Below are positions 1 through 64,000 of a stretch of 64,000 nucleotides of DNA, piece after piece. Source of the stretch: Mesorhizobium kowhaii (GTDB lineage: Bacteria > Pseudomonadota > Alphaproteobacteria > Rhizobiales > Rhizobiaceae); assembly GCF_003253745.1 (NCBI RefSeq), contig NZ_MZXV01000080.1, forward strand, positions 330,001 through 394,000, in the 5' to 3' direction. The first letter of the stretch is position 1; each line of letters starts with the position of its first letter. Position numbers and translations under genes: made by a program. The notes beneath the pieces are model-generated. The model was not told the origin of the DNA, made no database searches, and worked only from the letters and a program-made list of their open reading frames with translations.

Positions 1-1
1 G

Positions 2-571
2 CAGGACGGTAGCACGGACTATTTCGACGAGGACGGCAGCAGCGCCGAGCAGTTCCTACTGCGCAACCCACTGCCAAACGGGAGATTTACCTCCGGGTTT
101 GGTGCGCGCAGGCATCCTATCCTCGGCTATGTCCGCATGCACACAGGTACGGACTGGGCCGCCCCGATCGGATCGCCGATCATCGCCGCCGGCAATGGCG
201 TCGTCGAGAAGGCGGGCTGGGCCGGCGGCTATGGCAAACAGATCATCATTCGTCATGCCAATGGCTACGAGACGTCCTACAATCACCAGAGCGCCTTTGC
301 CAAAGGCATCGAAGCCGGCGTGCGCGTTCGCCAGGGCCAGGTCATTGGTTATCTCGGCCAGACCGGCCTCTCCACCGGTCCGCACCTCCACTACGAGCTG
401 ATCGTCAACGGCACCAAAGTCGATTCGATGCGCGTCCGGCTGCCGGTCGGCAAAGTGCTGAAGGGCGATGACCTCGTCGCCTTCAAGCGTGAACGCGAGC
501 GCATCGACGACCTGTTGAAGCAGGAAGACAGTGATTCGCTGAAGGTCGCGAGCGCCAAGATCGACGGCTGA
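2..571 (+). CDS. M23 family zinc metallopeptidase, C-terminal part
   Basis: The reading frame is open from the window edge, so the N-terminus lies upstream. The visible 189 residues are a complete LytM/M23 domain. It has the zinc ligand motif HTGTD followed by GSPI, and the second motif HLHYE after the glycine-rich GQTGLSTGP stretch. Enzymes of this family cut peptide crosslinks in peptidoglycan in the periplasm, or act as amidase activators when degenerate. Here the HxxxD and HxH ligands are all present, so an active endopeptidase is expected. The tail after the domain is charged and probably helical. It converges with the MFS gene that ends 29 bp downstream. Confidence 0.9.
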   Translation, partial: QDGSTDYFDEDGSSAEQFLLRNPLPNGRFTSGFGARRHPILGYVRMHTGTDWAAPIGSPIIAAGNGVVEKAGWAGGYGKQIIIRHANGYETSYNHQSAFAKGIEAGVRVRQGQVIGYLGQTGLSTGPHLHYELIVNGTKVDSMRVRLPVGKVLKGDDLVAFKRERERIDDLLKQEDSDSLKVASAKIDG

Positions 572-600
572 TTCGCTGACTTGTCAGCCTAGCCTATTTC

Positions 601-2160
601 TCAGCCTTGCCGATTTTCCGCACGCCGCGGCCATGGCAGCCGCTGACCGGAAATGGTCGTCCACGCGATCACTGCCGAAAGCAGGCAAAGCAGCGCCGTC
701 ACCGCGGAGACGGCGGAAAACGCCGCGTCGCTGGCGGCGAGCCTCGCCGCATCGACGGCCGGCGCAAGCCCAACCGTCGCCGGTTCGCCAAATCCTGGCA
801 CGCCGGGCGTTGCATTCCCATCGAGTGCATTCGCGTAGACCCAGGCGGCAAGCGAGCCCATCGCCGCCACCGCGATCAGGCCGCCGATGCGCGAGACGGC
901 ATTGTTTATGCCGGAGGCAGCACCGGTATCCTTGTCTTCCACTGCCGTCATGATCGCCGTCGACAGTGGCGAAACGACCAGCGCCATGCCGAGCCCCATC
1001 AGCGCCATCAGCGGAAATGTTCCCGTCCAGAAATTGTGGATGCCGGCATAGGTGAGCAAGGCAAGTCCGGCAAAGGCGAAAGCCACGACAAGGCCGCCGC
1101 AGGCGATCGGAAAACGCGGCCCGATCCGGTCGGACAGCTGGCCGACCGGCCCCGACAAAAGTGCGATCGATGCCGACAAGGGCAGGAAGATGAAGCCGAC
1201 CTCGGCCGTGCTCAGTCCCCAGCCGGCGATCAGCAGCATCGGCAGATAGAAAAGATTGGCCGACAGCGCGAAATAGAGGAAGAACGTCGCGACATTGGCG
1301 CCGGCGAAAGCGCCGACGCGAAACAGCGACAGATCGATCATCGGCTCGCGCTGCCGGAGCTCGAAGACGATGAAGACGCCCAGCAACACGGCGCCGGCGG
1401 CAATGCTTGGCCCCGACAAATGACCCTCGCCGCTGGCGCTCATCGAGGTCAGCCCGTAGGCAAGCGCGCCGAAGGCCAATGTCGCGAGCGCGGCACCGCC
1501 GAGATCCAGGCTGCGTTTTTCCGTCGGCGCATCGGCTGGAATCTTCGCCAGCAGAAGATAGATCGAGATAAGGCCAAGCGGCAGGTTGATGGCGAAGATC
1601 GCCCGCCAGATGCCGTCGCCGAAAGCCGACAGCACGAAGCCGCCGAGCACCGGGCCAAGTGCCGTGGTCAGCGCCGAAGCCGCCGCCCAGATGCCGATCG
1701 CCCGGCCGCGTTCCTTTTTCGGATAGGCCTTGGCGATGATGGCGAGACTGCCCGGCACCATGATCGCGGCACCAATGCCCTGCAGCGCGCGAAATGCGAT
1801 CAGCACCACCGCATTCGGCGCCAGCGCGCAGGCAAGCGAGGCGACAATGAACAGCGCAATGCCCGCCACGAAGGCGTGGCGCAGCCCGAACCGATCGCCG
1901 GCGGCACCCCCGGCAAGGATCAGTGCCGAGAGCGTCAACGCATAGGCATTGGAAATCCACTGCGCCTCGGCAAGGCTGGCGCCAAGGTTGACGCGGATCG
2001 CCGGCATGGCGATGGCCAGGATCGAACCGTCGATGAAGCCGAGCGCCGAGGCCAGGATCGCCGCGATCAGCACAAATCGCCGCTGCGATTGCGGACAGAA
2101 CGTGCCGTTCGTGACCGGACTGGTCAGCGGAACGGCGGCGGCTTCGCTGGATGAATGCAT
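601..2160 (-). CDS. MFS drug efflux transporter, DHA2 (EmrB/QacA) type
   Basis: A 519-residue inner-membrane protein with the hydrophobic profile of a 14-helix DHA2 exporter. After helix 2 it carries GDRFGLRHAF, the motif A loop, and helix 5 carries the proline/glycine-rich exporter motif (GIGAAIMVPGSLA). I chose the ATG at 2160. ATG 2181 and TTG 2196 are also in frame, and none has a strong ribosome site, so the start is uncertain. No adjacent membrane-fusion gene is seen. A palindromic repeat (2278-2380) sits between this gene and the next. The substrate cannot be told from sequence. Confidence 0.85.
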   Translation of the reverse strand: MHSSSEAAAVPLTSPVTNGTFCPQSQRRFVLIAAILASALGFIDGSILAIAMPAIRVNLGASLAEAQWISNAYALTLSALILAGGAAGDRFGLRHAFVAGIALFIVASLACALAPNAVVLIAFRALQGIGAAIMVPGSLAIIAKAYPKKERGRAIGIWAAASALTTALGPVLGGFVLSAFGDGIWRAIFAINLPLGLISIYLLLAKIPADAPTEKRSLDLGGAALATLAFGALAYGLTSMSASGEGHLSGPSIAAGAVLLGVFIVFELRQREPMIDLSLFRVGAFAGANVATFFLYFALSANLFYLPMLLIAGWGLSTAEVGFIFLPLSASIALLSGPVGQLSDRIGPRFPIACGGLVVAFAFAGLALLTYAGIHNFWTGTFPLMALMGLGMALVVSPLSTAIMTAVEDKDTGAASGINNAVSRIGGLIAVAAMGSLAAWVYANALDGNATPGVPGFGEPATVGLAPAVDAARLAASDAAFSAVSAVTALLCLLSAVIAWTTISGQRLPWPRRAENRQG

Positions 2161-2277
2161 GGAACTCTGCTTAGACCGCATGCGTGTCGGCAACAACCGG
2201 CCAGTGGCTTGCTGTCCTTGAAACCAGCCACATTGCCAGGGTTGCGCCTGTCCGGGTGCAAACAGCCGCAGTCATGC

Positions 2278-2380
2278 TAAAGCGCGTCGCGTCGAAACGG
2301 ATTCATGCGACGCGCTTTAAGTCTTTGTTTGTATGCATGTCGTTGTCTCAAAACCGGGGCCACTTTTGAGCGACATGCAT
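2278..2380. repeat. Rhizobial palindromic mosaic element, two hairpins
   Basis: There are two adjacent perfect inverted repeats. The first has 13-bp arms TAAAGCGCGTCGC (2278-2290) and GCGACGCGCTTTA (2307-2319). The second has 10-bp arms ATGCATGTCG (2333-2342) and CGACATGCAT (2371-2380). This pairing resembles the dispersed intergenic elements of rhizobial genomes; related modules occur at 17256 and 18853. The element lies in the gap before the TMEM175-like gene and may influence its transcript. Confidence 0.75.
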
Positions 2381-2415
2381 TAGGTTTCTGGAAAGTTGCA
2401 GACGGGGAGAAATCG

Positions 2416-3048
2416 ATGAAGCGGCCACTTGAAGCATCGGCGGAGGGACGCGGCCGTATCGTCGGTATCACCGACGGGGTGTTCGCCATCGCACTCACCC
2501 TGATCGTCCTCGAAATCAGGGTGCCGGCGCACGAGGCGATCCATTCGGAGCGCGACCTGCTCGCGGCGATCGCTGCACTGGCGCCACGCTTCCTGACCTA
2601 TGCCTTGAGCTTCCTGACGCTGACCATCTTCTGGTTCGGCCAGCAGGCGCAGCATGGGCTAATCGCCAAATCCGACCGGCGGCTTGCCACGCTGAACCTC
2701 TGCTTTCTCGCTTTCATCGCTCTGCTGCCGTTCTCGACCGATCTTTTGGCCGACTTCCTCGAATTCAGAACCGCGGTGCTGGTCTACTGGCTCAACCTAC
2801 TGATGCTCGGCGTCACATTGTTCGCCAGCTGGCGCTATGCGGAGAAAAACGGCTTCCTTGCAGAGGGGGTCGATGCGGAAACCAAACGCACGGTCTATCT
2901 GCGCATCGTCAAGGCGCAGATCCTGTGGGCGATCGGCGCGGCATTGTGTCTGATCACGCCGTTGCTCAGCGTCGGATTTATCCTGGTGGTGCAGCTGATC
3001 TATGCGGCAACGCCAGGCGCGAAGTGGGTGCGCAGGATCATCGGCTGA
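2416..3048 (+). CDS. TMEM175/DUF1211 family potassium-channel-like protein
   Basis: A 210-residue membrane protein with about six hydrophobic helices. The first helix contains GITDGVFAIALTLIVLEI, the position where bacterial TMEM175 channels have the R...FSD filter motif; here T replaces S before the D. Bacterial members form tetrameric K+-permeable channels with isoleucine or leucine filters rather than a TVGYG loop. ATG 2416 was chosen because GGGGAGA lies just upstream. An earlier in-frame start at 2305 would read through the repeat element and is unlikely. The gene stands alone between a DHA2 exporter and an L,D-transpeptidase. Confidence 0.8.
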   Translation: MKRPLEASAEGRGRIVGITDGVFAIALTLIVLEIRVPAHEAIHSERDLLAAIAALAPRFLTYALSFLTLTIFWFGQQAQHGLIAKSDRRLATLNLCFLAFIALLPFSTDLLADFLEFRTAVLVYWLNLLMLGVTLFASWRYAEKNGFLAEGVDAETKRTVYLRIVKAQILWAIGAALCLITPLLSVGFILVVQLIYAATPGAKWVRRIIG

Positions 3049-3072
3049 GGCGTAACGGAAGCTGCACGCTCC

Positions 3073-4557
3073 TCACTCGACGAACTCAACGGTGACGCCC
3101 GGCGACACCAGCTTCGCCAGTTCCCGCGCATCCCAGTTGGTCAGGCGCACACAGCCATGGCTTTCGGTCTTGCCGATCTTCGACGGTTCCGGTGTGCCGT
3201 GGATGCCGTAGGTCGGCTTGTCGAGCGCGATCCAAACCGAGCCGACCGGACCGTTCGGGCCCGGCGGAATGGTCAGGACCTTGTCGTTTTGGCCCTGCTT
3301 GAAGTTGATGCTGGGGTTGTAGGTGTAGTTCGGATCGAGCGCGACGCGCGATACAGCATGTATGCCGGACGGTGACGGCGTATCTGACGAGCCGATGGTT
3401 GCGGGATAGGCCGCGACTAGCTTGCCGCCCGCATCATAGGCGAAGACCTCTTTCCTGCCCTTGTCGGCGACGATACGGGCAACCGGCGTCGAGACGAGTC
3501 TGCCGAAATTGGCGACCCTGATGATCGTGCCGGGACGATTGAAGTTGGCGTCCGGGTTGAGCGCCTTGAGGTAGTTCTCGTCCATGTGGAAGCGCTCGGC
3601 GAGTGCCTCGGTCACCGACGTGTAGCCCATGCGATCGAGCTGCGCCTTCTGGCTGTAGTCTTCCGGGATCGAGGCGACATAGGGACCGGCCGCATCCTCC
3701 GGTGTGATGGTGTAATTGGCGAACGCATCGCCGCCGGATTGCGCAAGTGCTGCCTGGATGCCGACCGCATCGGTCGATCGCAGATTGCTGCCGGTGATCT
3801 GGTTGTAGGCGGCGAGTGCCTTGTCGACATTCGAACCGAAACGCCCATCGATGACACCAGGCGAAGCGCCACCCCTGTCGAGCAGCACCTGAAGTGCCGC
3901 GACATCCTGGCGTGCTCCCAGCGAAAGCGCCGGCTCGACGGTCGTCTTGCCGCCGGCCTTCGGCGGCAGTCCCGCCTGATCGGCGGGTGCAGCCTCGTCG
4001 GAGGGAGACGCCGGCTGGGCAGGATCTATCGAGGCCTCGTTCAGCGGCTGGCGCTCGATGGTGAGCGGCTGCGGCGCATCGGGATAATTGTTGTCGTAGC
4101 CGCCATCGTCCTGCGGTGGCGGCGGATAGGCTTCCACGGAATTGTCGCTACCAGGATCGTATTCGTCCGCCGGCGGCGGAATGACCCGGCCTTCCTCTTC
4201 CAATTGCTTGCGGCGGAATCGCGCCATATCTTCCGGATCGTCGAGATAGTAGCGGTCATTGTCATTAGGGGCGCGGCCCAGCTCGCGCAGCCGTGTCTCG
4301 CGGCGTAGCGCGCGCCGGTCGAGCCGCGTCTGCGGCGGCTGGATGGCGATGACCTTGCCGGTATCGGCATCGACGATGACGCGGTTGCCCCTGGCGTCGT
4401 AATAGATGTCGAGATTGCCGTCCTGGGCGACAAGGATGCCGCCGTCATCGGCAGCGCGGGCAATCCGTGGTGCACTGTCCTGCGTCGGCGCGCCGAGCGC
4501 GCCAGAAGACAGAAGCCCGCCGGCGAGTACCGAAAGGGTGAAGATCGTGCGCAGCAT
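3073..4557 (-). CDS. L,D-transpeptidase (YkuD) with peptidoglycan-binding region
   Basis: A 494-residue exported protein. The N-terminus MLRTIFTLSVLAGGLLSSGA is a signal peptide. It is followed by a long proline/acid-rich linker (about residues 100-220), a peptidoglycan-binding-like segment (LQVLLDRGGASPGVIDGRFG), a LysM-like segment, and a C-terminal YkuD domain. The active-site signature SHGCVRLTNWD places the nucleophile at about C469, with the partner HGT upstream. Such enzymes make 3-3 peptidoglycan crosslinks or attach proteins to the wall. The start at 4557 has GGAGAG ten bases upstream; an upstream in-frame start (4647) would bury the signal peptide. Confidence 0.9.
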   Translation of the reverse strand: MLRTIFTLSVLAGGLLSSGALGAPTQDSAPRIARAADDGGILVAQDGNLDIYYDARGNRVIVDADTGKVIAIQPPQTRLDRRALRRETRLRELGRAPNDNDRYYLDDPEDMARFRRKQLEEEGRVIPPPADEYDPGSDNSVEAYPPPPQDDGGYDNNYPDAPQPLTIERQPLNEASIDPAQPASPSDEAAPADQAGLPPKAGGKTTVEPALSLGARQDVAALQVLLDRGGASPGVIDGRFGSNVDKALAAYNQITGSNLRSTDAVGIQAALAQSGGDAFANYTITPEDAAGPYVASIPEDYSQKAQLDRMGYTSVTEALAERFHMDENYLKALNPDANFNRPGTIIRVANFGRLVSTPVARIVADKGRKEVFAYDAGGKLVAAYPATIGSSDTPSPSGIHAVSRVALDPNYTYNPSINFKQGQNDKVLTIPPGPNGPVGSVWIALDKPTYGIHGTPEPSKIGKTESHGCVRLTNWDARELAKLVSPGVTVEFVE

Positions 4558-4708
4558 GGTGGCCAAACTCTCCGGTCCGTAATTGCCGCCGCCCGGCAGT
4601 GTCCCTGTACGGCGAACCCCTTCGCCAGCAAACCAGTTAACCACCATATGGTTCCAACATGAACCGGGCGTGAAGATGGCGGTTTCCCGGCGCCTCGATG
4701 AATATTAG

Positions 4709-5074
4709 CTAGCTTGCGGCAAGTCCCAATTCCCTTCGCGCCTGCTTCGTCAGCTTCAGGGCAACAAGGCGATGGCTATCGCGCAGATAGTCCTTCAGCG
4801 CACCATCATCCATGCTCTGGCTTGTCTGACGCTGGATCCATTTCATGCCACGCGAAGCAAGATAGGGTGCCGGCCGCAGGCCCGGCTGCTCCTTGAGCAC
4901 ATCATAGGCGATGTCGGAACATTTGAAGGTGACGAAGAGCTGCTGGCCTTGGTCCCAACCGCCGATCGCAAAGACCTTGGCCCCGACCTTCCAGACATGG
5001 GCGCCGCCCCACTGGACGACATGGGTCGTCGAAGGCAGCGAGGCGCAGAAACTGTTGTAGTCGTCCAGCGTCAT
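4709..5074 (-). CDS. MmcQ/YjbR family protein
   Basis: A 121-residue protein matching the small MmcQ/YjbR (cyclophilin-like fold) family in length and pattern: an N-terminal helix ending in LPSTTHVVQWGGAHVWKVG, the KVFAIGG strand, then FKCSD and the P-rich PGLRPAPYLASRGMKWI segment. The family is often annotated as DNA-binding, but its function is not settled. The start at 5074 (MTLDDYN) fits family N-termini better than 5113, which would lie inside the clpB terminator stem. It is transcribed in the same direction as clpB but separated from it by that terminator. Confidence 0.85.
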   Translation of the reverse strand: MTLDDYNSFCASLPSTTHVVQWGGAHVWKVGAKVFAIGGWDQGQQLFVTFKCSDIAYDVLKEQPGLRPAPYLASRGMKWIQRQTSQSMDDGALKDYLRDSHRLVALKLTKQARRELGLAAS

Positions 5075-5095
5075 CCGCGCCCCGCTTTTTATATG

Positions 5096-5130
5096 AAAAC
5101 GCCGCGCGTCCACCCTGGACGCGCGGCGTT
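5096..5130 (-). terminator. Rho-independent terminator of clpB
   Basis: A perfect 14-bp stem, AACGCCGCGCGTCC (5098-5111) and GGACGCGCGGCGTT (5117-5130), with a five-base loop. On the minus strand it follows the clpB stop at 5134 by a few bases and runs into TTTTC. Confidence 0.85.
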
Positions 5131-5133
5131 GGA

Positions 5134-7740
<2,607 letters not shown>

Positions 7741-7833
7741 ATCTGTCTCCTTCCATCACCGGCCCGCTTTGCGGCACCGGATCCGATTGCGGTGACGGAC
7801 CCGCCCATTTGAGCCGGGTCCAGTTCAGCCGAG

Positions 7834-7862
7834 ATATGGTGCATAGGCCATGCTGTCTCAAG
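7834..7862 (-). promoter_or_regulatory. RpoH (sigma-32) type promoter of clpB
   Basis: On the minus strand CTTGAG (7862-7857) is followed by exactly 17 bases and then CCATAT (7839-7834), continuing CT. This matches the alphaproteobacterial RpoH pattern CTTGA-N17-CYTATNT. It lies about 95 bp upstream of the clpB ATG, a known heat-shock gene. Confidence 0.7.
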
Positions 7863-7913
7863 ACGCCTTGATGTCGGTCAACGCACAATATTCCATAGCG
7901 GCACAAAACGAAA

Positions 7914-7937
7914 ACGGCGGAGATTTCTCTCCGCCGT
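7914..7937 (-). terminator. Terminator of the DUF4167 gene
   Basis: A 10-bp stem, ACGGCGGAGA (7914-7923) and TCTCCGCCGT (7928-7937), with a four-base loop. On the minus strand it is followed by TTTTCGTTTTG and sits 24 bp after the DUF4167 stop codon. Confidence 0.8.
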
Positions 7938-7961
7938 CCAATGTCCTGAAATGTCGTTCGA

Positions 7962-8903
7962 TCAGTTGTCGATGTCGACAATGACCGGTTCAGCATTGCC
8001 GCCGTCGGCCGGGGCCGCGGCCGCCTCGCCGGCATCGGCATTGTCGCTGCCGCTGTCGACCTGATCGGCACTGACGCGCGGACGGCGCGGACGCCTCGGG
8101 CGACGGGCAGCACCGCTTTCGGCGGCCGCCTCATTGAGCTCGGCCTGAGCGGCAAGACCTGCCGGCGACAAGTTCTCGAACAGCGGAGCCGGCTCGGCTG
8201 CCACTACGGATTCGGTGGATTCGGCCGGGGAAGCGGTTTCGGCCTGGGTCGGGCCCTCGTTGCGCTGCGGCTGGCCGCCTTGCTCGGCGGACGAACCATA
8301 GTCGCGCTGGCCGTTCTGGCCGTAACCGCCATTGGGGCGACGATCGCGATGGCGCCCACCGTTGTTGTCGCGGCCGCCATTGTTGCGCCCGCTATTGCTA
8401 TCACGAGTGTCGCGGCCGCTTTCTCGATTCAGCGCGACCTCGGCCGGCATGCCTTCGATGACCGGCTGCGGGCCGGCGCCATGGTTGATCACCGGCGCCT
8501 GGGCATCGGAAATCGTGTTGCTGTTGTTGCCGGCATTGTCGAACTCGTCGCGATCATCGTCGCCGTCATCGTCGAAATCATCGCGATTCTGTTGCGTGTT
8601 CTGGATCGGCATCTGCGCCTGTGCGGCCGCGATGATGCGATTGTAGTGTTCGGCGTGCTGGAGATAGTTCTCCGCCATGACCCGGTCGCCGGAGCTTTGC
8701 GCATCACGGGCCAAGGTGGCGTATTTTTCGGCGATCTGCTGAGCCGAACCGCGGATCTTCACGTCCGGGCCGTTGCTCTCGTAGTTGCGCGTCAGGGGAT
8801 TTGGTCCCTTGCGGTTGTTGTTGTTGTTATTGTTGTTATTGCCACCGCCGCCGCCATTGTTGTTGCGACCGCGCATGCGCCTGTTCTGCTGTTGTGGCCT
8901 CAT
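7962..8903 (-). CDS. DUF4167 domain protein with poly-Asn tract
   Basis: A 313-residue alphaproteobacterial protein. It has a basic N-terminus (RPQQQNRRMRGRNN), a run of glycines then asparagines, and the conserved DUF4167 core (about residues 38-98: NPLTRNYESNGPDVKIRG, then AEKYATLARDAQ and DRVMAENYLQHAEHYNRI). A long low-complexity region rich in D, N, G and R follows, with an RRPRRPRRPR basic patch near the end. Function is not established; the composition suggests an RNA-binding, largely disordered protein. ATG 8903 is preferred over the adjacent TTG. It lies downstream of prmC in the same direction, 305 bp away, and has its own terminator. Confidence 0.88.
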   Translation of the reverse strand: MRPQQQNRRMRGRNNNGGGGGNNNNNNNNNRKGPNPLTRNYESNGPDVKIRGSAQQIAEKYATLARDAQSSGDRVMAENYLQHAEHYNRIIAAAQAQMPIQNTQQNRDDFDDDGDDDRDEFDNAGNNSNTISDAQAPVINHGAGPQPVIEGMPAEVALNRESGRDTRDSNSGRNNGGRDNNGGRHRDRRPNGGYGQNGQRDYGSSAEQGGQPQRNEGPTQAETASPAESTESVVAAEPAPLFENLSPAGLAAQAELNEAAAESGAARRPRRPRRPRVSADQVDSGSDNADAGEAAAAPADGGNAEPVIVDIDN

Positions 8904-9208
8904 CAAACTCTCTTCATTTTGAAATTTTCGAAAAACTCTTCACGAACGGAGGCGCTCATGCAGCCAGCCGTTTCGTCTCTTCACCGGCGTTCGCCCGCAT
9001 CAATTGCGTTGGCGCCACGTGCCATCCTGTTCCGGTTACATCACTTGCCGGACGATTCCCGCACGAAGCTTGGGCATCGTTTGCGCAAGAAGGCAGCTAT
9101 TTCCAAGGAAAACCGAATCGCTAAGAGCACTGCCTGCTTCGTCTCATCCGGTTAAGGCGACCCTAGCCGCATTCCCCGGCATTGCCAAGCGCTTTTTTTT
9201 GCACTGCG
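8904..9208. other. Intergenic region prmC to DUF4167
   Basis: 305 bp without a convincing gene. It should contain the DUF4167 promoter. GAGAG near 8910 on the minus strand is the likely ribosome site. A T-tract on the plus strand at 9193-9200 is not preceded by a stem. No clear repeat or RNA gene was seen. Confidence 0.5.
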
Positions 9209-10087
9209 TCAAGGCTTTGTCATTTCAAAGACAAGAACCCTGTCGTTTCCACCAAGGTCCCGAAAAGCACCGCCCGGCCCGTAGCCGGCTGCGGCGAATA
9301 TTTCTGCGACCTCTTTGTGCTGCGTGTGGCCGATCTCGACCGCAATCCTGCCTTCAGCTTCCAAAAACCTTGCCGCCTCCGCGGCGATGGTCCTGTAGGG
9401 GTTCAGACCGTCCGCGCCACCATCCAATGCCAGGCGCGGGTCGAAATTGCGGACTTCGTCCTGCAGATTTCCAATGTCTTCGGAACGTATATAGGGAGGG
9501 TTTGCGGCAATTACATGGTACCGGCCGGAAACTTTTTCGAACCAGTCTGACTGGAGCGCCGTGAACCGATCTGCAAGGCCCAGTTGCCGGGCATTGCGGG
9601 TCGCCGTCGCCAGCGCGCCCGCGGACATATCGACGCCGATGGCGATCGCGGCTGGCACGGCGCTGAGCAGCGCCAGCGCAATGGCGCCGGTGCCGGTGCC
9701 AAGATCGAGGATGCGGCATTCACCTTCCCGAACTGCCACTGCCCTGACGAAAGGCAGCATAGCCTCGACCAGCGTTTCGGTATCCGGCCGCGGCTCCAGC
9801 GTTTCCGGCGACAGCGACAGGCGCAAACCATAAAATTCACGATAGCCGAGGATGCGATGCACCGGCTCGCCGCCGGCGCGCCGTCTCAAGGCATCACCAA
9901 TTGCCGCGATGGCGCTTCCTTCGATCTTGCGCTTAGGATCGGCAATCGCCTGCGTGCGCGTCGTGCCGGAAAAATGTTCGACGATCAGCCTCGCATCGAG
10001 CGCCGGATCATCGACGGCGGCAGCGGCAAGCCGAGCCTGCGCCTGCCGCAGCAGCGGCCCCAGCGCCTCGGACAGTTGATCAGCCAT
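9209..10087 (-). CDS. prmC: Peptide chain release factor N5-glutamine methyltransferase
   Basis: A 292-residue HemK/PrmC enzyme that methylates the glutamine of the GGQ loop in release factors using S-adenosylmethionine. It shows the N-terminal helical domain, the SAM-binding segment [17 protein letters not shown], and the catalytic NPPY motif within [11 protein letters not shown]. The ATG lies inside the last codons of prfA (8-bp overlap), so the methyltransferase and its substrate are translated together, as is common in alphaproteobacteria. Confidence 0.97.
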
Positions 10088-11159
10088 CGATGCCGATGTC
10101 GGCGAGCAGCTTCGACTGGTGATCGGCGATCAGCGCGTCGATCACTTCGTCGAGTTCGCCCATCATCACCCGGTCGAGCTTGTAGAGCGTCAGGTTGATG
10201 CGGTGGTCGGTGACGCGGCCTTGCGGGAAATTGTAGGTACGGATGCGCTCGGAGCGGTCGCCGGAGCCGACCTGCGACTTGCGTGATTCGGAGCGTTCCT
10301 CATCGGCCTTGCTGCGCTCCAGGTCATAGAGGCGGGCGCGCAGGATCTGCATGGCCTTCGCCCTGTTCTGATGCTGCGACTTTTCCGCCTGCACCACCAT
10401 GATGCCGGTCGGCAGATGGGTGATGCGGACAGCCGAATCGGTGGTGTTGACGTGCTGGCCGCCCGAGCCCGAGGCGCGCATGGTGTCGATGCGGATGTCT
10501 TCGGCCCTGATGTCGATGTCGACCTCTTCGGCTTCCGGCAGCACGGCGACGGTTGCGGCCGAAGTGTGGATGCGCCCGCTCGCCTCGGTCGCCGGCACGC
10601 GCTGCACGCGGTGCACGCCGGATTCGAATTTCAGATGCGCAAAGACGCCCTTGCCTGAGATGGTGGCGATGATTTCCTTGTAGCCGCCGGCATCGCCATC
10701 GCTGGCCGACACCGTCTCGAAACGCCAGCCGCGTTCGGCAGCGTAGCGCTCATACATGCGAAACAGGTCGCCGGCGAAAAGGGCGGCCTCGTCGCCGCCG
10801 GTGCCGGCGCGGATTTCGAGAATGGCGTTCTTGTCGTCGGCGGCATCCTTGGGCAGCAGCAGGATCTGGATGTCCTTCTGCAGCGCCTCGATGCGTTCCT
10901 CCACCTCCGGCAGGTCGGCCTCCGCCAAGGCCCGCATCTCGGCATCGGTACCCTTGTCGGCAAGCATCGCTCCGAGGTCGGCCTGCTCATGCTCGGCCGA
11001 GCGCAGCGCCCTGACCTTGGCCACCATGTCCTGAATCTCGGCGTATTCGGACGCCATCCGTACATAGGCATCCGGTGCCGGGCCGGCCGACATCTGCGCC
11101 TCGAGCATCTCGAAACGCTTGACGACTTGATCCATACGATCGCGTGGCAGGTTGACCAT
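10080..11159 (-). CDS. prfA: Peptide chain release factor 1
   Basis: A 359-residue class I release factor that reads UAA and UAG. The GGQ catalytic motif lies in [18 protein letters not shown] and would be modified by the adjacent PrmC. The start is taken at 11159 ([11 protein letters not shown]), 10 bp after the ptsP stop. ATG 11135 is an alternative that gives a length closer to shorter homologues. It overlaps prmC by 8 bp. Confidence 0.96.
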
Positions 11160-11169
11160 AATGAGGATG

Positions 11170-13440
11170 CTACAATGGAATCGAACGGTCGTCGGCAAAG
11201 GCCTGCAGCAGCGCCCGCATCGGCAGCCCCTGCGCCGGTGCCATCAGATTGTCCTCGAAAAACGCCTCCAACTCATCCAGCGGCAGTTCCGTCAGCATCG
11301 CCTTGACGGGGCCGATCGAGGCCGGCGACATCGAGATCGAGCGGAAACCAAGACCGATCAGCGCCATCGCCGAGATCGGCTTGCCGGCGAGTTCGCCACA
11401 CAGGGTCACAGGCGTGTGGTTGCGGACGCCGGCATCGGCGATCTGCTTCAGGACGCGCAGGAACGGCGCCGACAGCGTATCGAAGCGGTTGGCCAATTGC
11501 GTGTTGCCGCGGTCGACGGCCATGACGAACTGGAACAGATCGTTCGAACCGACCGAGACGAAGTCGACCGCTTTCATCAACTCGTCGAGCTGGAACAGAA
11601 GCGACGGCACTTCAAGCATCGCGCCCAGCTTGAGGCTCGTCGGCAGGTGATGGGCAAAGCGCGACAGATGCCTGACCTCGCGGTCAATGATCTCGCGCGC
11701 CTGCGCGATCTCGCCAAGCTCGGTCACCATCGGCAGCATCAGCTTCAATTCACGCCCGCCACTGGCCTTGAGCAAGGCGCGGATCTGGGTGCGCAGTAGC
11801 CCCGGCCGGTCAAGCGTCAGGCGGATCGCCCGCCAGCCGAGCGCCGGGTTCTCCTCCTGGATCGCACCCTTGAAATAGGGCAGCACCTTGTCGCCGCCGA
11901 TATCGATGGTGCGGAAGGTGACCGGCTTGCCGCGCGCCGCCTCGAGCACGTCGCGGTAAAGCTTTTCCTGGGCCTCGGCACGGGGAAATGTCGAGGCGAC
12001 CATGAACTGCAGTTCGGTGCGGAACAGGCCGATGCCGGCCGCGCCCGACTCGACAAGCTGCGGCAGGTCGACGGCAAGACCGGCGTTCATCAACAAATCG
12101 ACCTGGACACCATCCCTGGTCATCGACGGCTTTTTGCGTAGCTCGCGATAGACCTCTTGCCGGCGCGCCCGGAAACGCACCTTTTCGGCATAGGCGGCTT
12201 CGAGGTCGGGCTGCGGCCGCAAATGGATCACGCCCTCTTCGCCGTCGACGATGATGGCGTCGCCGTTTTCCGCCATGGAAACGGCGCCCTTCATCTGGCC
12301 GGCGACAGGAATGCCCATGGCGCGCGCGACGATGACGACGTGGCTGGTGGCAGCACCATCCTCGAGCACCAGCCCGCGCATCTTGTCGCGGGGATAGTCA
12401 AGCAGTTCGGCGGCGCCCATCGAGCGGGCGACGATGATGGCGTCCTTCGGCAGCGACGCGGCGACATCCTCTGGCCCGCGCCCCATCAGCTGGCGCAGCA
12501 GCCGGTTGGCGAGGTCGTCGAAATCGCTCATCCGCTCGCGCAGATAGGGATCGGTCATGTGCAGCATGCGGGCGCGCATGTCGCTCTGCACCTTTTCCAC
12601 CGCCGCTTCCGCCGTCAGGCCGTTGCGGATCGCCTCTTCCAGCCGGCGCACCCAGCCGCGATCGTTGGCGAACATGCGATAGGCTTCCAGAACCTGGCGA
12701 TGCTCGCCCTCGAAGGCGACGTCGCGGCGTTCCAGCATGTCGTCGATGGAGAGCCTGAGCGAGCCGAGCGAGGTCTCGAGCCGGCGGACCTCTTCCTCGC
12801 TGTCCTCGTTGAACAAATTGGTGACGACGATGCGCGGCTCGTGCAGCACGACATGGCCAAGCCCGACGCCGTCGTTGAAGGACAGGCCGGTGAAACTGAC
12901 CGGACGGCGCAGGTCGAGTTCGAGGCCGGGCCGCGTCAGCCGCGCCAGATCGCCGGTGGCGATCATCTCGGCGATGACCATCGCCGTGGTTTCCAGCGCC
13001 TCGACCTCGTCGTCGCGGTAGTGGCGCATGGTCTTGTTCTGGACGACCAGCACGCCCAGCGTGCGCCCTGCCCGCAGCACCGGCACGCCAAGGAAGGAGT
13101 TGTAGATCTCTTCCCCGGTCTCCGGCAGATAGGCGAAGGCCGGGTGTTCCTGGGCGTTGGAAAGGTTGAGCGGCCGCGCGCTGGCGGCGATCGTGCCGAC
13201 CAGGCCTTGCCCCAGCCGCAGTTGCGCCAGGTGGACGGCGTTCGGGTTCAAACCTTCGGTGGCGTAGAGTTCGAGCACCGAATCGGCGCGCAGCACGTAG
13301 AGCGAGCAGACTTCGGCGACCATGTTGGAGGCGATGTCGCGCACGATCCGGTCAAGCCGCTCCTGCGGCTCCAGCGGCTCCTGCATGAGCTCGCGGAGCC
13401 GTTTCAGCAAAACGCGCGGGCCACTGGCCTGATCACGCAT
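11170..13440 (-). CDS. ptsP: Phosphoenolpyruvate-protein phosphotransferase PtsP (EI-Ntr)
   Basis: A 756-residue enzyme I of the nitrogen PTS. It has an N-terminal GAF domain (about residues 15-160) that senses metabolites in other species, then the PEP-utiliser phosphohistidine domain with [20 protein letters not shown] (active His near residue 365), and a TIM-barrel PEP-binding domain with [12 protein letters not shown]. It passes phosphate from PEP to NPr. The start at 13440 ([15 protein letters not shown]) has GGAGAAG upstream; two in-frame ATGs further upstream lack this. The usual lysC-ptsP-prfA-prmC order is conserved. Confidence 0.96.
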
Positions 13441-13523
13441 CGCGGCTTCTTCTCCAATGGGCATTTTGCCCGCCGCAGTTTCCACTGCGACCGGCGCACA
13501 CGCAACAACTCAAATCGTTCTCG

Positions 13524-14777
13524 CTACTGCTTATCCAGACCGTAGACGGAATGCAAAGTGCGAACCGCAAGTTCGGTGTACGGACCGTCGATCAGGATCG
13601 AAATCTTGATCTCGGAGGTCGTGATGGCGCGGATGTTGATCGAACGGTCGGCCAGCGCCTTGAAAGCGGTGGCGGCGACGCCGGCATGGCTCCTCATGCC
13701 GATGCCGATGACCGAAACCTTCGACATGCCGGCTTCCGATTGCACGACATCGTAGCCAATCGAGGCTTTCAGGCGCTCGAGCACTGCCAGCGCCTTGTCG
13801 ACATCGCCCGACGGCACGGTGAAGGTCATGTCGGTGAACTTGCCGTCCTCGGAAATGTTCTGGACGATCATGTCGACATTGATGTTGGCCTCGGCCAGCG
13901 GCCCGAAGATGCCGGCGGCGACGCCCGGCCGGTCGCCGACACGGCGCAGCGAAATCTGCGCTTCGTCCTTGGCATAGGCAATTCCGGTGACGACCTGCTG
14001 TTCCACGATCTCTTCCTCGTCGCAAATGAGCGTTCCGGGCGGATTGAGCAAATCCCCCATTCCGGGCGCATCGGGATCGTCGAAGGACGACCGCACGAAG
14101 GTACGCACCCTGTGCACCATGGCAAGCTCGACCGAACGCACCTGCAGAACCTTGGCGCCGAGCGAAGCCATTTCAAGCATTTCCTCGAACGAAATCTTGG
14201 CCAGCCGCCGCGCCTTGGGCTCGATGCGCGGATCGGTGGTGTAGACCCCGTCGACGTCGGTGTAGATGTCGCAACGATCGGCCTTGACCGCTGCTGCGAT
14301 GGCCACCGCACTGGTGTCGGAGCCGCCGCGGCCAAGCGTGGCGATGCGATTGTCCGGACCGATGCCCTGGAAGCCGGCGATCACCGCCACCTGGCCTTCG
14401 CCAAAACGCTTGATCAGGAAGGCGCCGTCAATGTCGAGGATGCGCGCCGCGCCGTGCGCGTTGTCAGTCTTGATCGGGATCTGCCAGCCCTGCCAGGAAC
14501 GCGCATGCACGCCCATGTTCTGCAGCGTGATTGCCAGAAGGCCGGCGGTGACCTGTTCGCCGGAAGCGACGACCGCGTCATATTCGCGTGCGTCGTGCAT
14601 CGGCGAGGCCTCGCGCGTCCAGCCAACCAGTTCATTGGTCTTGCCGGCCATCGCCGAGACGACCACCGCCACCTCATGGCCGGCGTCGACCTCGCGTTTG
14701 ACGTGACGCGCCACATTGCGGATGCGGGCGATGTCGGCGACGGAGGTTCCGCCGAATTTCATCACGATGCGCGCCAT
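13524..14777 (-). CDS. lysC: Aspartate kinase
   Basis: A 417-residue enzyme that phosphorylates aspartate, the first step toward lysine, threonine and methionine. The N-terminal KFGGTSV motif marks the amino-acid kinase domain, and two ACT domains follow for lysine/threonine feedback. The start at 14777 (MARIVMKFGG) is set by the family; the longer open frame upstream to 15053 has no family similarity. It heads the minus-strand block that continues into ptsP after an 83-bp gap. Confidence 0.97.
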   Translation of the reverse strand: MARIVMKFGGTSVADIARIRNVARHVKREVDAGHEVAVVVSAMAGKTNELVGWTREASPMHDAREYDAVVASGEQVTAGLLAITLQNMGVHARSWQGWQIPIKTDNAHGAARILDIDGAFLIKRFGEGQVAVIAGFQGIGPDNRIATLGRGGSDTSAVAIAAAVKADRCDIYTDVDGVYTTDPRIEPKARRLAKISFEEMLEMASLGAKVLQVRSVELAMVHRVRTFVRSSFDDPDAPGMGDLLNPPGTLICDEEEIVEQQVVTGIAYAKDEAQISLRRVGDRPGVAAGIFGPLAEANINVDMIVQNISEDGKFTDMTFTVPSGDVDKALAVLERLKASIGYDVVQSEAGMSKVSVIGIGMRSHAGVAATAFKALADRSINIRAITTSEIKISILIDGPYTELAVRTLHSVYGLDKQ

Positions 14778-15017
14778 GGAAGCGAAATGCCTTTGACTGA
14801 AGCCGGACCCCAGCCCTGAAAGCGGAATCCCGAAAAACGGAAGGATACGTCCGGCTGACGCCGGCCGCTGAATGCGCGGCCTCCTTAGCCAAATGATGAA
14901 GCTTTCGCAAGGCTGGCGGCGGATTGCCGACTTCAAGAAGACGGCATATTGCGTTCCGCCCCGCCGCCGCTTACGAAAAGCTGCCCGCGGGGAATTCCAT
15001 TTGGTTCGGCATAACAG

Positions 15018-16883
15018 ATGATTGCTCGTCTTCGACGCGCCACGCGATGGCAATCGCTCCCGCTTTTCATGGGCTTCGCAATGTTGGCGCTGATCGTCGG
15101 CACGCGCGCCATGCTGGTCGAGGGCCAGAGGGCCAATCGTGCCGCCGCGCGTGAGACAATCGAGTATCAGGAACTGCTTTCCGGGCTGCTTTCATTGCCG
15201 CAGGATGCCGAGAGCGGCCAGCGCGGCTATCTGCTGACCGGCGAGAAATCCTACCTCGAACCTTATCGGAAGGCCGTCGAGGCAATCCCCGGGCAACTCG
15301 CCCGCATCGACACCATGACAGCCTCTGACGACCAGCTCGCTCCGCAAGTCAGTCACATCAAGGACGCGCTTTCGCAAAAGCAGGCTGAGCTGGCCGAAAC
15401 GATCGTCCTCTACGACAGAGGTGACGCGGTCAAAGCGCTGGAGCTGGTCCGCAGCGGCCAGGGCAAGGCCGCCATGGACGAGGTCCGGGCCAGTATGGAT
15501 ACGATCCGGCGCATCGGCGCCGCCGCCGTTGCCAAGCGCGACGAGCATACAGACCAGGTGGAGGCCTGGCTGCGCATCGGCTCGCTGGCGGCACTGCTGG
15601 CGATCTTTCTGCTTGGTACCTACACCATCCGCGAATCCCGGCGCCGCTTCCGTGAGGTGGCCGTCGCCCAGGATGAGCTGACGCGCAAGAACATCGCGCT
15701 CGGCAATGAGATCCAGACGCGCGAAAATGCTGAATCCCAGATCCGCCAGATGCAGAAGATGGAGGCGGTCGGTCAGCTGACAGGCGGCATCGCCCACGAC
15801 TTCAACAACATGCTGGCGGTGATCATCAGCGCCATGAACCTTGCCCAGCGCAAGCTGGAGCGCGGCGAGCACGACATCGCAAAATTCATCGAAGCGGCGA
15901 TCGACGCGGCAAACCGGGCGGCAAATCTGACGGCCAGGCTGCTCGCTTTCTCGCGCCAGCAGCCGCTGGCGCCCCAGATCGTCGACACCAATCGCCTGCT
16001 GACCGGAATGTCCGACCTGCTTCGGCGGGCGCTCGGCGAATCCATCCGCATCGAAACAGTGCTGGCGGGAGGCTTGTGGAAAACCCATGCCGACCCGAGC
16101 CAGATCGAGAACGCCATTCTCAACCTTGCTGTCAATGCGCGCGACGCCATGGGCGACGACGGCAAGCTGACCATCGAGACCGCCAACAGCCATCTCGACG
16201 ACAGCTACGCCGGCACCCATGCCGAGGTCACGGCCGGCCAGTATGTGATGATCGCCGTCAGCGACACCGGCTCGGGCATGGTCCCCGACACTATAGCCAA
16301 GGCCTTCGAGCCCTTTTTCACCACCAAGCCGGTCAACAAGGGCACGGGACTAGGGCTGAGCCAGGTGTACGGCTTCGTCAAACAGTCGGGCGGCCACGTC
16401 AAGATCTATTCCGAGCCCGGCGAAGGCACGACCATCAAGATCTATTTGCCGCGATTCTTCGGACCGGAGGAGGTTGCCATGCCCACGGGGCGAGGCGACA
16501 ACCCCGCGGCTCCGGTCACCGAAACCATCCTCGTCGTCGAGGACGATGCTCGCGTGCGCGCTTCAACCACGGACGCCATACGCGAACTCGGCTACACCGT
16601 CATCCATGTCGGCAGCGGCCAGGAAGCCTTGCAGGCGCTGGCGGAAAACCCCGGCATCGCCCTTCTGTTCACCGATATCGTCATGCCGGTGATGAACGGC
16701 CGCAAGCTGGCGGAAGAGGCGGTCGCCCGCATGCCGCAGCTCAAGGTGATCTTCACCACCGGCTTCACCAGGAACGCCGTCGTCCACAACGGCGTGCTCG
16801 ATCACGACGTGCACTTCCTGGCCAAGCCTTTCACCATCGAGCAGCTGGCGGCGAAACTGCGCGACGTGCTGGACATGAAGTAG
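15018..16883 (+). CDS. CHASE3 hybrid sensor histidine kinase with receiver domain
   Basis: A 621-residue membrane kinase. TM1 lies at about residues 12-32. A CHASE3 sensor follows (about 45-180; AESGQRGYLLTGEKSYLEPY), then TM2 (about 190-210), a short coiled coil, HisKA with H-box GGIAHDFNN (His near 258), a HATPase domain (NLAVNARDAM, then GTGLGLSQVYGF), and a C-terminal REC domain with VVEDD and FTDIVMP (phospho-Asp near 553). This is the FixL-like/HWE-independent hybrid layout common in rhizobia. No dedicated response regulator is adjacent. No strong ribosome site precedes ATG 15018. The signal is unknown. Confidence 0.93.
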   Translation: MIARLRRATRWQSLPLFMGFAMLALIVGTRAMLVEGQRANRAAARETIEYQELLSGLLSLPQDAESGQRGYLLTGEKSYLEPYRKAVEAIPGQLARIDTMTASDDQLAPQVSHIKDALSQKQAELAETIVLYDRGDAVKALELVRSGQGKAAMDEVRASMDTIRRIGAAAVAKRDEHTDQVEAWLRIGSLAALLAIFLLGTYTIRESRRRFREVAVAQDELTRKNIALGNEIQTRENAESQIRQMQKMEAVGQLTGGIAHDFNNMLAVIISAMNLAQRKLERGEHDIAKFIEAAIDAANRAANLTARLLAFSRQQPLAPQIVDTNRLLTGMSDLLRRALGESIRIETVLAGGLWKTHADPSQIENAILNLAVNARDAMGDDGKLTIETANSHLDDSYAGTHAEVTAGQYVMIAVSDTGSGMVPDTIAKAFEPFFTTKPVNKGTGLGLSQVYGFVKQSGGHVKIYSEPGEGTTIKIYLPRFFGPEEVAMPTGRGDNPAAPVTETILVVEDDARVRASTTDAIRELGYTVIHVGSGQEALQALAENPGIALLFTDIVMPVMNGRKLAEEAVARMPQLKVIFTTGFTRNAVVHNGVLDHDVHFLAKPFTIEQLAAKLRDVLDMK

Positions 16884-16973
16884 CCCGGCCGGGAATGATC
16901 TTGTCGTGAAGCTTTCGCAGGGCTGCCTATGATTGGAGTTCCCGATCTGGCCGGGCTGCGACAGCGGGACGCC

Positions 16974-17156
16974 GGACCTCACCTGGTTGAGGACGAGATC
17001 GCCGGCTTCATGGCCGAACGTGTCATTGAACTGCTTGAAATGATCGACATCGAGCATGATCATTGCCAGAGGCTGTTCGGAACGCTCCATGCGCCTCAGT
17101 TCGCGACTGCTTGTTTCCTCCAGATAGCCGCGGTTGCCAGACCAATTGTGTTTCAC
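16974..17156 (-). pseudogene. Remnant of a GGDEF (diguanylate cyclase) domain
   Basis: About 60 residues on the minus strand match the start of a GGDEF domain: NRGYLEE, RELRRMERSEQPLAMIMLDV, then DHFKQFNDTFGHEAGD. The GGDEF signature itself, the rest of the domain and the N-terminal part of any parent protein are missing, and the frame then runs into unrelated residues. It reads as a deletion remnant between the hybrid kinase and ubiG. Confidence 0.7.
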
Positions 17157-17255
17157 CCGCAGCGCTCGGCAACTGACATGCCCTGACAGAGCGATCGTTC
17201 TGTCGGCAGAGGAAAATGCTGCCTTGACATTCGCTGCCTCACGCCCGACTTCCTA

Positions 17256-17355
17256 GCGCATGACCCCGAAATCGATTTCGATTTCGGAAAGGATCATGCG
17301 CAGAATCAAAGTGCTACAGCGTCCTTTGCGCATCCAAGGACGCGCGGCGCTGTAG
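17256..17355. repeat. Rhizobial palindromic mosaic element upstream of ubiG
   Basis: There are two modules. The first runs from GCGCATGA (17256) to TCATGCGC (ends 17301) with AATCGATTTCGATTT inside. The second has arms CTACAGCG (17314-17321) and CGCTGTAG (17348-17355) and an inner GTCC/GGAC pair. It resembles the elements at 2278 and 18853 in size and layout. It ends 18 bp before the ubiG start. Confidence 0.7.
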
Positions 17356-17373
17356 TGTCGAGGAGACCAACCG

Positions 17374-18123
17374 ATGCCAGAGCCCCGACGATCGACGATC
17401 GATGCCGGAGAAGTGGAACGCTTTTCCGCTCTTGCCGCCGAATGGTGGAATCCGAACGGCAAGTTTCGCCCGCTGCACAAGTTCAATCCGGTTCGGCTCT
17501 CCTATATCCGCGACCAGATAGCGACGCGCTTCGGCCGTGACCCGCGCGCCGCACGGCCTTTCGAGGGTCTGCGCATCCTCGACATCGGCTGCGGCGGCGG
17601 GCTTTTGTGCGAGCCGATGGCGCGGCTTGGCGCCGAAGTGGTGGGAGCGGATGCCTCCGAAACGAACATCGAAGTGGCCAAGCTGCACGCGGCCGAGGGC
17701 AATGTGAGCGTCGACTATCGCGCCACGACCGCCGAGGATCTGGCCGACGCCGGTGAGAAATTCGACGTCATTCTCAACATGGAAGTGGTCGAGCATGTCG
17801 CCGACATCGACCTGTTCGTCGCCAAATGCGGCGAGATGGTTCGGCCCGGCGGCATCATGTTCGTGGCCACCATCAACCGCACGCTGAAGGCTCTCGGCCT
17901 GGCCATCATCGGCGCTGAATATGTGCTGCGCTGGCTGCCGCGCGGCACCCACCAGTTCGGCAAGCTGGTGCGCCCAGAAGAACTCGAAAAGGCGCTCGGC
18001 GGCGCCGGCCTGAGCATCATCGACCGCACCGGCGTCACCTACAATCCGCTTGCCGACCGCTGGGCACGCTCCAAGGACATGGACGTCAACTACATGGTGC
18101 TGGCGGAAAAGGGCTCGGTCTGA
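17374..18123 (+). CDS. ubiG: Ubiquinone biosynthesis O-methyltransferase
   Basis: A 249-residue SAM-dependent enzyme that catalyses both O-methylations in ubiquinone synthesis. It shows the family N-terminus ([23 protein letters not shown]), SAM motif [17 protein letters not shown], and the conserved HVADIDLFV and NPLADRW segments. Ribosome site GAGGAG lies upstream of ATG 17374. It is oriented opposite to the lysC block, an arrangement common in rhizobia. Confidence 0.96.
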
Positions 18124-18158
18124 CCCACCGCACTTTTTTTCTGAAATTTGCTCCCGGT

Positions 18159-18320
18159 GTGTTGAGATTCAGGTCAGGCCGAGCCGGAGTCGAAGACGGG
18201 CGCGAAGCGACCAAACTAGATGGGTTCCGAGAACCGGAGCGGAGCGTACTTTTGGGTACGTGAGCACCGGAAGCGCAGGAACTCACCGTTTGCGGGCCGG
18301 CATCACCTGAATATCAACAC
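18159..18320. repeat. 162-bp structured intergenic element
   Basis: It is bounded by imperfect 15-bp inverted repeats, GTGTTGAGATTCAGG (18159-18173) and CCTGAATATCAACAC (18306-18320), with one mismatch. Inside are smaller hairpins, including GGTTC/GAACC and a GCGTAC/GTACGT pair. It sits between the convergent ubiG and flavin reductase genes and abuts the latter's stop codon. It could be a dispersed repeat or a structured RNA. Confidence 0.6.
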
Positions 18321-18323
18321 ATC

Positions 18324-18839
18324 CTAGGCGTCGAGCGGCCTGTAGCCGCCCCGCCAGTAGATCAGCGCCTGGCCGGCATCGCGAGTGTGCACGGCCGCGA
18401 CCGAGCCGATGACGATGGAATGCGTGCCGCGATCGATCATCTCGTCGAGGCTGCAGTCGAAGGCCACCACCGCATCCGACAGCAATGACGCTCCGGTCTT
18501 CAGCGTCATCCATTCGGCGCCCTCGTAGCGGTCCTTGCCCTTGATGCCGCCAAAGCCGGAGAACCGCTCGGCCACGCGCTGATGCTGGGGCCCGAGCGAA
18601 TTGACACCGAAATGCCGGTAGTGTTCGATTAGCGGCCAGGTCGACGATGACCGGTTGACGCAAGCGATCACCTTGGGTGGCTCGGCCGACAACGATACGA
18701 CCGAAATGACCACCAGGCCGGAGCGATCCTCGCCGACGCCGGCAGTGATGACGCTGACATTGCCGACGATCAACCGCATCGCGGCTCGAAAATCGGCGAC
18801 ATCGACGGGAGTTCCCCCCGGAACCTTTGCTTCAGTCAT
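18324..18839 (-). CDS. Flavin reductase family protein
   Basis: A 171-residue protein of the flavin-reductase-like (split-barrel FMN-binding) family. The pattern is FRAAMRLIVGNVSVITAG, then GLVVISVVSLSAEPPKVIACVN and HFGVNSL. Members reduce FMN or FAD with NAD(P)H for a partner monooxygenase, or bind FMN directly. No partner monooxygenase is adjacent. The start at 18839 has GGGAG upstream; the longer open frame to 19052 reads through a repeat. This is a second flavin-reductase type, distinct from the MsuE-like one at 46270. Confidence 0.88.
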   Translation of the reverse strand: MTEAKVPGGTPVDVADFRAAMRLIVGNVSVITAGVGEDRSGLVVISVVSLSAEPPKVIACVNRSSSTWPLIEHYRHFGVNSLGPQHQRVAERFSGFGGIKGKDRYEGAEWMTLKTGASLLSDAVVAFDCSLDEMIDRGTHSIVIGSVAAVHTRDAGQALIYWRGGYRPLDA

Positions 18840-18852
18840 GGGCCGGCTCCCG

Positions 18853-18900
18853 GAGCGTGATCTCGAAAAATGGAAACGGTTTTCGGAAAAGATCATGCTC
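18853..18900. repeat. Rhizobial palindromic element
   Basis: Near-perfect inverted arms GAGCGTGATC (18853-18862) and GATCATGCTC (18891-18900) with one mismatch, around an A/T- and C/G-alternating core (TTTTCGGAAAAG). It is related in form to the element at 17256. It lies just upstream of the flavin reductase start. Confidence 0.65.
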
Positions 18901-18949
18901 GAACAGGAAGATAAAGATAATCCAGATACAAATTCAGGTGAAATCCGTT

Positions 18950-19876
18950 CTAAGCGGCCGACTGCACGGCCGCCGGTACGGTGCTGACGCCTTTGCTTTG
19001 TGCCTTGGTGGTGATGAACACGCCGGCGGTGATGATGACCGCGCCAGCCCAAGTCAGCAGCTGATAGTGTTCGCCAAGGAAGACCGTGCCGGCAAATAGC
19101 CCGACCGCCGCCGCCACATAGCCAATCTGGCTGAGATAGACGGGGCCGCCGACCGCCTGCAGTCGGAAGAAGAAGGCGAACATCGCCGACGCCGACGCAG
19201 CCTGCGCGACGACGATCAGGGGCACGCCGCCGAGTGGAACGAAAGCCCTATCGCCGAACAGAGCGAGAATGCCGACTAACAGCATCGCCGCCGACGCCAG
19301 GTGGCTGCCGACGGCAAGCTCGATCGGGCCGGTGCCTTCCGGCCAGTCCACCGTGCGGTAGATATTGCCGGCGGCAAGGCTGACCGGGATGAGCAGCCCC
19401 ATCACCACCCAGAACAAATCGGCGGGCTGGCCGGCCTCGCCGCGTGTAATCGCGACCATGACGGCGCCGACGAAGCCGACGGCGATGCCGACAACGCCCA
19501 GCATATTTGGACGGCGCACACGCAGCAGGATCGAGAACACCAGCGTGATGACAGGCGACAGCGTGAACATGATGCCGGTGTAACCGGCGCCAAGATGCGG
19601 GATGGCCGAGAACATCAGGAGATTGGGGACGGCATAGGACACCGCCGCGGTAACGAAGAAATAGCGCAATTTGTGCGGAGTAAGCCGGACACGCTGGCCG
19701 CGCAGCAGCAAGGCGCACAGCAGCACGCCGCCGGCGCCAAGCGAGATGACGAAGGCCCAGACCATGGCCGGAACGCCGACCGCCGTGGCGATCTTGCCGA
19801 ACGGCAGCGTTAGGCCGAGCAGGCCGCCGGTGACGACCAGCAGGCCGAGCGCCGAATCCCAGAGAAATTTCATCAT
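18950..19876 (-). CDS. EamA/DMT-family transporter
   Basis: A 308-residue membrane protein with about ten helices in two EamA repeats, as in drug/metabolite exporters; the C-terminal repeat includes GPVYLSQIGYVAAAVGLFAG. The start is taken at 19876 (ATG ATG). The much longer open frame upstream runs antisense through the MarR gene and is not real. It is divergent from a MarR regulator 53 bp away, which probably controls it. The substrate is unknown. Confidence 0.88.
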   Translation of the reverse strand: MMKFLWDSALGLLVVTGGLLGLTLPFGKIATAVGVPAMVWAFVISLGAGGVLLCALLLRGQRVRLTPHKLRYFFVTAAVSYAVPNLLMFSAIPHLGAGYTGIMFTLSPVITLVFSILLRVRRPNMLGVVGIAVGFVGAVMVAITRGEAGQPADLFWVVMGLLIPVSLAAGNIYRTVDWPEGTGPIELAVGSHLASAAMLLVGILALFGDRAFVPLGGVPLIVVAQAASASAMFAFFFRLQAVGGPVYLSQIGYVAAAVGLFAGTVFLGEHYQLLTWAGAVIITAGVFITTKAQSKGVSTVPAAVQSAA

Positions 19877-19929
19877 CGAGCCCTGTCGTGCGCGGCCCCT
19901 TGGCCAGCATTGCATCTTGGGGTAAGATA

Positions 19930-20457
19930 ATGGAAAGATTCTTAACGTCAAGATACATGATGGTGAGACAGTTGGATAGGGCAGCAAGAGCGATCGAGCA
20001 ATGGAAACGGGAGCGGCCGGATCTGGATGTCTCGCCGATGGCCGTGCTTGGGCGGTTGAACGAGGCCGCCTCGCTGATCGCCCGCGAGCGCCTCGCTCCG
20101 CTCTTTGCCCGCTTCGGGCTGCAGTCCGGGGAATTCGACGTGCTGGCGACGCTGCGCCGCTCGGGATCACCCTACGCGCTGACGCCGACCGCTCTCTACG
20201 AAGCGACAATGGTGACATCGGGCGCCATGACAAACCGGCTCGACCGGCTCGAAACGTCCGGATTGATCCTGCGCGGGCCGCACCCCAACGATCGGCGAGG
20301 CATTGTCGTGCGGCTGACCGAAAAGGGTCTCGCGCTGATCGACGAAGCCGTTAGCGCCCACGTTGCCAACGAGCACGAGATCCTCGCGGGCCTGACGCCG
20401 GCGGAACGGGAAACGCTGTCTCGACTGCTTGAGAAATTGATCGGTAGCGTGAGGTAA
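19930..20457 (+). CDS. MarR family transcriptional regulator
   Basis: A 175-residue winged-helix regulator. Its core is FGLQSGEFDVLATLRRSG, the recognition region MVTSGAMTNRLDRLETSGLI, and the wing PNDRRGIVVRLTEKG. ATG 19930 follows GGGGTAAG. However, a palindrome that looks like its own operator (19940-19953) lies just inside this start, so ATG 19957 or 19960 may be the true one. It likely represses itself and the divergent EamA transporter. Confidence 0.9.
   Translation: MERFLTSRYMMVRQLDRAARAIEQWKRERPDLDVSPMAVLGRLNEAASLIARERLAPLFARFGLQSGEFDVLATLRRSGSPYALTPTALYEATMVTSGAMTNRLDRLETSGLILRGPHPNDRRGIVVRLTEKGLALIDEAVSAHVANEHEILAGLTPAERETLSRLLEKLIGSVR
19940..19953. promoter_or_regulatory. Candidate MarR operator
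   Basis: TCTTAACGTCAAGA is a 14-bp palindrome with a single mismatched pair, of the CTTGACGTCAAG kind bound by many MarR proteins. It lies in the 19877-19960 divergent control region. Confidence 0.45.
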
Positions 20458-20461
20458 CCAG

Positions 20462-20887
20462 TCAGTTGCGGTCGTCCGGAAACACCGGGATCGGCATGAA
20501 CTCGACGCCGTCCTCCGCCAGGCTCTTGGCCTCGTCCAGCGTCGCCTCGCCATAGATGCCGCGCGCATCGCTTTCGCCGAAATGGATCTTGCGGGCTTCC
20601 TCGGCAAACTTGTCGCCGACATAGTCGGCATTCTCGCGCACTTTCTCGGCCATCGCCTTGAGCTGCGCCAGGGCCTGCTTCTGCGCCTCGCCCATGGCGA
20701 GCGCTATCGTTTCCTGCTTGCGAGCCGTGGAGACGGCGGGCGCCATCAGGGCTTTCTGCACCTTGTGCGAGCCACAGGTCGGGCAATCGACAAAGCCGCG
20801 CTTCTTCTGGATGTCGAAATCGTCGTTGCTACGAAACCAGCCCTCGAATTCGTGCTCATGCTCGCAAATCAGGGCAAAGCGGATCAA
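20462..20887 (-). CDS. DUF1178 family protein
   Basis: A 141-residue protein whose pattern matches DUF1178: MIRFALICEHEHEFEGWF, then a CPTCGS zinc-knuckle-like pair. Function is unknown. The start is TTG at 20887, overlapping the nitrilase TGA as TTGA, with AGGGGTG upstream. No in-frame ATG gives the conserved N-terminus, so the rare start is favoured. It is the last gene of the grxC-nitrilase-DUF1178 run. Confidence 0.9.
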   Translation of the reverse strand: MIRFALICEHEHEFEGWFRSNDDFDIQKKRGFVDCPTCGSHKVQKALMAPAVSTARKQETIALAMGEAQKQALAQLKAMAEKVRENADYVGDKFAEEARKIHFGESDARGIYGEATLDEAKSLAEDGVEFMPIPVFPDDRN

Positions 20888-21756
20888 GAGGCAGCACCCC
20901 TGAGACGCGGCGCCTCGGACGAACCTGCATTGACCGCGAAATCCCGCGCATTTTTGAGATTGGGAATCTTCTTGCGCGCCGCCGCCGACTGCGCCGGATC
21001 GATCTCGGCAACGATCACCGCCGGCTCGTCATGCGCGGCTTCCGCGATGATGCGGCCCCAGGGGTCGACGATCAGCGAATGGCCATAGGTCTCGCGGCCG
21101 TCCTCATGCAGGCCGCCTTGCGCCGCGGCAACGACATAGGCGCCGTTCTCGATGGCGCGTGCCCTCAGCAGCACGTGCCAGTGCGCCTCGCCCGTCTGAC
21201 GGGTGAAGGCGGCGGGCACGGAAAGCAGGTCGGCACCGGCCAGCGCCTCGGCGCGGAACAATTGCGGAAACCGCAAATCGTAGCAAACGGCGAAACCCAG
21301 TTTCGCGCCCGCGATCTCGGTGACGACAGCCTCGGTACCCGGTTCGTAGGCGGCGGATTCGCGCCAGCTCTCGCCATTGTCGAGATCGACGTCGAACATG
21401 TGGATCTTGTCGTAGGTGGCAAGCGTGGCGCCGTCCGGGCCGAACAGCAGCGCCCGGTTGGCGAGCTTGCCGTCGGCGCGCAGGATGGCGGTCGAGCCGA
21501 TATGCAGGAAGACACCGAGTTCGCTCGCCAGTCTGCGCGCGGTCGCGACGACGATGTCCTTGTCCTCGGAGGTGAAGGAGGCGGCGCGCGCTTCCTTGTC
21601 GCGGATCAGCGCCCCGGTCATTTCCGGCGTCTGGATGTAGGTCGCACCTTGGGCCGCGGCTTCACGCACCAGCCGTTCGAGATCGACCGCGTTGCGTTCG
21701 GGACTTTCGCCTGAACGCATCTGGATCGCAGCGGCCTTGAAAACACCCATCGTCAT
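20884..21756 (-). CDS. Carbon-nitrogen hydrolase (Nit1/Nit2-like amidase)
   Basis: A 290-residue nitrilase-superfamily enzyme with the Glu-Lys-Cys triad visible: TPEM, TYDKIHMFDVDL and AVCYDLRFPQL. The DNGESWRESAAYEPG-type segment matches the Nit1/Nit2 branch, which repairs deaminated glutathione or hydrolyses omega-amides. Its ATG overlaps the grxC stop by four bases (ATGA), and linkage to glutaredoxin supports a glutathione-related role. Confidence 0.92.
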   Translation of the reverse strand: MTMGVFKAAAIQMRSGESPERNAVDLERLVREAAAQGATYIQTPEMTGALIRDKEARAASFTSEDKDIVVATARRLASELGVFLHIGSTAILRADGKLANRALLFGPDGATLATYDKIHMFDVDLDNGESWRESAAYEPGTEAVVTEIAGAKLGFAVCYDLRFPQLFRAEALAGADLLSVPAAFTRQTGEAHWHVLLRARAIENGAYVVAAAQGGLHEDGRETYGHSLIVDPWGRIIAEAAHDEPAVIVAEIDPAQSAAARKKIPNLKNARDFAVNAGSSEAPRLRGAAS

Positions 21757-22031
21757 ATCCCTCGAATCGTCGCGCCGTTGGCGAGCAGTTTGTCCAGCCG
21801 GCCTTCGGCCTCCAGCTCGTGCAGGTCGTCGCAGCCGCCGACATGCGTATCGCCGATGAAAATCTGCGGAAAGGTCGAGCGGCCTTGGGCGCGGGAAATC
21901 ATCTCCTGGCGCAGTTCGGGCGAGAAGGAGGCGTCGTGCTCGGTAAAGGCGACGCCCTTGCGCTCGAGCAGCCGCTTGGCTGCCGTGCAATAGCCGCACA
22001 TCATGCGGGTGTAGATGGTGACATCGACCAT
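21753..22031 (-). CDS. grxC: Glutaredoxin 3
   Basis: A 92-residue dithiol glutaredoxin with active site MMCGYCTAAKRLL, the TFPQIFIGD cis-proline strand and the GGCDDL glutathione-binding end. It reduces protein disulfides with glutathione. It is the first gene of a tight run with the nitrilase and DUF1178 genes. Confidence 0.95.
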   Translation of the reverse strand: MVDVTIYTRMMCGYCTAAKRLLERKGVAFTEHDASFSPELRQEMISRAQGRSTFPQIFIGDTHVGGCDDLHELEAEGRLDKLLANGATIRGI

Positions 22032-22058
22032 GACGAATTTCCGCTGTTCGTTGCCTAC

Positions 22059-22847
22059 TTATATAGTCGCGGACTCGTCCGCCCGAAAGTCCCCCGGCAA
22101 CACACGCGCAAAGGTCAGCACGTCGACGGCGCCGGCGCCACCTCTTTTCAGCGCCTTGGTTGCGGCACGAACGGTGGCGCCTGTGGTGTAGACGTCATCG
22201 ATCAACAGCACCCTGCGGCCGGCAATCTCGATTTCCGCTTCGGCGGGCACCCGAAAGGCGGCCCGCACATTCTCCTCGCGTTCCTGCCTCTCCAGCCCAA
22301 CCTGCTGGCGGGTGAGTTTTACGCGCCGCACCGCCGAGGGTGCGAAGGGCAATTGGCTGAGCACGGAGACCGCCCTGGCCAGTTCCGCCGACTGGTTGAA
22401 GCGACGCTTGAAAAAGCGCCGCCAGTGCAGCGGCACCGGCACCACCACATCCGCCTCGGCGATGAGATCGGCGCCGGCGCGCACCATCCAGCGCGCCATC
22501 CATGGCGCAAGATCCGTGCGATCCTGGTATTTCAGCCCTTGCACCATCTGGCGGGCGACGCCGGAATAAGCAACGGCGGCCCGCGCCCGCTCGAAGGGCG
22601 GCGGATCGGCGATCGCCTCGGCGGATAGAAAGCCCTCGCCCATATGGTGGGTGAACGGCGTGCCCATCACCGGGCACCATGGCCGTTCCAGGAGCCGCAG
22701 CTTCGGCCAGCAGGCGCCACACAGAACGCCGGGCTGCGAGACATGCCGGCGGCAACCGGCGCAGACCGGCGGAAACAAAATGCGCGCCGGCCAGCCGAAG
22801 GCCGATCGGGCCAGGCTCTTGATCTCGATGGGCTTGATCTTGGGCAT
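22059..22847 (-). CDS. ComF family phosphoribosyltransferase-like protein
   Basis: A 262-residue ComF/GntX-type protein. It has an N-terminal zinc-finger-like CAGCRRHVSQPGVLCGACW and a C-terminal phosphoribosyltransferase domain with the PRPP loop VLLIDDVYTTGATVRAA. ComF proteins are linked to DNA uptake in transformable bacteria; in rhizobia the role is unclear. The start at 22847 (MPKIKPIEIK) is set by length and lacks a strong ribosome site. It diverges from the methyltransferase gene. Confidence 0.9.
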   Translation of the reverse strand: MPKIKPIEIKSLARSAFGWPARILFPPVCAGCRRHVSQPGVLCGACWPKLRLLERPWCPVMGTPFTHHMGEGFLSAEAIADPPPFERARAAVAYSGVARQMVQGLKYQDRTDLAPWMARWMVRAGADLIAEADVVVPVPLHWRRFFKRRFNQSAELARAVSVLSQLPFAPSAVRRVKLTRQQVGLERQEREENVRAAFRVPAEAEIEIAGRRVLLIDDVYTTGATVRAATKALKRGGAGAVDVLTFARVLPGDFRADESATI

Positions 22848-22890
22848 CGGATCGGCCACGTGGTTGGTCCTGCGCGCCACTATATGAACT

Positions 22891-23799
22891 ATGTCAGAGC
22901 GTGGACAATCAAGGATTTGCCGGTTGCAGCCGATAATGGATATTTCTCTCTGGCTGGCGCACAAGCGGCGCGCGCTTGCCCATCCGGTTGACGGCGCGGA
23001 TTTCCTCATGCGCCGCACGGCCGAGGATCTTGCCGACCGGCTGGATGCCGTCGAGCGCCGGTTCGGCAAGGCAGCGGTGCTGTTTTGCCAGACGCCGGCG
23101 GCAGCCGAAACGCTTGCCGAGAGCTGCAAGGTCGCGCACATTGTCCGCGTCGAGGCGGACACGGCTTTCCTGACTGGCGGCGGCGTCGGCTTGATCGCAC
23201 CGCTCGAAACCGTGCCGTTCGAACCGGAAAGCCTCGATCTGGCGGTCTCCCTTCTGTCGCTGCAGGCGATGAACGATGTCCCGGGCATGCTGATCCAGAT
23301 CCGCCGCGCGCTGCGGCCGGACGGGCTTTTCCTCGGCGCCTTTGCCGGCGCCGGCACGCTTTTCGAGTTGCGCGAAAGCCTGCTTGCGGCCGAGACCGAG
23401 CTTTACGGCGGCGCCAGCCCGCGTGTCATCCCGTTCACCGATGTGCGCGATGCCGGCGCGCTACTGCAGCGCGCCGGTCTCGCTCTGCCGGTCGCCGACG
23501 TCGAGACGGTGACGGTGCGCTATGCCAGCCTGTTCGGCCTGATGGCGGATCTGCGGGCCATGGGCGAAACCAGCGCGCTCACCGATCGCAGCCGCCGGCC
23601 CGGGGCACGCAAGCTGTTTGCCCGCGCGGCTGAAATCTACGCCGAGCGGTTTTCCGACCTCGACGGCCGCGTAAGGGCAAGTTTCTCGATTGTCTGGATG
23701 TCCGGCTGGGCGCCCGACGCCTCGCAGCAAAAACCGCTGAAGCCGGGTTCGGCCAAGGTCTCGCTGAAGACGATACTGGAGGCTCCCGACGGGCAATGA
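22891..23799 (+). CDS. SAM-dependent methyltransferase (BioC/NDUFAF5-like)
   Basis: A 302-residue class I methyltransferase-fold protein. Conserved blocks are HKRRALAHPVDGADFLMRR, VPFEPESLDLAVSLLSLQAM and the post-motif RPDGLFLGAFAGAGTLFELR. This matches the alphaproteobacterial family related to mitochondrial NDUFAF5. Motif I is degenerate (VLFCQTPAAAETLAES), so cofactor use may be reduced. Start 22891 or 22936 (MDISLWL) are both possible; neither has a good ribosome site. Confidence 0.8.
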   Translation: MSERGQSRICRLQPIMDISLWLAHKRRALAHPVDGADFLMRRTAEDLADRLDAVERRFGKAAVLFCQTPAAAETLAESCKVAHIVRVEADTAFLTGGGVGLIAPLETVPFEPESLDLAVSLLSLQAMNDVPGMLIQIRRALRPDGLFLGAFAGAGTLFELRESLLAAETELYGGASPRVIPFTDVRDAGALLQRAGLALPVADVETVTVRYASLFGLMADLRAMGETSALTDRSRRPGARKLFARAAEIYAERFSDLDGRVRASFSIVWMSGWAPDASQQKPLKPGSAKVSLKTILEAPDGQ

Positions 23800-23826
23800 T
23801 CCGGTCCGTGGACACGGACAGCCAGG

Positions 23827-24006
23827 TCAGGGTGCGAAGGCGTTCGCAAGCCTGCTGCTGTTGTCGCTGAACAGCCAGGTGATCGAGTTGGAGACCTGAC
23901 CTATGCCGCCGACAATCGCCAGCGACAGCACGGCGATGATAAGGCCATATTCGATGGCCGTGGCGCCGTTCTCGTCCTTCAGAAATCCCAGCAGCACTGC
24001 TTTCAT
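23827..24006 (-). CDS. Flp/Fap-type pilin, 59 aa
   Basis: A small gene encoding a typical Flp pilin. A short basic leader ends in KDENG, then the processing-site pattern G|ATAIEYGLI with Glu at +5, a 20-residue hydrophobic helix and a short polar tail ending in NAFAP. Flp pilins are cut by a TadV-type prepilin peptidase and assembled by Tad machinery. No tad/cpa genes are in the window, so this is an orphan copy. GAGAGGGG and GAGG lie upstream of the ATG. Confidence 0.85.
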   Translation of the reverse strand: MKAVLLGFLKDENGATAIEYGLIIAVLSLAIVGGIGQVSNSITWLFSDNSSRLANAFAP

Positions 24007-24115
24007 GACCTCAACCCCTCTCGCCAGGACCTTACCGCCGATCTGTTAAGAAAGGTTAACGGCAAAGGCTTAACAGGCGGTGAAACCGCCGCCTTGCCGA
24101 AATCTCTTAACCATG

Positions 24116-24433
24116 TCAGCAGTCGCCGCTGCTTCTGCCATTGGACCTGATGATGCAGACCGAACTGGGTTGCGGCTGCAGCACGCTGCGGCGCACCGTA
24201 TAGGTTTCGCGATGGCTGACCGAGCCGGTGGCCGTCATGTCGAGCCCGACGGCAAGATCATCGCGGGCCGACAGCGAACGCGTCTGGCTATCGAGGAAAG
24301 GTGCCGCGATCAGCGCCAGCGCCACCGCGGCCGAACCGAACAGAAGCGTGATGCGCAATATGCCCATGCCCGCGTCGGCGGTGCGAAAACCGCGCTCGGG
24401 CCGGATCGAGTCCCAATCCCTGTCTAGGCTCAT
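24116..24433 (-). CDS. Hypothetical protein with one membrane helix
   Basis: A 105-residue protein not recognised by family. The N-terminus is polar (RDWDSIRPERG), followed by one hydrophobic helix (ITLLFGSAAVALALIAAPFL) and a polar tail with two cysteines (CIIRS and the terminal C). GGGGAGCG is well placed before the ATG. It lies 109 bp upstream of the Flp pilin on the same strand, so a link to the envelope or to the pilin is possible but unproven. Confidence 0.7.
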   Translation of the reverse strand: MSLDRDWDSIRPERGFRTADAGMGILRITLLFGSAAVALALIAAPFLDSQTRSLSARDDLAVGLDMTATGSVSHRETYTVRRSVLQPQPSSVCIIRSNGRSSGDC

Positions 24434-24561
24434 TCTATCGCTCCCCAGCGAATCGGCGGCGCGGCCGCGAACGACCTTGCTTCACTTTTTCATGACGAGA
24501 TAAATCTTCCATTAACGCTGGCTGATACGACGCCTCGACCGGCAAGCCGGACGGGCGCCCC

Positions 24562-24984
24562 TCAAAGAAGATCGATGAGGAACGGGATCAGCGGCGCATC
24601 GGCCGGCGGCATTGGATAGTCGCGCATCTGCTTTGGCCGCACCCATTTCAGCCCCTGCCCTTCCCTGGGCTGGGCGATGCCTCGGAAGCGGCGGCAGATG
24701 AACAGCGGCATCAGCAGGTGGAAATCGTCGTAGGAATGACTGGCGAAAGTGAGCGGCGCCAGGCAGGGGATGTCGGTCTCGATGCCGATTTCCTCGTGCA
24801 GTTCACGAATGATGCACTGTTCGGGCGTCTCGCCGGGCTCGACCTTGCCACCGGGAAATTCCCACAGGCCAGCAAGTTGCTTGCCCTCGGGCCGCTGTGC
24901 CAGCAGCACGCGGCCATCGGCATCGACCAGCGCGCAGGCGGCGACCAGGAGCAGGCGCTTGCCGGCGATCGCCACATCACTCAT
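24562..24984 (-). CDS. mutT: 8-oxo-dGTP diphosphatase (MutT/Nudix)
   Basis: A 140-residue Nudix hydrolase with the complete box GGKVEPGETPEQCIIRELHE followed by EIG, and WEFPGGK before it. It removes oxidised dGTP from the nucleotide pool. The start at 24984 (MSDVAIAG) follows the GNAT stop by 8 bp. It is the last gene of argJ-GNAT-mutT, an order seen in other rhizobia. Confidence 0.92.
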   Translation of the reverse strand: MSDVAIAGKRLLLVAACALVDADGRVLLAQRPEGKQLAGLWEFPGGKVEPGETPEQCIIRELHEEIGIETDIPCLAPLTFASHSYDDFHLLMPLFICRRFRGIAQPREGQGLKWVRPKQMRDYPMPPADAPLIPFLIDLL

Positions 24985-24992
24985 GCCCAATT

Positions 24993-25775
24993 TCACCCAT
25001 GAACAGGCGGCCGGCGATAGTGATAGCGATAGACCTCGTCGAAGCCGAGCGAACGATAGAGCGCCAGCGCCGGCACATTGCCGGCCTCGACCTGCAGCCA
25101 GGCTTCGCGGGCGCCACGCAGCCGCGCCCATTTCAGCGCCGACAGGATCAGGTTGCGGCCGTGGCCCTTGTTGCGCGCCGACTTGTCGGTGGCGATCTCG
25201 AACAGGCCGGCGAGATCGCCGTCGTGCACGCAGATCAGCGTCGCCAGCGGGTCGGCTCCATCTTCGAGCGCGAACAGCCCGGCCTCGGGCTGGATGGCGC
25301 CGATGATCTCCGACAGGCCGGGTCGCAACGAAACGTCCGAACCGCTGACCTTGAGCGACGCGCCGATGAAGCGACTGATATCCTTCAGCGGGATCTGGTC
25401 CATGGCGGCATCGAGTTGCGCGTCGGCCAGCGGCAGCCGCATCACCAGCGATTCGTCGAAACGGCTCCAGCCCTCGCGGTCGAGATGACTGGCGAGATCG
25501 GGACCCGACAGCGGTGACATGCGGAACGTCAGCGGCCTGCCATAGGCGTCGAAACGGCGGCTGGCCCGGCCGATGCGGTCGGCAATATGCTGGATGTCGC
25601 CGGGATCGAGCGGATTGACCGAATTCAGCCGCTTGGCCGGATGGCCGGCGGTCAGCCGCACCACCCAGGTGCCGTCATAATGGACCGCCGCTGCCGGCCA
25701 GGCGCGGAAGCCGGCCGCCTCGTAGCGGCGCACGATCGCGAGCATGCTTGCCGGATGCCTGGAAGCCAAAGCCAT
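24993..25775 (-). CDS. GNAT family N-acetyltransferase
   Basis: A 260-residue protein whose C-terminal half is a GNAT domain. The acetyl-CoA loop is SARNKGHGRNLILSALKWA and the final strand is ALALYRSLGFDEVYRYHYR. The N-terminal half is a degenerate, possibly second GNAT-like repeat. The substrate is unknown. The ATG shares a base with the argJ stop (TGATG), so it is translationally coupled to arginine biosynthesis. Confidence 0.88.
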   Translation of the reverse strand: MALASRHPASMLAIVRRYEAAGFRAWPAAAVHYDGTWVVRLTAGHPAKRLNSVNPLDPGDIQHIADRIGRASRRFDAYGRPLTFRMSPLSGPDLASHLDREGWSRFDESLVMRLPLADAQLDAAMDQIPLKDISRFIGASLKVSGSDVSLRPGLSEIIGAIQPEAGLFALEDGADPLATLICVHDGDLAGLFEIATDKSARNKGHGRNLILSALKWARLRGAREAWLQVEAGNVPALALYRSLGFDEVYRYHYRRPPVHG

Positions 25776-27016
25776 CAGCTCCGATAATCGCCATTGATGG
25801 CGACATATTCCTTGGTGAGATCGCAGGTCCACACCGTCGCCTTGCCGCGACCGATGCCGATATCGGCACGGATGCGGATATCGTCGCGCCTCATGTAGGC
25901 CGAGGTCGCTTCCTCGGAATAGCCGGGATCGCGCTCGCCCTCATGCGCCAGCCGGTTTTCGCCGAACCAGATCGACAACCGGTCGCGGTCAGCGGGCTCG
26001 CCAGCCTTGCCGACGGCCATGACGACACGCCCCCAATTGGCGTCCTCGCCGGCGACCGCGGTCTTGACCAGCGGCGAATTGGCGATCGACAGCGCGATGC
26101 GCTTGGCCGACCGCGCCGACTTGGCGCCGGTGACGGTGACTTCGACCTGCTTGCGGGCGCCCTCGCCGTCGCGCACCACTTGCAGCGCCAGCGATTTCAG
26201 CACCTTGCCGAGCGCCCGGCGGAACGCGCCAAGGCGGGCATCCTTCGGGTCCGTTATATCAGGCGCGCCACGGCTGGCGGCCTTGCCGGTGGCAAAGAAC
26301 AGCAGCGTGTCGCTGGTCGAAGTGTCGCTGTCGACGGTGACCGCGTTGAAGGTCTTGGCCGTGCCGCGCGACAACAGGTCCTGCAACACGGGTGCGGCGA
26401 TCGGCGCGTCGGTGGCGACGAAGGACAGCATCGTTGCCATGTCGGGCGCGATCATCCCGGCGCCCTTGGAGATGCCGTTGATGGTGACATCGGTGTCGCC
26501 GAGCTTGACGGTTGCGGTCGCCACTTTCGGATAGGTATCCGTGGTCATGATCGCCTTTGCCGCTTCGGTCCACAAACCAGGCTTGCCGTTGCTGACCAGT
26601 CCCGCCAGCAAATGGCTGAACTTGCTGGTGTCGAGCGGCTCGCCGATGACGCCGGTCGAGGCCAGGAAAACCTCGCTCGCCTTGCAGCCGGCAGCCTTCG
26701 CCGCGGCTTCGCCCGTCAGTGCAGTGGACTCGCGGCCCTTCTTGCCGGTGAAGGCGTTGGCGTTCCCGGAATTGACGACCAGCACCCGCGCCTTGCCGGC
26801 GCCGAGATTCTGCCGGCAGAAATCGACCGGCGCCGAGGGGCATTTCGATTTCGTGAACACACCGGCGACCGCGGTGCCTTCATCGAACACCATGGTCAGC
26901 AGGTCGGTGCGGTTCTTGTACTTTATCCCCGCCTCGGCGGTGGCGATGCGCACCCCCTCAATGGCCGGCATCTTGGGGTATTTCTTCGGCGCAAGCGGCG
27001 AAATCGTCGTGGACAT
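25775..27016 (-). CDS. argJ: Bifunctional ornithine acetyltransferase / N-acetylglutamate synthase
   Basis: A 413-residue ArgJ enzyme, which recycles the acetyl group between acetylornithine and glutamate. The self-cleavage site is within [10 protein letters not shown]; the threonine becomes the nucleophile of the beta chain. Start 27016 ([17 protein letters not shown]) has GAGGTCCCC upstream. It diverges from the caspase-like gene across a 153-bp gap. Confidence 0.97.
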
Positions 27017-27169
27017 GGGGACCTCGGGCGGGAAAATCGCAAGGGAAGGCCGGTTTGCCCGATACGACGCGCGGGCGCAAGGGCGTTTCGCTTGTCGCCA
27101 GGGGCGGAAACCCAATCGGGATTAAGCCTGCATTTCAAATCTGTTGGCGTCGCCGGGGCCGATGACGTT

Positions 27170-28412
27170 ATGATCTTCCGCGAGGGCAGGCTTGCGATCC
27201 TCGCATGGGCATTTCTGGGACTTTTGCTGCTGAGCGTCGATGCACAGCCGCAACGGCGCGTGGCGCTGGTCATCGGCAACGGCACCTATGCCGAAGCCGG
27301 TACGCTGGCCAATCCGGTCAACGACGCGCTCGACATCGCCGACAAGCTGCGCTCCATCGGCTTCGAGGTCATCGAAGGCAATGATCTCGGCAAGCGTGAG
27401 CTCGAACGCAGCATCGGCGAGTTCTCCGACGCGCTCGAAGGCGCCGGCGTCGGGCTTTTCTACTATGCCGGCCACGGCCTGCAGGTCGAGGGGCGCAATT
27501 ACATCGTGCCGGTCGACGCCAGGCTCGACATGCCGGTCAAGCTGCAACTCGAGGCCGTGCCGATCGACGAAGTCCTCGACATCATGGAACAGCAGACCAA
27601 GGTCAGCCTGGTGTTTCTCGATGCCTGCCGCAACAACCCGTTTGCCCGCAGCCTGAGCCGCACAGCCACCACCCGCTCGGCAACAGCGCTGGCCGGGCTG
27701 GCGCAGTTCGATTCGACGCGCGGCTCGTTCATTGCCTTCTCGACCGCGCCAGGTGCGGTCGCCATGGACGGAAGCGGGCGCAACTCGCCCTTCGCCGAAG
27801 CATTGCTGCGGCACATCGCCGAGCCCGGCCAGAGCATCAACGACATGATGATCGCGGTGCGCCGAGACGTGGTGTCGCAAACGCGCGAGGCGCAACGCCC
27901 CTGGGAGCAAGGCTCGCTGCTCGAGCGCTTCGAATTTGTCTCGGACGGACAACCCGCTCAGCCACCGAAGCCGGCCGCGGCTCCGGCGCCTTCGACTGAA
28001 GTTGCCGCGCTTGAACGCTCGGTGGGTGACGACAAGGGCTCGATCGAGAAATTCCTGCGCCGGGACTATCTAACGCCGGACACCAAGGCGATGAGCGAGA
28101 CCGTCAAGCGGCTCTACGGCCCCTCCGCCACCATTTTCGGCACCCGCTACGACGCCGACGCCATCGTCAAGGTGAAGACCGACTGGTTCGCGCAGTGGGC
28201 CCTCCTGGTCGCTCGGCCTGGAGCCCGGCAGCCTGGAGGTCACCCCGCACGGCGAGGACCGCGCCGAGGCGGTCTTCGCGATGCGCTATGATTATCTGCC
28301 GAAGGACAAGTCGGCGGTGCGCCTGACCGGCAAGGCGCGGGTGACGCTTGGCCTGGTCAAGGCCGACGGCGGCTGGCGCATCGAGTCCGAGACATCGCAA
28401 GCGATGCAATAG
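27170..28412 (+). pseudogene. Secreted caspase-fold (C14) protein, probable frameshift
   Basis: A signal peptide (LAILAWAFLGLLLLSVDAQ) is followed by a p20-like caspase domain: RRVALVIGNGTYAE, catalytic His in FYYAGHGLQVEG and catalytic Cys in VFLDACRNNPFA. A proline-rich linker follows and then a C-terminal domain. In the initial frame the protein ends at 28291 with a low-complexity arginine-rich tail. One extra C near 28200-28205 explains this: in the +1 frame the sequence continues coherently (SWSLGLEPGSLEV to ESETSQAMQ) to a stop at 28412. A sequencing error or a real truncation is possible. The caspase domain is intact either way. Confidence 0.8.
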
Positions 28413-28526
28413 ACACCGGCCGGCGCCGCCATCGTCACCGGCTTTCAGAAGCCTGAAAACGGGCCGTTTCGTTTGATCGCCGGGTCACGTATATTGCCGG
28501 CGAAGTTGTTGACGAGGACGACAGGA

Positions 28527-29126
28527 ATGGCCGCAGACGCCGATCCGGCGCGCAAATCGATTGGCGCTCGGCGCAATCCCGACAGCGCCGACGCCATTCT
28601 CGAAGCCGCCGAGGCAGTACTGGTCGAGGCCGGCTATGCCGGTTTCTCGATCGAGGCGGTGGCGCGGCGGGCTCGTGCCGGAAAACCCACCATCTATCGC
28701 TGGTGGCCGAGCAAGGCCGCATTGCTGCTTGAGGTCTACCAGCGCCAGAAACGCGTCGATGTTCCCGATACCGGCCGACTGGAGGAGGATCTCGTCGGCT
28801 TCCTGAAAAACCTGTTCGCCCACTGGCGCGAGACATCGTCTGGCAGCGTGTTCCGGTCGCTGATCGCCGAGGCGCAGTCGGATGATACGGCGTCCGCGTC
28901 ACTTGCCGGCTATGCGCTCGGCCGACGCTCGCATACCGGCCAGATACTCGAACGCGCCAAGGCAAGGGGCGAAATCGGCGTCGACATCGATTCAGCGCTG
29001 GTCGCCGACCTGATCGCCTCTTTCGCCTGGAAGCATCTGTTGACCAACCGGCTCGACGAGGATGAAGCGACCATACGCAAGACGGTCAACTACGTGATGC
29101 GAGGCATAGCCGCACCCGGAAAGTAA
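28527..29126 (+). CDS. TetR family transcriptional regulator
   Basis: A 199-residue regulator. The N-terminal helix-turn-helix is DAILEAAEAVLVEAGYAGFS, then IEAVARRARAGKPTIYRWWP, and a C-terminal ligand domain follows. Start 28527 follows GAGGACGACAGG. It lies 114 bp after the caspase-like gene on the same strand, and converges with ppiC. The target is unknown; no adjacent efflux or catabolic gene points to one. Confidence 0.9.
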   Translation: MAADADPARKSIGARRNPDSADAILEAAEAVLVEAGYAGFSIEAVARRARAGKPTIYRWWPSKAALLLEVYQRQKRVDVPDTGRLEEDLVGFLKNLFAHWRETSSGSVFRSLIAEAQSDDTASASLAGYALGRRSHTGQILERAKARGEIGVDIDSALVADLIASFAWKHLLTNRLDEDEATIRKTVNYVMRGIAAPGK

Positions 29127-29150
29127 AAAAGCGGCCGGCGCCGGCTGACA

Positions 29151-29185
29151 AAAAAGGGCGCGGCAACCCTTGGCTGCCGCGCCCT
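29151..29185 (-). terminator. Terminator of the PpiC-type foldase gene
   Basis: An 11-bp perfect stem, AGGGCGCGGCA (29155-29165) and TGCCGCGCCCT (29175-29185), with a nine-base loop. On the minus strand it continues into TTTTTTGTC. It sits just after the foldase stop at 29206. Confidence 0.85.
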
Positions 29186-29205
29186 CTTCAAAAATTCCTT
29201 CAGGC

Positions 29206-30123
29206 TTACTTGGCGCTTTCCAGCGTCTCGACCGCCTTCTTCAGGTTCGCATCGGGGATCTCGACCTTGGCGCCGCCGCGCAGCGACTTGACCAGCGCAA
29301 AATACTTGTCGCGGATGACCGCCTGCTTGGCCTGGTCCTTGACGTCGTCGAACGCCGGCGGCTGCTTGGTGCGCTTGTCCTCGAGCTTGATGACATGCCA
29401 GCCGAACTGCGACTGCACCGGCTGCTCGGTGTATTTGCCGACCTCGAGCGCGAAGGCCGCCTTGTCGAACTCCGGCACCATCTGGCCAGGTCCGAACCAG
29501 CCGAGATCGCCGCCACTGGTCTTGCCTGAGGGATCGCTGGTGTGCTCGTTGGCGAGCTTCTGGAAGTCGGCGCCGCCGTCGAGCTGCTTGATGATGGCCT
29601 CGGCCTCTTCCTTCGTCTTCACGAGGATGTGACGGGCATGCACCTCGTTAGTGGGCGGCGTGTTGGCGATCTCCTGGTCATAGCGGGCGCGAACCTCGGC
29701 GTCGGTGACCTTGTCGACGACGCCCTTCTCGACCATCTCGCCATGCAGCGCGCGCTGCTGCAGGAAGGCCATGCGGCGCTGGAAGTCGGGATCCTTGTCG
29801 AGGCCGGTGGTGACCGCCTGGGCGGCCATGACGCGGATTTCGATGGCCGCCGAAAGGGCCGCGGCGCGGCGCTGCTCGGCCGGCAGCTGGGCGAATTGCT
29901 GCGACAGCTCGCCTTCGGCAAGCACGAGGTCGGCTTCGGTCAAGGGCTGGCCGTTGATCGTGGCGACCACGGTATTCGGATCGACCGGTGCCGCGGCAGG
30001 TGCTGCTGCATCCGCCGGAGCGGGAGCGGTCTGTTGCGCCATCAGCGGCGACAGCGAAAGGGCCGACAAGCCGAAGGCCAGACCAAAGCTGGCGAGCGAC
30101 GCGCGGCGGAACAACAAGGACAT
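29206..30123 (-). CDS. Parvulin-type (PpiC) peptidyl-prolyl isomerase
   Basis: A 305-residue exported foldase. A signal peptide ends near SPLMAQQ, an Ala/Pro-rich linker follows, then a SurA-N-like helical region (about residues 50-150) and a rotamase domain with VHARHILVKTKEEAEAII and GGDLGWFGPGQMVPEFDKAA. It probably assists folding of outer-membrane or periplasmic proteins. GGAG lies before the ATG. It is divergent from secA, so export and periplasmic folding functions sit side by side. Confidence 0.93.
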   Translation of the reverse strand: MSLLFRRASLASFGLAFGLSALSLSPLMAQQTAPAPADAAAPAAAPVDPNTVVATINGQPLTEADLVLAEGELSQQFAQLPAEQRRAAALSAAIEIRVMAAQAVTTGLDKDPDFQRRMAFLQQRALHGEMVEKGVVDKVTDAEVRARYDQEIANTPPTNEVHARHILVKTKEEAEAIIKQLDGGADFQKLANEHTSDPSGKTSGGDLGWFGPGQMVPEFDKAAFALEVGKYTEQPVQSQFGWHVIKLEDKRTKQPPAFDDVKDQAKQAVIRDKYFALVKSLRGGAKVEIPDANLKKAVETLESAK

Positions 30124-30372
30124 AAGATGACTCCGGTAAGGGATTATGAGGGCGGGAAGGTTTCCAGATCAGCCGGATTGTGGCGGAATTTGGCGCGACC
30201 GGCAGGGCCAGCGCGGCGTTGACATCAGTTGAGCCCCCTCTTATCTGTCCAACGACTTTGCGTCCAGAACCGTTTTCCGGGCGCTTTTTGTGTTTGTCCG
30301 CGTTCACGTGGATTTGATGGGGCCGGCCGGCGCCCATCTCAAGATTGAGAATTCTATCGAAAGGACCATTGG

Positions 30373-33105
30373 ATGGTCAGTCTCGGCGGTCTCGCCCGTA
30401 AGGTTTTCGGTTCCTCCAACGACCGTCGCGTCAAATCGACCCGGCCCCGTGTCGAGGCGATCAACGCCATGGAAAACGAGATGAGGGCGCTCTCCGACGA
30501 AGAGTTGGTCGCCCGCACCGCGAAATTCCGCCAGGACATCGCCAACGGCGCCACGCTCGATGACCTTTTGGTACCCGCCTTTGCCACCGCCCGCGAGGCG
30601 GCGCGCCGCGTGCTCGGCATGCGCCCCTTCGACGTCCAGCTGATCGGCGGCATGGTGCTGCACAATGGCGGCATTGCCGAGATGCGCACCGGCGAAGGCA
30701 AGACCCTGGTCGCGACGCTGCCGGTCTACCTCAACGCGCTCGCCGGCAACGGCGTCCACGTCGTCACCGTCAACGACTATCTCGCCACCCGCGACTCCGA
30801 ATGGATGGGCCGCGTCTACAAGTTCCTCGGCCTCTCGGTCGGCGTCATCGTCCACGGCCTGTCCGACGAGGAGCGCCGCGTCGCCTACGCCGCCGACGTC
30901 ACCTACGCCACCAACAACGAGCTCGGCTTCGACTATCTGCGCGACAACATGAAGTACGAGCGCGCCCAGATGGTGCAGCGCGGTCACAATTACGCGATCG
31001 TCGACGAAGTCGATTCCATCCTGGTCGACGAGGCGCGCACGCCGCTGATCATTTCCGGTCCGCTCGAGGACCGCTCGGAAATGTACAACACCATCGACAC
31101 CTTCATCATCCAGCTGCAGCCGCAGGATTATGAGATCGACGAGAAGCAGAAGACCTCGATCTTCACCGAGGAAGGCACCGAGAAGCTGGAGAACCTGCTG
31201 CGCGACGCCGGCCTGCTCAAGGGCGAGTCGCTCTACGACGTCGAGAACGTCGCCATCGTCCACCATGTCAACAATGCGCTGAAGGCGCACCGGCTGTTCC
31301 AGAAGGACAAGGACTATATCGTCCGCAACGACGAGATCGTCATCATCGACGAGTTCACCGGCCGCATGATGCCGGGCCGCCGCTATTCGGAAGGCCTGCA
31401 CCAGGCGCTCGAAGCCAAGGAGCATGTGGCGATCCAGCCGGAGAACCAGACGCTCGCCTCCGTCACCTTCCAGAACTATTTCCGCCTCTACAAGAAGCTC
31501 GCCGGCATGACCGGCACGGCGCTGACCGAGGCCGAGGAATTCGGCAACATCTACAATCTCGACGTCACCGAGATCCCGACCAACCTGCCCGTCATCCGCA
31601 AGGATGAGGACGACGAGGTCTACCGGACGGTCGAGGAGAAATACAAGGCGATCGTCAAGGAGATCCGAGAGGCCAGCGCCAAGGGCCAGCCGACGCTGGT
31701 CGGCACCACCTCCATTGAAAAGTCCGAGCAACTGGCCGAGCGCCTGCGCAAGGAAGGCTTCAAGGATTTCGAGGTGCTGAATGCCCGCCACCACGAGCGC
31801 GAGGCGGCGATTGTCGCCCAGGCCGGCAAGCCGGGCGCCATCACCATCGCCACCAACATGGCCGGCCGCGGCACCGACATCCAGCTCGGCGGCAATGCCG
31901 AGATGCGCATCGCCGACGAACTGGGCGACATGCCTGAGGGCCCCGAGCGCGAGGCCAAGGAAAAAGCGATCCGCGACGACATCGCCAGGCTGAAGGAAAA
32001 GGCGCTGGCCGCCGGCGGCCTGTACGTGCTCGCCACCGAACGCCATGAATCGCGCCGCATCGACAACCAGCTCAGAGGCCGCTCCGGCCGCCAGGGCGAC
32101 CCCGGCCGCTCGAAATTCTTCCTGTCGCTGCAGGACGATCTGATGCGCATCTTCGGCTCCGAACGCATGGACGGCATGCTGCAGAAGCTCGGCCTCAAGG
32201 AAGACGAAGCGATCATCCATCCATGGATCAACAAGGCGCTGGAAAAGGCGCAGAAGAAGGTCGAGGCGCGCAACTTCGACATCCGCAAGAACCTGCTGAA
32301 ATATGACGACGTCTCCAACGACCAGCGCAAGGTGGTGTTCGAGCAGCGCATCGAACTGATGGACGGCGAAGGCCTCTCGGAAATCATCGGCGAGATGCGC
32401 GAGGGCGTCATCGACGAGATCGTCGCCAAGGCCATCCCCGAAAATGCCTATGCCGAGCAGTGGGATGTTGCCGGGCTGAAGGCCGAGGTCGCCGAATTCC
32501 TCAATCTCGACCTGCCGGTCGAGGACTGGGCCAAGGAAGAGGGCATCGCCGAGGACGACATCCGCGAGCGCATCACCGAGGCCGCCGACGCCGCCGCCAA
32601 GGAACGCTCCGAGCGTTTCGGCCCCGAGGTGATGACCTATGTCGAACGTTCGGTGGTGCTGCAGACGCTCGACCATCTGTGGCGCGAGCACATCGTCAAT
32701 CTCGACCATCTGCGTTCGGTCGTCGGCTTCCGCGGCTACGCCCAGCGTGATCCGCTGCAGGAGTACAAGGGCGAAGCGTTCGAGCTGTTCCAGGCGATGC
32801 TGGGCAATCTGCGCCAGGCCGTCACCGCGCAATTGATGCGCGTCGAACTGGTCCGCCAGGCCGCCGAAGCACCGCCGCCCGAAGCGCCCGACATGTTCGG
32901 TACCCATATCGACGGCAGCACTGGCGAAAACGATTTTGACGGCGGCGAGACCGCCCTCCTGGTCCGCCCGGAGACCAACGCGATTGTCGCTCCCGAAGAC
33001 CGCGACCCGAACAACCAGGCGACCTGGGGCAAGATCGGCCGCAACGAAGCCTGCCCCTGCGGCTCCGGCAAGAAGTACAAGCACTGCCACGGCGCGTTCG
33101 CCTAA
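30373..33105 (+). CDS. secA: Preprotein translocase ATPase SecA
   Basis: Full-length (910 aa) SecA. Walker A is [15 protein letters not shown], the DEAD-like Walker B is [14 protein letters not shown], the helicase-like nucleotide domain 2 has [11 protein letters not shown], and the C-terminal zinc motif for SecB binding is [14 protein letters not shown]. It drives protein export through SecYEG. GAAAGGA precedes ATG 30373. The 249-bp gap to the divergent foldase gene must hold both promoters. Confidence 0.99.
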
Positions 33106-33507
33106 GCGCGCGTTCTCCCTTCTCCCCGTTCACGGGGAGAAGGTGCCCGGAGGGCCGGATGAGGGGCGGCGCGGATCTTCGCGATTAGCCGATCCCCACC
33201 AGAGGCCGGCAGGCCATCGGGGGCGCTGTGGCGCCGCGCCTGGCTCGCTCAGGCGGCATCGCCCACGCACGTATATGCTCTTCGATCTCGCCGGCGACCT
33301 GCATGACGTCTGCCGGCATAGCGAATGCGCGCCCCGCGCATCGGCGGCCTTGCCGGCCCTTCGCTATGGCTCCGGGCGTTCGTCGCTCGAAAAGCCAAAT
33401 CGTTGGCTTTTCGTCCGCTGTGCGGACCGCTCCTCACCCAACCGTTTCTTAATGTGTCTTTGATACACCAAAGCCTGAAAAGAGGCGGAAAACGGAGAGT
33501 AATCGGG
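33106..33507. other. Intergenic region secA to flippase with two hairpins
   Basis: About 400 bp with no convincing gene. It holds a perfect 12-bp-arm hairpin CCTTCTCCCCGT/ACGGGGAGAAGG (33118-33143), directly after secA and of the REP-like kind common in Mesorhizobium. A second 11-bp perfect hairpin is CGAAAAGCCAA/TTGGCTTTTCG (33388-33413). Neither is followed by a T-run, so terminator function is uncertain. The flippase ribosome site GGAGAG is at 33494-33499. Confidence 0.6.
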
Positions 33508-34908
33508 GTGCGCTTTTCCGCGGCCACGACAGCCGGGCGGTTCTTGCCGCGGCGTTTGGCGCTGCGCATGGGGCCGTTGCTAGGCCGCATCGACGCCGTG
33601 CTGTTCACCGCCGACGAACGCGGCGAGGCCGGCCGCATGTCGGTCATCGCTTTCTCCATCCGCATCATCAGCGCCGTCATCGCCTTCGTGAGCCAGGTGC
33701 TGATGGCCCGCTGGATGGGCTCGTTCGAATACGGCATCTTCGTCCTCGTCTGGGTGACGATGGTCATCGTCGGCAACCTCGCCTGCCTTGGCTTCCACAC
33801 CTCGGTCATCCGCTTCATTCCCGAATACCGCGAGCGCGGCATGCTGGCCGAATTGCGCGGCATCGTGCTGGCCAGCCGGCTGTTCGTGCTGATCGCCTCC
33901 ACGCTCATCGCCGGGCTCGGCGCGCTCGGCGTCTGGCTGGCTTCGCCGTGGATAGAGAACTACTACGTGGTACCGTTCATCCTCGGCGTCATCTGCCTGC
34001 CGATGATCGCCATGTCCGACCTGCTGCAAGGGCTGGCGCGCGCCAATTCATGGGCGCTGTTCGCGCTGTCGCCGACCTATCTGATACGGCCGGTGCTGAT
34101 CCTGCTGTTCATGGCGCTGATGCTGGTCGCCGGCTATGCGCCGGACGCCAAGACCGCCATCTTCGCTTCGATCGCCGCCACCTATGTCACCACGCTCGGT
34201 CAACTCATCGGCGTTACCCAACGCATGGACAAGAGAACCCCGGCAGGGCCGATGAAGGTGCATTTCGCGCAATGGTTCATCGTGTCGCTGCCGATCTTCC
34301 TGGTCGAAAGCTTCTTCTTCCTGCTCACCAATGCCGATGTCTTGATGGTCGGCGCCTATATGAATCCCAACGACGTCGCCGTCTATTTCGCCACGGTGAA
34401 GACGCTGGCGCTGGTGCATTTCGTCTATTTCGCCGTCAAGGCCGGTGTTGCCCAGCGCTATGCGCAGTTCACCCATGGCGAGCCGCAAAAGCTCGTCGCC
34501 TTCGCCCGCGAGACGGTGTCGTGGACCTTCTGGCCCTCGCTGCTGATGGCGCTGCTGGTGCTTGCCTTGGGTGAGCCGATGCTGGTGCTGTTCGGCCCTG
34601 AATTCAGCAGTGGCTATCCGCTGCTGTTCCTGCTCGTTTTCGGCGTCGTGGCCCGCGCCGCCGTCGGTCCGTGCGAAAGCCTGCTGACGATGAGCGGCAA
34701 CCAGAACATCTGCGCCGCCGTCTATGCCATGACGCTGGCCTTCAACATCGGCCTCAACGTGATGCTGATCCCGCCTTTCGGCCTGTGGGGCGCGGCGATG
34801 GCCACCGCCTTTGCCATGATCTTCGAAGCCTGCGCGCTGTCCTTCACCGTGTGGCGCAAGCTCGGCATCGTCATGCTCATCTTCGTGCCTGCGAAAGGAG
34901 CCGCGTGA
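33508..34908 (+). CDS. Oligosaccharide flippase (Wzx/MATE-like) family protein
   Basis: A 466-residue membrane protein with about twelve to fourteen helices and the polysaccharide-export pattern near the start (IISAVIAFVSQVLMARWMG, then FEYGIFVLVWV). It probably moves lipid-linked sugars for surface polysaccharide across the inner membrane. The start is GTG 33508, with GGAGAG eight bases upstream. The earlier in-frame start (33325) would cross the hairpin at 33388. Its stop overlaps the next gene's ATG (TGATG). Confidence 0.85.
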   Translation: MRFSAATTAGRFLPRRLALRMGPLLGRIDAVLFTADERGEAGRMSVIAFSIRIISAVIAFVSQVLMARWMGSFEYGIFVLVWVTMVIVGNLACLGFHTSVIRFIPEYRERGMLAELRGIVLASRLFVLIASTLIAGLGALGVWLASPWIENYYVVPFILGVICLPMIAMSDLLQGLARANSWALFALSPTYLIRPVLILLFMALMLVAGYAPDAKTAIFASIAATYVTTLGQLIGVTQRMDKRTPAGPMKVHFAQWFIVSLPIFLVESFFFLLTNADVLMVGAYMNPNDVAVYFATVKTLALVHFVYFAVKAGVAQRYAQFTHGEPQKLVAFARETVSWTFWPSLLMALLVLALGEPMLVLFGPEFSSGYPLLFLLVFGVVARAAVGPCESLLTMSGNQNICAAVYAMTLAFNIGLNVMLIPPFGLWGAAMATAFAMIFEACALSFTVWRKLGIVMLIFVPAKGAA

Positions 34909-36188
34909 TGGCCGCCATCCCGTTGCTTGAGGAAACCAGCGGCGGCACGGCCGGCGCCATGGTGTCCGGCCTTGCCGGGCTGACCCGCGACGCCGACCCC
35001 GCCCATATCGAAATTTTCGCCAACAACCGGCCGGAGCGAAAACTCGCCATCTACCCGGCATCGGCCGGCTTCGACCTGGTCGAGGAACTGGATTATCTCT
35101 GCACCCGCACGATCGAGCCGAACGTTTTCTTCAACCCGCGCTTCCTGGCGCCGGCCATGCCCCGGCTGGAGGATCGCGAGGTGCGGCTGGCGGTGATCCG
35201 CGACGGCGACGAATACCGCAACCGGTTGCGGCTGCTGGTGCCGTTCTCGGTGGAACGGCCGGGGATGCCGCTCGGCGTGCCGGTCATGCGCACGTGGTCG
35301 AGCCCGTTCGGCCCGCTCGGCACGCCGCTGGTCGATCGCGACGATCCGGTTGGCGTCGTCGAGGACTTCTTCTCGGTGCTGTCGCGCCCGCACCTCAAGC
35401 TGCCGAAAGTCTTCGTCCTGCCCGACATCCGGCTCGATGGCCCGGTGGCGAGCCTGCTTGCCACCGTGGCCGAGACGCGCGGCCTGATGCTGGTCACCAC
35501 CGGCCAGACCCAGCGCCCCGCGCTGGACAGCGAAGCCGACGGAGACGAGTATCTTAAGGCCTCGCTGCGCCCGCACCATTATCGCGAGTTCCGGCGCCTG
35601 AAGCGGCGCCTCGGCGATCTCGGCAAACTGGAACATGCCGTGGCGCGCGGCCCTGAAGAGATCCGCCATGCCATCGAAAGCTTCCTGTCGCTGGAAGCAG
35701 CCGGCTGGAAAGGCCGCGAACGCACAGCCATGGCGATCGACCGCTACCGCGCCGCCTTCGCCCGCGAAGCCGTGCACCGGCTGGCCGAACAGGACATGTG
35801 CCGCATCCATTCGCTGACGCTCGACGGCCGCACCATTGCCTGCCTGATCGTCTTCGTCGAAGCCGGCATCGCCTACACCTGGAAGACGGCCTATGACGAG
35901 ACGCTGGCCGCCTGTTCGCCGGGCACGCTGCTGATGATCGAGGTGACCAGGCAGCATCTCGACGATCCCAACATCATGATGACCGATTCCTGCGCCATGC
36001 CCGACCATCCGGTGATGAGCCGGCTATGGACCGAGCGCAAACCGATGGGCACGCTGGTGATCGGCCTGACGCCGGACGCCGACCGCCTCACCCGCCAGGC
36101 CGCTTCGCAGCTGCATCTCTACCGCGAGACCCGCAACATGGCCCGCCTGCTGCGCCTCCGGATGAAGAGCTTGCTGGGCCGGCGGTAG
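34908..36188 (+). CDS. GNAT/BioF2-like (CelD) acyltransferase family protein
   Basis: A 426-residue protein of the CelD/BioF2-like acetyltransferase family. The C-terminal half has the GNAT-type segments REFRRLKRRLGDLG, AGWKGRERTA and AGIAYTWKTAYDETLA. Such proteins occur in cellulose and exopolysaccharide loci and may acylate sugars. Coupling to the flippase by TGATG supports a joint surface-polysaccharide role. It is the last clearly core-like gene before the accessory stretch. Confidence 0.85.
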   Translation: MAAIPLLEETSGGTAGAMVSGLAGLTRDADPAHIEIFANNRPERKLAIYPASAGFDLVEELDYLCTRTIEPNVFFNPRFLAPAMPRLEDREVRLAVIRDGDEYRNRLRLLVPFSVERPGMPLGVPVMRTWSSPFGPLGTPLVDRDDPVGVVEDFFSVLSRPHLKLPKVFVLPDIRLDGPVASLLATVAETRGLMLVTTGQTQRPALDSEADGDEYLKASLRPHHYREFRRLKRRLGDLGKLEHAVARGPEEIRHAIESFLSLEAAGWKGRERTAMAIDRYRAAFAREAVHRLAEQDMCRIHSLTLDGRTIACLIVFVEAGIAYTWKTAYDETLAACSPGTLLMIEVTRQHLDDPNIMMTDSCAMPDHPVMSRLWTERKPMGTLVIGLTPDADRLTRQAASQLHLYRETRNMARLLRLRMKSLLGRR

Positions 36189-36194
36189 TAACTG

Positions 36195-36377
36195 ATGCCA
36201 AACCGGAAATTGCGACAACCTGGTCTGTGGGCCGCGCTGCTGATTGGCCTTGCAATCACATTTGGAAATGCCTTCAGGCACACTGAGCTCAAGACGATCG
36301 AACCGTCGAAGTGCATTCCAACGGTTGTCGTGTCTGCCTCTGCAAGCCGTCTTGAGCCCAATAAGATCAGTGCCTGA
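36195..36377 (+). CDS. Possible small membrane protein
   Basis: A 60-residue frame with one hydrophobic stretch (GLWAALLIGLAITFGNAF) and a polar, cysteine-containing tail. There is no family recognition and only a weak GGCGGT ribosome site. It starts 7 bp after the GNAT gene and could be read-through from that operon. It may be chance. Confidence 0.3.
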   Translation: MPNRKLRQPGLWAALLIGLAITFGNAFRHTELKTIEPSKCIPTVVVSASASRLEPNKISA

Positions 36378-36588
36378 AAATGGGATGCTGTCCCTAGCCG
36401 GGGTCTCAAGGCTGGATCGAACTGGCGTCCAGACCGAACAATCTATCAGCAATCACAAGACTTTATGTGCCCCTCGCCCGAGGCCGATAGTCTCAATGTA
36501 CTTCAACGGGTAATCGCGCGCTGCCGCATATCTGATCGGTTCAGAGAAATCTGTACCAAACATTCCCGACCTCCATTACCATCCCCTC
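36378..36588. other. Intergenic region before the DUF982 gene
   Basis: A 211-bp gap. TCCCTAGCCGG (36391-36401) weakly resembles the tRNA-Leu acceptor end found at 40167, and an inverted pair CTGGA/TCCAG with GGTCT/AGACC follows. No gene was seen. Confidence 0.4.
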
Positions 36589-36834
36589 ATGTCTCTCCAT
36601 TGGTTCAACCCTCCGGTCTACGTTAGGACTGATCGACCTGGGCTCCGCTTCGGGGTCAGTCACGCCGAGGGCGCCGCTGAGCAACTCCTCAGGTGGACCA
36701 AGCGCGGCCCCAAGTGGAAGCAGGCGATTGAGACCTGCATGGCCGCCATTGAAGGAGACGTGCCCTCTCAGGACGCCCGCAGGGCATTCGAGGCAGCGGC
36801 CAAGGAAGAGAGCATGCTCCTTCCACCCGCTTAA
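36589..36834 (+). CDS. DUF982 family protein
   Basis: An 81-residue protein matching the short, rhizobia-restricted DUF982 family. Conserved features are the N-terminal W-FNPPVYVRT strand, AAEQLLRWTKRGPKWKQAI and CMAAIEGDVPSQDARRAFEA. Function is unknown; genomes often hold many copies, mainly in plasmids and islands. Its presence marks the start of accessory DNA here. Confidence 0.82.
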   Translation: MSLHWFNPPVYVRTDRPGLRFGVSHAEGAAEQLLRWTKRGPKWKQAIETCMAAIEGDVPSQDARRAFEAAAKEESMLLPPA

Positions 36835-37104
36835 GCCCCCTGACCGCCCAACCCTCACTCCATGTCAGGCACGTCCCCGCCAACAAAGAGCGTGGTCGGC
36901 TCCCCGCCGCAGGTCGCTATGGCCTCGTCGGCGGCAAGCTCCCAGTCGTCCACGGTAAATTGAGTTGCTGCTCCGTTGCCGTTTGGCTCACGCCGCGAAC
37001 CATTAGGTGACCCTTGTCGGAACCTGCCGGCCATCTTGACCGTTCTGTATCAGCGGGCAACCGGCGAATCCGGGGCGTTCGCCAAGCGAAAAGAGCGAGT
37101 AGAA
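36835..37104. other. Intergenic region with a degraded minus-strand coding remnant
   Basis: On the minus strand between 36860 and 36990 a frame reads FTVDDWELAADEAIATCGGE and ends GGDVPDME. This resembles the start of short rhizobial hypothetical proteins but has no start codon and a foreign end. It is probably a remnant. Confidence 0.35.
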
Positions 37105-37368
37105 ATGGCTGTCATCCTGATCGGTGCATTGCTCATTGTCGCTGGCATTGTCTACATGGCGCTCGCAGTCCTTAGTCGCGGGCGGCTTAGCGATCCGACG
37201 CCCTTTCCCGCGCCGCCCGATGGCCCGACGCCAAATCTCGCAACGCCAGGTCCCACACTTGAGCCGCGCCGTCGCGGGCTCGGTTTCCTCGGCCTGTCGC
37301 AAAACTGGCCCGGCCTACTGATGATCGGGATCGGCGTCATGTTGCTGTTGTCGGTGGTCGTCCTATAG
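37105..37368 (+). CDS. Small hypothetical protein with two membrane helices
   Basis: An 87-residue protein with N- and C-terminal helices (VILIGALLIVAGIVYMALAV and GLLMIGIGVMLLLSVVV) around a proline-rich polar loop. ATG 37105 was chosen because it begins directly at the first helix. An earlier in-frame ATG (36976) adds a non-conserved polar leader. No family was recognised and no neighbour suggests a role. Confidence 0.6.
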   Translation: MAVILIGALLIVAGIVYMALAVLSRGRLSDPTPFPAPPDGPTPNLATPGPTLEPRRRGLGFLGLSQNWPGLLMIGIGVMLLLSVVVL

Positions 37369-37727
37369 GGCTTCAGCGTCCTCGTCGCCGCCCTTGCCCA
37401 GTAGAAGTCGCAACTCTCGTTCAACGACGCCTGCACGACGGCACAATCGGACAGCGCCAACCGGCAAGACCTGCCCGCCAGCCCGAATGTCATAATCTTC
37501 GCGCAAGACAGGAAGACGCTACCGAAATCTGACGGCTCGAAGAGATGACGTCGAAGAATGGTGCCCCTAGCCGGCATTTACATACGACCACAGCTAGCAA
37601 TGGCCGTCGTCGCCCCGACAAACGCCCGACAGCGCAACCATTTGCGTCAGCGCCCGCCGCTACCGGGGCGATCGGCGGCCCGCGCACCTTGCACAGGGCT
37701 GTTCTATGGCTCCCCAGGCGAATTCGC
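37369..37727. other. Intergenic region with short tRNA-end repeat
   Basis: About 360 bp without a supported gene. It holds TGGTGCCCCTAGCCGG (37559-37574), an exact 16-bp copy of the tRNA-Leu 3' end at 40167-40182 in the same orientation. The similarity stops after this, so it is only the acceptor arm. Confidence 0.6.
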
Positions 37728-39635
37728 CTACCCCGTCTCGCATTCCGGTAGTCGCACTGGTTTGGCGAGCCCTGCCAGCGCCTCGGGCTTGGCGCAAAGC
37801 GGGAAGCCGGCGAGCGGCATTGTCTCGATGAAACGACCGCGCTCCGTCTTGCTCGAGCTGAATTCATTGACCATGCCCTCGACGGTCAGGTCCGGATACC
37901 GTTTGAGGGTTTCCCTAACCGAAGCATTCGCCTCATCGATTCGACCCAGTGCCGCCAGGGAGCTGCTACGCATCACCCATTCCCATTTGCTGTAGTTATC
38001 GGGCGTCTTGCGTACCAGCATCTTCAAGGCGTCCTCATAGCGGCCAGCCATAAAATAGGCAGTGGAGTAGAAACCAGTTGCCCACATCGGGTAATTCGGG
38101 TCGAGCCGTATAACTTGGTCGACCAACTGAGCGCCGCGTTCGGGTTCGTCGAAGCCTGACGCAAAGCCGGAATAGAATGTCAGGATTTCGGCCGAACCGG
38201 GAGCGAGGCGGAGGGCCGTGTCCAGCTCGACCTTGGCGCGGGCGTTGTCGCCCTTGTCTTTGAGGCTCATGCCAAAAACGGCGTGCGCCTCGGCGTCGCT
38301 CGGATCGAGCCGCACCGCGCGTTCGGCCACATCGGCAGCCGCCTTGATCTCGCTCTCGGAATTGATACCGAAGCCAGCCAATATGTTATGAGCATGATAG
38401 AGTTCCACCCAGGCGCGGGCGAACTCCGGGTCCAGCTTGACAGCGAGGTTGAGCAGCCTAATGGCCTCCTCCTCATCCGCTACGGTAATCTTTTCAATCC
38501 TTTCGGTTCCGAGCAGATAGTAGTCATAGACAGTCAAGTTGTCCGGCCGTTTACGCTTCGCTGCAGCCCGCCCCGCTCCCTGAATCAGCCCCACGCCGTT
38601 GCCGAGACGGTTGGTGACCTGCTCGGCGATCTCGGTTTGCACGGCGAATACGTCTTCAGCAGGCCGGTCCCATCGCTCCGACCACAGATGGTTGCCGGTT
38701 TTTGCATCGATCAACTGCGCGGTGATCCGCAGCCGACCGCCCTGGCGCTGGATCGAGCCTTCCAGCACATAGCCGACGTCGAGCGCACTCGCGACCTGGC
38801 GGACATCCACCGACTTGCCTTTGTACGCTTGCGTCGAATTGCGTGCCACGACGTCGAGTTCGGGAAACTGCGCGAGATCGGTGATGATGTCCTCGGTGAG
38901 GCCATCGGCCAGACGCCCGGTGGCGTCGTCGCCGCCAAAGTTGTTGAAGGGCAGCACTGCGACCGACGGCTTGGCCCCCAGTGGCGTAGGCTGAAAGAAC
39001 CACCAGGTCCCTCCACCCGCCAGAGCCAGCACCACGATGGCCGCCGCAGCCTTCCTGGTCCAGCGCGGCATCGCCTTGCGCAAGGTCCAGCGCGGCCGCT
39101 TGCCATCGAGCCTTAGCCGGTACATCCGCACCGGACGGCTGATATTCTTTACTTGTTGCTCGCCAGCGAAATCGAGGGACCAATCAAGCTTGCCTTGCAG
39201 ATGGTCAAAGGCTGTGCCCGACACGATCACGCCGCCAGCATCAGCGAGTTGCTGCAATCGCGCGGCGACATTGACGCCATCGCCATAGACATCGCCGTCA
39301 ACCAGCGCAACGTCACCCAGATTGACCCCGATGCGGAACACGATGCGCTCAGGCTCGGGTAGACCTTCATTGCGCGCGGCCGCCGCGCTTTGGATTTCCG
39401 CTGCGCAGGCGACTGCGTCGACCACGCTGTCGAAGGCGACAAGCGCGCCATCGCCCATGAGCTTGATGAGGCGGCCATGGTGCAGGGAGATGGTGGGGTC
39501 GAACAGCTCGGCACGAACGGATTTCAATCGCTCAATGGTGCCGGCCTCATCGGCCTCCATCGCCTTTGAATAGCCGACCATATCGGCCGCCAGGATCGCC
39601 AGCATCTTCCGGTCGAGCGGGGAACTACTCACCAT
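37728..39635 (-). CDS. Class III adenylate/guanylate cyclase with TolB-like and TPR region
   Basis: A 635-residue protein. The N-terminal CHD cyclase domain has the metal aspartates in AILAADMVGYSKAM and KLMGDGALVAFDS, and DVYGDGVNVAARL supplies transition-state N and R. One membrane helix (AAAAIVVLALAGGGTWWFF, about residue 205) follows, then a TolB-N-like domain (PSVAVLPFNNFGGDD) and TPR-like helices (about 390-590). This is the large rhizobial multi-copy cyclase family making cAMP. AGGGGCACG precedes the ATG. A 16-bp palindrome lies 7 bp upstream. It is flanked by two copies of the tRNA-Leu 3' end. Confidence 0.92.
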   Translation of the reverse strand: MVSSSPLDRKMLAILAADMVGYSKAMEADEAGTIERLKSVRAELFDPTISLHHGRLIKLMGDGALVAFDSVVDAVACAAEIQSAAAARNEGLPEPERIVFRIGVNLGDVALVDGDVYGDGVNVAARLQQLADAGGVIVSGTAFDHLQGKLDWSLDFAGEQQVKNISRPVRMYRLRLDGKRPRWTLRKAMPRWTRKAAAAIVVLALAGGGTWWFFQPTPLGAKPSVAVLPFNNFGGDDATGRLADGLTEDIITDLAQFPELDVVARNSTQAYKGKSVDVRQVASALDVGYVLEGSIQRQGGRLRITAQLIDAKTGNHLWSERWDRPAEDVFAVQTEIAEQVTNRLGNGVGLIQGAGRAAAKRKRPDNLTVYDYYLLGTERIEKITVADEEEAIRLLNLAVKLDPEFARAWVELYHAHNILAGFGINSESEIKAAADVAERAVRLDPSDAEAHAVFGMSLKDKGDNARAKVELDTALRLAPGSAEILTFYSGFASGFDEPERGAQLVDQVIRLDPNYPMWATGFYSTAYFMAGRYEDALKMLVRKTPDNYSKWEWVMRSSSLAALGRIDEANASVRETLKRYPDLTVEGMVNEFSSSKTERGRFIETMPLAGFPLCAKPEALAGLAKPVRLPECETG

Positions 39636-40166
39636 CGTGCCCCTGCATGTACATGCAGTATGCCGATCACCCTACACCCATCGAAGTGGCGCCGCTACCA
39701 CACCGCCAAAACGGCATGTCTGCTGTTGGCCAAACTATCGAGGTGAGCATGCCGCAAATTGGATGCCCTAGGCATCCTTCTTTGGTCATTTTGTCCGCAG
39801 AATTGACGCTCCCGCCGACACCAATGGCCGCTTCGGGGAAGCTGAATGATAGCGGTGGGACTGTTGGTCAACGGCGGGAATGGGCCGTGAATGACGTTCT
39901 TCGTGACGATGGCGATCATCAACTTACTTCAAACCCCTGTCGTCCCTCGTCCGACGCCGGAGGATGTTTGCTTGAGGCTGGAAAGCCGCAGCGGTCATGA
40001 CCCCAACAGGTAGGCATACAAACCAATACCCCCATTTTCGCCTAGACGGCCATGGTACGGGCTACATAGGGCTGCCAACGAAGCCTTCTAAGGTGGATTT
40101 TCGGGTGGATGGAAATCCATCCAGTTCTTGTATCCTACTGGAAGTAAGCCATTTTCAGTAGGAAAT
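39636..40166. other. Intergenic region between cyclase and tRNA fragment
   Basis: 530 bp with no supported gene. It holds the palindrome at 39643-39658, a short hairpin GGATGCC/GGCATCC (39761-39777), a hairpin GGATGG/CCATCC (40107-40122) and an inverted pair TCCTACTG/CAGTAGGA (40133-40163). The last two lie just downstream of the tRNA fragment on its own strand and could be the original tRNA terminator. Confidence 0.5.
39643..39658. promoter_or_regulatory. Perfect 16-bp palindrome upstream of the cyclase
   Basis: CTGCATGTACATGCAG reads the same on both strands. It is centred about 15 bp upstream of the cyclase ATG and touches the ribosome-site region. It may be an operator for a dimeric repressor or a small mRNA hairpin. 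Confidence 0.45.
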
Positions 40167-40219
40167 TGGTGCCCCTAGCCGGAATCGAACCAGCACTCCT
40201 TGCGGAACTCGATTTTGAG
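40167..40219 (-). other. tRNA-Leu(CAA) 3' half, integration site remnant
   Basis: Read on the minus strand these 53 nt are the 3' part of a class II tRNA: anticodon-loop region CTCAAAA, 3' anticodon stem TCGAG, long variable arm TTCCGCAAGGA, T-arm CTGGTTCGATTCCGG, acceptor strand and encoded CCA. The 5' half is absent; upstream bases do not pair with TCGAG. This is the pattern of a displaced tRNA end after site-specific integration with crossover at the anticodon loop. The integrase gene begins 187 bp away. Confidence 0.8.
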
Positions 40220-40405
40220 CCGTCCATGAGCGGCTATGCTGAACCTCGCCGAATGCAAGTAAGAATGCGAAAACCTACTACGATCAAAGACTTGTCTTGC
40301 ATCGTGGGGTCGCCAACCTTCTCCATGGCTTTCGGCAGTAGCCGGGAGCCGACCGCCTGAGTGCCCCTATTCGGCTCCTAGAATTTTGAGGTTCGGAGAC
40401 GATAG

Positions 40406-41776
40406 ATGGCCAAAATCAAGCTCACAAAGACCGCGGTGGATGCCGCAACCCCGAGGGACCACGACTATGAACTCCGGGATACGACCGTACCCGGATTTAT
40501 GGTGAAAGTCACACCAGCGGGGCGCAAGATATTCATGCTCCAGTATCAAACCAACTCTGGAGTTCGCCGAAAGCCCGCCATCGGACGCTTCGGAGAACTG
40601 ACCGTCGAGCAGGCACGAAAGATCGCCCAAGACTGGCTGGCCGAGGTCCGCCAAGGAAATGACCCCAGCGCTGAGAAGTCCGCCGCTCGCGCCGCGCCGA
40701 CCATGAAGCAGCTCTGCGAGAAGTTCATCGAAGAGTATTCCAAGTTGCACAACAAGCCGAACACGGTCGAAGGCAATGAGCTCAACATCAAGAACCATAT
40801 CGTCCCGCGCCTCGGCCAGATGAAGGTCCACGAGGTGACGCGAGCGGATATTTCAACTCTCATGACGGCGCTCTCCGACCGTCCGATCATCGCAAATCGG
40901 ACGCTCGCTTGCCTCCGCAAGATGTTCAATCTCTCCGAGATTTGGGGCTATCGGCCGGACGGGTCGAATCCCTGCCGCCATGTGCAGAAGTATGCAGAGA
41001 AGGGTTCGACGCGGTTCATCACCGACGACGAGATGCGCAAGCTCTTCACCTATCTCGACGCCGCGGAGCGTGACGGGCTCGAACATCCGTTCCTGATCCT
41101 GGCGATCCGCCTGCAATTCGAGTTCGCCGCTCGGATGTCAGAAGTGCTGTCACTCGAATGGTCTTGGATAGACCTTGAACAGCGCCGCGTCACTTGGCCG
41201 GACAGCAAGACCGGCGACATGATCAAGCCGCTCAGCGACGAGGGCCACCATCTTCTGAGCGAAGCGCCACGCTTCGAAGACTCGCCCTTCGTCTGCCCAT
41301 CCATTTTCGATCCCGACAAATCGATGACGGTGAACACCTATCATCACGGGTGGCGACGGGTCCTGAAGCGCGCAGGCATTCCCCATGTCGGAACGCACGG
41401 CATCCGGCATCGCGCCGCGACGGACATTGCCAATTCCGGCGTGCCGTTGAAGGTCGGCATGGCCCTGACCGCCCACAAGACCGTCGCGATGTTCATGCGC
41501 TACATTCACAACGAGGATGACCCAGTCCGCTTGGCCGCTGACGTGGTCGCAGCCCGTCGCCGATTGGTTGTGACGCCCAACGCGCCGGCAATCATCCTGC
41601 CCGCGCCGGAGGCTGTCGAAGCCGCGCCGAGCAAAGCGCCGGAGCCGGCAAAGGAGGTCAGACCGTCAGCCCCGCTGACGGGCCTCGAAGATGGGAAATA
41701 CCCGTCCCGTACCAAGGTTGGAACGACGCGCCCATGTTTTCGTTCTTTCAGCATACGGTGGGCGTCAGCACCGTGA
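40406..41776 (+). CDS. Tyrosine-recombinase integrase (DUF4102 N-terminus)
   Basis: A 456-residue P4-like integrase. The N-terminal arm-binding DUF4102-type domain (KLTKTAVDAATPRDHDYELR, then IGRFGELTVEQARKIA) is followed by a SAM-like core-binding region and the catalytic domain with Arg in FAARMSEVLSLEW, HGIR in GTHGIRHRAATDI, the later His in TAHKT and the Tyr nucleophile in MFMRYIH. GGAGACGATAG precedes the ATG. Such enzymes integrate islands into tRNA genes, consistent with the tRNA-Leu fragment next to it. The last 20 residues look unlike the family and may result from a small change near 41720. Confidence 0.93.
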   Translation: MAKIKLTKTAVDAATPRDHDYELRDTTVPGFMVKVTPAGRKIFMLQYQTNSGVRRKPAIGRFGELTVEQARKIAQDWLAEVRQGNDPSAEKSAARAAPTMKQLCEKFIEEYSKLHNKPNTVEGNELNIKNHIVPRLGQMKVHEVTRADISTLMTALSDRPIIANRTLACLRKMFNLSEIWGYRPDGSNPCRHVQKYAEKGSTRFITDDEMRKLFTYLDAAERDGLEHPFLILAIRLQFEFAARMSEVLSLEWSWIDLEQRRVTWPDSKTGDMIKPLSDEGHHLLSEAPRFEDSPFVCPSIFDPDKSMTVNTYHHGWRRVLKRAGIPHVGTHGIRHRAATDIANSGVPLKVGMALTAHKTVAMFMRYIHNEDDPVRLAADVVAARRRLVVTPNAPAIILPAPEAVEAAPSKAPEPAKEVRPSAPLTGLEDGKYPSRTKVGTTRPCFRSFSIRWASAP

Positions 41777-41798
41777 CCGCATACCTCGATCAGATTCC

Positions 41799-42080
41799 TC
41801 AGCCGCCGTGCTGGATCACGCGGGGGCCGGGTGGATCGGGCTTCGTTGAGGCGGCAAAAGCCGTGATCTTGTCGCGTAATTCCTGATTTTCCGAGCTGCC
41901 GGACGTCTCAGTCCGATCAAGGGCTTGGCTGTCGCAAATGTCTCGCGCAAAAAGTCGGCGCTGGGCGACCGATTTTTGCGACGGCCCCGAAGGCTCGTAT
42001 TCACTCGTTGCCAGATTCTGATCTTCACGGCTCGAACTGCTGTGGTCATCGAGGTCGTCGCAGTCAGGATGTTGCCGCAT
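41799..42080 (-). CDS. Possible small acidic hypothetical protein
   Basis: A 93-residue frame from ATG 42080 (MRQHPDCDDLDDHSSSSRED) ending ELRDKITAFAAS then KPDPPGPRVIQHGG. Composition is polar with one heptad-like stretch (SENQELRDKI). A competing frame from ATG 42124 overlaps the response-regulator stop (TAATG) but has arginine-rich, non-protein-like composition. No family was recognised. Moderate to low support. Confidence 0.4.
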   Translation of the reverse strand: MRQHPDCDDLDDHSSSSREDQNLATSEYEPSGPSQKSVAQRRLFARDICDSQALDRTETSGSSENQELRDKITAFAASTKPDPPGPRVIQHGG

Positions 42081-42123
42081 GATCTGCCGCCTGTGATGGA
42101 TATGGAGGGCGGAAGCCACCGCA

Positions 42124-42495
42124 TTAGGCTAGTGCAAGAGACGCAGTGACCGCATCAGCTAGGTCAGAGGGTGAGCAAGGTTTCGCAACCCATTTTCCTT
42201 TGAGGAAAATTGGGTCGTGATAGCCCGAACTCGCTGGACTTCCTGAATGAACAACAAACGGGATTTTGCGGGCGCAAAGCACTTTGGCGATTGATACGCA
42301 GTCCCCATCACGAAGGTCGATATCTAGCACCGCTACGTCGGGCGAGTTGGTCTTCAACCACTCCAGCGTGGCGGCGCACGATGAGAAAACGCCGAGAACA
42401 TTGAAGCCCGCATTGCGCAGCGAGTACTCAACATCGAGCGCAATTAGCGCTTCGTCTTCTAAAAGAACAACTGATGCACACGTCTGGCGGTCCAT
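42124..42495 (-). CDS. Single-domain response regulator
   Basis: A 123-residue receiver domain only. The acidic pocket is VVLLEDEALIALD, the phospho-acceptor Asp is in VAVLDIDLRDGD, a Ser sits at the switch (VVHSGS), and the conserved Lys is in WVAKPCSP. There is no output domain, so it likely acts as a phosphate sink or by protein contact, as small rhizobial CheY/FixJ-N-like proteins do. GGGAGGG precedes the ATG. No kinase is adjacent. Confidence 0.88.
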   Translation of the reverse strand: MDRQTCASVVLLEDEALIALDVEYSLRNAGFNVLGVFSSCAATLEWLKTNSPDVAVLDIDLRDGDCVSIAKVLCARKIPFVVHSGSPASSGYHDPIFLKGKWVAKPCSPSDLADAVTASLALA

Positions 42496-42713
42496 CGCGC
42501 CCTCCCAGCCGGGGCGAGAGATTGATGGTCGCTCTCAAGCACCAGCGCCCTCACATTGGCTGGTGACGTTGTGAGTAAATCCCCCAGTGCGATTTTCGTC
42601 AATGGCGTCTCAAATCGACGGAAAATCCGAGGGGTAGAATTGGACAGTTGCGGAGCCCGGGTAGCCCCAAAATGGCGTAGCGAAGAGGAAGCTGTTGGGG
42701 CACCTTCGCAGCC

Positions 42714-43372
42714 ATGTGCAACCTATACAACATCACCACCAGCCAAGAGGCCATCCGCCAGTGGACCCGCGCCTTACGGGACATTCTAGGCAACCTTGAG
42801 CCGTCCATTGACATTTATCCCAATCAGCCCGGCCCGGTGGTGCGCAATGCACCGGACGGCGAACGTGAGCTTGCAAGGCTGCTTGCCGACGCTATTGGAG
42901 CGGGTGAAGGGCAAGGCCGACTACGGCACCACCAATATCCGCAACCCGCAGTACGGCCGCAGCAGTATCTTGGAGTTGAGCGTGGTGCCGGTGACCAGCT
43001 TCGCGGAGCCCAGCCCCGTGGAGAACGACAAGGACTCCGAGACAGGCATCCAGGGGAACTACTGGTTCGCGCTGAACGAAGACCGCCCGCTGTTCTTCCT
43101 TGCTGGCCTCTGGACGCCTTGGCAGGGGTGCGCAAGGTGAAGGACGGCCCGGCGAGCACGAGGTCTATGGCTTCCTGACAACCGCGCCCAACGCCCTCAT
43201 CAAGCCGATCCACAAGAAGGCGATGCCGGTAATCCAGACGACGCAAGAGGAAACTGAGACGTGGCTTCCTGCGCCATGGGCGAAGGTCAAGCGGCTACAG
43301 CGCACGGCGCCGGAGCCTGCCACGCAAATCAAAGTTCCGCAGCAGGCACCGGCTCCGGTTCGTTGTTCTAGC
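42714..43372 (+). pseudogene. Broken SOS response-associated peptidase (SRAP/YedK) gene
   Basis: Three pieces in three frames line up with one SRAP protein. Frame 1 has MCNLYNITTSQEAIRQW with the catalytic Cys2 and stops matching near 42870. Frame 2 has KADYGTTNIRNPQ, VVPVTSFAEPSPV and YWFALNEDRPLFFLAGLWTP. Frame 3 has YGFLTTAPNALIKPIHKKAM with the active-site His. The segment between the first two pieces is shorter than in intact proteins, so there is also a deletion. SRAP proteins crosslink to abasic sites in DNA; this copy cannot make an intact product. Confidence 0.85.
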
Positions 43373-43466
43373 CAAGATCCCAACGGGGCTTTTGAGAAGC
43401 GTCTGAAATGGGTGGACAGCAGACGCCGTCCAGGATCGTATACGCGACAACGGCGGAGGAACTTTC

Positions 43467-43910
43467 ATGGGCCCGGATTTGCTGAGCGCCGTTCTGATTG
43501 GCGGGATGGTTGCTGGAATCCTCGACATCGGCGCGGCGGCGGCGATCAATCGAAAGGGCCCCCTCGCTATCCTGCGCGGCATCGCGAGTGGTCTTCTTGG
43601 TCCCAAGGCGCTGAAAGGCGGAGCGTTGGCCTCAGCCTCGGGCTTTCTTCTGCAATTGGCGATGAGTGTCGTTATCGCAGCTATATATGGGTTAGCCAGC
43701 CTTTGGCTGCCGATTCTAGCGAGGATGTGGATCGCAACCGGCCTGGCCTACGGCGTCGGAGTTTTCGTGGTCATGACCTATATCGTCGTACCGCTTTCAG
43801 TTGCGCCCAGTCGTCCACTCCCGGGAATTTCGAAGATCGCCAAGGACCTGCTGGCCATGCTCGGTTTCGGCCTGATCATCGCCTACGCCGTCCATCGAGC
43901 ATCCGTTTAG
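43467..43910 (+). CDS. Small four-helix membrane protein of unknown function
   Basis: A 147-residue protein with four hydrophobic helices. Conserved-looking features are AGILDIGAAAAIN, ILRGIASGLLGPKALKGG and VMTYIVVPLS. This is a widespread but uncharacterised inner-membrane family. GGAGGAACTTTC precedes the ATG. It follows the SRAP remnant by 95 bp. Confidence 0.75.
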   Translation: MGPDLLSAVLIGGMVAGILDIGAAAAINRKGPLAILRGIASGLLGPKALKGGALASASGFLLQLAMSVVIAAIYGLASLWLPILARMWIATGLAYGVGVFVVMTYIVVPLSVAPSRPLPGISKIAKDLLAMLGFGLIIAYAVHRASV

Positions 43911-44186
43911 ATCAGTCTACAGCGCAACCTTGGTACTTGGACTCGAATCGGAAAACGGACCCTGTGAAGTTTTAAAAGGGGTCGAAAGCAGCCTTCTCAA
44001 TCCCCGTCCCGCCAGATCACCTGACGCCCTGCGGTAAGTTACGGCTTTGGTATGGCCGGCACCACAGGCGGACGGATGCTAGGAAGACTAGCCGAGAGTC
44101 CGGCTCAGCCTTCGGCCTTGAGTTTCAGTCGACTCGACTTTGATAGTTTTGAAGCGCAATCTTTTGGTTGGCCGGAGGCCAACACC
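43911..44186. other. Intergenic region with no supported gene
   Basis: A 276-bp gap with an in-frame extension of the next ORF back to 44052 that has no ribosome site. No repeat or RNA gene was recognised. Confidence 0.4.
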
Positions 44187-44402
44187 ATGCAACCGCCGCA
44201 TAGGGAACCAACTGACGTAGCTGCCGTGATCGACAAAATACTGAGCGAGCACCGCATATCGGTCAAGGCCACAATAGCCATGCTGAGGCAGCGCACAGGC
44301 ACTGAGCGCTCCGATGCCGATTTGGAAGGGCTGATAATCAAAAAGGCGGCAGTGCGTGGGATATCGATCATTCACGATAGGGATGATGCCGGCAGTACTT
44401 AG
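44187..44402 (+). CDS. Small hypothetical protein, 71 aa
   Basis: Begins MQPPHREPTDVAAVIDKILS and looks helical and soluble (ISVKATIAMLRQRTGTERSD, then LEGLIIKKAAVRGISI). Start 44187 was chosen because GGAGG lies nine bases upstream. No family was recognised. Confidence 0.55.
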   Translation: MQPPHREPTDVAAVIDKILSEHRISVKATIAMLRQRTGTERSDADLEGLIIKKAAVRGISIIHDRDDAGST

Positions 44403-44470
44403 CAGAATGCAATTGAGAACAAGCTGCCCGCCTCTGTGCCCTCAAGCTAGGACAGCCACAAGCCGGTGGC

Positions 44471-44632
44471 TCAGCCTTCGGCCTTGAAGTTCTTCGCTTC
44501 CTTCTCGACCTTTGGGCTGTCTTTGCCGTGCTCACGCATGAGGTCCTTCGCCTGCTTCGGGGATACGTCCGTGGTCTCGGCCAGGTGCTGGGCCTTCTTG
44601 TCTTCTCCTTCGGTCTTCTTCTTGGTCATCAT
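44471..44632 (-). CDS. Small Lys/Glu-rich protein, 53 aa
   Basis: MMTKKKTEGEDKKAQHLAET is followed by TDVSPKQAKDLMREHGKDSP and KVEKEAKNFKAEG. It is a helical, highly charged small protein with the SPKQAKDL-type helix seen in DUF3606-like proteins. Its ATG overlaps the stop of the upstream DUF3606 gene (ATGA), so the two are one operon. The function is unknown, possibly stress-related. Confidence 0.65.
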   Translation of the reverse strand: MMTKKKTEGEDKKAQHLAETTDVSPKQAKDLMREHGKDSPKVEKEAKNFKAEG

Positions 44633-44814
44633 GGCTTCTTAAGCTCCCTTGCCGCCTGCTCCAAGGCCTCGCGGTCGTTGCCGATGCGATCAATCAGTGC
44701 CTGCGCTTGGTCGCCCGTGATGCCGGTTCGAAGGGCCAGTGCCTCGACATCCAACACGTTGTCCGGGTCGATGGTGGGAGCTGGGTTGTCGTTGGGGATG
44801 TTGTCTTTGCCCAT
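44629..44814 (-). CDS. DUF3606 family small protein, 61 aa
   Basis: MGKDNIPNDNPAPTIDPDNV is followed by the DUF3606 core ALALRTGITGDQAQALIDRI and GNDREALEQAARELKK. AAGGAG lies upstream of ATG 44814; the longer open frame to 44982 has no family similarity. DUF3606 proteins are common in rhizobia and often near accessory or stress genes. It is the first gene of a two-gene operon. Confidence 0.8.
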   Translation of the reverse strand: MGKDNIPNDNPAPTIDPDNVLDVEALALRTGITGDQAQALIDRIGNDREALEQAARELKKP

Positions 44815-45090
44815 GGCGGAGACTCCTTTTGCAATAACCACAACGAGCAAGATTTCGGAGAGTTCCGCGTCTAGTCCTGACGAATGAACACCCCTGCCTC
44901 CTTGGCAGCGCCGACGAATGCATTTCTCGCGACACTCACGGTCTTGCGCTGCTCCATTACGTCCATCATCTGGCGGACTCATGGCGCAGCAGACAGCAGG
45001 TCTGTTCGATCACCTCGTCGGCGCGCAGCTAACAATCTCCGCCCAGCCAAATCTGGGCGGGATCGTCTACCCCGGGAAACACAGGATGCT
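44815..45090. other. Intergenic region with no supported gene
   Basis: A 276-bp gap between the DUF3606 operon start and the haemoglobin remnant; nothing recognisable beyond the operon's presumed promoter. Confidence 0.4.
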
Positions 45091-45340
45091 TCAGCCCTTA
45101 GCTTTGACATAGTCGGCGGTGACCTCGTCCTTGTGGGCGGCGAAGGCTGCCAGGACCTCGGCCTTCTCGGGCTTCGGGACCTTGAAGAAGTCCAGTGTCC
45201 GTCCCAGTTCCGCTGTGACCTCATCGAATTCTGCCGGAGAGATCCGGAGATCCCGGTGGGACGTCGTCTTTTCAACAAAAACAACCAGTTGGCGGGTGGT
45301 TAGCCCAGCCAGATCCTTCGTATCTTCTCGTATTCGGTGG
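45091..45340 (-). pseudogene. C-terminal remnant of a truncated-haemoglobin-like protein
   Basis: The minus-strand frame reads KDLAGLTTRQLVVFVEKTTS, then HRDLRISPAEFDEVTAELGR and TLDFFKVPKPEKAEVLAAFA before its stop. This resembles the F to H helices of group 1 truncated haemoglobins, with the candidate proximal His in SHRDLRIS. An in-frame TAG occurs upstream near 45341 and the region between KLT and SH appears shortened, so the heme-pocket N-terminal half is missing. Family assignment is from pattern only. Confidence 0.45.
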
Positions 45341-45444
45341 CGAACCTAGTAGCGAGGACTCCGGTTGAGGCTCCTCTCGCCTGGAAATGCTCCATTCCGT
45401 GTGGCATTTCGTCTGGCCGGTTGTGGCTCGCTCCTTACCAAAGC

Positions 45445-45469
45445 AATGTCTACAAGTTTTATAGACATT
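45445..45469. promoter_or_regulatory. Inverted repeat upstream of the 45548 ORF
   Basis: Perfect 8-bp arms AATGTCTA (45445-45452) and TAGACATT (45462-45469) around nine bases. The right part, TTTATAGACATT (45458-45469), recurs exactly at 52000-52011 in the transporter control region. Confidence 0.5.
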
Positions 45470-45547
45470 TGCTGCAGAGCACGTCATACTGTGAGTTCAA
45501 GTGCCTGACACTTTCGCCATTCGTGTTCATATGATCAGGAGATGACG

Positions 45548-45745
45548 ATGACGCAGACATTCCTGGAGACAGTTCCAGGCCGCCTCAGAGCGGTGATCGA
45601 CACTCTTTTCCCAGCTTCGGAACTTTCGCACCGTCTAGCGGGGTCGCCCAAGGCGGGAGCCGATTTCAGGCCGGAAACGGACTCTCGTCGCCCGGAACGG
45701 GATGAAGGCTTCTACTGGGGCGTCGGCACATGCGGCTATTGGTAG
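45548..45745 (+). CDS. Small hypothetical protein, 65 aa
   Basis: MTQTFLETVPGRLRAVIDTL is followed by a polar stretch and a glycine/tryptophan-rich end (GFYWGVGTCGYW). CAGGAG lies six bases before ATG 45548. No family was recognised. The operator-like repeat at 45445-45469 is about 80 bp upstream. Confidence 0.45.
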   Translation: MTQTFLETVPGRLRAVIDTLFPASELSHRLAGSPKAGADFRPETDSRRPERDEGFYWGVGTCGYW

Positions 45746-45845
45746 ACGCTGCCGCGTTCGCTTCATGGAAATGAACCAAAGCGCCTAATCGAAATGCGGG
45801 GGTTCCCTGGCAGCATGGTTGCTGCTGCGATGATGGAGGAGACCG

Positions 45846-46193
45846 ATGACCACACGCCTTTTGCCCGCACTGCATGAGGGCCATGCACCGATCCATTTGC
45901 ACGGAGCTTTCTACGAGGCTTTGGAGGCTTACCAGACCTGGACTCCGGGGACGGACGAGCCGCAAGTGGAATTCGAGAACCACATGATCCCGATCAGTTC
46001 GGTCTTCGGTCGGATGCGGACCTGCACCGACATGCTGCCTTGGCGCATCGAGGCCGATGTCCTGGATATCGTCGGTGACGCACTGATTTCCAGCGGCGAA
46101 AGGGCGATCACCTACGCCGATGCCGCTCTCGTCCTTCGCGCCTTGTGCGTGAAGCGCCTTCGGGGCGACGACTACGTCCGCTTGGCACAATAA
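45846..46193 (+). CDS. Hypothetical protein, 115 aa
   Basis: A soluble, slightly acidic protein (MTTRLLPALHEGHAPIHLHG ... ADAALVLRALCVKRLRG). A strong GGAGGAG precedes the ATG, and codon use matches the neighbours, so it is probably real. No family or motif was recognised. Confidence 0.6.
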   Translation: MTTRLLPALHEGHAPIHLHGAFYEALEAYQTWTPGTDEPQVEFENHMIPISSVFGRMRTCTDMLPWRIEADVLDIVGDALISSGERAITYADAALVLRALCVKRLRGDDYVRLAQ

Positions 46194-46269
46194 CTTGCGG
46201 CGCGTTGTGTAAGCCCTTCAGACGCGCCGCGCCTTGGGACGCTCCTCGCTCGCCTTGGCACTGTATCCG

Positions 46270-46860
46270 TCAGCCCGAGGCCAGCCTGACCAGGTTGCTC
46301 CTCGGCTGGCGCGCTGAAAGCAGGGCCGCGAACTGGTCCACGGCCTGCCCGGCTCGCGCCAGGACGAGCGGGTCCACAAGCTTGCCGTCGGCAAAATCGC
46401 TGTCGCTGCCACAGACGGCGCTCGGCACTGTCAGCGCCGAATAAAAGCCGAACAGTGGGCGAAGCTGGTGTTCGACCACCAGCGCGTGGCGCTGGCCACC
46501 GCCAGTCGCGCCGATCAGAACCGGCCGGTCGACGAGCGTCAGCGGATCAATGAGGTCGAACAGATGCTTGAACAGGCCGGCATAGGAGCCGTTGTAGACC
46601 GGCGTCGTCACGATCAGCGCGTCGGCCTGCTCGATGGCCTCCACCACATTCAGCGCCTCCGGCGTCAACTCCTTTCGCGTGAACGCGGCACCCAGACCGC
46701 GGCCGGCATCGACGAGATCGAGGAAATTCGCCGTGACCGACAGTTTTTCGCGCAGCGCCTCACCGAGATGATGCGCCAGCGTCCGTGATTTCGACGGCCT
46801 GTGGGTGTTGCCTGACAGCACGACGACGTTCTGGCGCAGCCGTTCGACATGGAAATTCAT
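46270..46860 (-). CDS. NAD(P)H-dependent FMN reductase (MsuE/SsuE type)
   Basis: A 196-residue flavodoxin-like reductase. The FMN phosphate loop is LSGNTHRPSKSRT and the family segment TTPVYNGSYAGLFKHLFDLI is clear. Such enzymes supply FMNH2 to two-component monooxygenases that split sulfonates and sulfones. Start 46860 has GGGAGAATCC upstream. It lies in the same direction as the aldo/keto reductase and ABC genes and would feed the FMNH2 monooxygenases encoded at 53910 and 59768. Confidence 0.9.
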   Translation of the reverse strand: MNFHVERLRQNVVVLSGNTHRPSKSRTLAHHLGEALREKLSVTANFLDLVDAGRGLGAAFTRKELTPEALNVVEAIEQADALIVTTPVYNGSYAGLFKHLFDLIDPLTLVDRPVLIGATGGGQRHALVVEHQLRPLFGFYSALTVPSAVCGSDSDFADGKLVDPLVLARAGQAVDQFAALLSARQPRSNLVRLASG

Positions 46861-46933
46861 GGATTCTCCCATCTGTCCGATGCGATTGGAAACTCAGGCG
46901 GGGCCACTGACCCCGCCATTTCGTGAGCGACTG

Positions 46934-47989
46934 TCAGGCGGCGCGCAGAGGCCGCGTCAGCGGGATCGGTACTGCCGGCTCCGAACGCGGCACGCGGCCT
47001 TCGACCGGATGGCTCGGATCGTTAAAGCGGTGCGTCGAGGCATGGCCGGCGGTGACGAGGTGGTCGACAAAGGCCTCGTCCTCGGCGCTCAGCCTGAAGT
47101 CCAGTGCCTTGGCGTAGCTGTCCCACTGTTCCTCGGTGCGCGGACCGGCAATTGCCGCCGTGATCAGCCGGTTGTTCAGCACCCAGGCCAACGCGAAATC
47201 GGTGGCGGAGACCCCACGCGACTTTGCGTGCGCGGCGATCTGCCTGGCGATCTCGATCGACTCCGGACGCCATTCGGTCTCGGCGATGCGCTTGTCGCCA
47301 CGGCCGGCTCGCGTGTCCGCCGCAGGCGCCTGGTTCGGCTCGTATTTCCCGGTCAGCACGCCACGCGCCAACGGGCTGTAAGAGACGACGCCGAGACCAT
47401 AATAGGCGGCTGCCGGCAACTGCTCGGCTTCGGCGGTGCGGTTGACGATGTTGTAGAGCGGCTGGCTGGCCACCGGCCGGTCGATGCCGAGTTCATCGGC
47501 CAGATGCGCGACTTCCGCGATGCGCCAGCCACGGAAGTTGGAGACGCCGAAATAACGCAGCTTGCCCTGGCGGATCAGGTCGGCGATCGCCCGCACCGGC
47601 TCTTCCAGCGGCGCATCGAAGACGGCGCGGTGGAAGTAGAAGAGGTCGATGTAGTCGGTTCCGAGGCGCCGCAGGCTGTTCTCGACGGTCTGGATCACCC
47701 ATTTGCGCGAATGGCCGCCGAGATTGGGACCCTTGTCATGCGAGTTGACGAATTTGGTCGCCACAACCCAATGATCGCGCGTCGCCTTGATGCCGCGGCC
47801 GACGACTTCCTCGGACTTGCCATTGTGATAGACGTCGGCGGTGTCGATGAAATTGATGCCTTGCTCGCGCGCCTTGTCGATGATGCGATGCGCGACATTT
47901 TCCTCGGTCGGCCCGCCGAACATCATCGTGCCGAGGCTGAGCGGGGAAACCTTCAGGGCGCTACGGCCAAGATAGCGGTAATCGGACAT
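46934..47989 (-). CDS. Aldo/keto reductase
   Basis: A 351-residue NADPH-dependent oxidoreductase. Tetrad residues are visible in NFIDTADVYHNGKSEEVVG (Asp, Tyr), VVATKF (Lys) and LFYFHR (His), with the C-terminal NADPH loop (AIAGPRTEEQW). It lies 20 bp after the ABC ATPase stop, so it is in the same transcript. It may reduce an aldehyde or ketone released when a carbon-sulfur bond is oxidised. Confidence 0.9.
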   Translation of the reverse strand: MSDYRYLGRSALKVSPLSLGTMMFGGPTEENVAHRIIDKAREQGINFIDTADVYHNGKSEEVVGRGIKATRDHWVVATKFVNSHDKGPNLGGHSRKWVIQTVENSLRRLGTDYIDLFYFHRAVFDAPLEEPVRAIADLIRQGKLRYFGVSNFRGWRIAEVAHLADELGIDRPVASQPLYNIVNRTAEAEQLPAAAYYGLGVVSYSPLARGVLTGKYEPNQAPAADTRAGRGDKRIAETEWRPESIEIARQIAAHAKSRGVSATDFALAWVLNNRLITAAIAGPRTEEQWDSYAKALDFRLSAEDEAFVDHLVTAGHASTHRFNDPSHPVEGRVPRSEPAVPIPLTRPLRAA

Positions 47990-48009
47990 TGTTCTGCTCC
48001 GTTGAACTT

Positions 48010-48957
48010 TCAGTTGAGGGTTGGTTCGGCGTAATGGCAGGCGACGTGGTGTCCGGGCGCGACCGCCCGGAACGCCGGTTCCTGCGAACGGCAGAGATCA
48101 GTCGCCAGCGGGCAGCGCGTGTGAAAGCGGCAACCGCTCGGGATGTTCTGCGGGCTCGGCAGATCTCCGTGGATCGGTGCGGCCTGGCGACGGCGCGCCG
48201 GGTCGGGCACGGCGTCCATCAGCGCGAGCGTGTAGGGATGCTTCGGCGAGGTCCACAGCGTTGCATTGTCGGCGCTTTCGACGATGCGGCCGAGATACAT
48301 GACCAGCACCCGGTCGGCGAAATAGCGGACCACCGAGAGATCGTGCGAGATGAAGAGATAGGACAGGCCGAGCTGCCGCTTCATGTCGACCAAAAGGTTG
48401 AGGATCTGCGCCTGGATGGAGAGATCGAGCGCCGACACAGGCTCGTCGCAGACGACCAGTTCCGGATTGAGGATCAGCGCGCGGGCAATGCCGATGCGCT
48501 GGCGCTGACCGCCGGAAAATTCATGTGGGTAGCGGCCAAGCGAATCTCTTGGCAAACCGACACGCTCGATGATGTCCTCGACAATCTTGCGCCGCTCGGC
48601 CTTGTTGCCGATGCCATGGACTTTCAGCGGCGCCGTCAAAATATCGCCGATCGTGTGGCGTGGGTTGAGCGACGCGAACGGATCCTGGAAAATCATCTGG
48701 ATGTTGCGCCGCGCCGCCTTCAGCCGGCGAGCGTCGAGCACGGTGATGTCGATGCCGTTGAACTCGATCTTGCCGCCCGTCGGATCGACCAGCCGCATGA
48801 TGGTCTTGCCGAGTGTCGACTTTCCGCAACCGCTCTCGCCGACGAGACCAACCGTTTCGCCGCGCTCGACCTCGAGGGAAACGCCGTCGACGGCGCGCAG
48901 CGCACCACCCTGGGCATGAAAATGCGTGGAGAGGTCAGAGACCGAAAGCAGCGCCAT
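48010..48957 (-). CDS. Oligopeptide/dipeptide-type ABC transporter ATPase (DppF-like)
   Basis: A 315-residue ATPase. Walker A is GESGCGKSTLGK, signature FSGGQRQRIG, Walker B LVVCDEPVSALD, and it has the C-terminal cysteine-rich SGCRFHTRCPLATDLC extension of the Opp/Dpp family that binds an iron-sulfur cluster. GGAGG precedes the ATG, which lies inside the DppD-like gene (23-bp overlap). Confidence 0.93.
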   Translation of the reverse strand: MALLSVSDLSTHFHAQGGALRAVDGVSLEVERGETVGLVGESGCGKSTLGKTIMRLVDPTGGKIEFNGIDITVLDARRLKAARRNIQMIFQDPFASLNPRHTIGDILTAPLKVHGIGNKAERRKIVEDIIERVGLPRDSLGRYPHEFSGGQRQRIGIARALILNPELVVCDEPVSALDLSIQAQILNLLVDMKRQLGLSYLFISHDLSVVRYFADRVLVMYLGRIVESADNATLWTSPKHPYTLALMDAVPDPARRRQAAPIHGDLPSPQNIPSGCRFHTRCPLATDLCRSQEPAFRAVAPGHHVACHYAEPTLN

Positions 48958-49933
48958 GCGCAACCTCCGGAATGAAGCTGTAGGGGCAAGCCACCAACCG
49001 GTCTTCGCTGACTTCGACGAGATCGGGCACGAAATGGGCGCAGCTGTCGCGCGCCACCGCGCAACGCGGCCGGAACGGGCAGCCCTTCTCGCCGGCGGCC
49101 GAGACGATGCTGCCGGGAATCTCCGTCAGCCTGGCGTCGCGGTAATGGAGATTGGTCTTCAGCCGCGGCGACGCCGCCAGCAGGCCGCGCGTGTAGGGAT
49201 GAAGCGGGGTTCTGAACAATGCACCTGGCAGTGCCTGCTCGACCTTGCGGCCGGCATACATGACCACGACCTTGTCGGCCCATTGCGCGACGACACCGAG
49301 ATCGTGGGTGATGAGCACCACCGCCATAGACAATTCGCGGCGCAGCGTATCGAGGAGGTCGAGCACCTGCGCCTGGATGGTCACGTCCAAAGCCGTCGTA
49401 GGCTCGTCGGCGATCAGCAGGCGCGGCCGGCAGGCAACGGCGATGGCGATCATGACGCGCTGGCGCATGCCGCCGGAAAGCTGGTGCGGATAGTCGTCGA
49501 TGCGCCGCTGCGGATCGGGAATGCGCACCAGATTGAGAAGCTCGATGGCACGGCTCCGCGCTGCCTTGCCGCGTATGCCTTCGTGTAGTGTCAGCACCTC
49601 GGTGATCTGCCGGCCGATGGTCAGCACTGGATTGAGCGACGTCATCGGCTCCTGGAAGATCATCGCGATCTCGCGTCCGCGCAGGTTCCGCATCGCCTTC
49701 TGGTCGAGACCGAACAGGTCCCTGCCGGCGAATTCGATCCGGCCGTTGGGGATTTTTGCCGAGCGCGGCAAAAGCTGCATCAGGGCAAGTGCTGTCAGCG
49801 ACTTGCCGGAGCCCGATTCACCGACGATCGCCAGCGTCTCGCCTTCGCCAACCTCGAAGCTCAGCCGGCTGACCGGCTCGGTGGTCGGGAAGCGAACCGT
49901 CAGATTGTCGACCTTGAGCAAAGGAGCGGCCAT
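48935..49933 (-). CDS. Oligopeptide/dipeptide-type ABC transporter ATPase (DppD-like)
   Basis: A 332-residue partner ATPase. Walker A is [11 protein letters not shown], signature [10 protein letters not shown], Walker [13 protein letters not shown], and it also has the cysteine-rich C-terminus ([15 protein letters not shown]). Start 49933 has AGGAGCG upstream. The longer open frame to 50629 is antisense noise from the permease. It pairs with the DppF-like ATPase. Confidence 0.93.
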
Positions 49934-49935
49934 CT

Positions 49936-50934
49936 CTAGCGCTCCTGCGAGAAGCGCGGATTGAGCGCGTCGTTGAGGCCGTCGCCAATTAGGTTCAGCG
50001 CCAGCACGGTGAAGACGATCGCCAGTCCCGGAAGCGCCGTCAGATACCAGGCGGTGCGGATCAGTTCCCTGCCCGCTCCGATCATCGAACCCCAACTGAC
50101 GACGTTGGGATCGCCGAGACCCATGAAGGACAGCGCCGATTCCATCAGGATCGCGGTTGCCACCATCACCGATGAGGTCACGATCAAAGGCGGCAGCGCA
50201 TTGGGCAGGATCTCGCGGAAGATGATGCGGGCATGGCCGTAGCCGAGGCTGCGGGCGGCCATGACGAAATCCTTCTCGCGAATAGCCCGGAATTCGGCAC
50301 GGGTCAGCCGCGCCACCGTCGGCCAGGTGATGACGGCGATCGCCACCGTCACCACAGGCGCGGTCGGCTGCGCGATCGCCACCATGACCACCAGAAGCAC
50401 GAAGCTCGGAATGGTCTGAAATATCTCGATCAGGCGCACCAGCAGGTCGTCGATCCAGCCGCCGAAATAGCCGGCGGTGGCGCCGACAAGGATGCCGAAG
50501 CTGAGACCGAGCGCGGTCGCCACCAGGCCGACGAACAGCGAAATCCGGGCGCCATGCAGGATGCCGGAAAGCACGTCGCGGCCCATGGAATCCGTGCCCA
50601 GCGGGAAGGCCGGATTCTGGCCCGGCCACAGGAAGGGCCGCGCCACCATCGACAACGGATCGGCCGGATAGACGACGGGCGCCAGCAGGGCAGCCAGCAC
50701 GACCAGCGACAGGAACACCACGCCGAACATGGCGTTGGGATTGCGCAGGAAAACCTTCAGCGCCCGGCCACCGGCGGCAATAGGTACCGACGCCGCCGAG
50801 GCAGAGCGCGCGTCCGGCGCGTGGAGGTTGCTCCAGCTCCTGGCTTCGGGTTCAGCCGGTACCGCAGGCTCGCGAGCCTCGGCATAGGCGCGGCGGGAGC
50901 GGGCCTCGCCGGCGGTGAAATCGGTGGAAGCCAT
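49936..50934 (-). CDS. Peptide-type ABC transporter permease (DppC-like)
   Basis: A 332-residue inner-membrane permease with a long polar N-terminus (about 55 residues), the OppC-N segment FLRNPNAMFGVVFLSLVVLA, FPLGTDSMGRDVLS and the EAA loop (EFRAIREKDFVMAARSLGYG). It ends 3 bp before the DppD-like ATG region, and its own ATG overlaps the upstream permease stop (TGATG). Confidence 0.93.
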   Translation of the reverse strand: MASTDFTAGEARSRRAYAEAREPAVPAEPEARSWSNLHAPDARSASAASVPIAAGGRALKVFLRNPNAMFGVVFLSLVVLAALLAPVVYPADPLSMVARPFLWPGQNPAFPLGTDSMGRDVLSGILHGARISLFVGLVATALGLSFGILVGATAGYFGGWIDDLLVRLIEIFQTIPSFVLLVVMVAIAQPTAPVVTVAIAVITWPTVARLTRAEFRAIREKDFVMAARSLGYGHARIIFREILPNALPPLIVTSSVMVATAILMESALSFMGLGDPNVVSWGSMIGAGRELIRTAWYLTALPGLAIVFTVLALNLIGDGLNDALNPRFSQER

Positions 50935-51920
50935 CAGCGTACTCCGATGCGGGGATCGAGCCAGGCGTGCAGCAGATCGACCGTCGCATTGGCGACGATG
51001 ACCAGCAGCGACGACAGCAGCAGGATGCCGAGCAGCACGGTAAAATCGCGGCCCATGACCGCCTCGAAGGCAAGACGCCCGAGGCCAGGCCAGGAATAGA
51101 CAGTCTCGACGACCACGGCACCGCCAAGCATGCCGCCAACATGCATGCCGGCCATGGTGGTGATGGGGATCAGCGCGTTGCGCAAGACATGCCGGATGGT
51201 GATGACGGTCGGCGACAGGCCCTTGGCGGCGGCGGTGCGCACATAGTCCTGCGACTGGACTTCCAGCATTGCCGCGCGGGTCAGCCGCGCATAGATCGCC
51301 ACGTAGAACAGTGCCAGCGACAGCGCCGGCAGGATCATGTAGCGCACCTTGTCCCAGAGACCGGCAAGGCCGGTCAGGTTGCTGCCGATGGTTCCCGAAC
51401 CGCCACTCGGCAGCCAGCCTAGCTTGACCGAGAACAGCACGATCAGCATCAACCCGATCCAGAAGCCCGGGATCGAATAGAACAGCAGCGAAACGACCGA
51501 AAGCAGACGATCCGGCAGGCGACCGGAGAACACTGCCATCAACGATCCGAGGACGAGACCGAGTGCGATGGCGATGGTCAGCGCCACCGCCATCAGCAAC
51601 AGCGTTCCCGGTAGCCGCTGGCCGATCAGGTCGGCGACCGGCATGCCGTAGCGCGGCGAAAAGCCGAGGCTGAAATGCGCCAGGTTGTAGAGATAGTTGA
51701 ACAGCTGGACGAGCAGCGGATTGTCGAGCCCGAAGCGCTGGCGCAGCGCCGCCATGGTTTCCACCGTGGCCGAACCGGCCTCGCCAGCCATGACGTCGGC
51801 GGCATCGCCCGGCGCAAGCTGCAGCAGGAAGAAGTTCAGGACGACGATGCCCAGAACCGTCGGCACCGCCTGGATGGCCGTGCGTCGGAAGGTTCTGCCA
51901 ATGCGCGTCAGGGTCGACAT
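50934..51920 (-). CDS. Peptide-type ABC transporter permease (DppB-like)
   Basis: A 328-residue permease, first gene of the minus-strand operon dppB-dppC-dppD-dppF-AKR-FMN reductase. It has the OppB-type N-terminus (AVPTVLGIVVLNFFLLQLAP), several helices, and the EAA loop DYVRTAAAKGLSP. It diverges from the binding-protein gene across the 314-bp AT-rich region. Confidence 0.93.
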   Translation of the reverse strand: MSTLTRIGRTFRRTAIQAVPTVLGIVVLNFFLLQLAPGDAADVMAGEAGSATVETMAALRQRFGLDNPLLVQLFNYLYNLAHFSLGFSPRYGMPVADLIGQRLPGTLLLMAVALTIAIALGLVLGSLMAVFSGRLPDRLLSVVSLLFYSIPGFWIGLMLIVLFSVKLGWLPSGGSGTIGSNLTGLAGLWDKVRYMILPALSLALFYVAIYARLTRAAMLEVQSQDYVRTAAAKGLSPTVITIRHVLRNALIPITTMAGMHVGGMLGGAVVVETVYSWPGLGRLAFEAVMGRDFTVLLGILLLSSLLVIVANATVDLLHAWLDPRIGVR

Positions 51921-52234
51921 CGTTTTCGCTATCCCGGCTGTGGCTGACGATGCGGGTTTGCTGTTTCCCGGAAAGTTCCGCGCTTTTTAGTTGACAAGAT
52001 TTATAGACATTGTCAAATCTGATTTAAGAAATTTTATTCTGTAAATGGCGACATTGCAGAATAGAATTTTATTTCATGCTACAAAAATAGCTGTTTGAAG
52101 TATGAAATCTTAAGTGCGGGAGCAGAGCGGCCAAATCTTTTCACAAACGGGCCGGCTCTTGGAACGATGGATTTTTTACCCGGCTGTCGACGACCGGCCG
52201 ATCGATGCCGGCAGCAAAAAAGGACCAGAGCGCC
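51921..52234. promoter_or_regulatory. AT-rich divergent control region of the transporter locus
   Basis: 314 bp, much more AT-rich than its surroundings between 51990 and 52100. Inverted arms TTGACAA (51991-51997) and TTGTCAA (52010-52016) enclose TTTATAGACATT (52000-52011), a 12-mer shared with 45458-45469. A second, longer inverted repeat pairs AAATTTTATTCTG (52029-52041) with CAGAATAGAATTTT (52057-52070), one mismatch in 13. Both likely bind a regulator of the divergent operons. No regulator gene is adjacent. Confidence 0.6.
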
Positions 52235-53845
52235 ATGTCTCATTTCCTCACGCCGAACCGCCGCAGGTTCCTTGGCCTGTCGGCAACCGCGCTCGGAGCG
52301 GCCCTGTTGCCTGCATCGCGCAGCGCCTACGCAGCCGAGCCGAGACTGGGTGGGACGGCGACGCTGCTGCTCTCGGCCGAGCCGCCGGTGCTGACGACGA
52401 TCGCCCACACGGCGTTCAATTCCGTCTACGTCTCGGCAAAGACCACCGAGGGTCTGCTGACCTATGATTTCGATCTCACGCCGCGCCCGTCGCTGGCCAG
52501 GCAATGGTCGGTCAGCGACGATGGCCTGCAATACACCTTCAAACTGGGCGAAGGTGTGAAGTGGCATGATGGCCAGCCATTCACCGCCGCTGACGTCGCC
52601 TACTCGATCGCCACGATCAAGGATGTTCATCCGCGTGGCCGCAACACCTTCCTCAATCTTGTCGACATCCAGACACCGGATCCGCTGACCGTGACACTGG
52701 TCCTGTCGAAGCCGGCGCCTTACCTGATCACGGCGCTGGCCGCGGCCGAGACGCCGATCGTGCCCAAGCACCTCTATGACGGCAGCAAGGCAGCCGAAAA
52801 TCCGGTCAACAACGCGCCGGTCGGCACCGGCCCGTTCGTCTTCAAGGAATGGGTCCGCGGCAGCCACATCGTCTACGACCGCAATCCAGACTATTGGGAT
52901 GCGCCGCGCCCCTATCTCGACCGGCTGATCGTCCGTTTCATCCCCGACGCTTCGGCGCGCGCGCTGGCGCTGGAGACCGGCGAGATCGACCTGGCGCCGG
53001 CAACGCCGATCCCGTACAGCGATTTGCAGCGCTTCGAAACGCTGCCGCATATCGGCTTCGAGAAGCAGGGCTATCAGTATTCCAATGGTGTCAGCCGGGT
53101 CGAGTTCAACCTGGAGAAGCCCTACTTCCAGGATGTTCGGGTCCGCCGCGCCTTCGCCCACGTCATCGACCGCAACGTCATCCGCGACACGATCAACTAT
53201 GGCTATGGCGAGACCATTCCCGGTCCGATCAACCCCAATCTGAAAAAGTGGTTCGTCGCCGACCTGAAGACCTATCCGGTCGACGCAGCCGCCGCCGAGA
53301 AACTGCTCGACGAAGCAGGCTTGCCGCGCGACGCCGACGGCACACGCCTCAAGCTTGTCCACGACTATGTCCCGAGCGGCGAGACCTACAAGCGCGGCGC
53401 CGACTACATCAAGCAGGCACTGGCCGCGGTCGGTGTCGAGGTCACCGTGCGCAGCCAGGATTTCGCCACCTACACAAAGCGCATCTACACCGACCGCGAT
53501 TTCGACTTCACCTTCAACGGCATGAGCAATCTGTTCGACCCGACGGTCGGCGTGCAGCGGCTCTACTGGTCGAAGAATTTCAAGCCGGGCGTGCCGTTCT
53601 CCAACGGGTCGAAATACAGCAATCCCAAGGTGGATGAGCTGCTTGAAGCGGCCGCCGTCGAGGTCGATCACGAAAAGCGCTTCGAGCAATGGGCCGCGAT
53701 CCAGCAGATCCTTGTCGAGGACCTGCCCGACATCGGCATCGTTAGCCAGCCGGAAATCACCCTCTACAACAGGCGCATCGCCGATCACACGGTGGGCGCC
53801 GAGGGCAATGCCGGTAGCCTCGCTTCAGCCCATATCGTCGCCTGA
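52235..53845 (+). CDS. Tat-exported ABC substrate-binding protein (SBP family 5)
   Basis: A 536-residue peptide/nickel-type binding protein. A twin-arginine leader (NRRRFLGLSATALGAALLPA) ends near AYA. The family 5 signature region is LARQWSVSDDGLQYTFKLGE and VKWHDGQPFTAADVAYSI. It should deliver the substrate to the divergent DppBCDF-like transporter. ATG 52235 keeps the RR motif near the N-terminus; 52205 is a possible longer start. It resembles the partial binding protein at 63223 (both have QRLYWSKN). Confidence 0.93.
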   Translation: MSHFLTPNRRRFLGLSATALGAALLPASRSAYAAEPRLGGTATLLLSAEPPVLTTIAHTAFNSVYVSAKTTEGLLTYDFDLTPRPSLARQWSVSDDGLQYTFKLGEGVKWHDGQPFTAADVAYSIATIKDVHPRGRNTFLNLVDIQTPDPLTVTLVLSKPAPYLITALAAAETPIVPKHLYDGSKAAENPVNNAPVGTGPFVFKEWVRGSHIVYDRNPDYWDAPRPYLDRLIVRFIPDASARALALETGEIDLAPATPIPYSDLQRFETLPHIGFEKQGYQYSNGVSRVEFNLEKPYFQDVRVRRAFAHVIDRNVIRDTINYGYGETIPGPINPNLKKWFVADLKTYPVDAAAAEKLLDEAGLPRDADGTRLKLVHDYVPSGETYKRGADYIKQALAAVGVEVTVRSQDFATYTKRIYTDRDFDFTFNGMSNLFDPTVGVQRLYWSKNFKPGVPFSNGSKYSNPKVDELLEAAAVEVDHEKRFEQWAAIQQILVEDLPDIGIVSQPEITLYNRRIADHTVGAEGNAGSLASAHIVA

Positions 53846-53909
53846 TCCGCCGCCCCATGCGCGGTGCTTCGCGCATGGCTTCTCTTTCTCCTTCCCCGAG
53901 AGACCCCCC

Positions 53910-55094
53910 ATGACGCTCGCCCACAAGCCTGGTTCCATCGTCGGCACACCCTTCTTCAAGGCGCCGACCGACTATCCGGACAGCCCGCTGTCGAAAGCGC
54001 TTCAGCAGCCGGTGCTGCTCGGGCTGTTCCTGCCGATCCAGGCCGGCGGCTGGACCAACTCCACCCTGCCGCGCTCGACCGACTGGCGCTTCGACTACAA
54101 TCGCGACCTGACGCTCAAGGCCGAAGAGCTTGGCTTCGACCTCGTCTTCGCGCTCAGCCAATGGCTGCCCAAGGGCGGCTACGGCGGTGTCTTCAACGGC
54201 CAGGCGCTGGACAGCTTCGTGTCCGTCGCGGCCATGGCCGCGATCACCAAAAAGATCATGCTGATCTCGACCATGCATGTTCTCTATGGGCCCTGGCATC
54301 CGCTGCATCTGGCCAAATTCGGCGCCACGCTCGACCATATTTCCGGCGGCCGCTGGGGCATCAACGTGGTCACCGGTCATCGCGCCGTCGAACATGAAAT
54401 GTTCGGCTGGAACCGGATCGAGCATGACCGCCGCTACGAACTGGCGGCCGAATTCGTCGAGGTGCTGCAGCGGCTGTGGCAGGATGATGAGAATTTCTCC
54501 TTCTCCGGAGAATCGAGCTGGAAGCTCAATGGCGGCTTCGTCACGCCGAAGCCGAATTACGGTCGGCCGATCCTGGTCAACGCCACCGGCTCCGATGCCG
54601 GCATCGCCTTTGCCGGCCGTTACTCCGACATCGTCTTCGTCACCAGCCCGGCCGGCTCCGACATCGCCAGCGCGCTGGAGGCACTGCCGGCGCATACCAA
54701 GAAGGTCAAGGACGCAGCCCTCGGCGTCGGCCGCACCGTGCGCACGCTGCTCAATCCGCTGGTCATCAGCCGTCCGACCGAGAAGGAAGCCTGGGCGGTC
54801 GCCGACGAGATCGTCGCCCATGCCGACAGCCGCACGCCGAAAGGCTTCCAGACCTTCAACAGCGACGCCCAGGCATGGAAGGGCCGCGAAGGCCGCGACG
54901 ATCCCTACGCCAAGGTCGGCGGCAACATCTATCTCATCGGCACGCCCGAACAGATCGTCGACCAGTTCGTCAAGCTCAAGGACGCCGGCATAGACGGCCT
55001 GCAGCTGTCCTTCTTCGACTTCAAGCCCGACCTCGAATTCTTCGGCGAGAACATCCTGCCGCTGATGAAGCAGGCCGGCCTGCGCAACGCCTGA
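53910..55094 (+). CDS. FMNH2-dependent LLM monooxygenase (SfnG/SsuD-like)
   Basis: A 394-residue luciferase-like monooxygenase. Family blocks are TLKAEELGFDLVFALSQW, MHVLYGPWHPLHLAKFGATL, DHISGGRWGINVVTGH and the C-terminal LIGTPEQIVDQFVKL. The pattern is closest to SfnG (dimethyl sulfone monooxygenase) and RutA/SsuD relatives, which use FMNH2 and O2 to break carbon-sulfur or carbon-nitrogen bonds. It follows the binding protein by 64 bp and precedes the DszB-like gene by 9 bp, so the three are one operon. Confidence 0.88.
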   Translation: MTLAHKPGSIVGTPFFKAPTDYPDSPLSKALQQPVLLGLFLPIQAGGWTNSTLPRSTDWRFDYNRDLTLKAEELGFDLVFALSQWLPKGGYGGVFNGQALDSFVSVAAMAAITKKIMLISTMHVLYGPWHPLHLAKFGATLDHISGGRWGINVVTGHRAVEHEMFGWNRIEHDRRYELAAEFVEVLQRLWQDDENFSFSGESSWKLNGGFVTPKPNYGRPILVNATGSDAGIAFAGRYSDIVFVTSPAGSDIASALEALPAHTKKVKDAALGVGRTVRTLLNPLVISRPTEKEAWAVADEIVAHADSRTPKGFQTFNSDAQAWKGREGRDDPYAKVGGNIYLIGTPEQIVDQFVKLKDAGIDGLQLSFFDFKPDLEFFGENILPLMKQAGLRNA

Positions 55095-55103
55095 GGAGTA
55101 TTC

Positions 55104-56141
55104 ATGACCACGACTGCGATCTCCGAAATCTGGTACACACGCTGCCCGGTGCCGACGCCTGTCGGGCTTGCGGCGCAGCTCGGGCTCTTGGACGAGACCT
55201 TCCGCAAGGAAGGGATCGAATTGAAGTCGATCATCGACTCGCCCAACCGCGATATCCGCCAGAGCCATTTCAACCACACGCTCGACTGGTCGTTCCGCCA
55301 CGGCGGCAACGTGCCGCCGATCCGCGCGCGCTCCGAAGGGCGCAAGACGCGTCTCGTCGGCATCACCTGGACCGACGAATTCCAGGCGATCACCACCTTG
55401 CCCGGTACCGGCATCCGGACGACCCAGGACCTGAAAGGCCGCCGCTTCGGCATCGCCCGGCGCCCCGAAGGCATTGTCGACTTCATGCGGGCGACGGCGT
55501 TGAAGGGACTGGTCTCGGCGCTGTCGCTCGAAGGCCTCAGCCATGCCGACGTCGAGATTGTCGACATCGCGCTGACCGACAGCGTGCTCGATGGCCAGGA
55601 AGGACCATCGCTGTTCGGCCTCAAGCGCAAGCAGGTCTATGGCGAGGAGGCCGCCGCGCTAATCCGTGGCGAGGTCGACGCCATCTATGTCAAAGGCACG
55701 GCCGGCATCAATGTCGCCAATCTGATCGGCGCCATCCAGGTCGCCGAATTCGGCTTCCACCCCGACCCGAACATCCGCATCAATTCCGGTTCGCCGCGTG
55801 TGCTGACCGTCGATGATCTGCTGGCCGAAGAGCGCCCCGATCTGGTCGCGCGCCTGATCGAGACGATCCTGCGCGCCAGCACCTGGGCCGAGGCGCATCC
55901 GGACGAGACGCGCCGCTTCGTCGCCCGCGAATCCGGCGCCACCGAAGAACAGGTGCTGGCTGCCAACGGGCCGGATGTCCACAAGCATCTCGGCCTCGGA
56001 CTGCAGCCCGAGCTCGTCGCGGCGGTTTCCCACTACAAGGATTTCCTGCGCGACTGGGGTTTTCTCGCCAGCGATTTCGACGTCGGAACATGGGTCGATC
56101 GCCGGCCGCTCGATCTGGTGACCATCCGCGCCGCCGCCTGA
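55104..56141 (+). CDS. DszB-like aromatic/organic sulfinate desulfinase
   Basis: A 345-residue protein of the SsuA/periplasmic-binding fold but with no signal peptide, so cytoplasmic. Compared from memory with Rhodococcus DszB, the catalytic Cys27 (SNCPVPN) matches C14 (TRCPVPT), His60 matches H55 (QSHFNH) and Arg70 before GG matches R65 (SFRHGG). The His-Arg spacing of ten residues is identical, and IPP and TRLLGIT also match (VPP, TRLVGIT). DszB hydrolyses a sulfinate to release sulfite. General annotation pipelines would call this an ABC substrate-binding protein. The substrate is unknown. Confidence 0.75.
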   Translation: MTTTAISEIWYTRCPVPTPVGLAAQLGLLDETFRKEGIELKSIIDSPNRDIRQSHFNHTLDWSFRHGGNVPPIRARSEGRKTRLVGITWTDEFQAITTLPGTGIRTTQDLKGRRFGIARRPEGIVDFMRATALKGLVSALSLEGLSHADVEIVDIALTDSVLDGQEGPSLFGLKRKQVYGEEAAALIRGEVDAIYVKGTAGINVANLIGAIQVAEFGFHPDPNIRINSGSPRVLTVDDLLAEERPDLVARLIETILRASTWAEAHPDETRRFVARESGATEEQVLAANGPDVHKHLGLGLQPELVAAVSHYKDFLRDWGFLASDFDVGTWVDRRPLDLVTIRAAA

Positions 56142-56151
56142 GAGGAAGCTC

Positions 56152-57372
56152 ATGACCTCGACGATCCCCGAATTTCCGCAACTTCTCGACACGGCAGCTG
56201 GCCTTGCCGACGACTTCGCGCTGACCGCCGCGCATCACGACGCGACCGGGGAATTTCCCTTCGCCAATTTCGGCCGGCTTCACCAGGCCGGGCTGCTTGG
56301 TCTGGTCACGGCGCGCGAGCATGGCGGCTTGGGTGGCGGGCTGACGGAAGCCCAGGCGGTGATCGCCGAGATCGGCCGTGGCGAACCGTCGACCGCGCTG
56401 GTGCTGGCCATGCATTACAACAGCCAGTATGCGCTGCGGAAATCCGGGAAATGGCCGCGCCATCTGGTGCAGCGCATTGTCGAGGCCGGCCGTCTCGGCC
56501 CTGCCTTGATCAACGCCGCGCAGGCCGAGCCGGGGATCGGCTCACCCGCCCACGGCAAGCCGCCCGAAACCATTGCCCGGCGCGACGGCAATGTCTGGCG
56601 GATAACCGGCCACAAGAACTACGTCACCGGCATTCCCATCCTGACATGGGTGAACCTGCTGGCGCTGACCGACGAGCCGCAACCGCGCCTCGCCTCGTTC
56701 CTGGTGCCGACCAATGCGCCGGGGTTGCGCGTCGAAAAGACATGGAACGCCGCCGGCATGCGGGCCACCTCCAGCGACGATGTCATTCTCGACAATGTCG
56801 CGGTGCCCATCGAAGACATCACCGAGGCGCAACCAGCGTCCGAACCGCTTCGACGTGAAGAAGGATCGACGGCGTTCTTCTTTTCACTGATCGGCGCCGT
56901 CTACCACGGTGCGGCCCGCGCTGCCCGTGACCGGCTGGTCTCCTTCGTCACCACGCATGCGCCGGCGAGCCTCGGCGCGCCGCTGTCGACCGTGCCGCAC
57001 ATCCAGGTGGGGCTGGGCGAGATCGAGGTCCGGCTTGCGACCAGCACGCGGCTGCTGCGTTCGCTCGCCGAAGACGTCGACGCCGGCCGGCCGGTCGGCA
57101 CCGACGGCATGACGGTCAGGCATGTCGTCATCGACAATGCCGTTGCCGTCACCTCGCTGGCGCTGGAGCTTGCTGGTAATCCTGGCCTTAACAGAGATTT
57201 CCAGCTCGAGCGTCACCACCGCGATGCGCTGACCGCACGCTCGCACGCGCCGCAGAACCATATGATCCGCACGATCGCCGCCAAGGCGGCGCTTAGCCGC
57301 CACGCTGCCGGCCAAGTGGCAGAGCCGCCGGCTATTGCCGCTGTCAAACACAGGCTAAAGGCGGTCGGGTGA
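56152..57372 (+). CDS. Acyl-CoA dehydrogenase-fold flavoprotein (DszC/SfnB-like)
   Basis: A 406-residue protein with the ACAD N-terminal helical domain (FGRLHQAGLLGLVTAREHGG), the middle beta domain (RITGHKNYVTGIPILTWVN) and a C-terminal helical domain. In sulfur loci this fold is often an FMNH2 monooxygenase (DszC oxidises dibenzothiophene to the sulfone; SfnB acts in sulfone use). Position after the LLM and DszB-like genes suggests a similar oxygenation role. It overlaps the next gene by 4 bp (GTGA). A true acyl-CoA dehydrogenase cannot be excluded. Confidence 0.82.
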   Translation: MTSTIPEFPQLLDTAAGLADDFALTAAHHDATGEFPFANFGRLHQAGLLGLVTAREHGGLGGGLTEAQAVIAEIGRGEPSTALVLAMHYNSQYALRKSGKWPRHLVQRIVEAGRLGPALINAAQAEPGIGSPAHGKPPETIARRDGNVWRITGHKNYVTGIPILTWVNLLALTDEPQPRLASFLVPTNAPGLRVEKTWNAAGMRATSSDDVILDNVAVPIEDITEAQPASEPLRREEGSTAFFFSLIGAVYHGAARAARDRLVSFVTTHAPASLGAPLSTVPHIQVGLGEIEVRLATSTRLLRSLAEDVDAGRPVGTDGMTVRHVVIDNAVAVTSLALELAGNPGLNRDFQLERHHRDALTARSHAPQNHMIRTIAAKAALSRHAAGQVAEPPAIAAVKHRLKAVG

Positions 57373-58644
57373 GCGACGCCATGATATCTGACCATGTCGA
57401 AGTCGCCATCATCGGCGGAGGCCCTGGTGGCCTGACACTGGCGCAGGGCCTGAAGAAGAACGGCATCAATGTCGCAGTCTTCGAGAAGGATCGCGCCCGC
57501 ACCGATTATGTCCAGGGTTTTCGTCTGCGCATCCGCCAGCGCGGCATCGATTCGCTGATCGCCAATTTGCCGCCGGACCTCTACGCGGCTTTTGTCGCCA
57601 CACTTGGCCAGGCCCCGGATCGCAATATCCTGCTCGACGAGAACTTCGAGACTTTGGGCGAGGACGCCTGGGGCGGCGGCAACGCGGCGGGCGAGGCGGA
57701 CGACACGCATATCGAAAAGTCGGTGAGCCGCATCACGCTGCGCCAAGTGCTGCTGTCCGGCCTCGACGGTATCGTGCGCTACGGCAAGGTCTTTTCACGC
57801 TATGAGGAGCAGCCGGACGGCTCGGTTACGGCGCATTTCGAGGACGGCTCGACAATTCATGTCGATGTTCTGGTCGGTGCCGACGGCGCCCGCTCGCGCG
57901 TGCGCCAACAGCTGGTGCCGCATGCGCGAAGCTTCGACACAGGTGTGCGGCGCCTGGCCGGCAAGATGACGCTGCACGCGGCAGCCCTTCACCAGATCTC
58001 GCCGCTGCTGCTCGACTACAATGCCGGCATCAGGCCGACGGAAGGTCACGGGCTGATGGTCACCAGCCACCGGGTCAATGTCGAGGCCTATCGCAAATAT
58101 GGGCTGATCGGGCTGGACGACGACACCCACAAGGACATTGCCGGTTTCCATTTCAACAACACCACCAGCTATGTCTGGTGGAACACCGCATACGAGAAGG
58201 ACGAGCTGGCCACGGATGACGTGCTGGCAAAGCTCTCCGGCTCAGAGTTGCTCGACCTGCTGCTGTCGAAGATCGGCCACTGGCATCCGGAGATCCTCAA
58301 TCTCATCCGCTACACAGATCCGTCGACGGTCGCCCTGCTTCACGTCCACAGCTCGGAGCCTGTCGAGCCATGGCCGACGAAACGGGTGACACTGCTTGGC
58401 GACGCCATCCATGCCATGACCTATTTCCGTGCGCTCGGCGGCAACACCGCGATCTACGACGCCGGGCTGCTGGTGCCGGAACTGGTGGCCACCAAACGCG
58501 GCGACAAGCCGCTTCTCAAGGCGCTGTCGGACTATGAGGCATAAGATGCTGGAGCACGGCGCCGATGCGGTACGATCTTCGCTGACGGCGATGCAGAAGA
58601 ATGTGCTCTCGGGCCGCCGCCGCCAAAAGGAAGCCGCCGAATAG
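57369..58644 (+). pseudogene. Class A FAD-dependent monooxygenase with C-terminal frameshift
   Basis: A GTG start (57369) overlaps the previous stop. GxGxxG IIGGGPGGLTLAQGL, the DG motif VLVGADGARSRVR and the GD motif LLGDAIHAMTYFRALGGN are intact, as in TetX/PHBH enzymes. Translation ends at TAA 58542-58544 after SDYEA. One base more than expected lies there: in the next frame the sequence continues MLEHGADAVRSSLTAMQKNV to a stop at 58644, a typical C-terminal helix of this family. The catalytic core (391 aa) is complete and may still fold. A sequencing error is possible. Confidence 0.8.
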
Positions 58645-58679
58645 CGACCCCTGAAAATCACCCGACAGTCCTCCTGCCT

Positions 58680-59771
58680 CTACGCCGCTTCCACCAGCCT
58701 GGCCGACTGGAAGTCATGCAGGAGGATGGCGATCTCGAAGCCGCGCCGCTGCAGCCAGTGCGCCGTCGTCGCCGCGCGAACGCCAAGCAGATCGTCGATC
58801 AGAACGACCCGGGCGCCGCGCACCGCGATGCTGCGGTAGGCGACGCCGAGCAACTGCCCGCCCTCCGACGCGATCGAGCCCGGAATGTGCGCTTTGGCGA
58901 ATTCCTCCGGCGTGCGCACGTCGAGCAAATAGGTCGTCCGCTTATCGTCCTTCGCCCAGGCTTCGGCCGCCGCCGCATCGATGCGGGGAAAGCTGTCGCC
59001 TCCGGCAAGTTTTGCGATGTGCTCACCGGCGAAGCGCCTGGCGTTCTCGCTGGCCGGACCATAGACGGCGGTCTTGCCGGTTTCCAGCGCAAGACCAGCC
59101 TCGCGCCACGCCTTGGTGCCGTCGTGCAGATAGGCGACCCTGTTGGGCACGCCGGCGTCGATCAGCGTTTGCGCGCCGATGATGGCGCGCGGCAGGCCGG
59201 CGCAGGAGACAACCACCTGCGTCTCCGGCGACGGCACCAGGTCGGCGAAGCGCAGCACCAGCTCGGCGCCCGGCACGCTGATGGCGCCCGGCACATGGTC
59301 CTTGTCGAACTCCGCCACCGTTCGGCTGTCGAGCACGACCACGTCGGTGCCCTGGCGCCTGAGCGCCACGAGTTCTTCAGCGGTAATGACCGGCGTTCCC
59401 TTCTCGTCGCGGATCGCCAGCGAAAAATCGACGCCCGGCGTGTCGAAGGTCGGCAAGCCTTCCACGCCACCTTTCGTCCATTCCGGAATTCCACCGGCCA
59501 GTGCGAAAAGCTGGCTGCGACCATGCCCGGTCAACCGTTCGACAAGTTGCTCGGCAACGCCGCTGCCGTCATCGGCCAGCACGGTGCGCACCGATTTGCG
59601 CGGGATGAAGCGGTCGATCTCCGCTTCGACCTGATCCGCGGGCAGATTGGTGGCAAACAGCGGCGACGCATATCCGACAGTCGCGCTGTCTCGGATATCC
59701 AGCACCGCCAGTTCTTCCCCATCGGCCAGCCATTGGCGAAACGTTTCCGAATCGATCGTGCTCGCGTTCAT
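58680..59771 (-). CDS. Three-domain rhodanese-like sulfurtransferase
   Basis: A 363-residue protein of three rhodanese domains (about residues 1-110, 125-230 and 260-363). Only the middle domain has a catalytic cysteine in the expected loop (VVVSCAGLPRA). Domain 1 (VLADDGSGVAEQL) and domain 3 (VLIDDLLGVRAA) have Asp at that place and are inactive or structural. Rhodaneses move sulfane sulfur. Its ATG overlaps the stop of the LLM gene (ATGA), so sulfur handling is coupled to the monooxygenase. It converges with the class A monooxygenase gene. Confidence 0.92.
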   Translation of the reverse strand: MNASTIDSETFRQWLADGEELAVLDIRDSATVGYASPLFATNLPADQVEAEIDRFIPRKSVRTVLADDGSGVAEQLVERLTGHGRSQLFALAGGIPEWTKGGVEGLPTFDTPGVDFSLAIRDEKGTPVITAEELVALRRQGTDVVVLDSRTVAEFDKDHVPGAISVPGAELVLRFADLVPSPETQVVVSCAGLPRAIIGAQTLIDAGVPNRVAYLHDGTKAWREAGLALETGKTAVYGPASENARRFAGEHIAKLAGGDSFPRIDAAAAEAWAKDDKRTTYLLDVRTPEEFAKAHIPGSIASEGGQLLGVAYRSIAVRGARVVLIDDLLGVRAATTAHWLQRRGFEIAILLHDFQSARLVEAA

Positions 59772-61126
59772 GATGCTTTCCTCTCCTGATGCTCGGCGGC
59801 GCCGCGGACCGGACGCGCAAGGCCGAGATTCTCGCGCAACGTCCTGCCTTCGTAAGCGGTGCGGAACAGGCCCCGCCGCTGCAGTTCCGGGATGACGAGG
59901 TCGACGAAATCGGTGAGGCCCGTCGGCAGGATCGGCGGCATGACGTTGAAGCCGTCCGCCGCCCCGCCGGTGAACCACTCTTCCATCATGTCGGCGACAT
60001 CCTTCGGCGTGCCGACGATCTGGAAATGGCCACGTGCGCCGGCAATGGCGAGATACAATTGCCGGATGGTCAGGTTCCGGCTCGCGGCCAATTCGGAAAC
60101 GACCTTCAGGCGGCTCTTCACCGCATCGGAACTGCCGAGTTCCGGCAGCGGTCCGTCGAGCGGATGGCCGGATAGATCGACGCCGCCGAGCAAGCCGGAA
60201 ACCAGCGCCACGCCAACCACCGGATCGACCAGGCGTTGGATGGCGTCGAACTTGTCCTCGGCCTCCGTGCGCGTCGGCGCAACGACCGGGAAGACACCTG
60301 GCATGATCTTCAAGGAATCGGCAGAGCGGCCAAAGCCCCCCAGCCGGCCTTTCAGCTCGGTGTAAAAACCGCGCGCCGATTCAAGGGTGGGATGGGCGGT
60401 GAAAACCACCTCCGCCGTCCTGGCTGCCAGTTGCTGGCCGGCATCGGAAGAACCGGCCTGAACGATGACGGGATGGCCCTGCGGAGGGCGGGCGACGTTG
60501 AGCGGTCCCTTGACGCGGAAATGCCGGCCAACGTGGTCAGGGGCATGGATACCGTGCCGTTCGATGGCGATCCCCGAAGCCTTGTCGGCGACGAAGGCAT
60601 CGTCGTCCCAGCTGTCCCAGAGCTTCTGCGCCACGGCAACAAACTCTTCCGCGCGGTCGTAGCGGTCGGCATGGACGGGATGCTGGTCGCGGCTGAAATT
60701 GGCGGCCGCCGGCGCGTCGGCCGAGGTGACGTCATTCCAGCCTGTCCGGCCGCCGCTTAGATGGTCGACCGAAGCGAATAGGCGCGCCAGATGGAAAGGT
60801 TCCCAATAGGTGGTCGAGGCGGTCGCGACGAGCCCGATCCTCTGCGTGATGGTCGAGAGGGCCGACAAAAGCGTCAGCGGCTCGAAATGCACGACATGGC
60901 CGGTGCGTTCGAAAGTCTCGATCGGTTGCTCGCCATTGCGCGCGCTGAGGCTGTCGGCGAGGAAGACCATGTCGAAGAGACCGCGCTCGGCGGTGCGCGC
61001 GGCGTCCGCATAGTGCTGAAAACTCAGGCCCGGATTGGCGGGCACATCGGGATGGCGCCAGGCGGCGACATGATGGCCAGGTCCGCGGACGAAGGCTCCA
61101 AGCCTTATCTTTCGATCTTTAGTCAT
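59768..61126 (-). CDS. NtaA/SnaA/DszA-type FMNH2 monooxygenase
   Basis: A 452-residue LLM flavoprotein, almost the length of DszA. Typical blocks are LGAFVRGPGHHVAAWRHPDV, GLFDMVFLADSLSARN, FASVDHLSGGRTGWNDVTS and HPVIVQAGSSDAGQQLA. The family includes DBT-sulfone, nitrilotriacetate, EDTA and alkanesulfone-type monooxygenases. It needs FMNH2, which the reductase at 46270 could supply. GAGAG lies upstream of ATG 61126. It is first in a two-gene operon with the rhodanese. Confidence 0.93.
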   Translation of the reverse strand: MTKDRKIRLGAFVRGPGHHVAAWRHPDVPANPGLSFQHYADAARTAERGLFDMVFLADSLSARNGEQPIETFERTGHVVHFEPLTLLSALSTITQRIGLVATASTTYWEPFHLARLFASVDHLSGGRTGWNDVTSADAPAAANFSRDQHPVHADRYDRAEEFVAVAQKLWDSWDDDAFVADKASGIAIERHGIHAPDHVGRHFRVKGPLNVARPPQGHPVIVQAGSSDAGQQLAARTAEVVFTAHPTLESARGFYTELKGRLGGFGRSADSLKIMPGVFPVVAPTRTEAEDKFDAIQRLVDPVVGVALVSGLLGGVDLSGHPLDGPLPELGSSDAVKSRLKVVSELAASRNLTIRQLYLAIAGARGHFQIVGTPKDVADMMEEWFTGGAADGFNVMPPILPTGLTDFVDLVIPELQRRGLFRTAYEGRTLRENLGLARPVRGAAEHQERKAS

Positions 61127-61311
61127 CGGCGGCTCTCGGGCTGGTCGCAAAGGGGCTTCCTATCTAGCGCCTGCCAAACGCGCTGAGCGAAAGAATGCCT
61201 TTCGCCAGCTGGCAATTATTGTTTTTTGACATCGGGTTATGGGACAGCACGATGGCCACTGCCGAGGCGATGGGCTAGAGCCACGCACCGCCGGCGTCGC
61301 AAAGGTTCTTG
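61127..61311. promoter_or_regulatory. Divergent control region, LLM versus FAD/NAD(P)-binding gene
   Basis: 185 bp with the perfect palindrome GCCAGCTGGC (61204-61213) and a TTGACA hexamer at 61225-61230 on the plus strand. These could serve the divergent genes, but no regulator is identified. Confidence 0.35.
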
Positions 61312-62766
61312 ATGCCTCATACCCCCTCTTCCCCGCCGTCGATCATCCCCCCGCATTCGATCCCGCGCTCGATCATTATTGTGGGCGGTGGCTTTGCCGG
61401 CGCCCTTACCGCGATCAAATTGCTTGACCGTTCGACGGAGCCGCTGGCGATCACCATGATCGAGCGCCGGGCCCAGCTTGGTCGTGGCGTAGCCTACGGC
61501 ACCGCCGATCCGCAACACCTCGTCAACGGCGCGGCGCGCATCTTCTCGCTGCATCCGGACGATCCCGATCACCTCGTTCGCTGGCTGCTGGCGAATGGAC
61601 CCGACCACGGCTGGACGCCGCCCGCGGATGTGCCGGACTCCAGCCCGCCGCGTTGGCTGTTCGGCAGCTATGTCCAGTCGGAACTGACCAGAGCGATCCG
61701 AGAAGCTGACGGGCGTTCGTCACTGCGCCACATCAAGGCATCCGCCGTCGATATGCTGACCGGTCCATCCGGAGTCTGCGTCGGCACCAGCGACGGCCAG
61801 CAATTGCTGGCGGATGAGGCCGTGCTGGCGACAGGCGTTTTTCAGAGCGAGCCCTCCGCCACGGAAGCAGCAATCGTCAGCGATCCCCGCTATGTCGCAA
61901 ATCCCTGGGATTCAGCAGCGCTGGACCGGCTCGCCGGCAGCAAGGAACTGCTGCTGATCGGTTCCAGTCTGAGCATGGTCGACGTCGTCGCCAGCATGGA
62001 GGCACGCGGCTTCGAGGGCCGCTATCGCGTGGTGTCGCGGCGGGGACAGATTGTCGAGCCACGGCGCAACACCGAGGCGTGGCGCGACTTCCTCGTCGAC
62101 CGGCCATTGCCTAAAACCGCCAGCGCGCTGCTCGCCTCGGTCAAGGCCGAACGTCGGGCGATCGCTGCCGCCGGGCTGGACTGGCAAGGGCTGCCGCTGA
62201 CCATCCGGCCGTGGATCCTGGCCTTGTGGCAAGGCGCCACCGACAGGGAGCGTCTGAAGTTCACACGCCACCTCCGCGCTTTCTGGGACGTCACCGCGCA
62301 CCGTGCGGCACCGCCGAGCTTTGAGCGCGTTGCACTGGCGCAGAAGCAAGGCCGCTGGACGGCGGGAGCCGGACGGGTCCTTGGACTCTATCCCGAAGCC
62401 ACGGGCATCGCAGCCGAGATCCGCTGGCGCGATACCGGCGCGGTCGAACGCGTGCGCTTCGATGGTATCGTCAACTGCCGCGGCCATCAGGAGCATGATT
62501 GGCGGCGGATCGCCGATCCGTTTGTCCACGGCCTGCTCGAGAACGGCATCGTCAGACCGCACGCAACCGGCTTCGGCATCGACGCCACGCATGACGGCCG
62601 GGTGATTTCCGGTGACGGCAGGACCCATGGCAATCTCTTTGCCATCGGCCACCCGCTGCGCGGCGTCGCCTGGGAATCGAGTTCCATCGGCGAACAGCTT
62701 GCGCAAGCCATCGCCCTTGCCAACCTTCTGGTCGGGGCCAGCCCAAAGCTGCGTGCTCTGGCCTGA
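61312..62766 (+). CDS. FAD/NAD(P)-binding protein (YdhS-like)
   Basis: A 484-residue dinucleotide-binding protein. The N-terminal Rossmann motif is IIVGGGFAGALTAIKL, followed by RGVAYGTADPQHLVN (the NAD_binding_9 pattern), a second nucleotide motif (LLLIGSSLSMVDVVA) and a C-terminal ATG-like end (IGHPLRGVAWESSSIGEQLA). Members are uncharacterised oxidoreductases often beside sulfur or siderophore genes. ATG 61312 with AAAGG upstream is chosen over TTG 61309. It may take part in the sulfur locus, but this is only positional. Confidence 0.85.
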   Translation: MPHTPSSPPSIIPPHSIPRSIIIVGGGFAGALTAIKLLDRSTEPLAITMIERRAQLGRGVAYGTADPQHLVNGAARIFSLHPDDPDHLVRWLLANGPDHGWTPPADVPDSSPPRWLFGSYVQSELTRAIREADGRSSLRHIKASAVDMLTGPSGVCVGTSDGQQLLADEAVLATGVFQSEPSATEAAIVSDPRYVANPWDSAALDRLAGSKELLLIGSSLSMVDVVASMEARGFEGRYRVVSRRGQIVEPRRNTEAWRDFLVDRPLPKTASALLASVKAERRAIAAAGLDWQGLPLTIRPWILALWQGATDRERLKFTRHLRAFWDVTAHRAAPPSFERVALAQKQGRWTAGAGRVLGLYPEATGIAAEIRWRDTGAVERVRFDGIVNCRGHQEHDWRRIADPFVHGLLENGIVRPHATGFGIDATHDGRVISGDGRTHGNLFAIGHPLRGVAWESSSIGEQLAQAIALANLLVGASPKLRALA

Positions 62767-62977
62767 GGTTGCTCACCCTGCAAAAGGACAGAAACGAAAA
62801 GCGCGGCATCGAGATGCGGCTCTTTTCCGGTCCTATGTAGCAAAGCACCAACTTCCCGCACGACCTAAAGGGTGGATTCCCATAACATCGTCACGGAAGT
62901 TCACGACGCTATTCCGGGCGATCCAGCCGAATAGCTAGCCATAGGGTTGGCCGGCTGAATGTGCTATGATTCGGCAC
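62767..62977. other. Intergenic region with possible terminator
   Basis: An imperfect hairpin, GAAAAGCGCGGCATC (62795-62809) with GATGCGGCTCTTTTC (62812-62826), two mismatches in 15 and ending in TTTT, follows the FAD/NAD(P)-binding gene. It could be its terminator. Nothing else was recognised. Confidence 0.35.
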
Positions 62978-63156
62978 ATGGGAAAGAAGGCAAAGCAGAA
63001 AGCAAAGCAGGCGATTGAAGCCCCATTAGAAGGCAGGCTTGAAAGGGAAGCTACTATGCCCGCAAGGTCGGCATCACTAGAGACGAGGCTCTCACGATCA
63101 TCCGGGAAGCCCACCAGCCGAAGCTTTCCATAGTCCGCAAGGACAAGGCCGGATAG
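62978..63156 (+). pseudogene. Frameshifted small DUF3606-like protein
   Basis: ATG 62978 begins MGKKAKQKAKQAIEAPLEGR, then the frame becomes serine/arginine-rich. In a neighbouring frame from about 63050 a coherent helical sequence follows (YYARKVGITRDEALTIIREA, then KLSIVRKDKAG) to TAG 63154-63156. One missing A near 63050 would join them into a ~60-residue protein of the DUF3606-like type. Low to moderate support. Confidence 0.4.
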
Positions 63157-63222
63157 TCACCCCGACACCTTTGGTGCTTTTGCTACATAAGACCGATCTT
63201 TTCTTTCTGGTTGCCCGCAGAT

Positions 63223-64000
63223 TCAGGCGTTCGGATCGAGATAGGCGTCGGCGAAATTGGCCGACAGGCCTTCGGCGCCGGGCGCGTAGTTCTTCACCGT
63301 TTTGCGGGCGATGATGATGGTCGGCGGCGCGATCAGATTGATGATCGGCAACTCGTCGGCGATGATCTCCTGGAATTTGAAGAACAGCTGCTTGCGCTTG
63401 GCCTCGTCGAGCTCGACCGATGCGGCTTCAAGCAACCGGTCGACCTCGGGATTCTCATAGTGCGCGCCGTTGGAGAACGGCAGCCCTTTCTTGATGTTCT
63501 TCGACCAGTAAAGTCGCTGCGCGCCGGCGCTCGGATCGAAGATGTTGCCGCAGGATTCCGTCGACAGGTCCCAGGTGCGGTCGGTGTAGATGGTTTTGAC
63601 ATAGGTGCCGAAGTCGAATTTTTCGATCTCGGCATCGATGCCGATCTTGGCCAACGCCTGCTTGAGGAAGTCGGCATAGCCCCATGGATTATAGGGATTG
63701 TTCGTGAGCCTGAGCTTGAAGCGGATGCCATCTGCTCCCCGCTTGAAGCCGGCCTCGTCAAGCAGTTTTTCCGACAGCGCCGTATCGAACGTCGCGGCCT
63801 TCACATCGGGATCGAAATACTTCTTGTTGACGACGCTGATCGGCGTCGGCGACACTTGGCCATAGCCGTAAAACACGATGGCGTTCACCGCGTCGAGGTC
63901 GATCGCATGCGCAATTGCCTGACGGACCTTCTTCTCCTTCAGGATCGGGTTTTCGAGATTGATGATCAGCTGGTGCAACGGGCCGCTATAGGCGAAGACC
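63223..64000 (-). CDS. ABC substrate-binding protein (SBP family 5), C-terminal part
   Basis: The C-terminal 258 residues of a peptide-type binding protein; the N-terminus and signal peptide lie beyond the window. It shows VRQAIAHAIDLDAVNAIVFY, AEKLLDEAG-like SEKLLDEAGFKRGADGI and QRLYWSKNIKKGLPFSNGAH. It is clearly related to the binding protein at 52235. A second transporter locus for a similar substrate probably continues past 64000. Confidence 0.9.
   Translation of the reverse strand, partial: VFAYSGPLHQLIINLENPILKEKKVRQAIAHAIDLDAVNAIVFYGYGQVSPTPISVVNKKYFDPDVKAATFDTALSEKLLDEAGFKRGADGIRFKLRLTNNPYNPWGYADFLKQALAKIGIDAEIEKFDFGTYVKTIYTDRTWDLSTESCGNIFDPSAGAQRLYWSKNIKKGLPFSNGAHYENPEVDRLLEAASVELDEAKRKQLFFKFQEIIADELPIINLIAPPTIIIARKTVKNYAPGAEGLSANFADAYLDPNA

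Follow-up and report, generated by a model that had tools for sequence, protein, structure and literature searches.

The question raised by this locus is whether a gene of Mesorhizobium kowhaii whose product would be labelled as part of a transport system encodes an enzyme that releases sulfite from sulfinates. The open reading frame concerned lies at 55104..56141 on the plus strand of the window (the whole stretch of 64,000 nucleotides that was analysed), begins with ATG and codes for 345 aa, exactly where the first-pass annotation had placed it. That annotation had read the product as a cytoplasmic desulfinase of the DszB type and had expected automated pipelines to name it an ABC substrate-binding protein. 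About the label it was right: the plasmid matches listed covered 60 of 98 records and included 46 homologues at 60% identity or more, of which 17 were annotated under the match, and all 17 read 'ABC transporter substrate-binding protein'. We are fairly confident that this name hides a DszB-family sulfinate desulfinase.

The limits of the gene already bear on the question. The open frame around it measures 348 aa, with only three codons upstream of the start, so a longer start carrying a signal peptide is impossible; a signal-peptide or start-site artefact was thereby ruled out, and the absence of a signal peptide that had been pointed out before is borne out. In the predicted model the first strand is at residue 8, and an export signal of the SsuA kind was not found. 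The protein matches the Pfam family NMT1 (46.2 bits, cut-off 20.5) and scores 83.4 bits with the SsuA model TIGR01728, below the cut-off of 163.5.

When the protein was compared with all PDB chains by phmmer, the only strong matches were the two DszB sequences (E of 6.3e-13 for the wild type, 2de2, and 2.2e-11 for the C27S form), the next best standing at 0.17. DszB and the protein are 25-29% identical overall (90 identical positions among 307 aligned in the family-guided alignment). Both the phmmer alignment with 2de2 and the family-guided alignment put C14 on C27, H55 on H60 and R65 on R70, which confirms the pairing with the DszB triad that had been proposed. The family-guided alignment also upheld the distance of ten residues from His to Arg, the same in the two proteins, and the glycine and proline pairs that follow (G67/G68 on G72/G73, P71/P72 on P76/P77); the R-x-G-G motif reads R65-H-G67-G68 here, and the distance from Cys to His is 41 against 33 in DszB. 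C14 is the single cysteine of the protein, as is Cys27 in DszB 21-351. In DszB, Cys27 is essential, Arg70 is part of the conserved R-x-G-G motif and the H60Q change lowers activity about 17-fold, as described in PMC6100217; since this change costs only about 17-fold, conservation of the His is by itself a weak sign. Close to C14, Y11 falls on Tyr24 and T12 on Ser25, and T12 retains the hydroxyl that, in Ser25, is described as hydrogen-bonding His60 (PMC6100217). Other positions differ: Tyr63 and Gln65 of DszB are replaced by H58 and L60, and R13, H58, K197, R225 and R232, which never vary across the 22 aligned rows, face a different residue or a gap in DszB. A Thi5-like pyrimidine synthase, considered as another identity, was rejected at an E of only 0.17 by sequence and a Z of about 17 by fold.

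Relatives were fetched from named genomes with six peptide patterns, and the best 80 of 125 (62-96% identity) were kept. Their hosts belong mostly to Rhizobium, Agrobacterium, Neorhizobium, Devosia, Ensifer/Sinorhizobium and Mesorhizobium, and Acetobacter, Sphingobium and Variovorax contribute one locus each. Together with the window's own copy (L001) and ten loci from a scan of 101 genomes they make up 91 loci with 101 DszB-like ORFs. The C/H/R triad is kept in 82/82 of the ORFs at 62% identity or more (a set that includes the window itself and likely duplicates) and in 17 of the 19 below 62%, the two exceptions being L085, with an export-type leader, and a Ser/Tyr variant in Devosia; these counts carry a mild bias, as one of the six patterns contains C14, unlike the profile search of whole genomes, which returned Ser variants too. 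Most close relatives (77/82) have a single Cys and the other five have two. Among the DszB-like rows selected for the tree described below, 28 of 33 have the full triad and all 33 the R-x-G-G; the five others have Ser in place of the catalytic Cys, one of them also Tyr in place of the His, so the family includes members that are likely non-catalytic. None of the 20 binding-protein-type rows has C, H or R at the respective triad columns (a 21st, SBP_L107, without start Met and without letters at the triad, was dropped).

Serine variants also occur beside complete copies. In four genomes (G155, G159, G239 and G474; loci L119-L122 with L124-L127) a copy with the Cys (WYTRCP) is followed in tandem by a Ser paralogue (WYTHSP) in which His and Arg are retained (L150:9858-13486, L151:8319-11116). 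The C27S form of DszB is reported to be inactive and yet to have been crystallised with substrate (PMC6100217), so the Ser paralogue may, by analogy, be a natural binding-only partner. Elsewhere, L134:5953-7119 of Rhizobium leguminosarum holds a distant DszB-like gene with the triad kept, whose neighbours are genes for 2-hydroxyacyl-CoA dehydratases, activases, rhodaneses and a sulfate permease.

The predicted fold agrees with the alignments. The AlphaFold2 model (mean pLDDT 89.2, pTM 0.87) retrieved DszB first in Foldseek (1e-20 to 9e-20, TM 0.75-0.78) and again in VIA-align (Z 32.4 over 319 residues with rmsd 3.1 and 26% identity; wild-type DszB at Z 30.8), against Z values of 25.5 and 24.5 for SsuA and 19.4 for TauA, so that the comparison with DszB suggested by the first-pass annotation came out with DszB as the best fold match. 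The only stretch under pLDDT 50, residues 164-174, aligns with DszB 191-201 and hence falls inside the mobile loop 187-204, described as turning helical with substrate (PMC6100217). Residues 49-57 of the model form a helix that carries H55 and matches the helix 55-62 described for the substrate-bound state of DszB. Fold match and residue pairing thus speak, though only indirectly, for a clustering of C14, H55 and R65 in space as in DszB. For the phylogeny we built a maximum-likelihood tree of 53 proteins: 33 DszB-like ones (a selection in which the query is joined by seven of its 81 further close relatives and by more distant proteins, and from which L117, a copy close to the query, was dropped beforehand) and 20 of binding-protein type (17 encoded in the window's own genome, three on two plasmids). 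All 33 DszB-like rows, including DszB and a Mycobacterium relative, split from the 20 binding-protein-type rows (100/99); a position within the exported SsuA/TauA proteins, named beforehand as the result that would speak against a desulfinase, was thus not what we found. With the binding proteins as outgroup, the two DszB rows part from the other 31 (91/86, not a starred branch), which makes the rhizobial group look like a sister of DszB rather than DszB proper.

The surroundings of the gene add a second line of evidence. The genes of the region are the following:

46270..46872, minus strand: MsuE-type FMN reductase (220.7 bits, cut-off 212.5)
46934..47989, minus strand: aldo/keto reductase (in 77/80 related loci)
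48010..48963, minus strand: second ABC ATPase of the importer (annotated homologue)
48935..49930, minus strand: ABC ATPase of the importer (putative start, after the length of its homologue annotated in L093)
49936..50934, minus strand: ABC permease of a Dpp/Opp-type importer (annotated homologue)
50934..51920, minus strand: ABC permease of a Dpp/Opp-type importer (annotated homologue)
52205..53845, plus strand: substrate-binding protein of Dpp/Opp type (SBP_bac_5), with an RRRFLG stretch in the leader, 0 Cys and 3 Met
53910..55094, plus strand: DszA/SfnG-class FMN-dependent monooxygenase, 394 aa (53910-55091 used for family scans)
55104..56141, plus strand: predicted DszB-family sulfinate desulfinase, 345 aa, with C14/H55/R65 and R-x-G-G at 65-68
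56152..57372, plus strand: DszC/SfnB-class acyl-CoA dehydrogenase-like flavoprotein, 406 aa
57369..58544, plus strand: FAD-dependent monooxygenase, 391 aa, overlapping the preceding gene by 4 nt (in 19/80 loci)
58680..59777, minus strand: rhodanese-domain sulfurtransferase, sulfur-poor (in 8/80 related loci)
59768..61126, minus strand: NtaA/DmoA-family FMN monooxygenase, sulfur-poor (in 6/80 related loci)

The minus-strand and plus-strand genes diverge from the region 51921-52204. The predicted desulfinase gene is preceded at 9 nt by a gene of the DszA/SfnG class and followed at 10 nt by one of the DszC/SfnB class. Among solved structures the former product is nearest to the dimethylsulfone monooxygenase SfnG (5e-47; DszA 1e-21) and scores 215.7 bits with the SfnG model, short of its cut-off of 382.95; the latter is nearest to the unnamed acyl-CoA dehydrogenase-type structures 5z8t and 5gj7 (about 1e-57), TdsC (2e-13) and DszC (5e-11) being more distant. 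A search of papers for the codes 5gj7 and 5z8t, meant to name these nearest relatives, returned none. With both partners nearest to other families, the locus follows a DszABC-like logic and is not a dszABC operon. The MsuE-type enzyme is the likely source of reduced flavin. Taken together, these partners, the reductase and the importer context strengthen the reading of the protein as a desulfinase. No RNA regulators were detected in the window at gathering thresholds.

How constant this arrangement is was counted in the 80 related loci as matches of at least 40% identity anywhere in the locus, with 8-kb flanks; incomplete loci make these counts lower bounds, and paralogous importers within a locus could inflate those of the importer. 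The permeases were found in 78 and 79 loci, the ATPases in 72 and 78 and the binding protein in 72, the DszC-like gene in at least 70, the DszA-like gene in at least 42 and both of the latter in at least 35, so that a complete A-B-C set is not obligatory; the MsuE-type reductase sits just beyond the 8-kb flank and so outside these counts. Read gene by gene, the Agrobacterium locus L044 has no DszA-like gene between binding protein and desulfinase. In another family of the phylum (L152 in G338) a DszA-like gene, an aldo/keto reductase, a DszB-like gene, a binding protein, two permeases and one ATPase occur together. A second DszB-like gene was present in 16 of the 80 loci (L040, L042, L067, L072 and others), two full-triad copies flanking the DszC-like gene, and one of these loci, L045, has a third copy, a Ser/Tyr variant. 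On pSymA of Sinorhizobium meliloti 2011 (L092:12758-14271) the DszC-like gene between two DszB-like genes lies in two frames; it is annotated as one gene in Sinorhizobium meliloti RCAM1750, whose orthologue of the window's desulfinase-like protein is 74% identical, with the second DszB-like gene behind it.

Another conspicuous property of the region is its economy in sulfur-containing residues. Nine of its proteins (chosen by us as those outside the importer core, leaving out 61309-62766, at 1.44%) average 1.05% Cys+Met, whereas 142 background genes, called with a simple ORF rule on twelve 20-kb pieces of this genome, average 3.24% (p 1.3e-6, one-sided Mann-Whitney test). The importer core, with four proteins at 3.0-4.0%, is ordinary. 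Among 17 other binding proteins of the genome three fall below 1% (L094-L096, 0.31-0.86%), and these are its three best matches to the SsuA model, which fits a link to sulfur supply; the L107 open frame has 0.39%. A comparable economy has been described for the Dsz enzymes of IGTS8 (PMC8557817). The composition supports, short of proof, expression of the region under sulfur starvation. Cys and Met are likewise scarce in two proteins encoded next to the cassette at 61309-63999, a further one that binds FAD/NAD(P) and a second one resembling SBP_bac_5.

From homology, predicted fold, triad, missing export signal, gene order and low-sulfur composition we conclude that the 345-aa protein is probably a cytoplasmic DszB-family sulfinate desulfinase releasing sulfite in organosulfur scavenging. 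The proposal of the first-pass annotation thus finds support in homology, fold, triad, tree and gene context, and from these we infer catalysis, the order of steps and regulation by sulfur limitation. In the scheme that we propose, an organosulfur compound would be taken up by the Dpp/Opp-type importer and its sulfur, unless already a sulfone, oxidised by the DszC-class flavoprotein. The DszA/SfnG-class monooxygenase, using FMNH2 from the MsuE-type reductase, would split the sulfone into a sulfinate and a second product such as an aldehyde, possibly reduced in turn by the aldo/keto reductase, and the DszB-like enzyme would strip off the sulfinate group as sulfite for assimilation. Two routes have been proposed for DszB, in which the Cys either attacks the sulfur as a nucleophile or supplies the proton for an electrophilic substitution (PMC6100217), and C14 could act like Cys27 in either, as proton donor or as nucleophile. 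The predicted role of R65, in the R-x-G-G loop, is to hold the sulfinate, and substrate binding would bring H55 into the pocket. The electrophilic route would require an aromatic or vinyl carbon. The substrate is probably not derived from dibenzothiophene, given the 25-29% identity to DszB and the partners closer to other families; the five invariant residues that differ in DszB, along with the peptide-type importer, suggest that it is polar.

A desulfinase has to be weighed against other functions open to this fold. The annotated one, a substrate-binding protein of an ABC importer, perhaps rendered cytoplasmic through loss of its leader, would account for the SsuA/NMT1 fold, the Pfam NMT1 match and the label in the plasmid records, and an importer is indeed encoded next door. 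That importer, however, is of another type and has an SBP_bac_5 binding protein of its own, the 348-aa frame leaves no room for a signal peptide, the SsuA cut-off is missed (83.4 against 163.5 bits) and the tree sets the protein apart from 20 binding-protein-type rows that lack the triad; we regard this reading as very improbable. An enzyme of the same fold could also have recruited the triad to a new chemistry and cleave something other than a sulfinate, for example as a decarboxylase-like or other lyase. The fold does include 4,5-dihydroxyphthalate decarboxylase, MqnA/MqnD and Thi5, and the invariant R13, H58, K197, R225 and R232, different in DszB, indicate that the substrate probably differs, but neighbours of sulfur-oxidising and sulfone-cleaving classes with an MsuE-type reductase, the low-sulfur composition and the full DszB triad with R-x-G-G make such an activity unlikely.

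At the other extreme, the protein could be a true DszB, with hydroxybiphenyl sulfinate as its substrate and as part of a dibenzothiophene pathway, as triad, fold and A-B-C gene order would allow. A benzothiophene-desulfurising Sinorhizobium strain, KT55, has been reported (cited in PMC3868597), and for a Chelatococcus strain dibenzothiophene desulfurisation and enzymes of the 4S pathway, including the desulfinase, are reported in PMC4839641. The one DszB peptide quoted for Chelatococcus is, however, that of the actinobacterial DszB (it occurs in 2de2) and not of the rhizobial subfamily, and KT55 has, according to PMC4327732, no dibenzothiophene phenotype. The identity of 25-29%, the replacement of Tyr63 and Gln65 by H58 and L60 and partners not nearest to DszA or DszC point the same way, and we give this possibility hardly any credence. 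A sulfinate desulfinase distinct from DszB proper is the reading that we retain.

Seen in this light, the locus shares features with several known systems. With DszB (2'-hydroxybiphenyl-2-sulfinate desulfinase; PDB 2de2, 2de3) it has in common the fold, the triad, the R-x-G-G, a single Cys in the compared stretch, the A-B-C gene order and a mobile loop at the same place; it differs in the rhizobial R13, H58, K197, R225 and R232, in partners nearer to other families and in the importer and aldo/keto reductase of the cassette. The bdsABC genes of Gordonia terrae C-6, as described in PMC3868597, likewise comprise a desulfinase and two monooxygenases, with ABC transporter genes numbered nearby; they are strongly up on benzothiophene relative to sulfate, and Escherichia coli extracts with bdsABC turned benzothiophene into o-hydroxystyrene. 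The transporter adjacent to bdsABC is, however, of sulfonate type, peptide-type ones being induced at other gene numbers (PMC3868597). For IGTS8, PMC8557817 tabulates a chromosomal 'SsuA/DszB' protein, placed before the proteins whose levels fall in dibenzothiophene culture. The sulfonate and taurine binding proteins SsuA and TauA resemble our protein in overall fold (Z up to 25.5), but it lacks the leader, has the triad and stands on a separate branch. As to the SfnG/MsuE route from dimethylsulfone to methanesulfinate, the neighbouring monooxygenase is nearest to SfnG, and the reductase scores above the cut-off for MsuE. In that pathway the sulfinate is further oxidised to the sulfonate; here the SfnG cut-off was missed and the sulfinate would instead be taken by the desulfinase.

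In fuel desulfurisation DszB is known as the slow final enzyme; few of its relatives have, to our knowledge, been characterised. In the open-access literature, mostly judged by title and the start of the abstract, we found no paper on the rhizobial subfamily, the Chelatococcus study PMC4839641 coming nearest. On a judgement that we hold evenly balanced, DszB could be one twig of a broad, largely misannotated desulfinase family of soil and root bacteria, in which the window's subfamily, equipped with a peptide-type importer and an aldo/keto reductase of its own, would draw on a polar organosulfur compound that occurs naturally in the rhizosphere for its sulfur, and in which some branches would pair a catalytic Cys copy in tandem with a natural Cys-to-Ser one, probably binding-only. 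The presence of a well-conserved family in rhizobial genomes and plasmids, including pSymA of Sinorhizobium meliloti, would suggest that sulfinate desulfination is a normal route of sulfur acquisition for root bacteria. It would also correct an annotation that hides desulfinases among transport proteins and supply a new stock of enzymes for desulfurisation work; strains with the cassette should be able to grow with some sulfone or sulfinate as their only source of sulfur in a gene-dependent manner.

The distribution of the subfamily across genomes is patchy. Among the 101 genomes scanned (the window's own and others of the genus, family and order), near-identical copies occur in the window's genome and in G044, with weak matches (25-32% identity) in eight other genomes and a second one in G044; with a profile at E 1e-30, 5 of 151 genomes of the family and 7 of 398 of the phylum proved to contain relatives. 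Plasmids gave 98 matching records. Identity reaches at least 60% in 75 of these; Sinorhizobium accounts for 51 of the 98, and 61 were typed as conjugative. In the window, an integrase gene (Pfam Phage_integrase, 1.5e-20, at 40406-41776 within 40160-41776) adjoins what looks by eye like a tRNA 3' end on the minus strand, so that the cassette may sit in an integrated island; ARAGORN called no tRNA within the window. A dszABC set (L130:437-4118), made up of a monooxygenase, a desulfinase 65% identical to DszB and dszC, lies beside transposases on a plasmid of Mycobacterium intracellulare subsp. yongonense.
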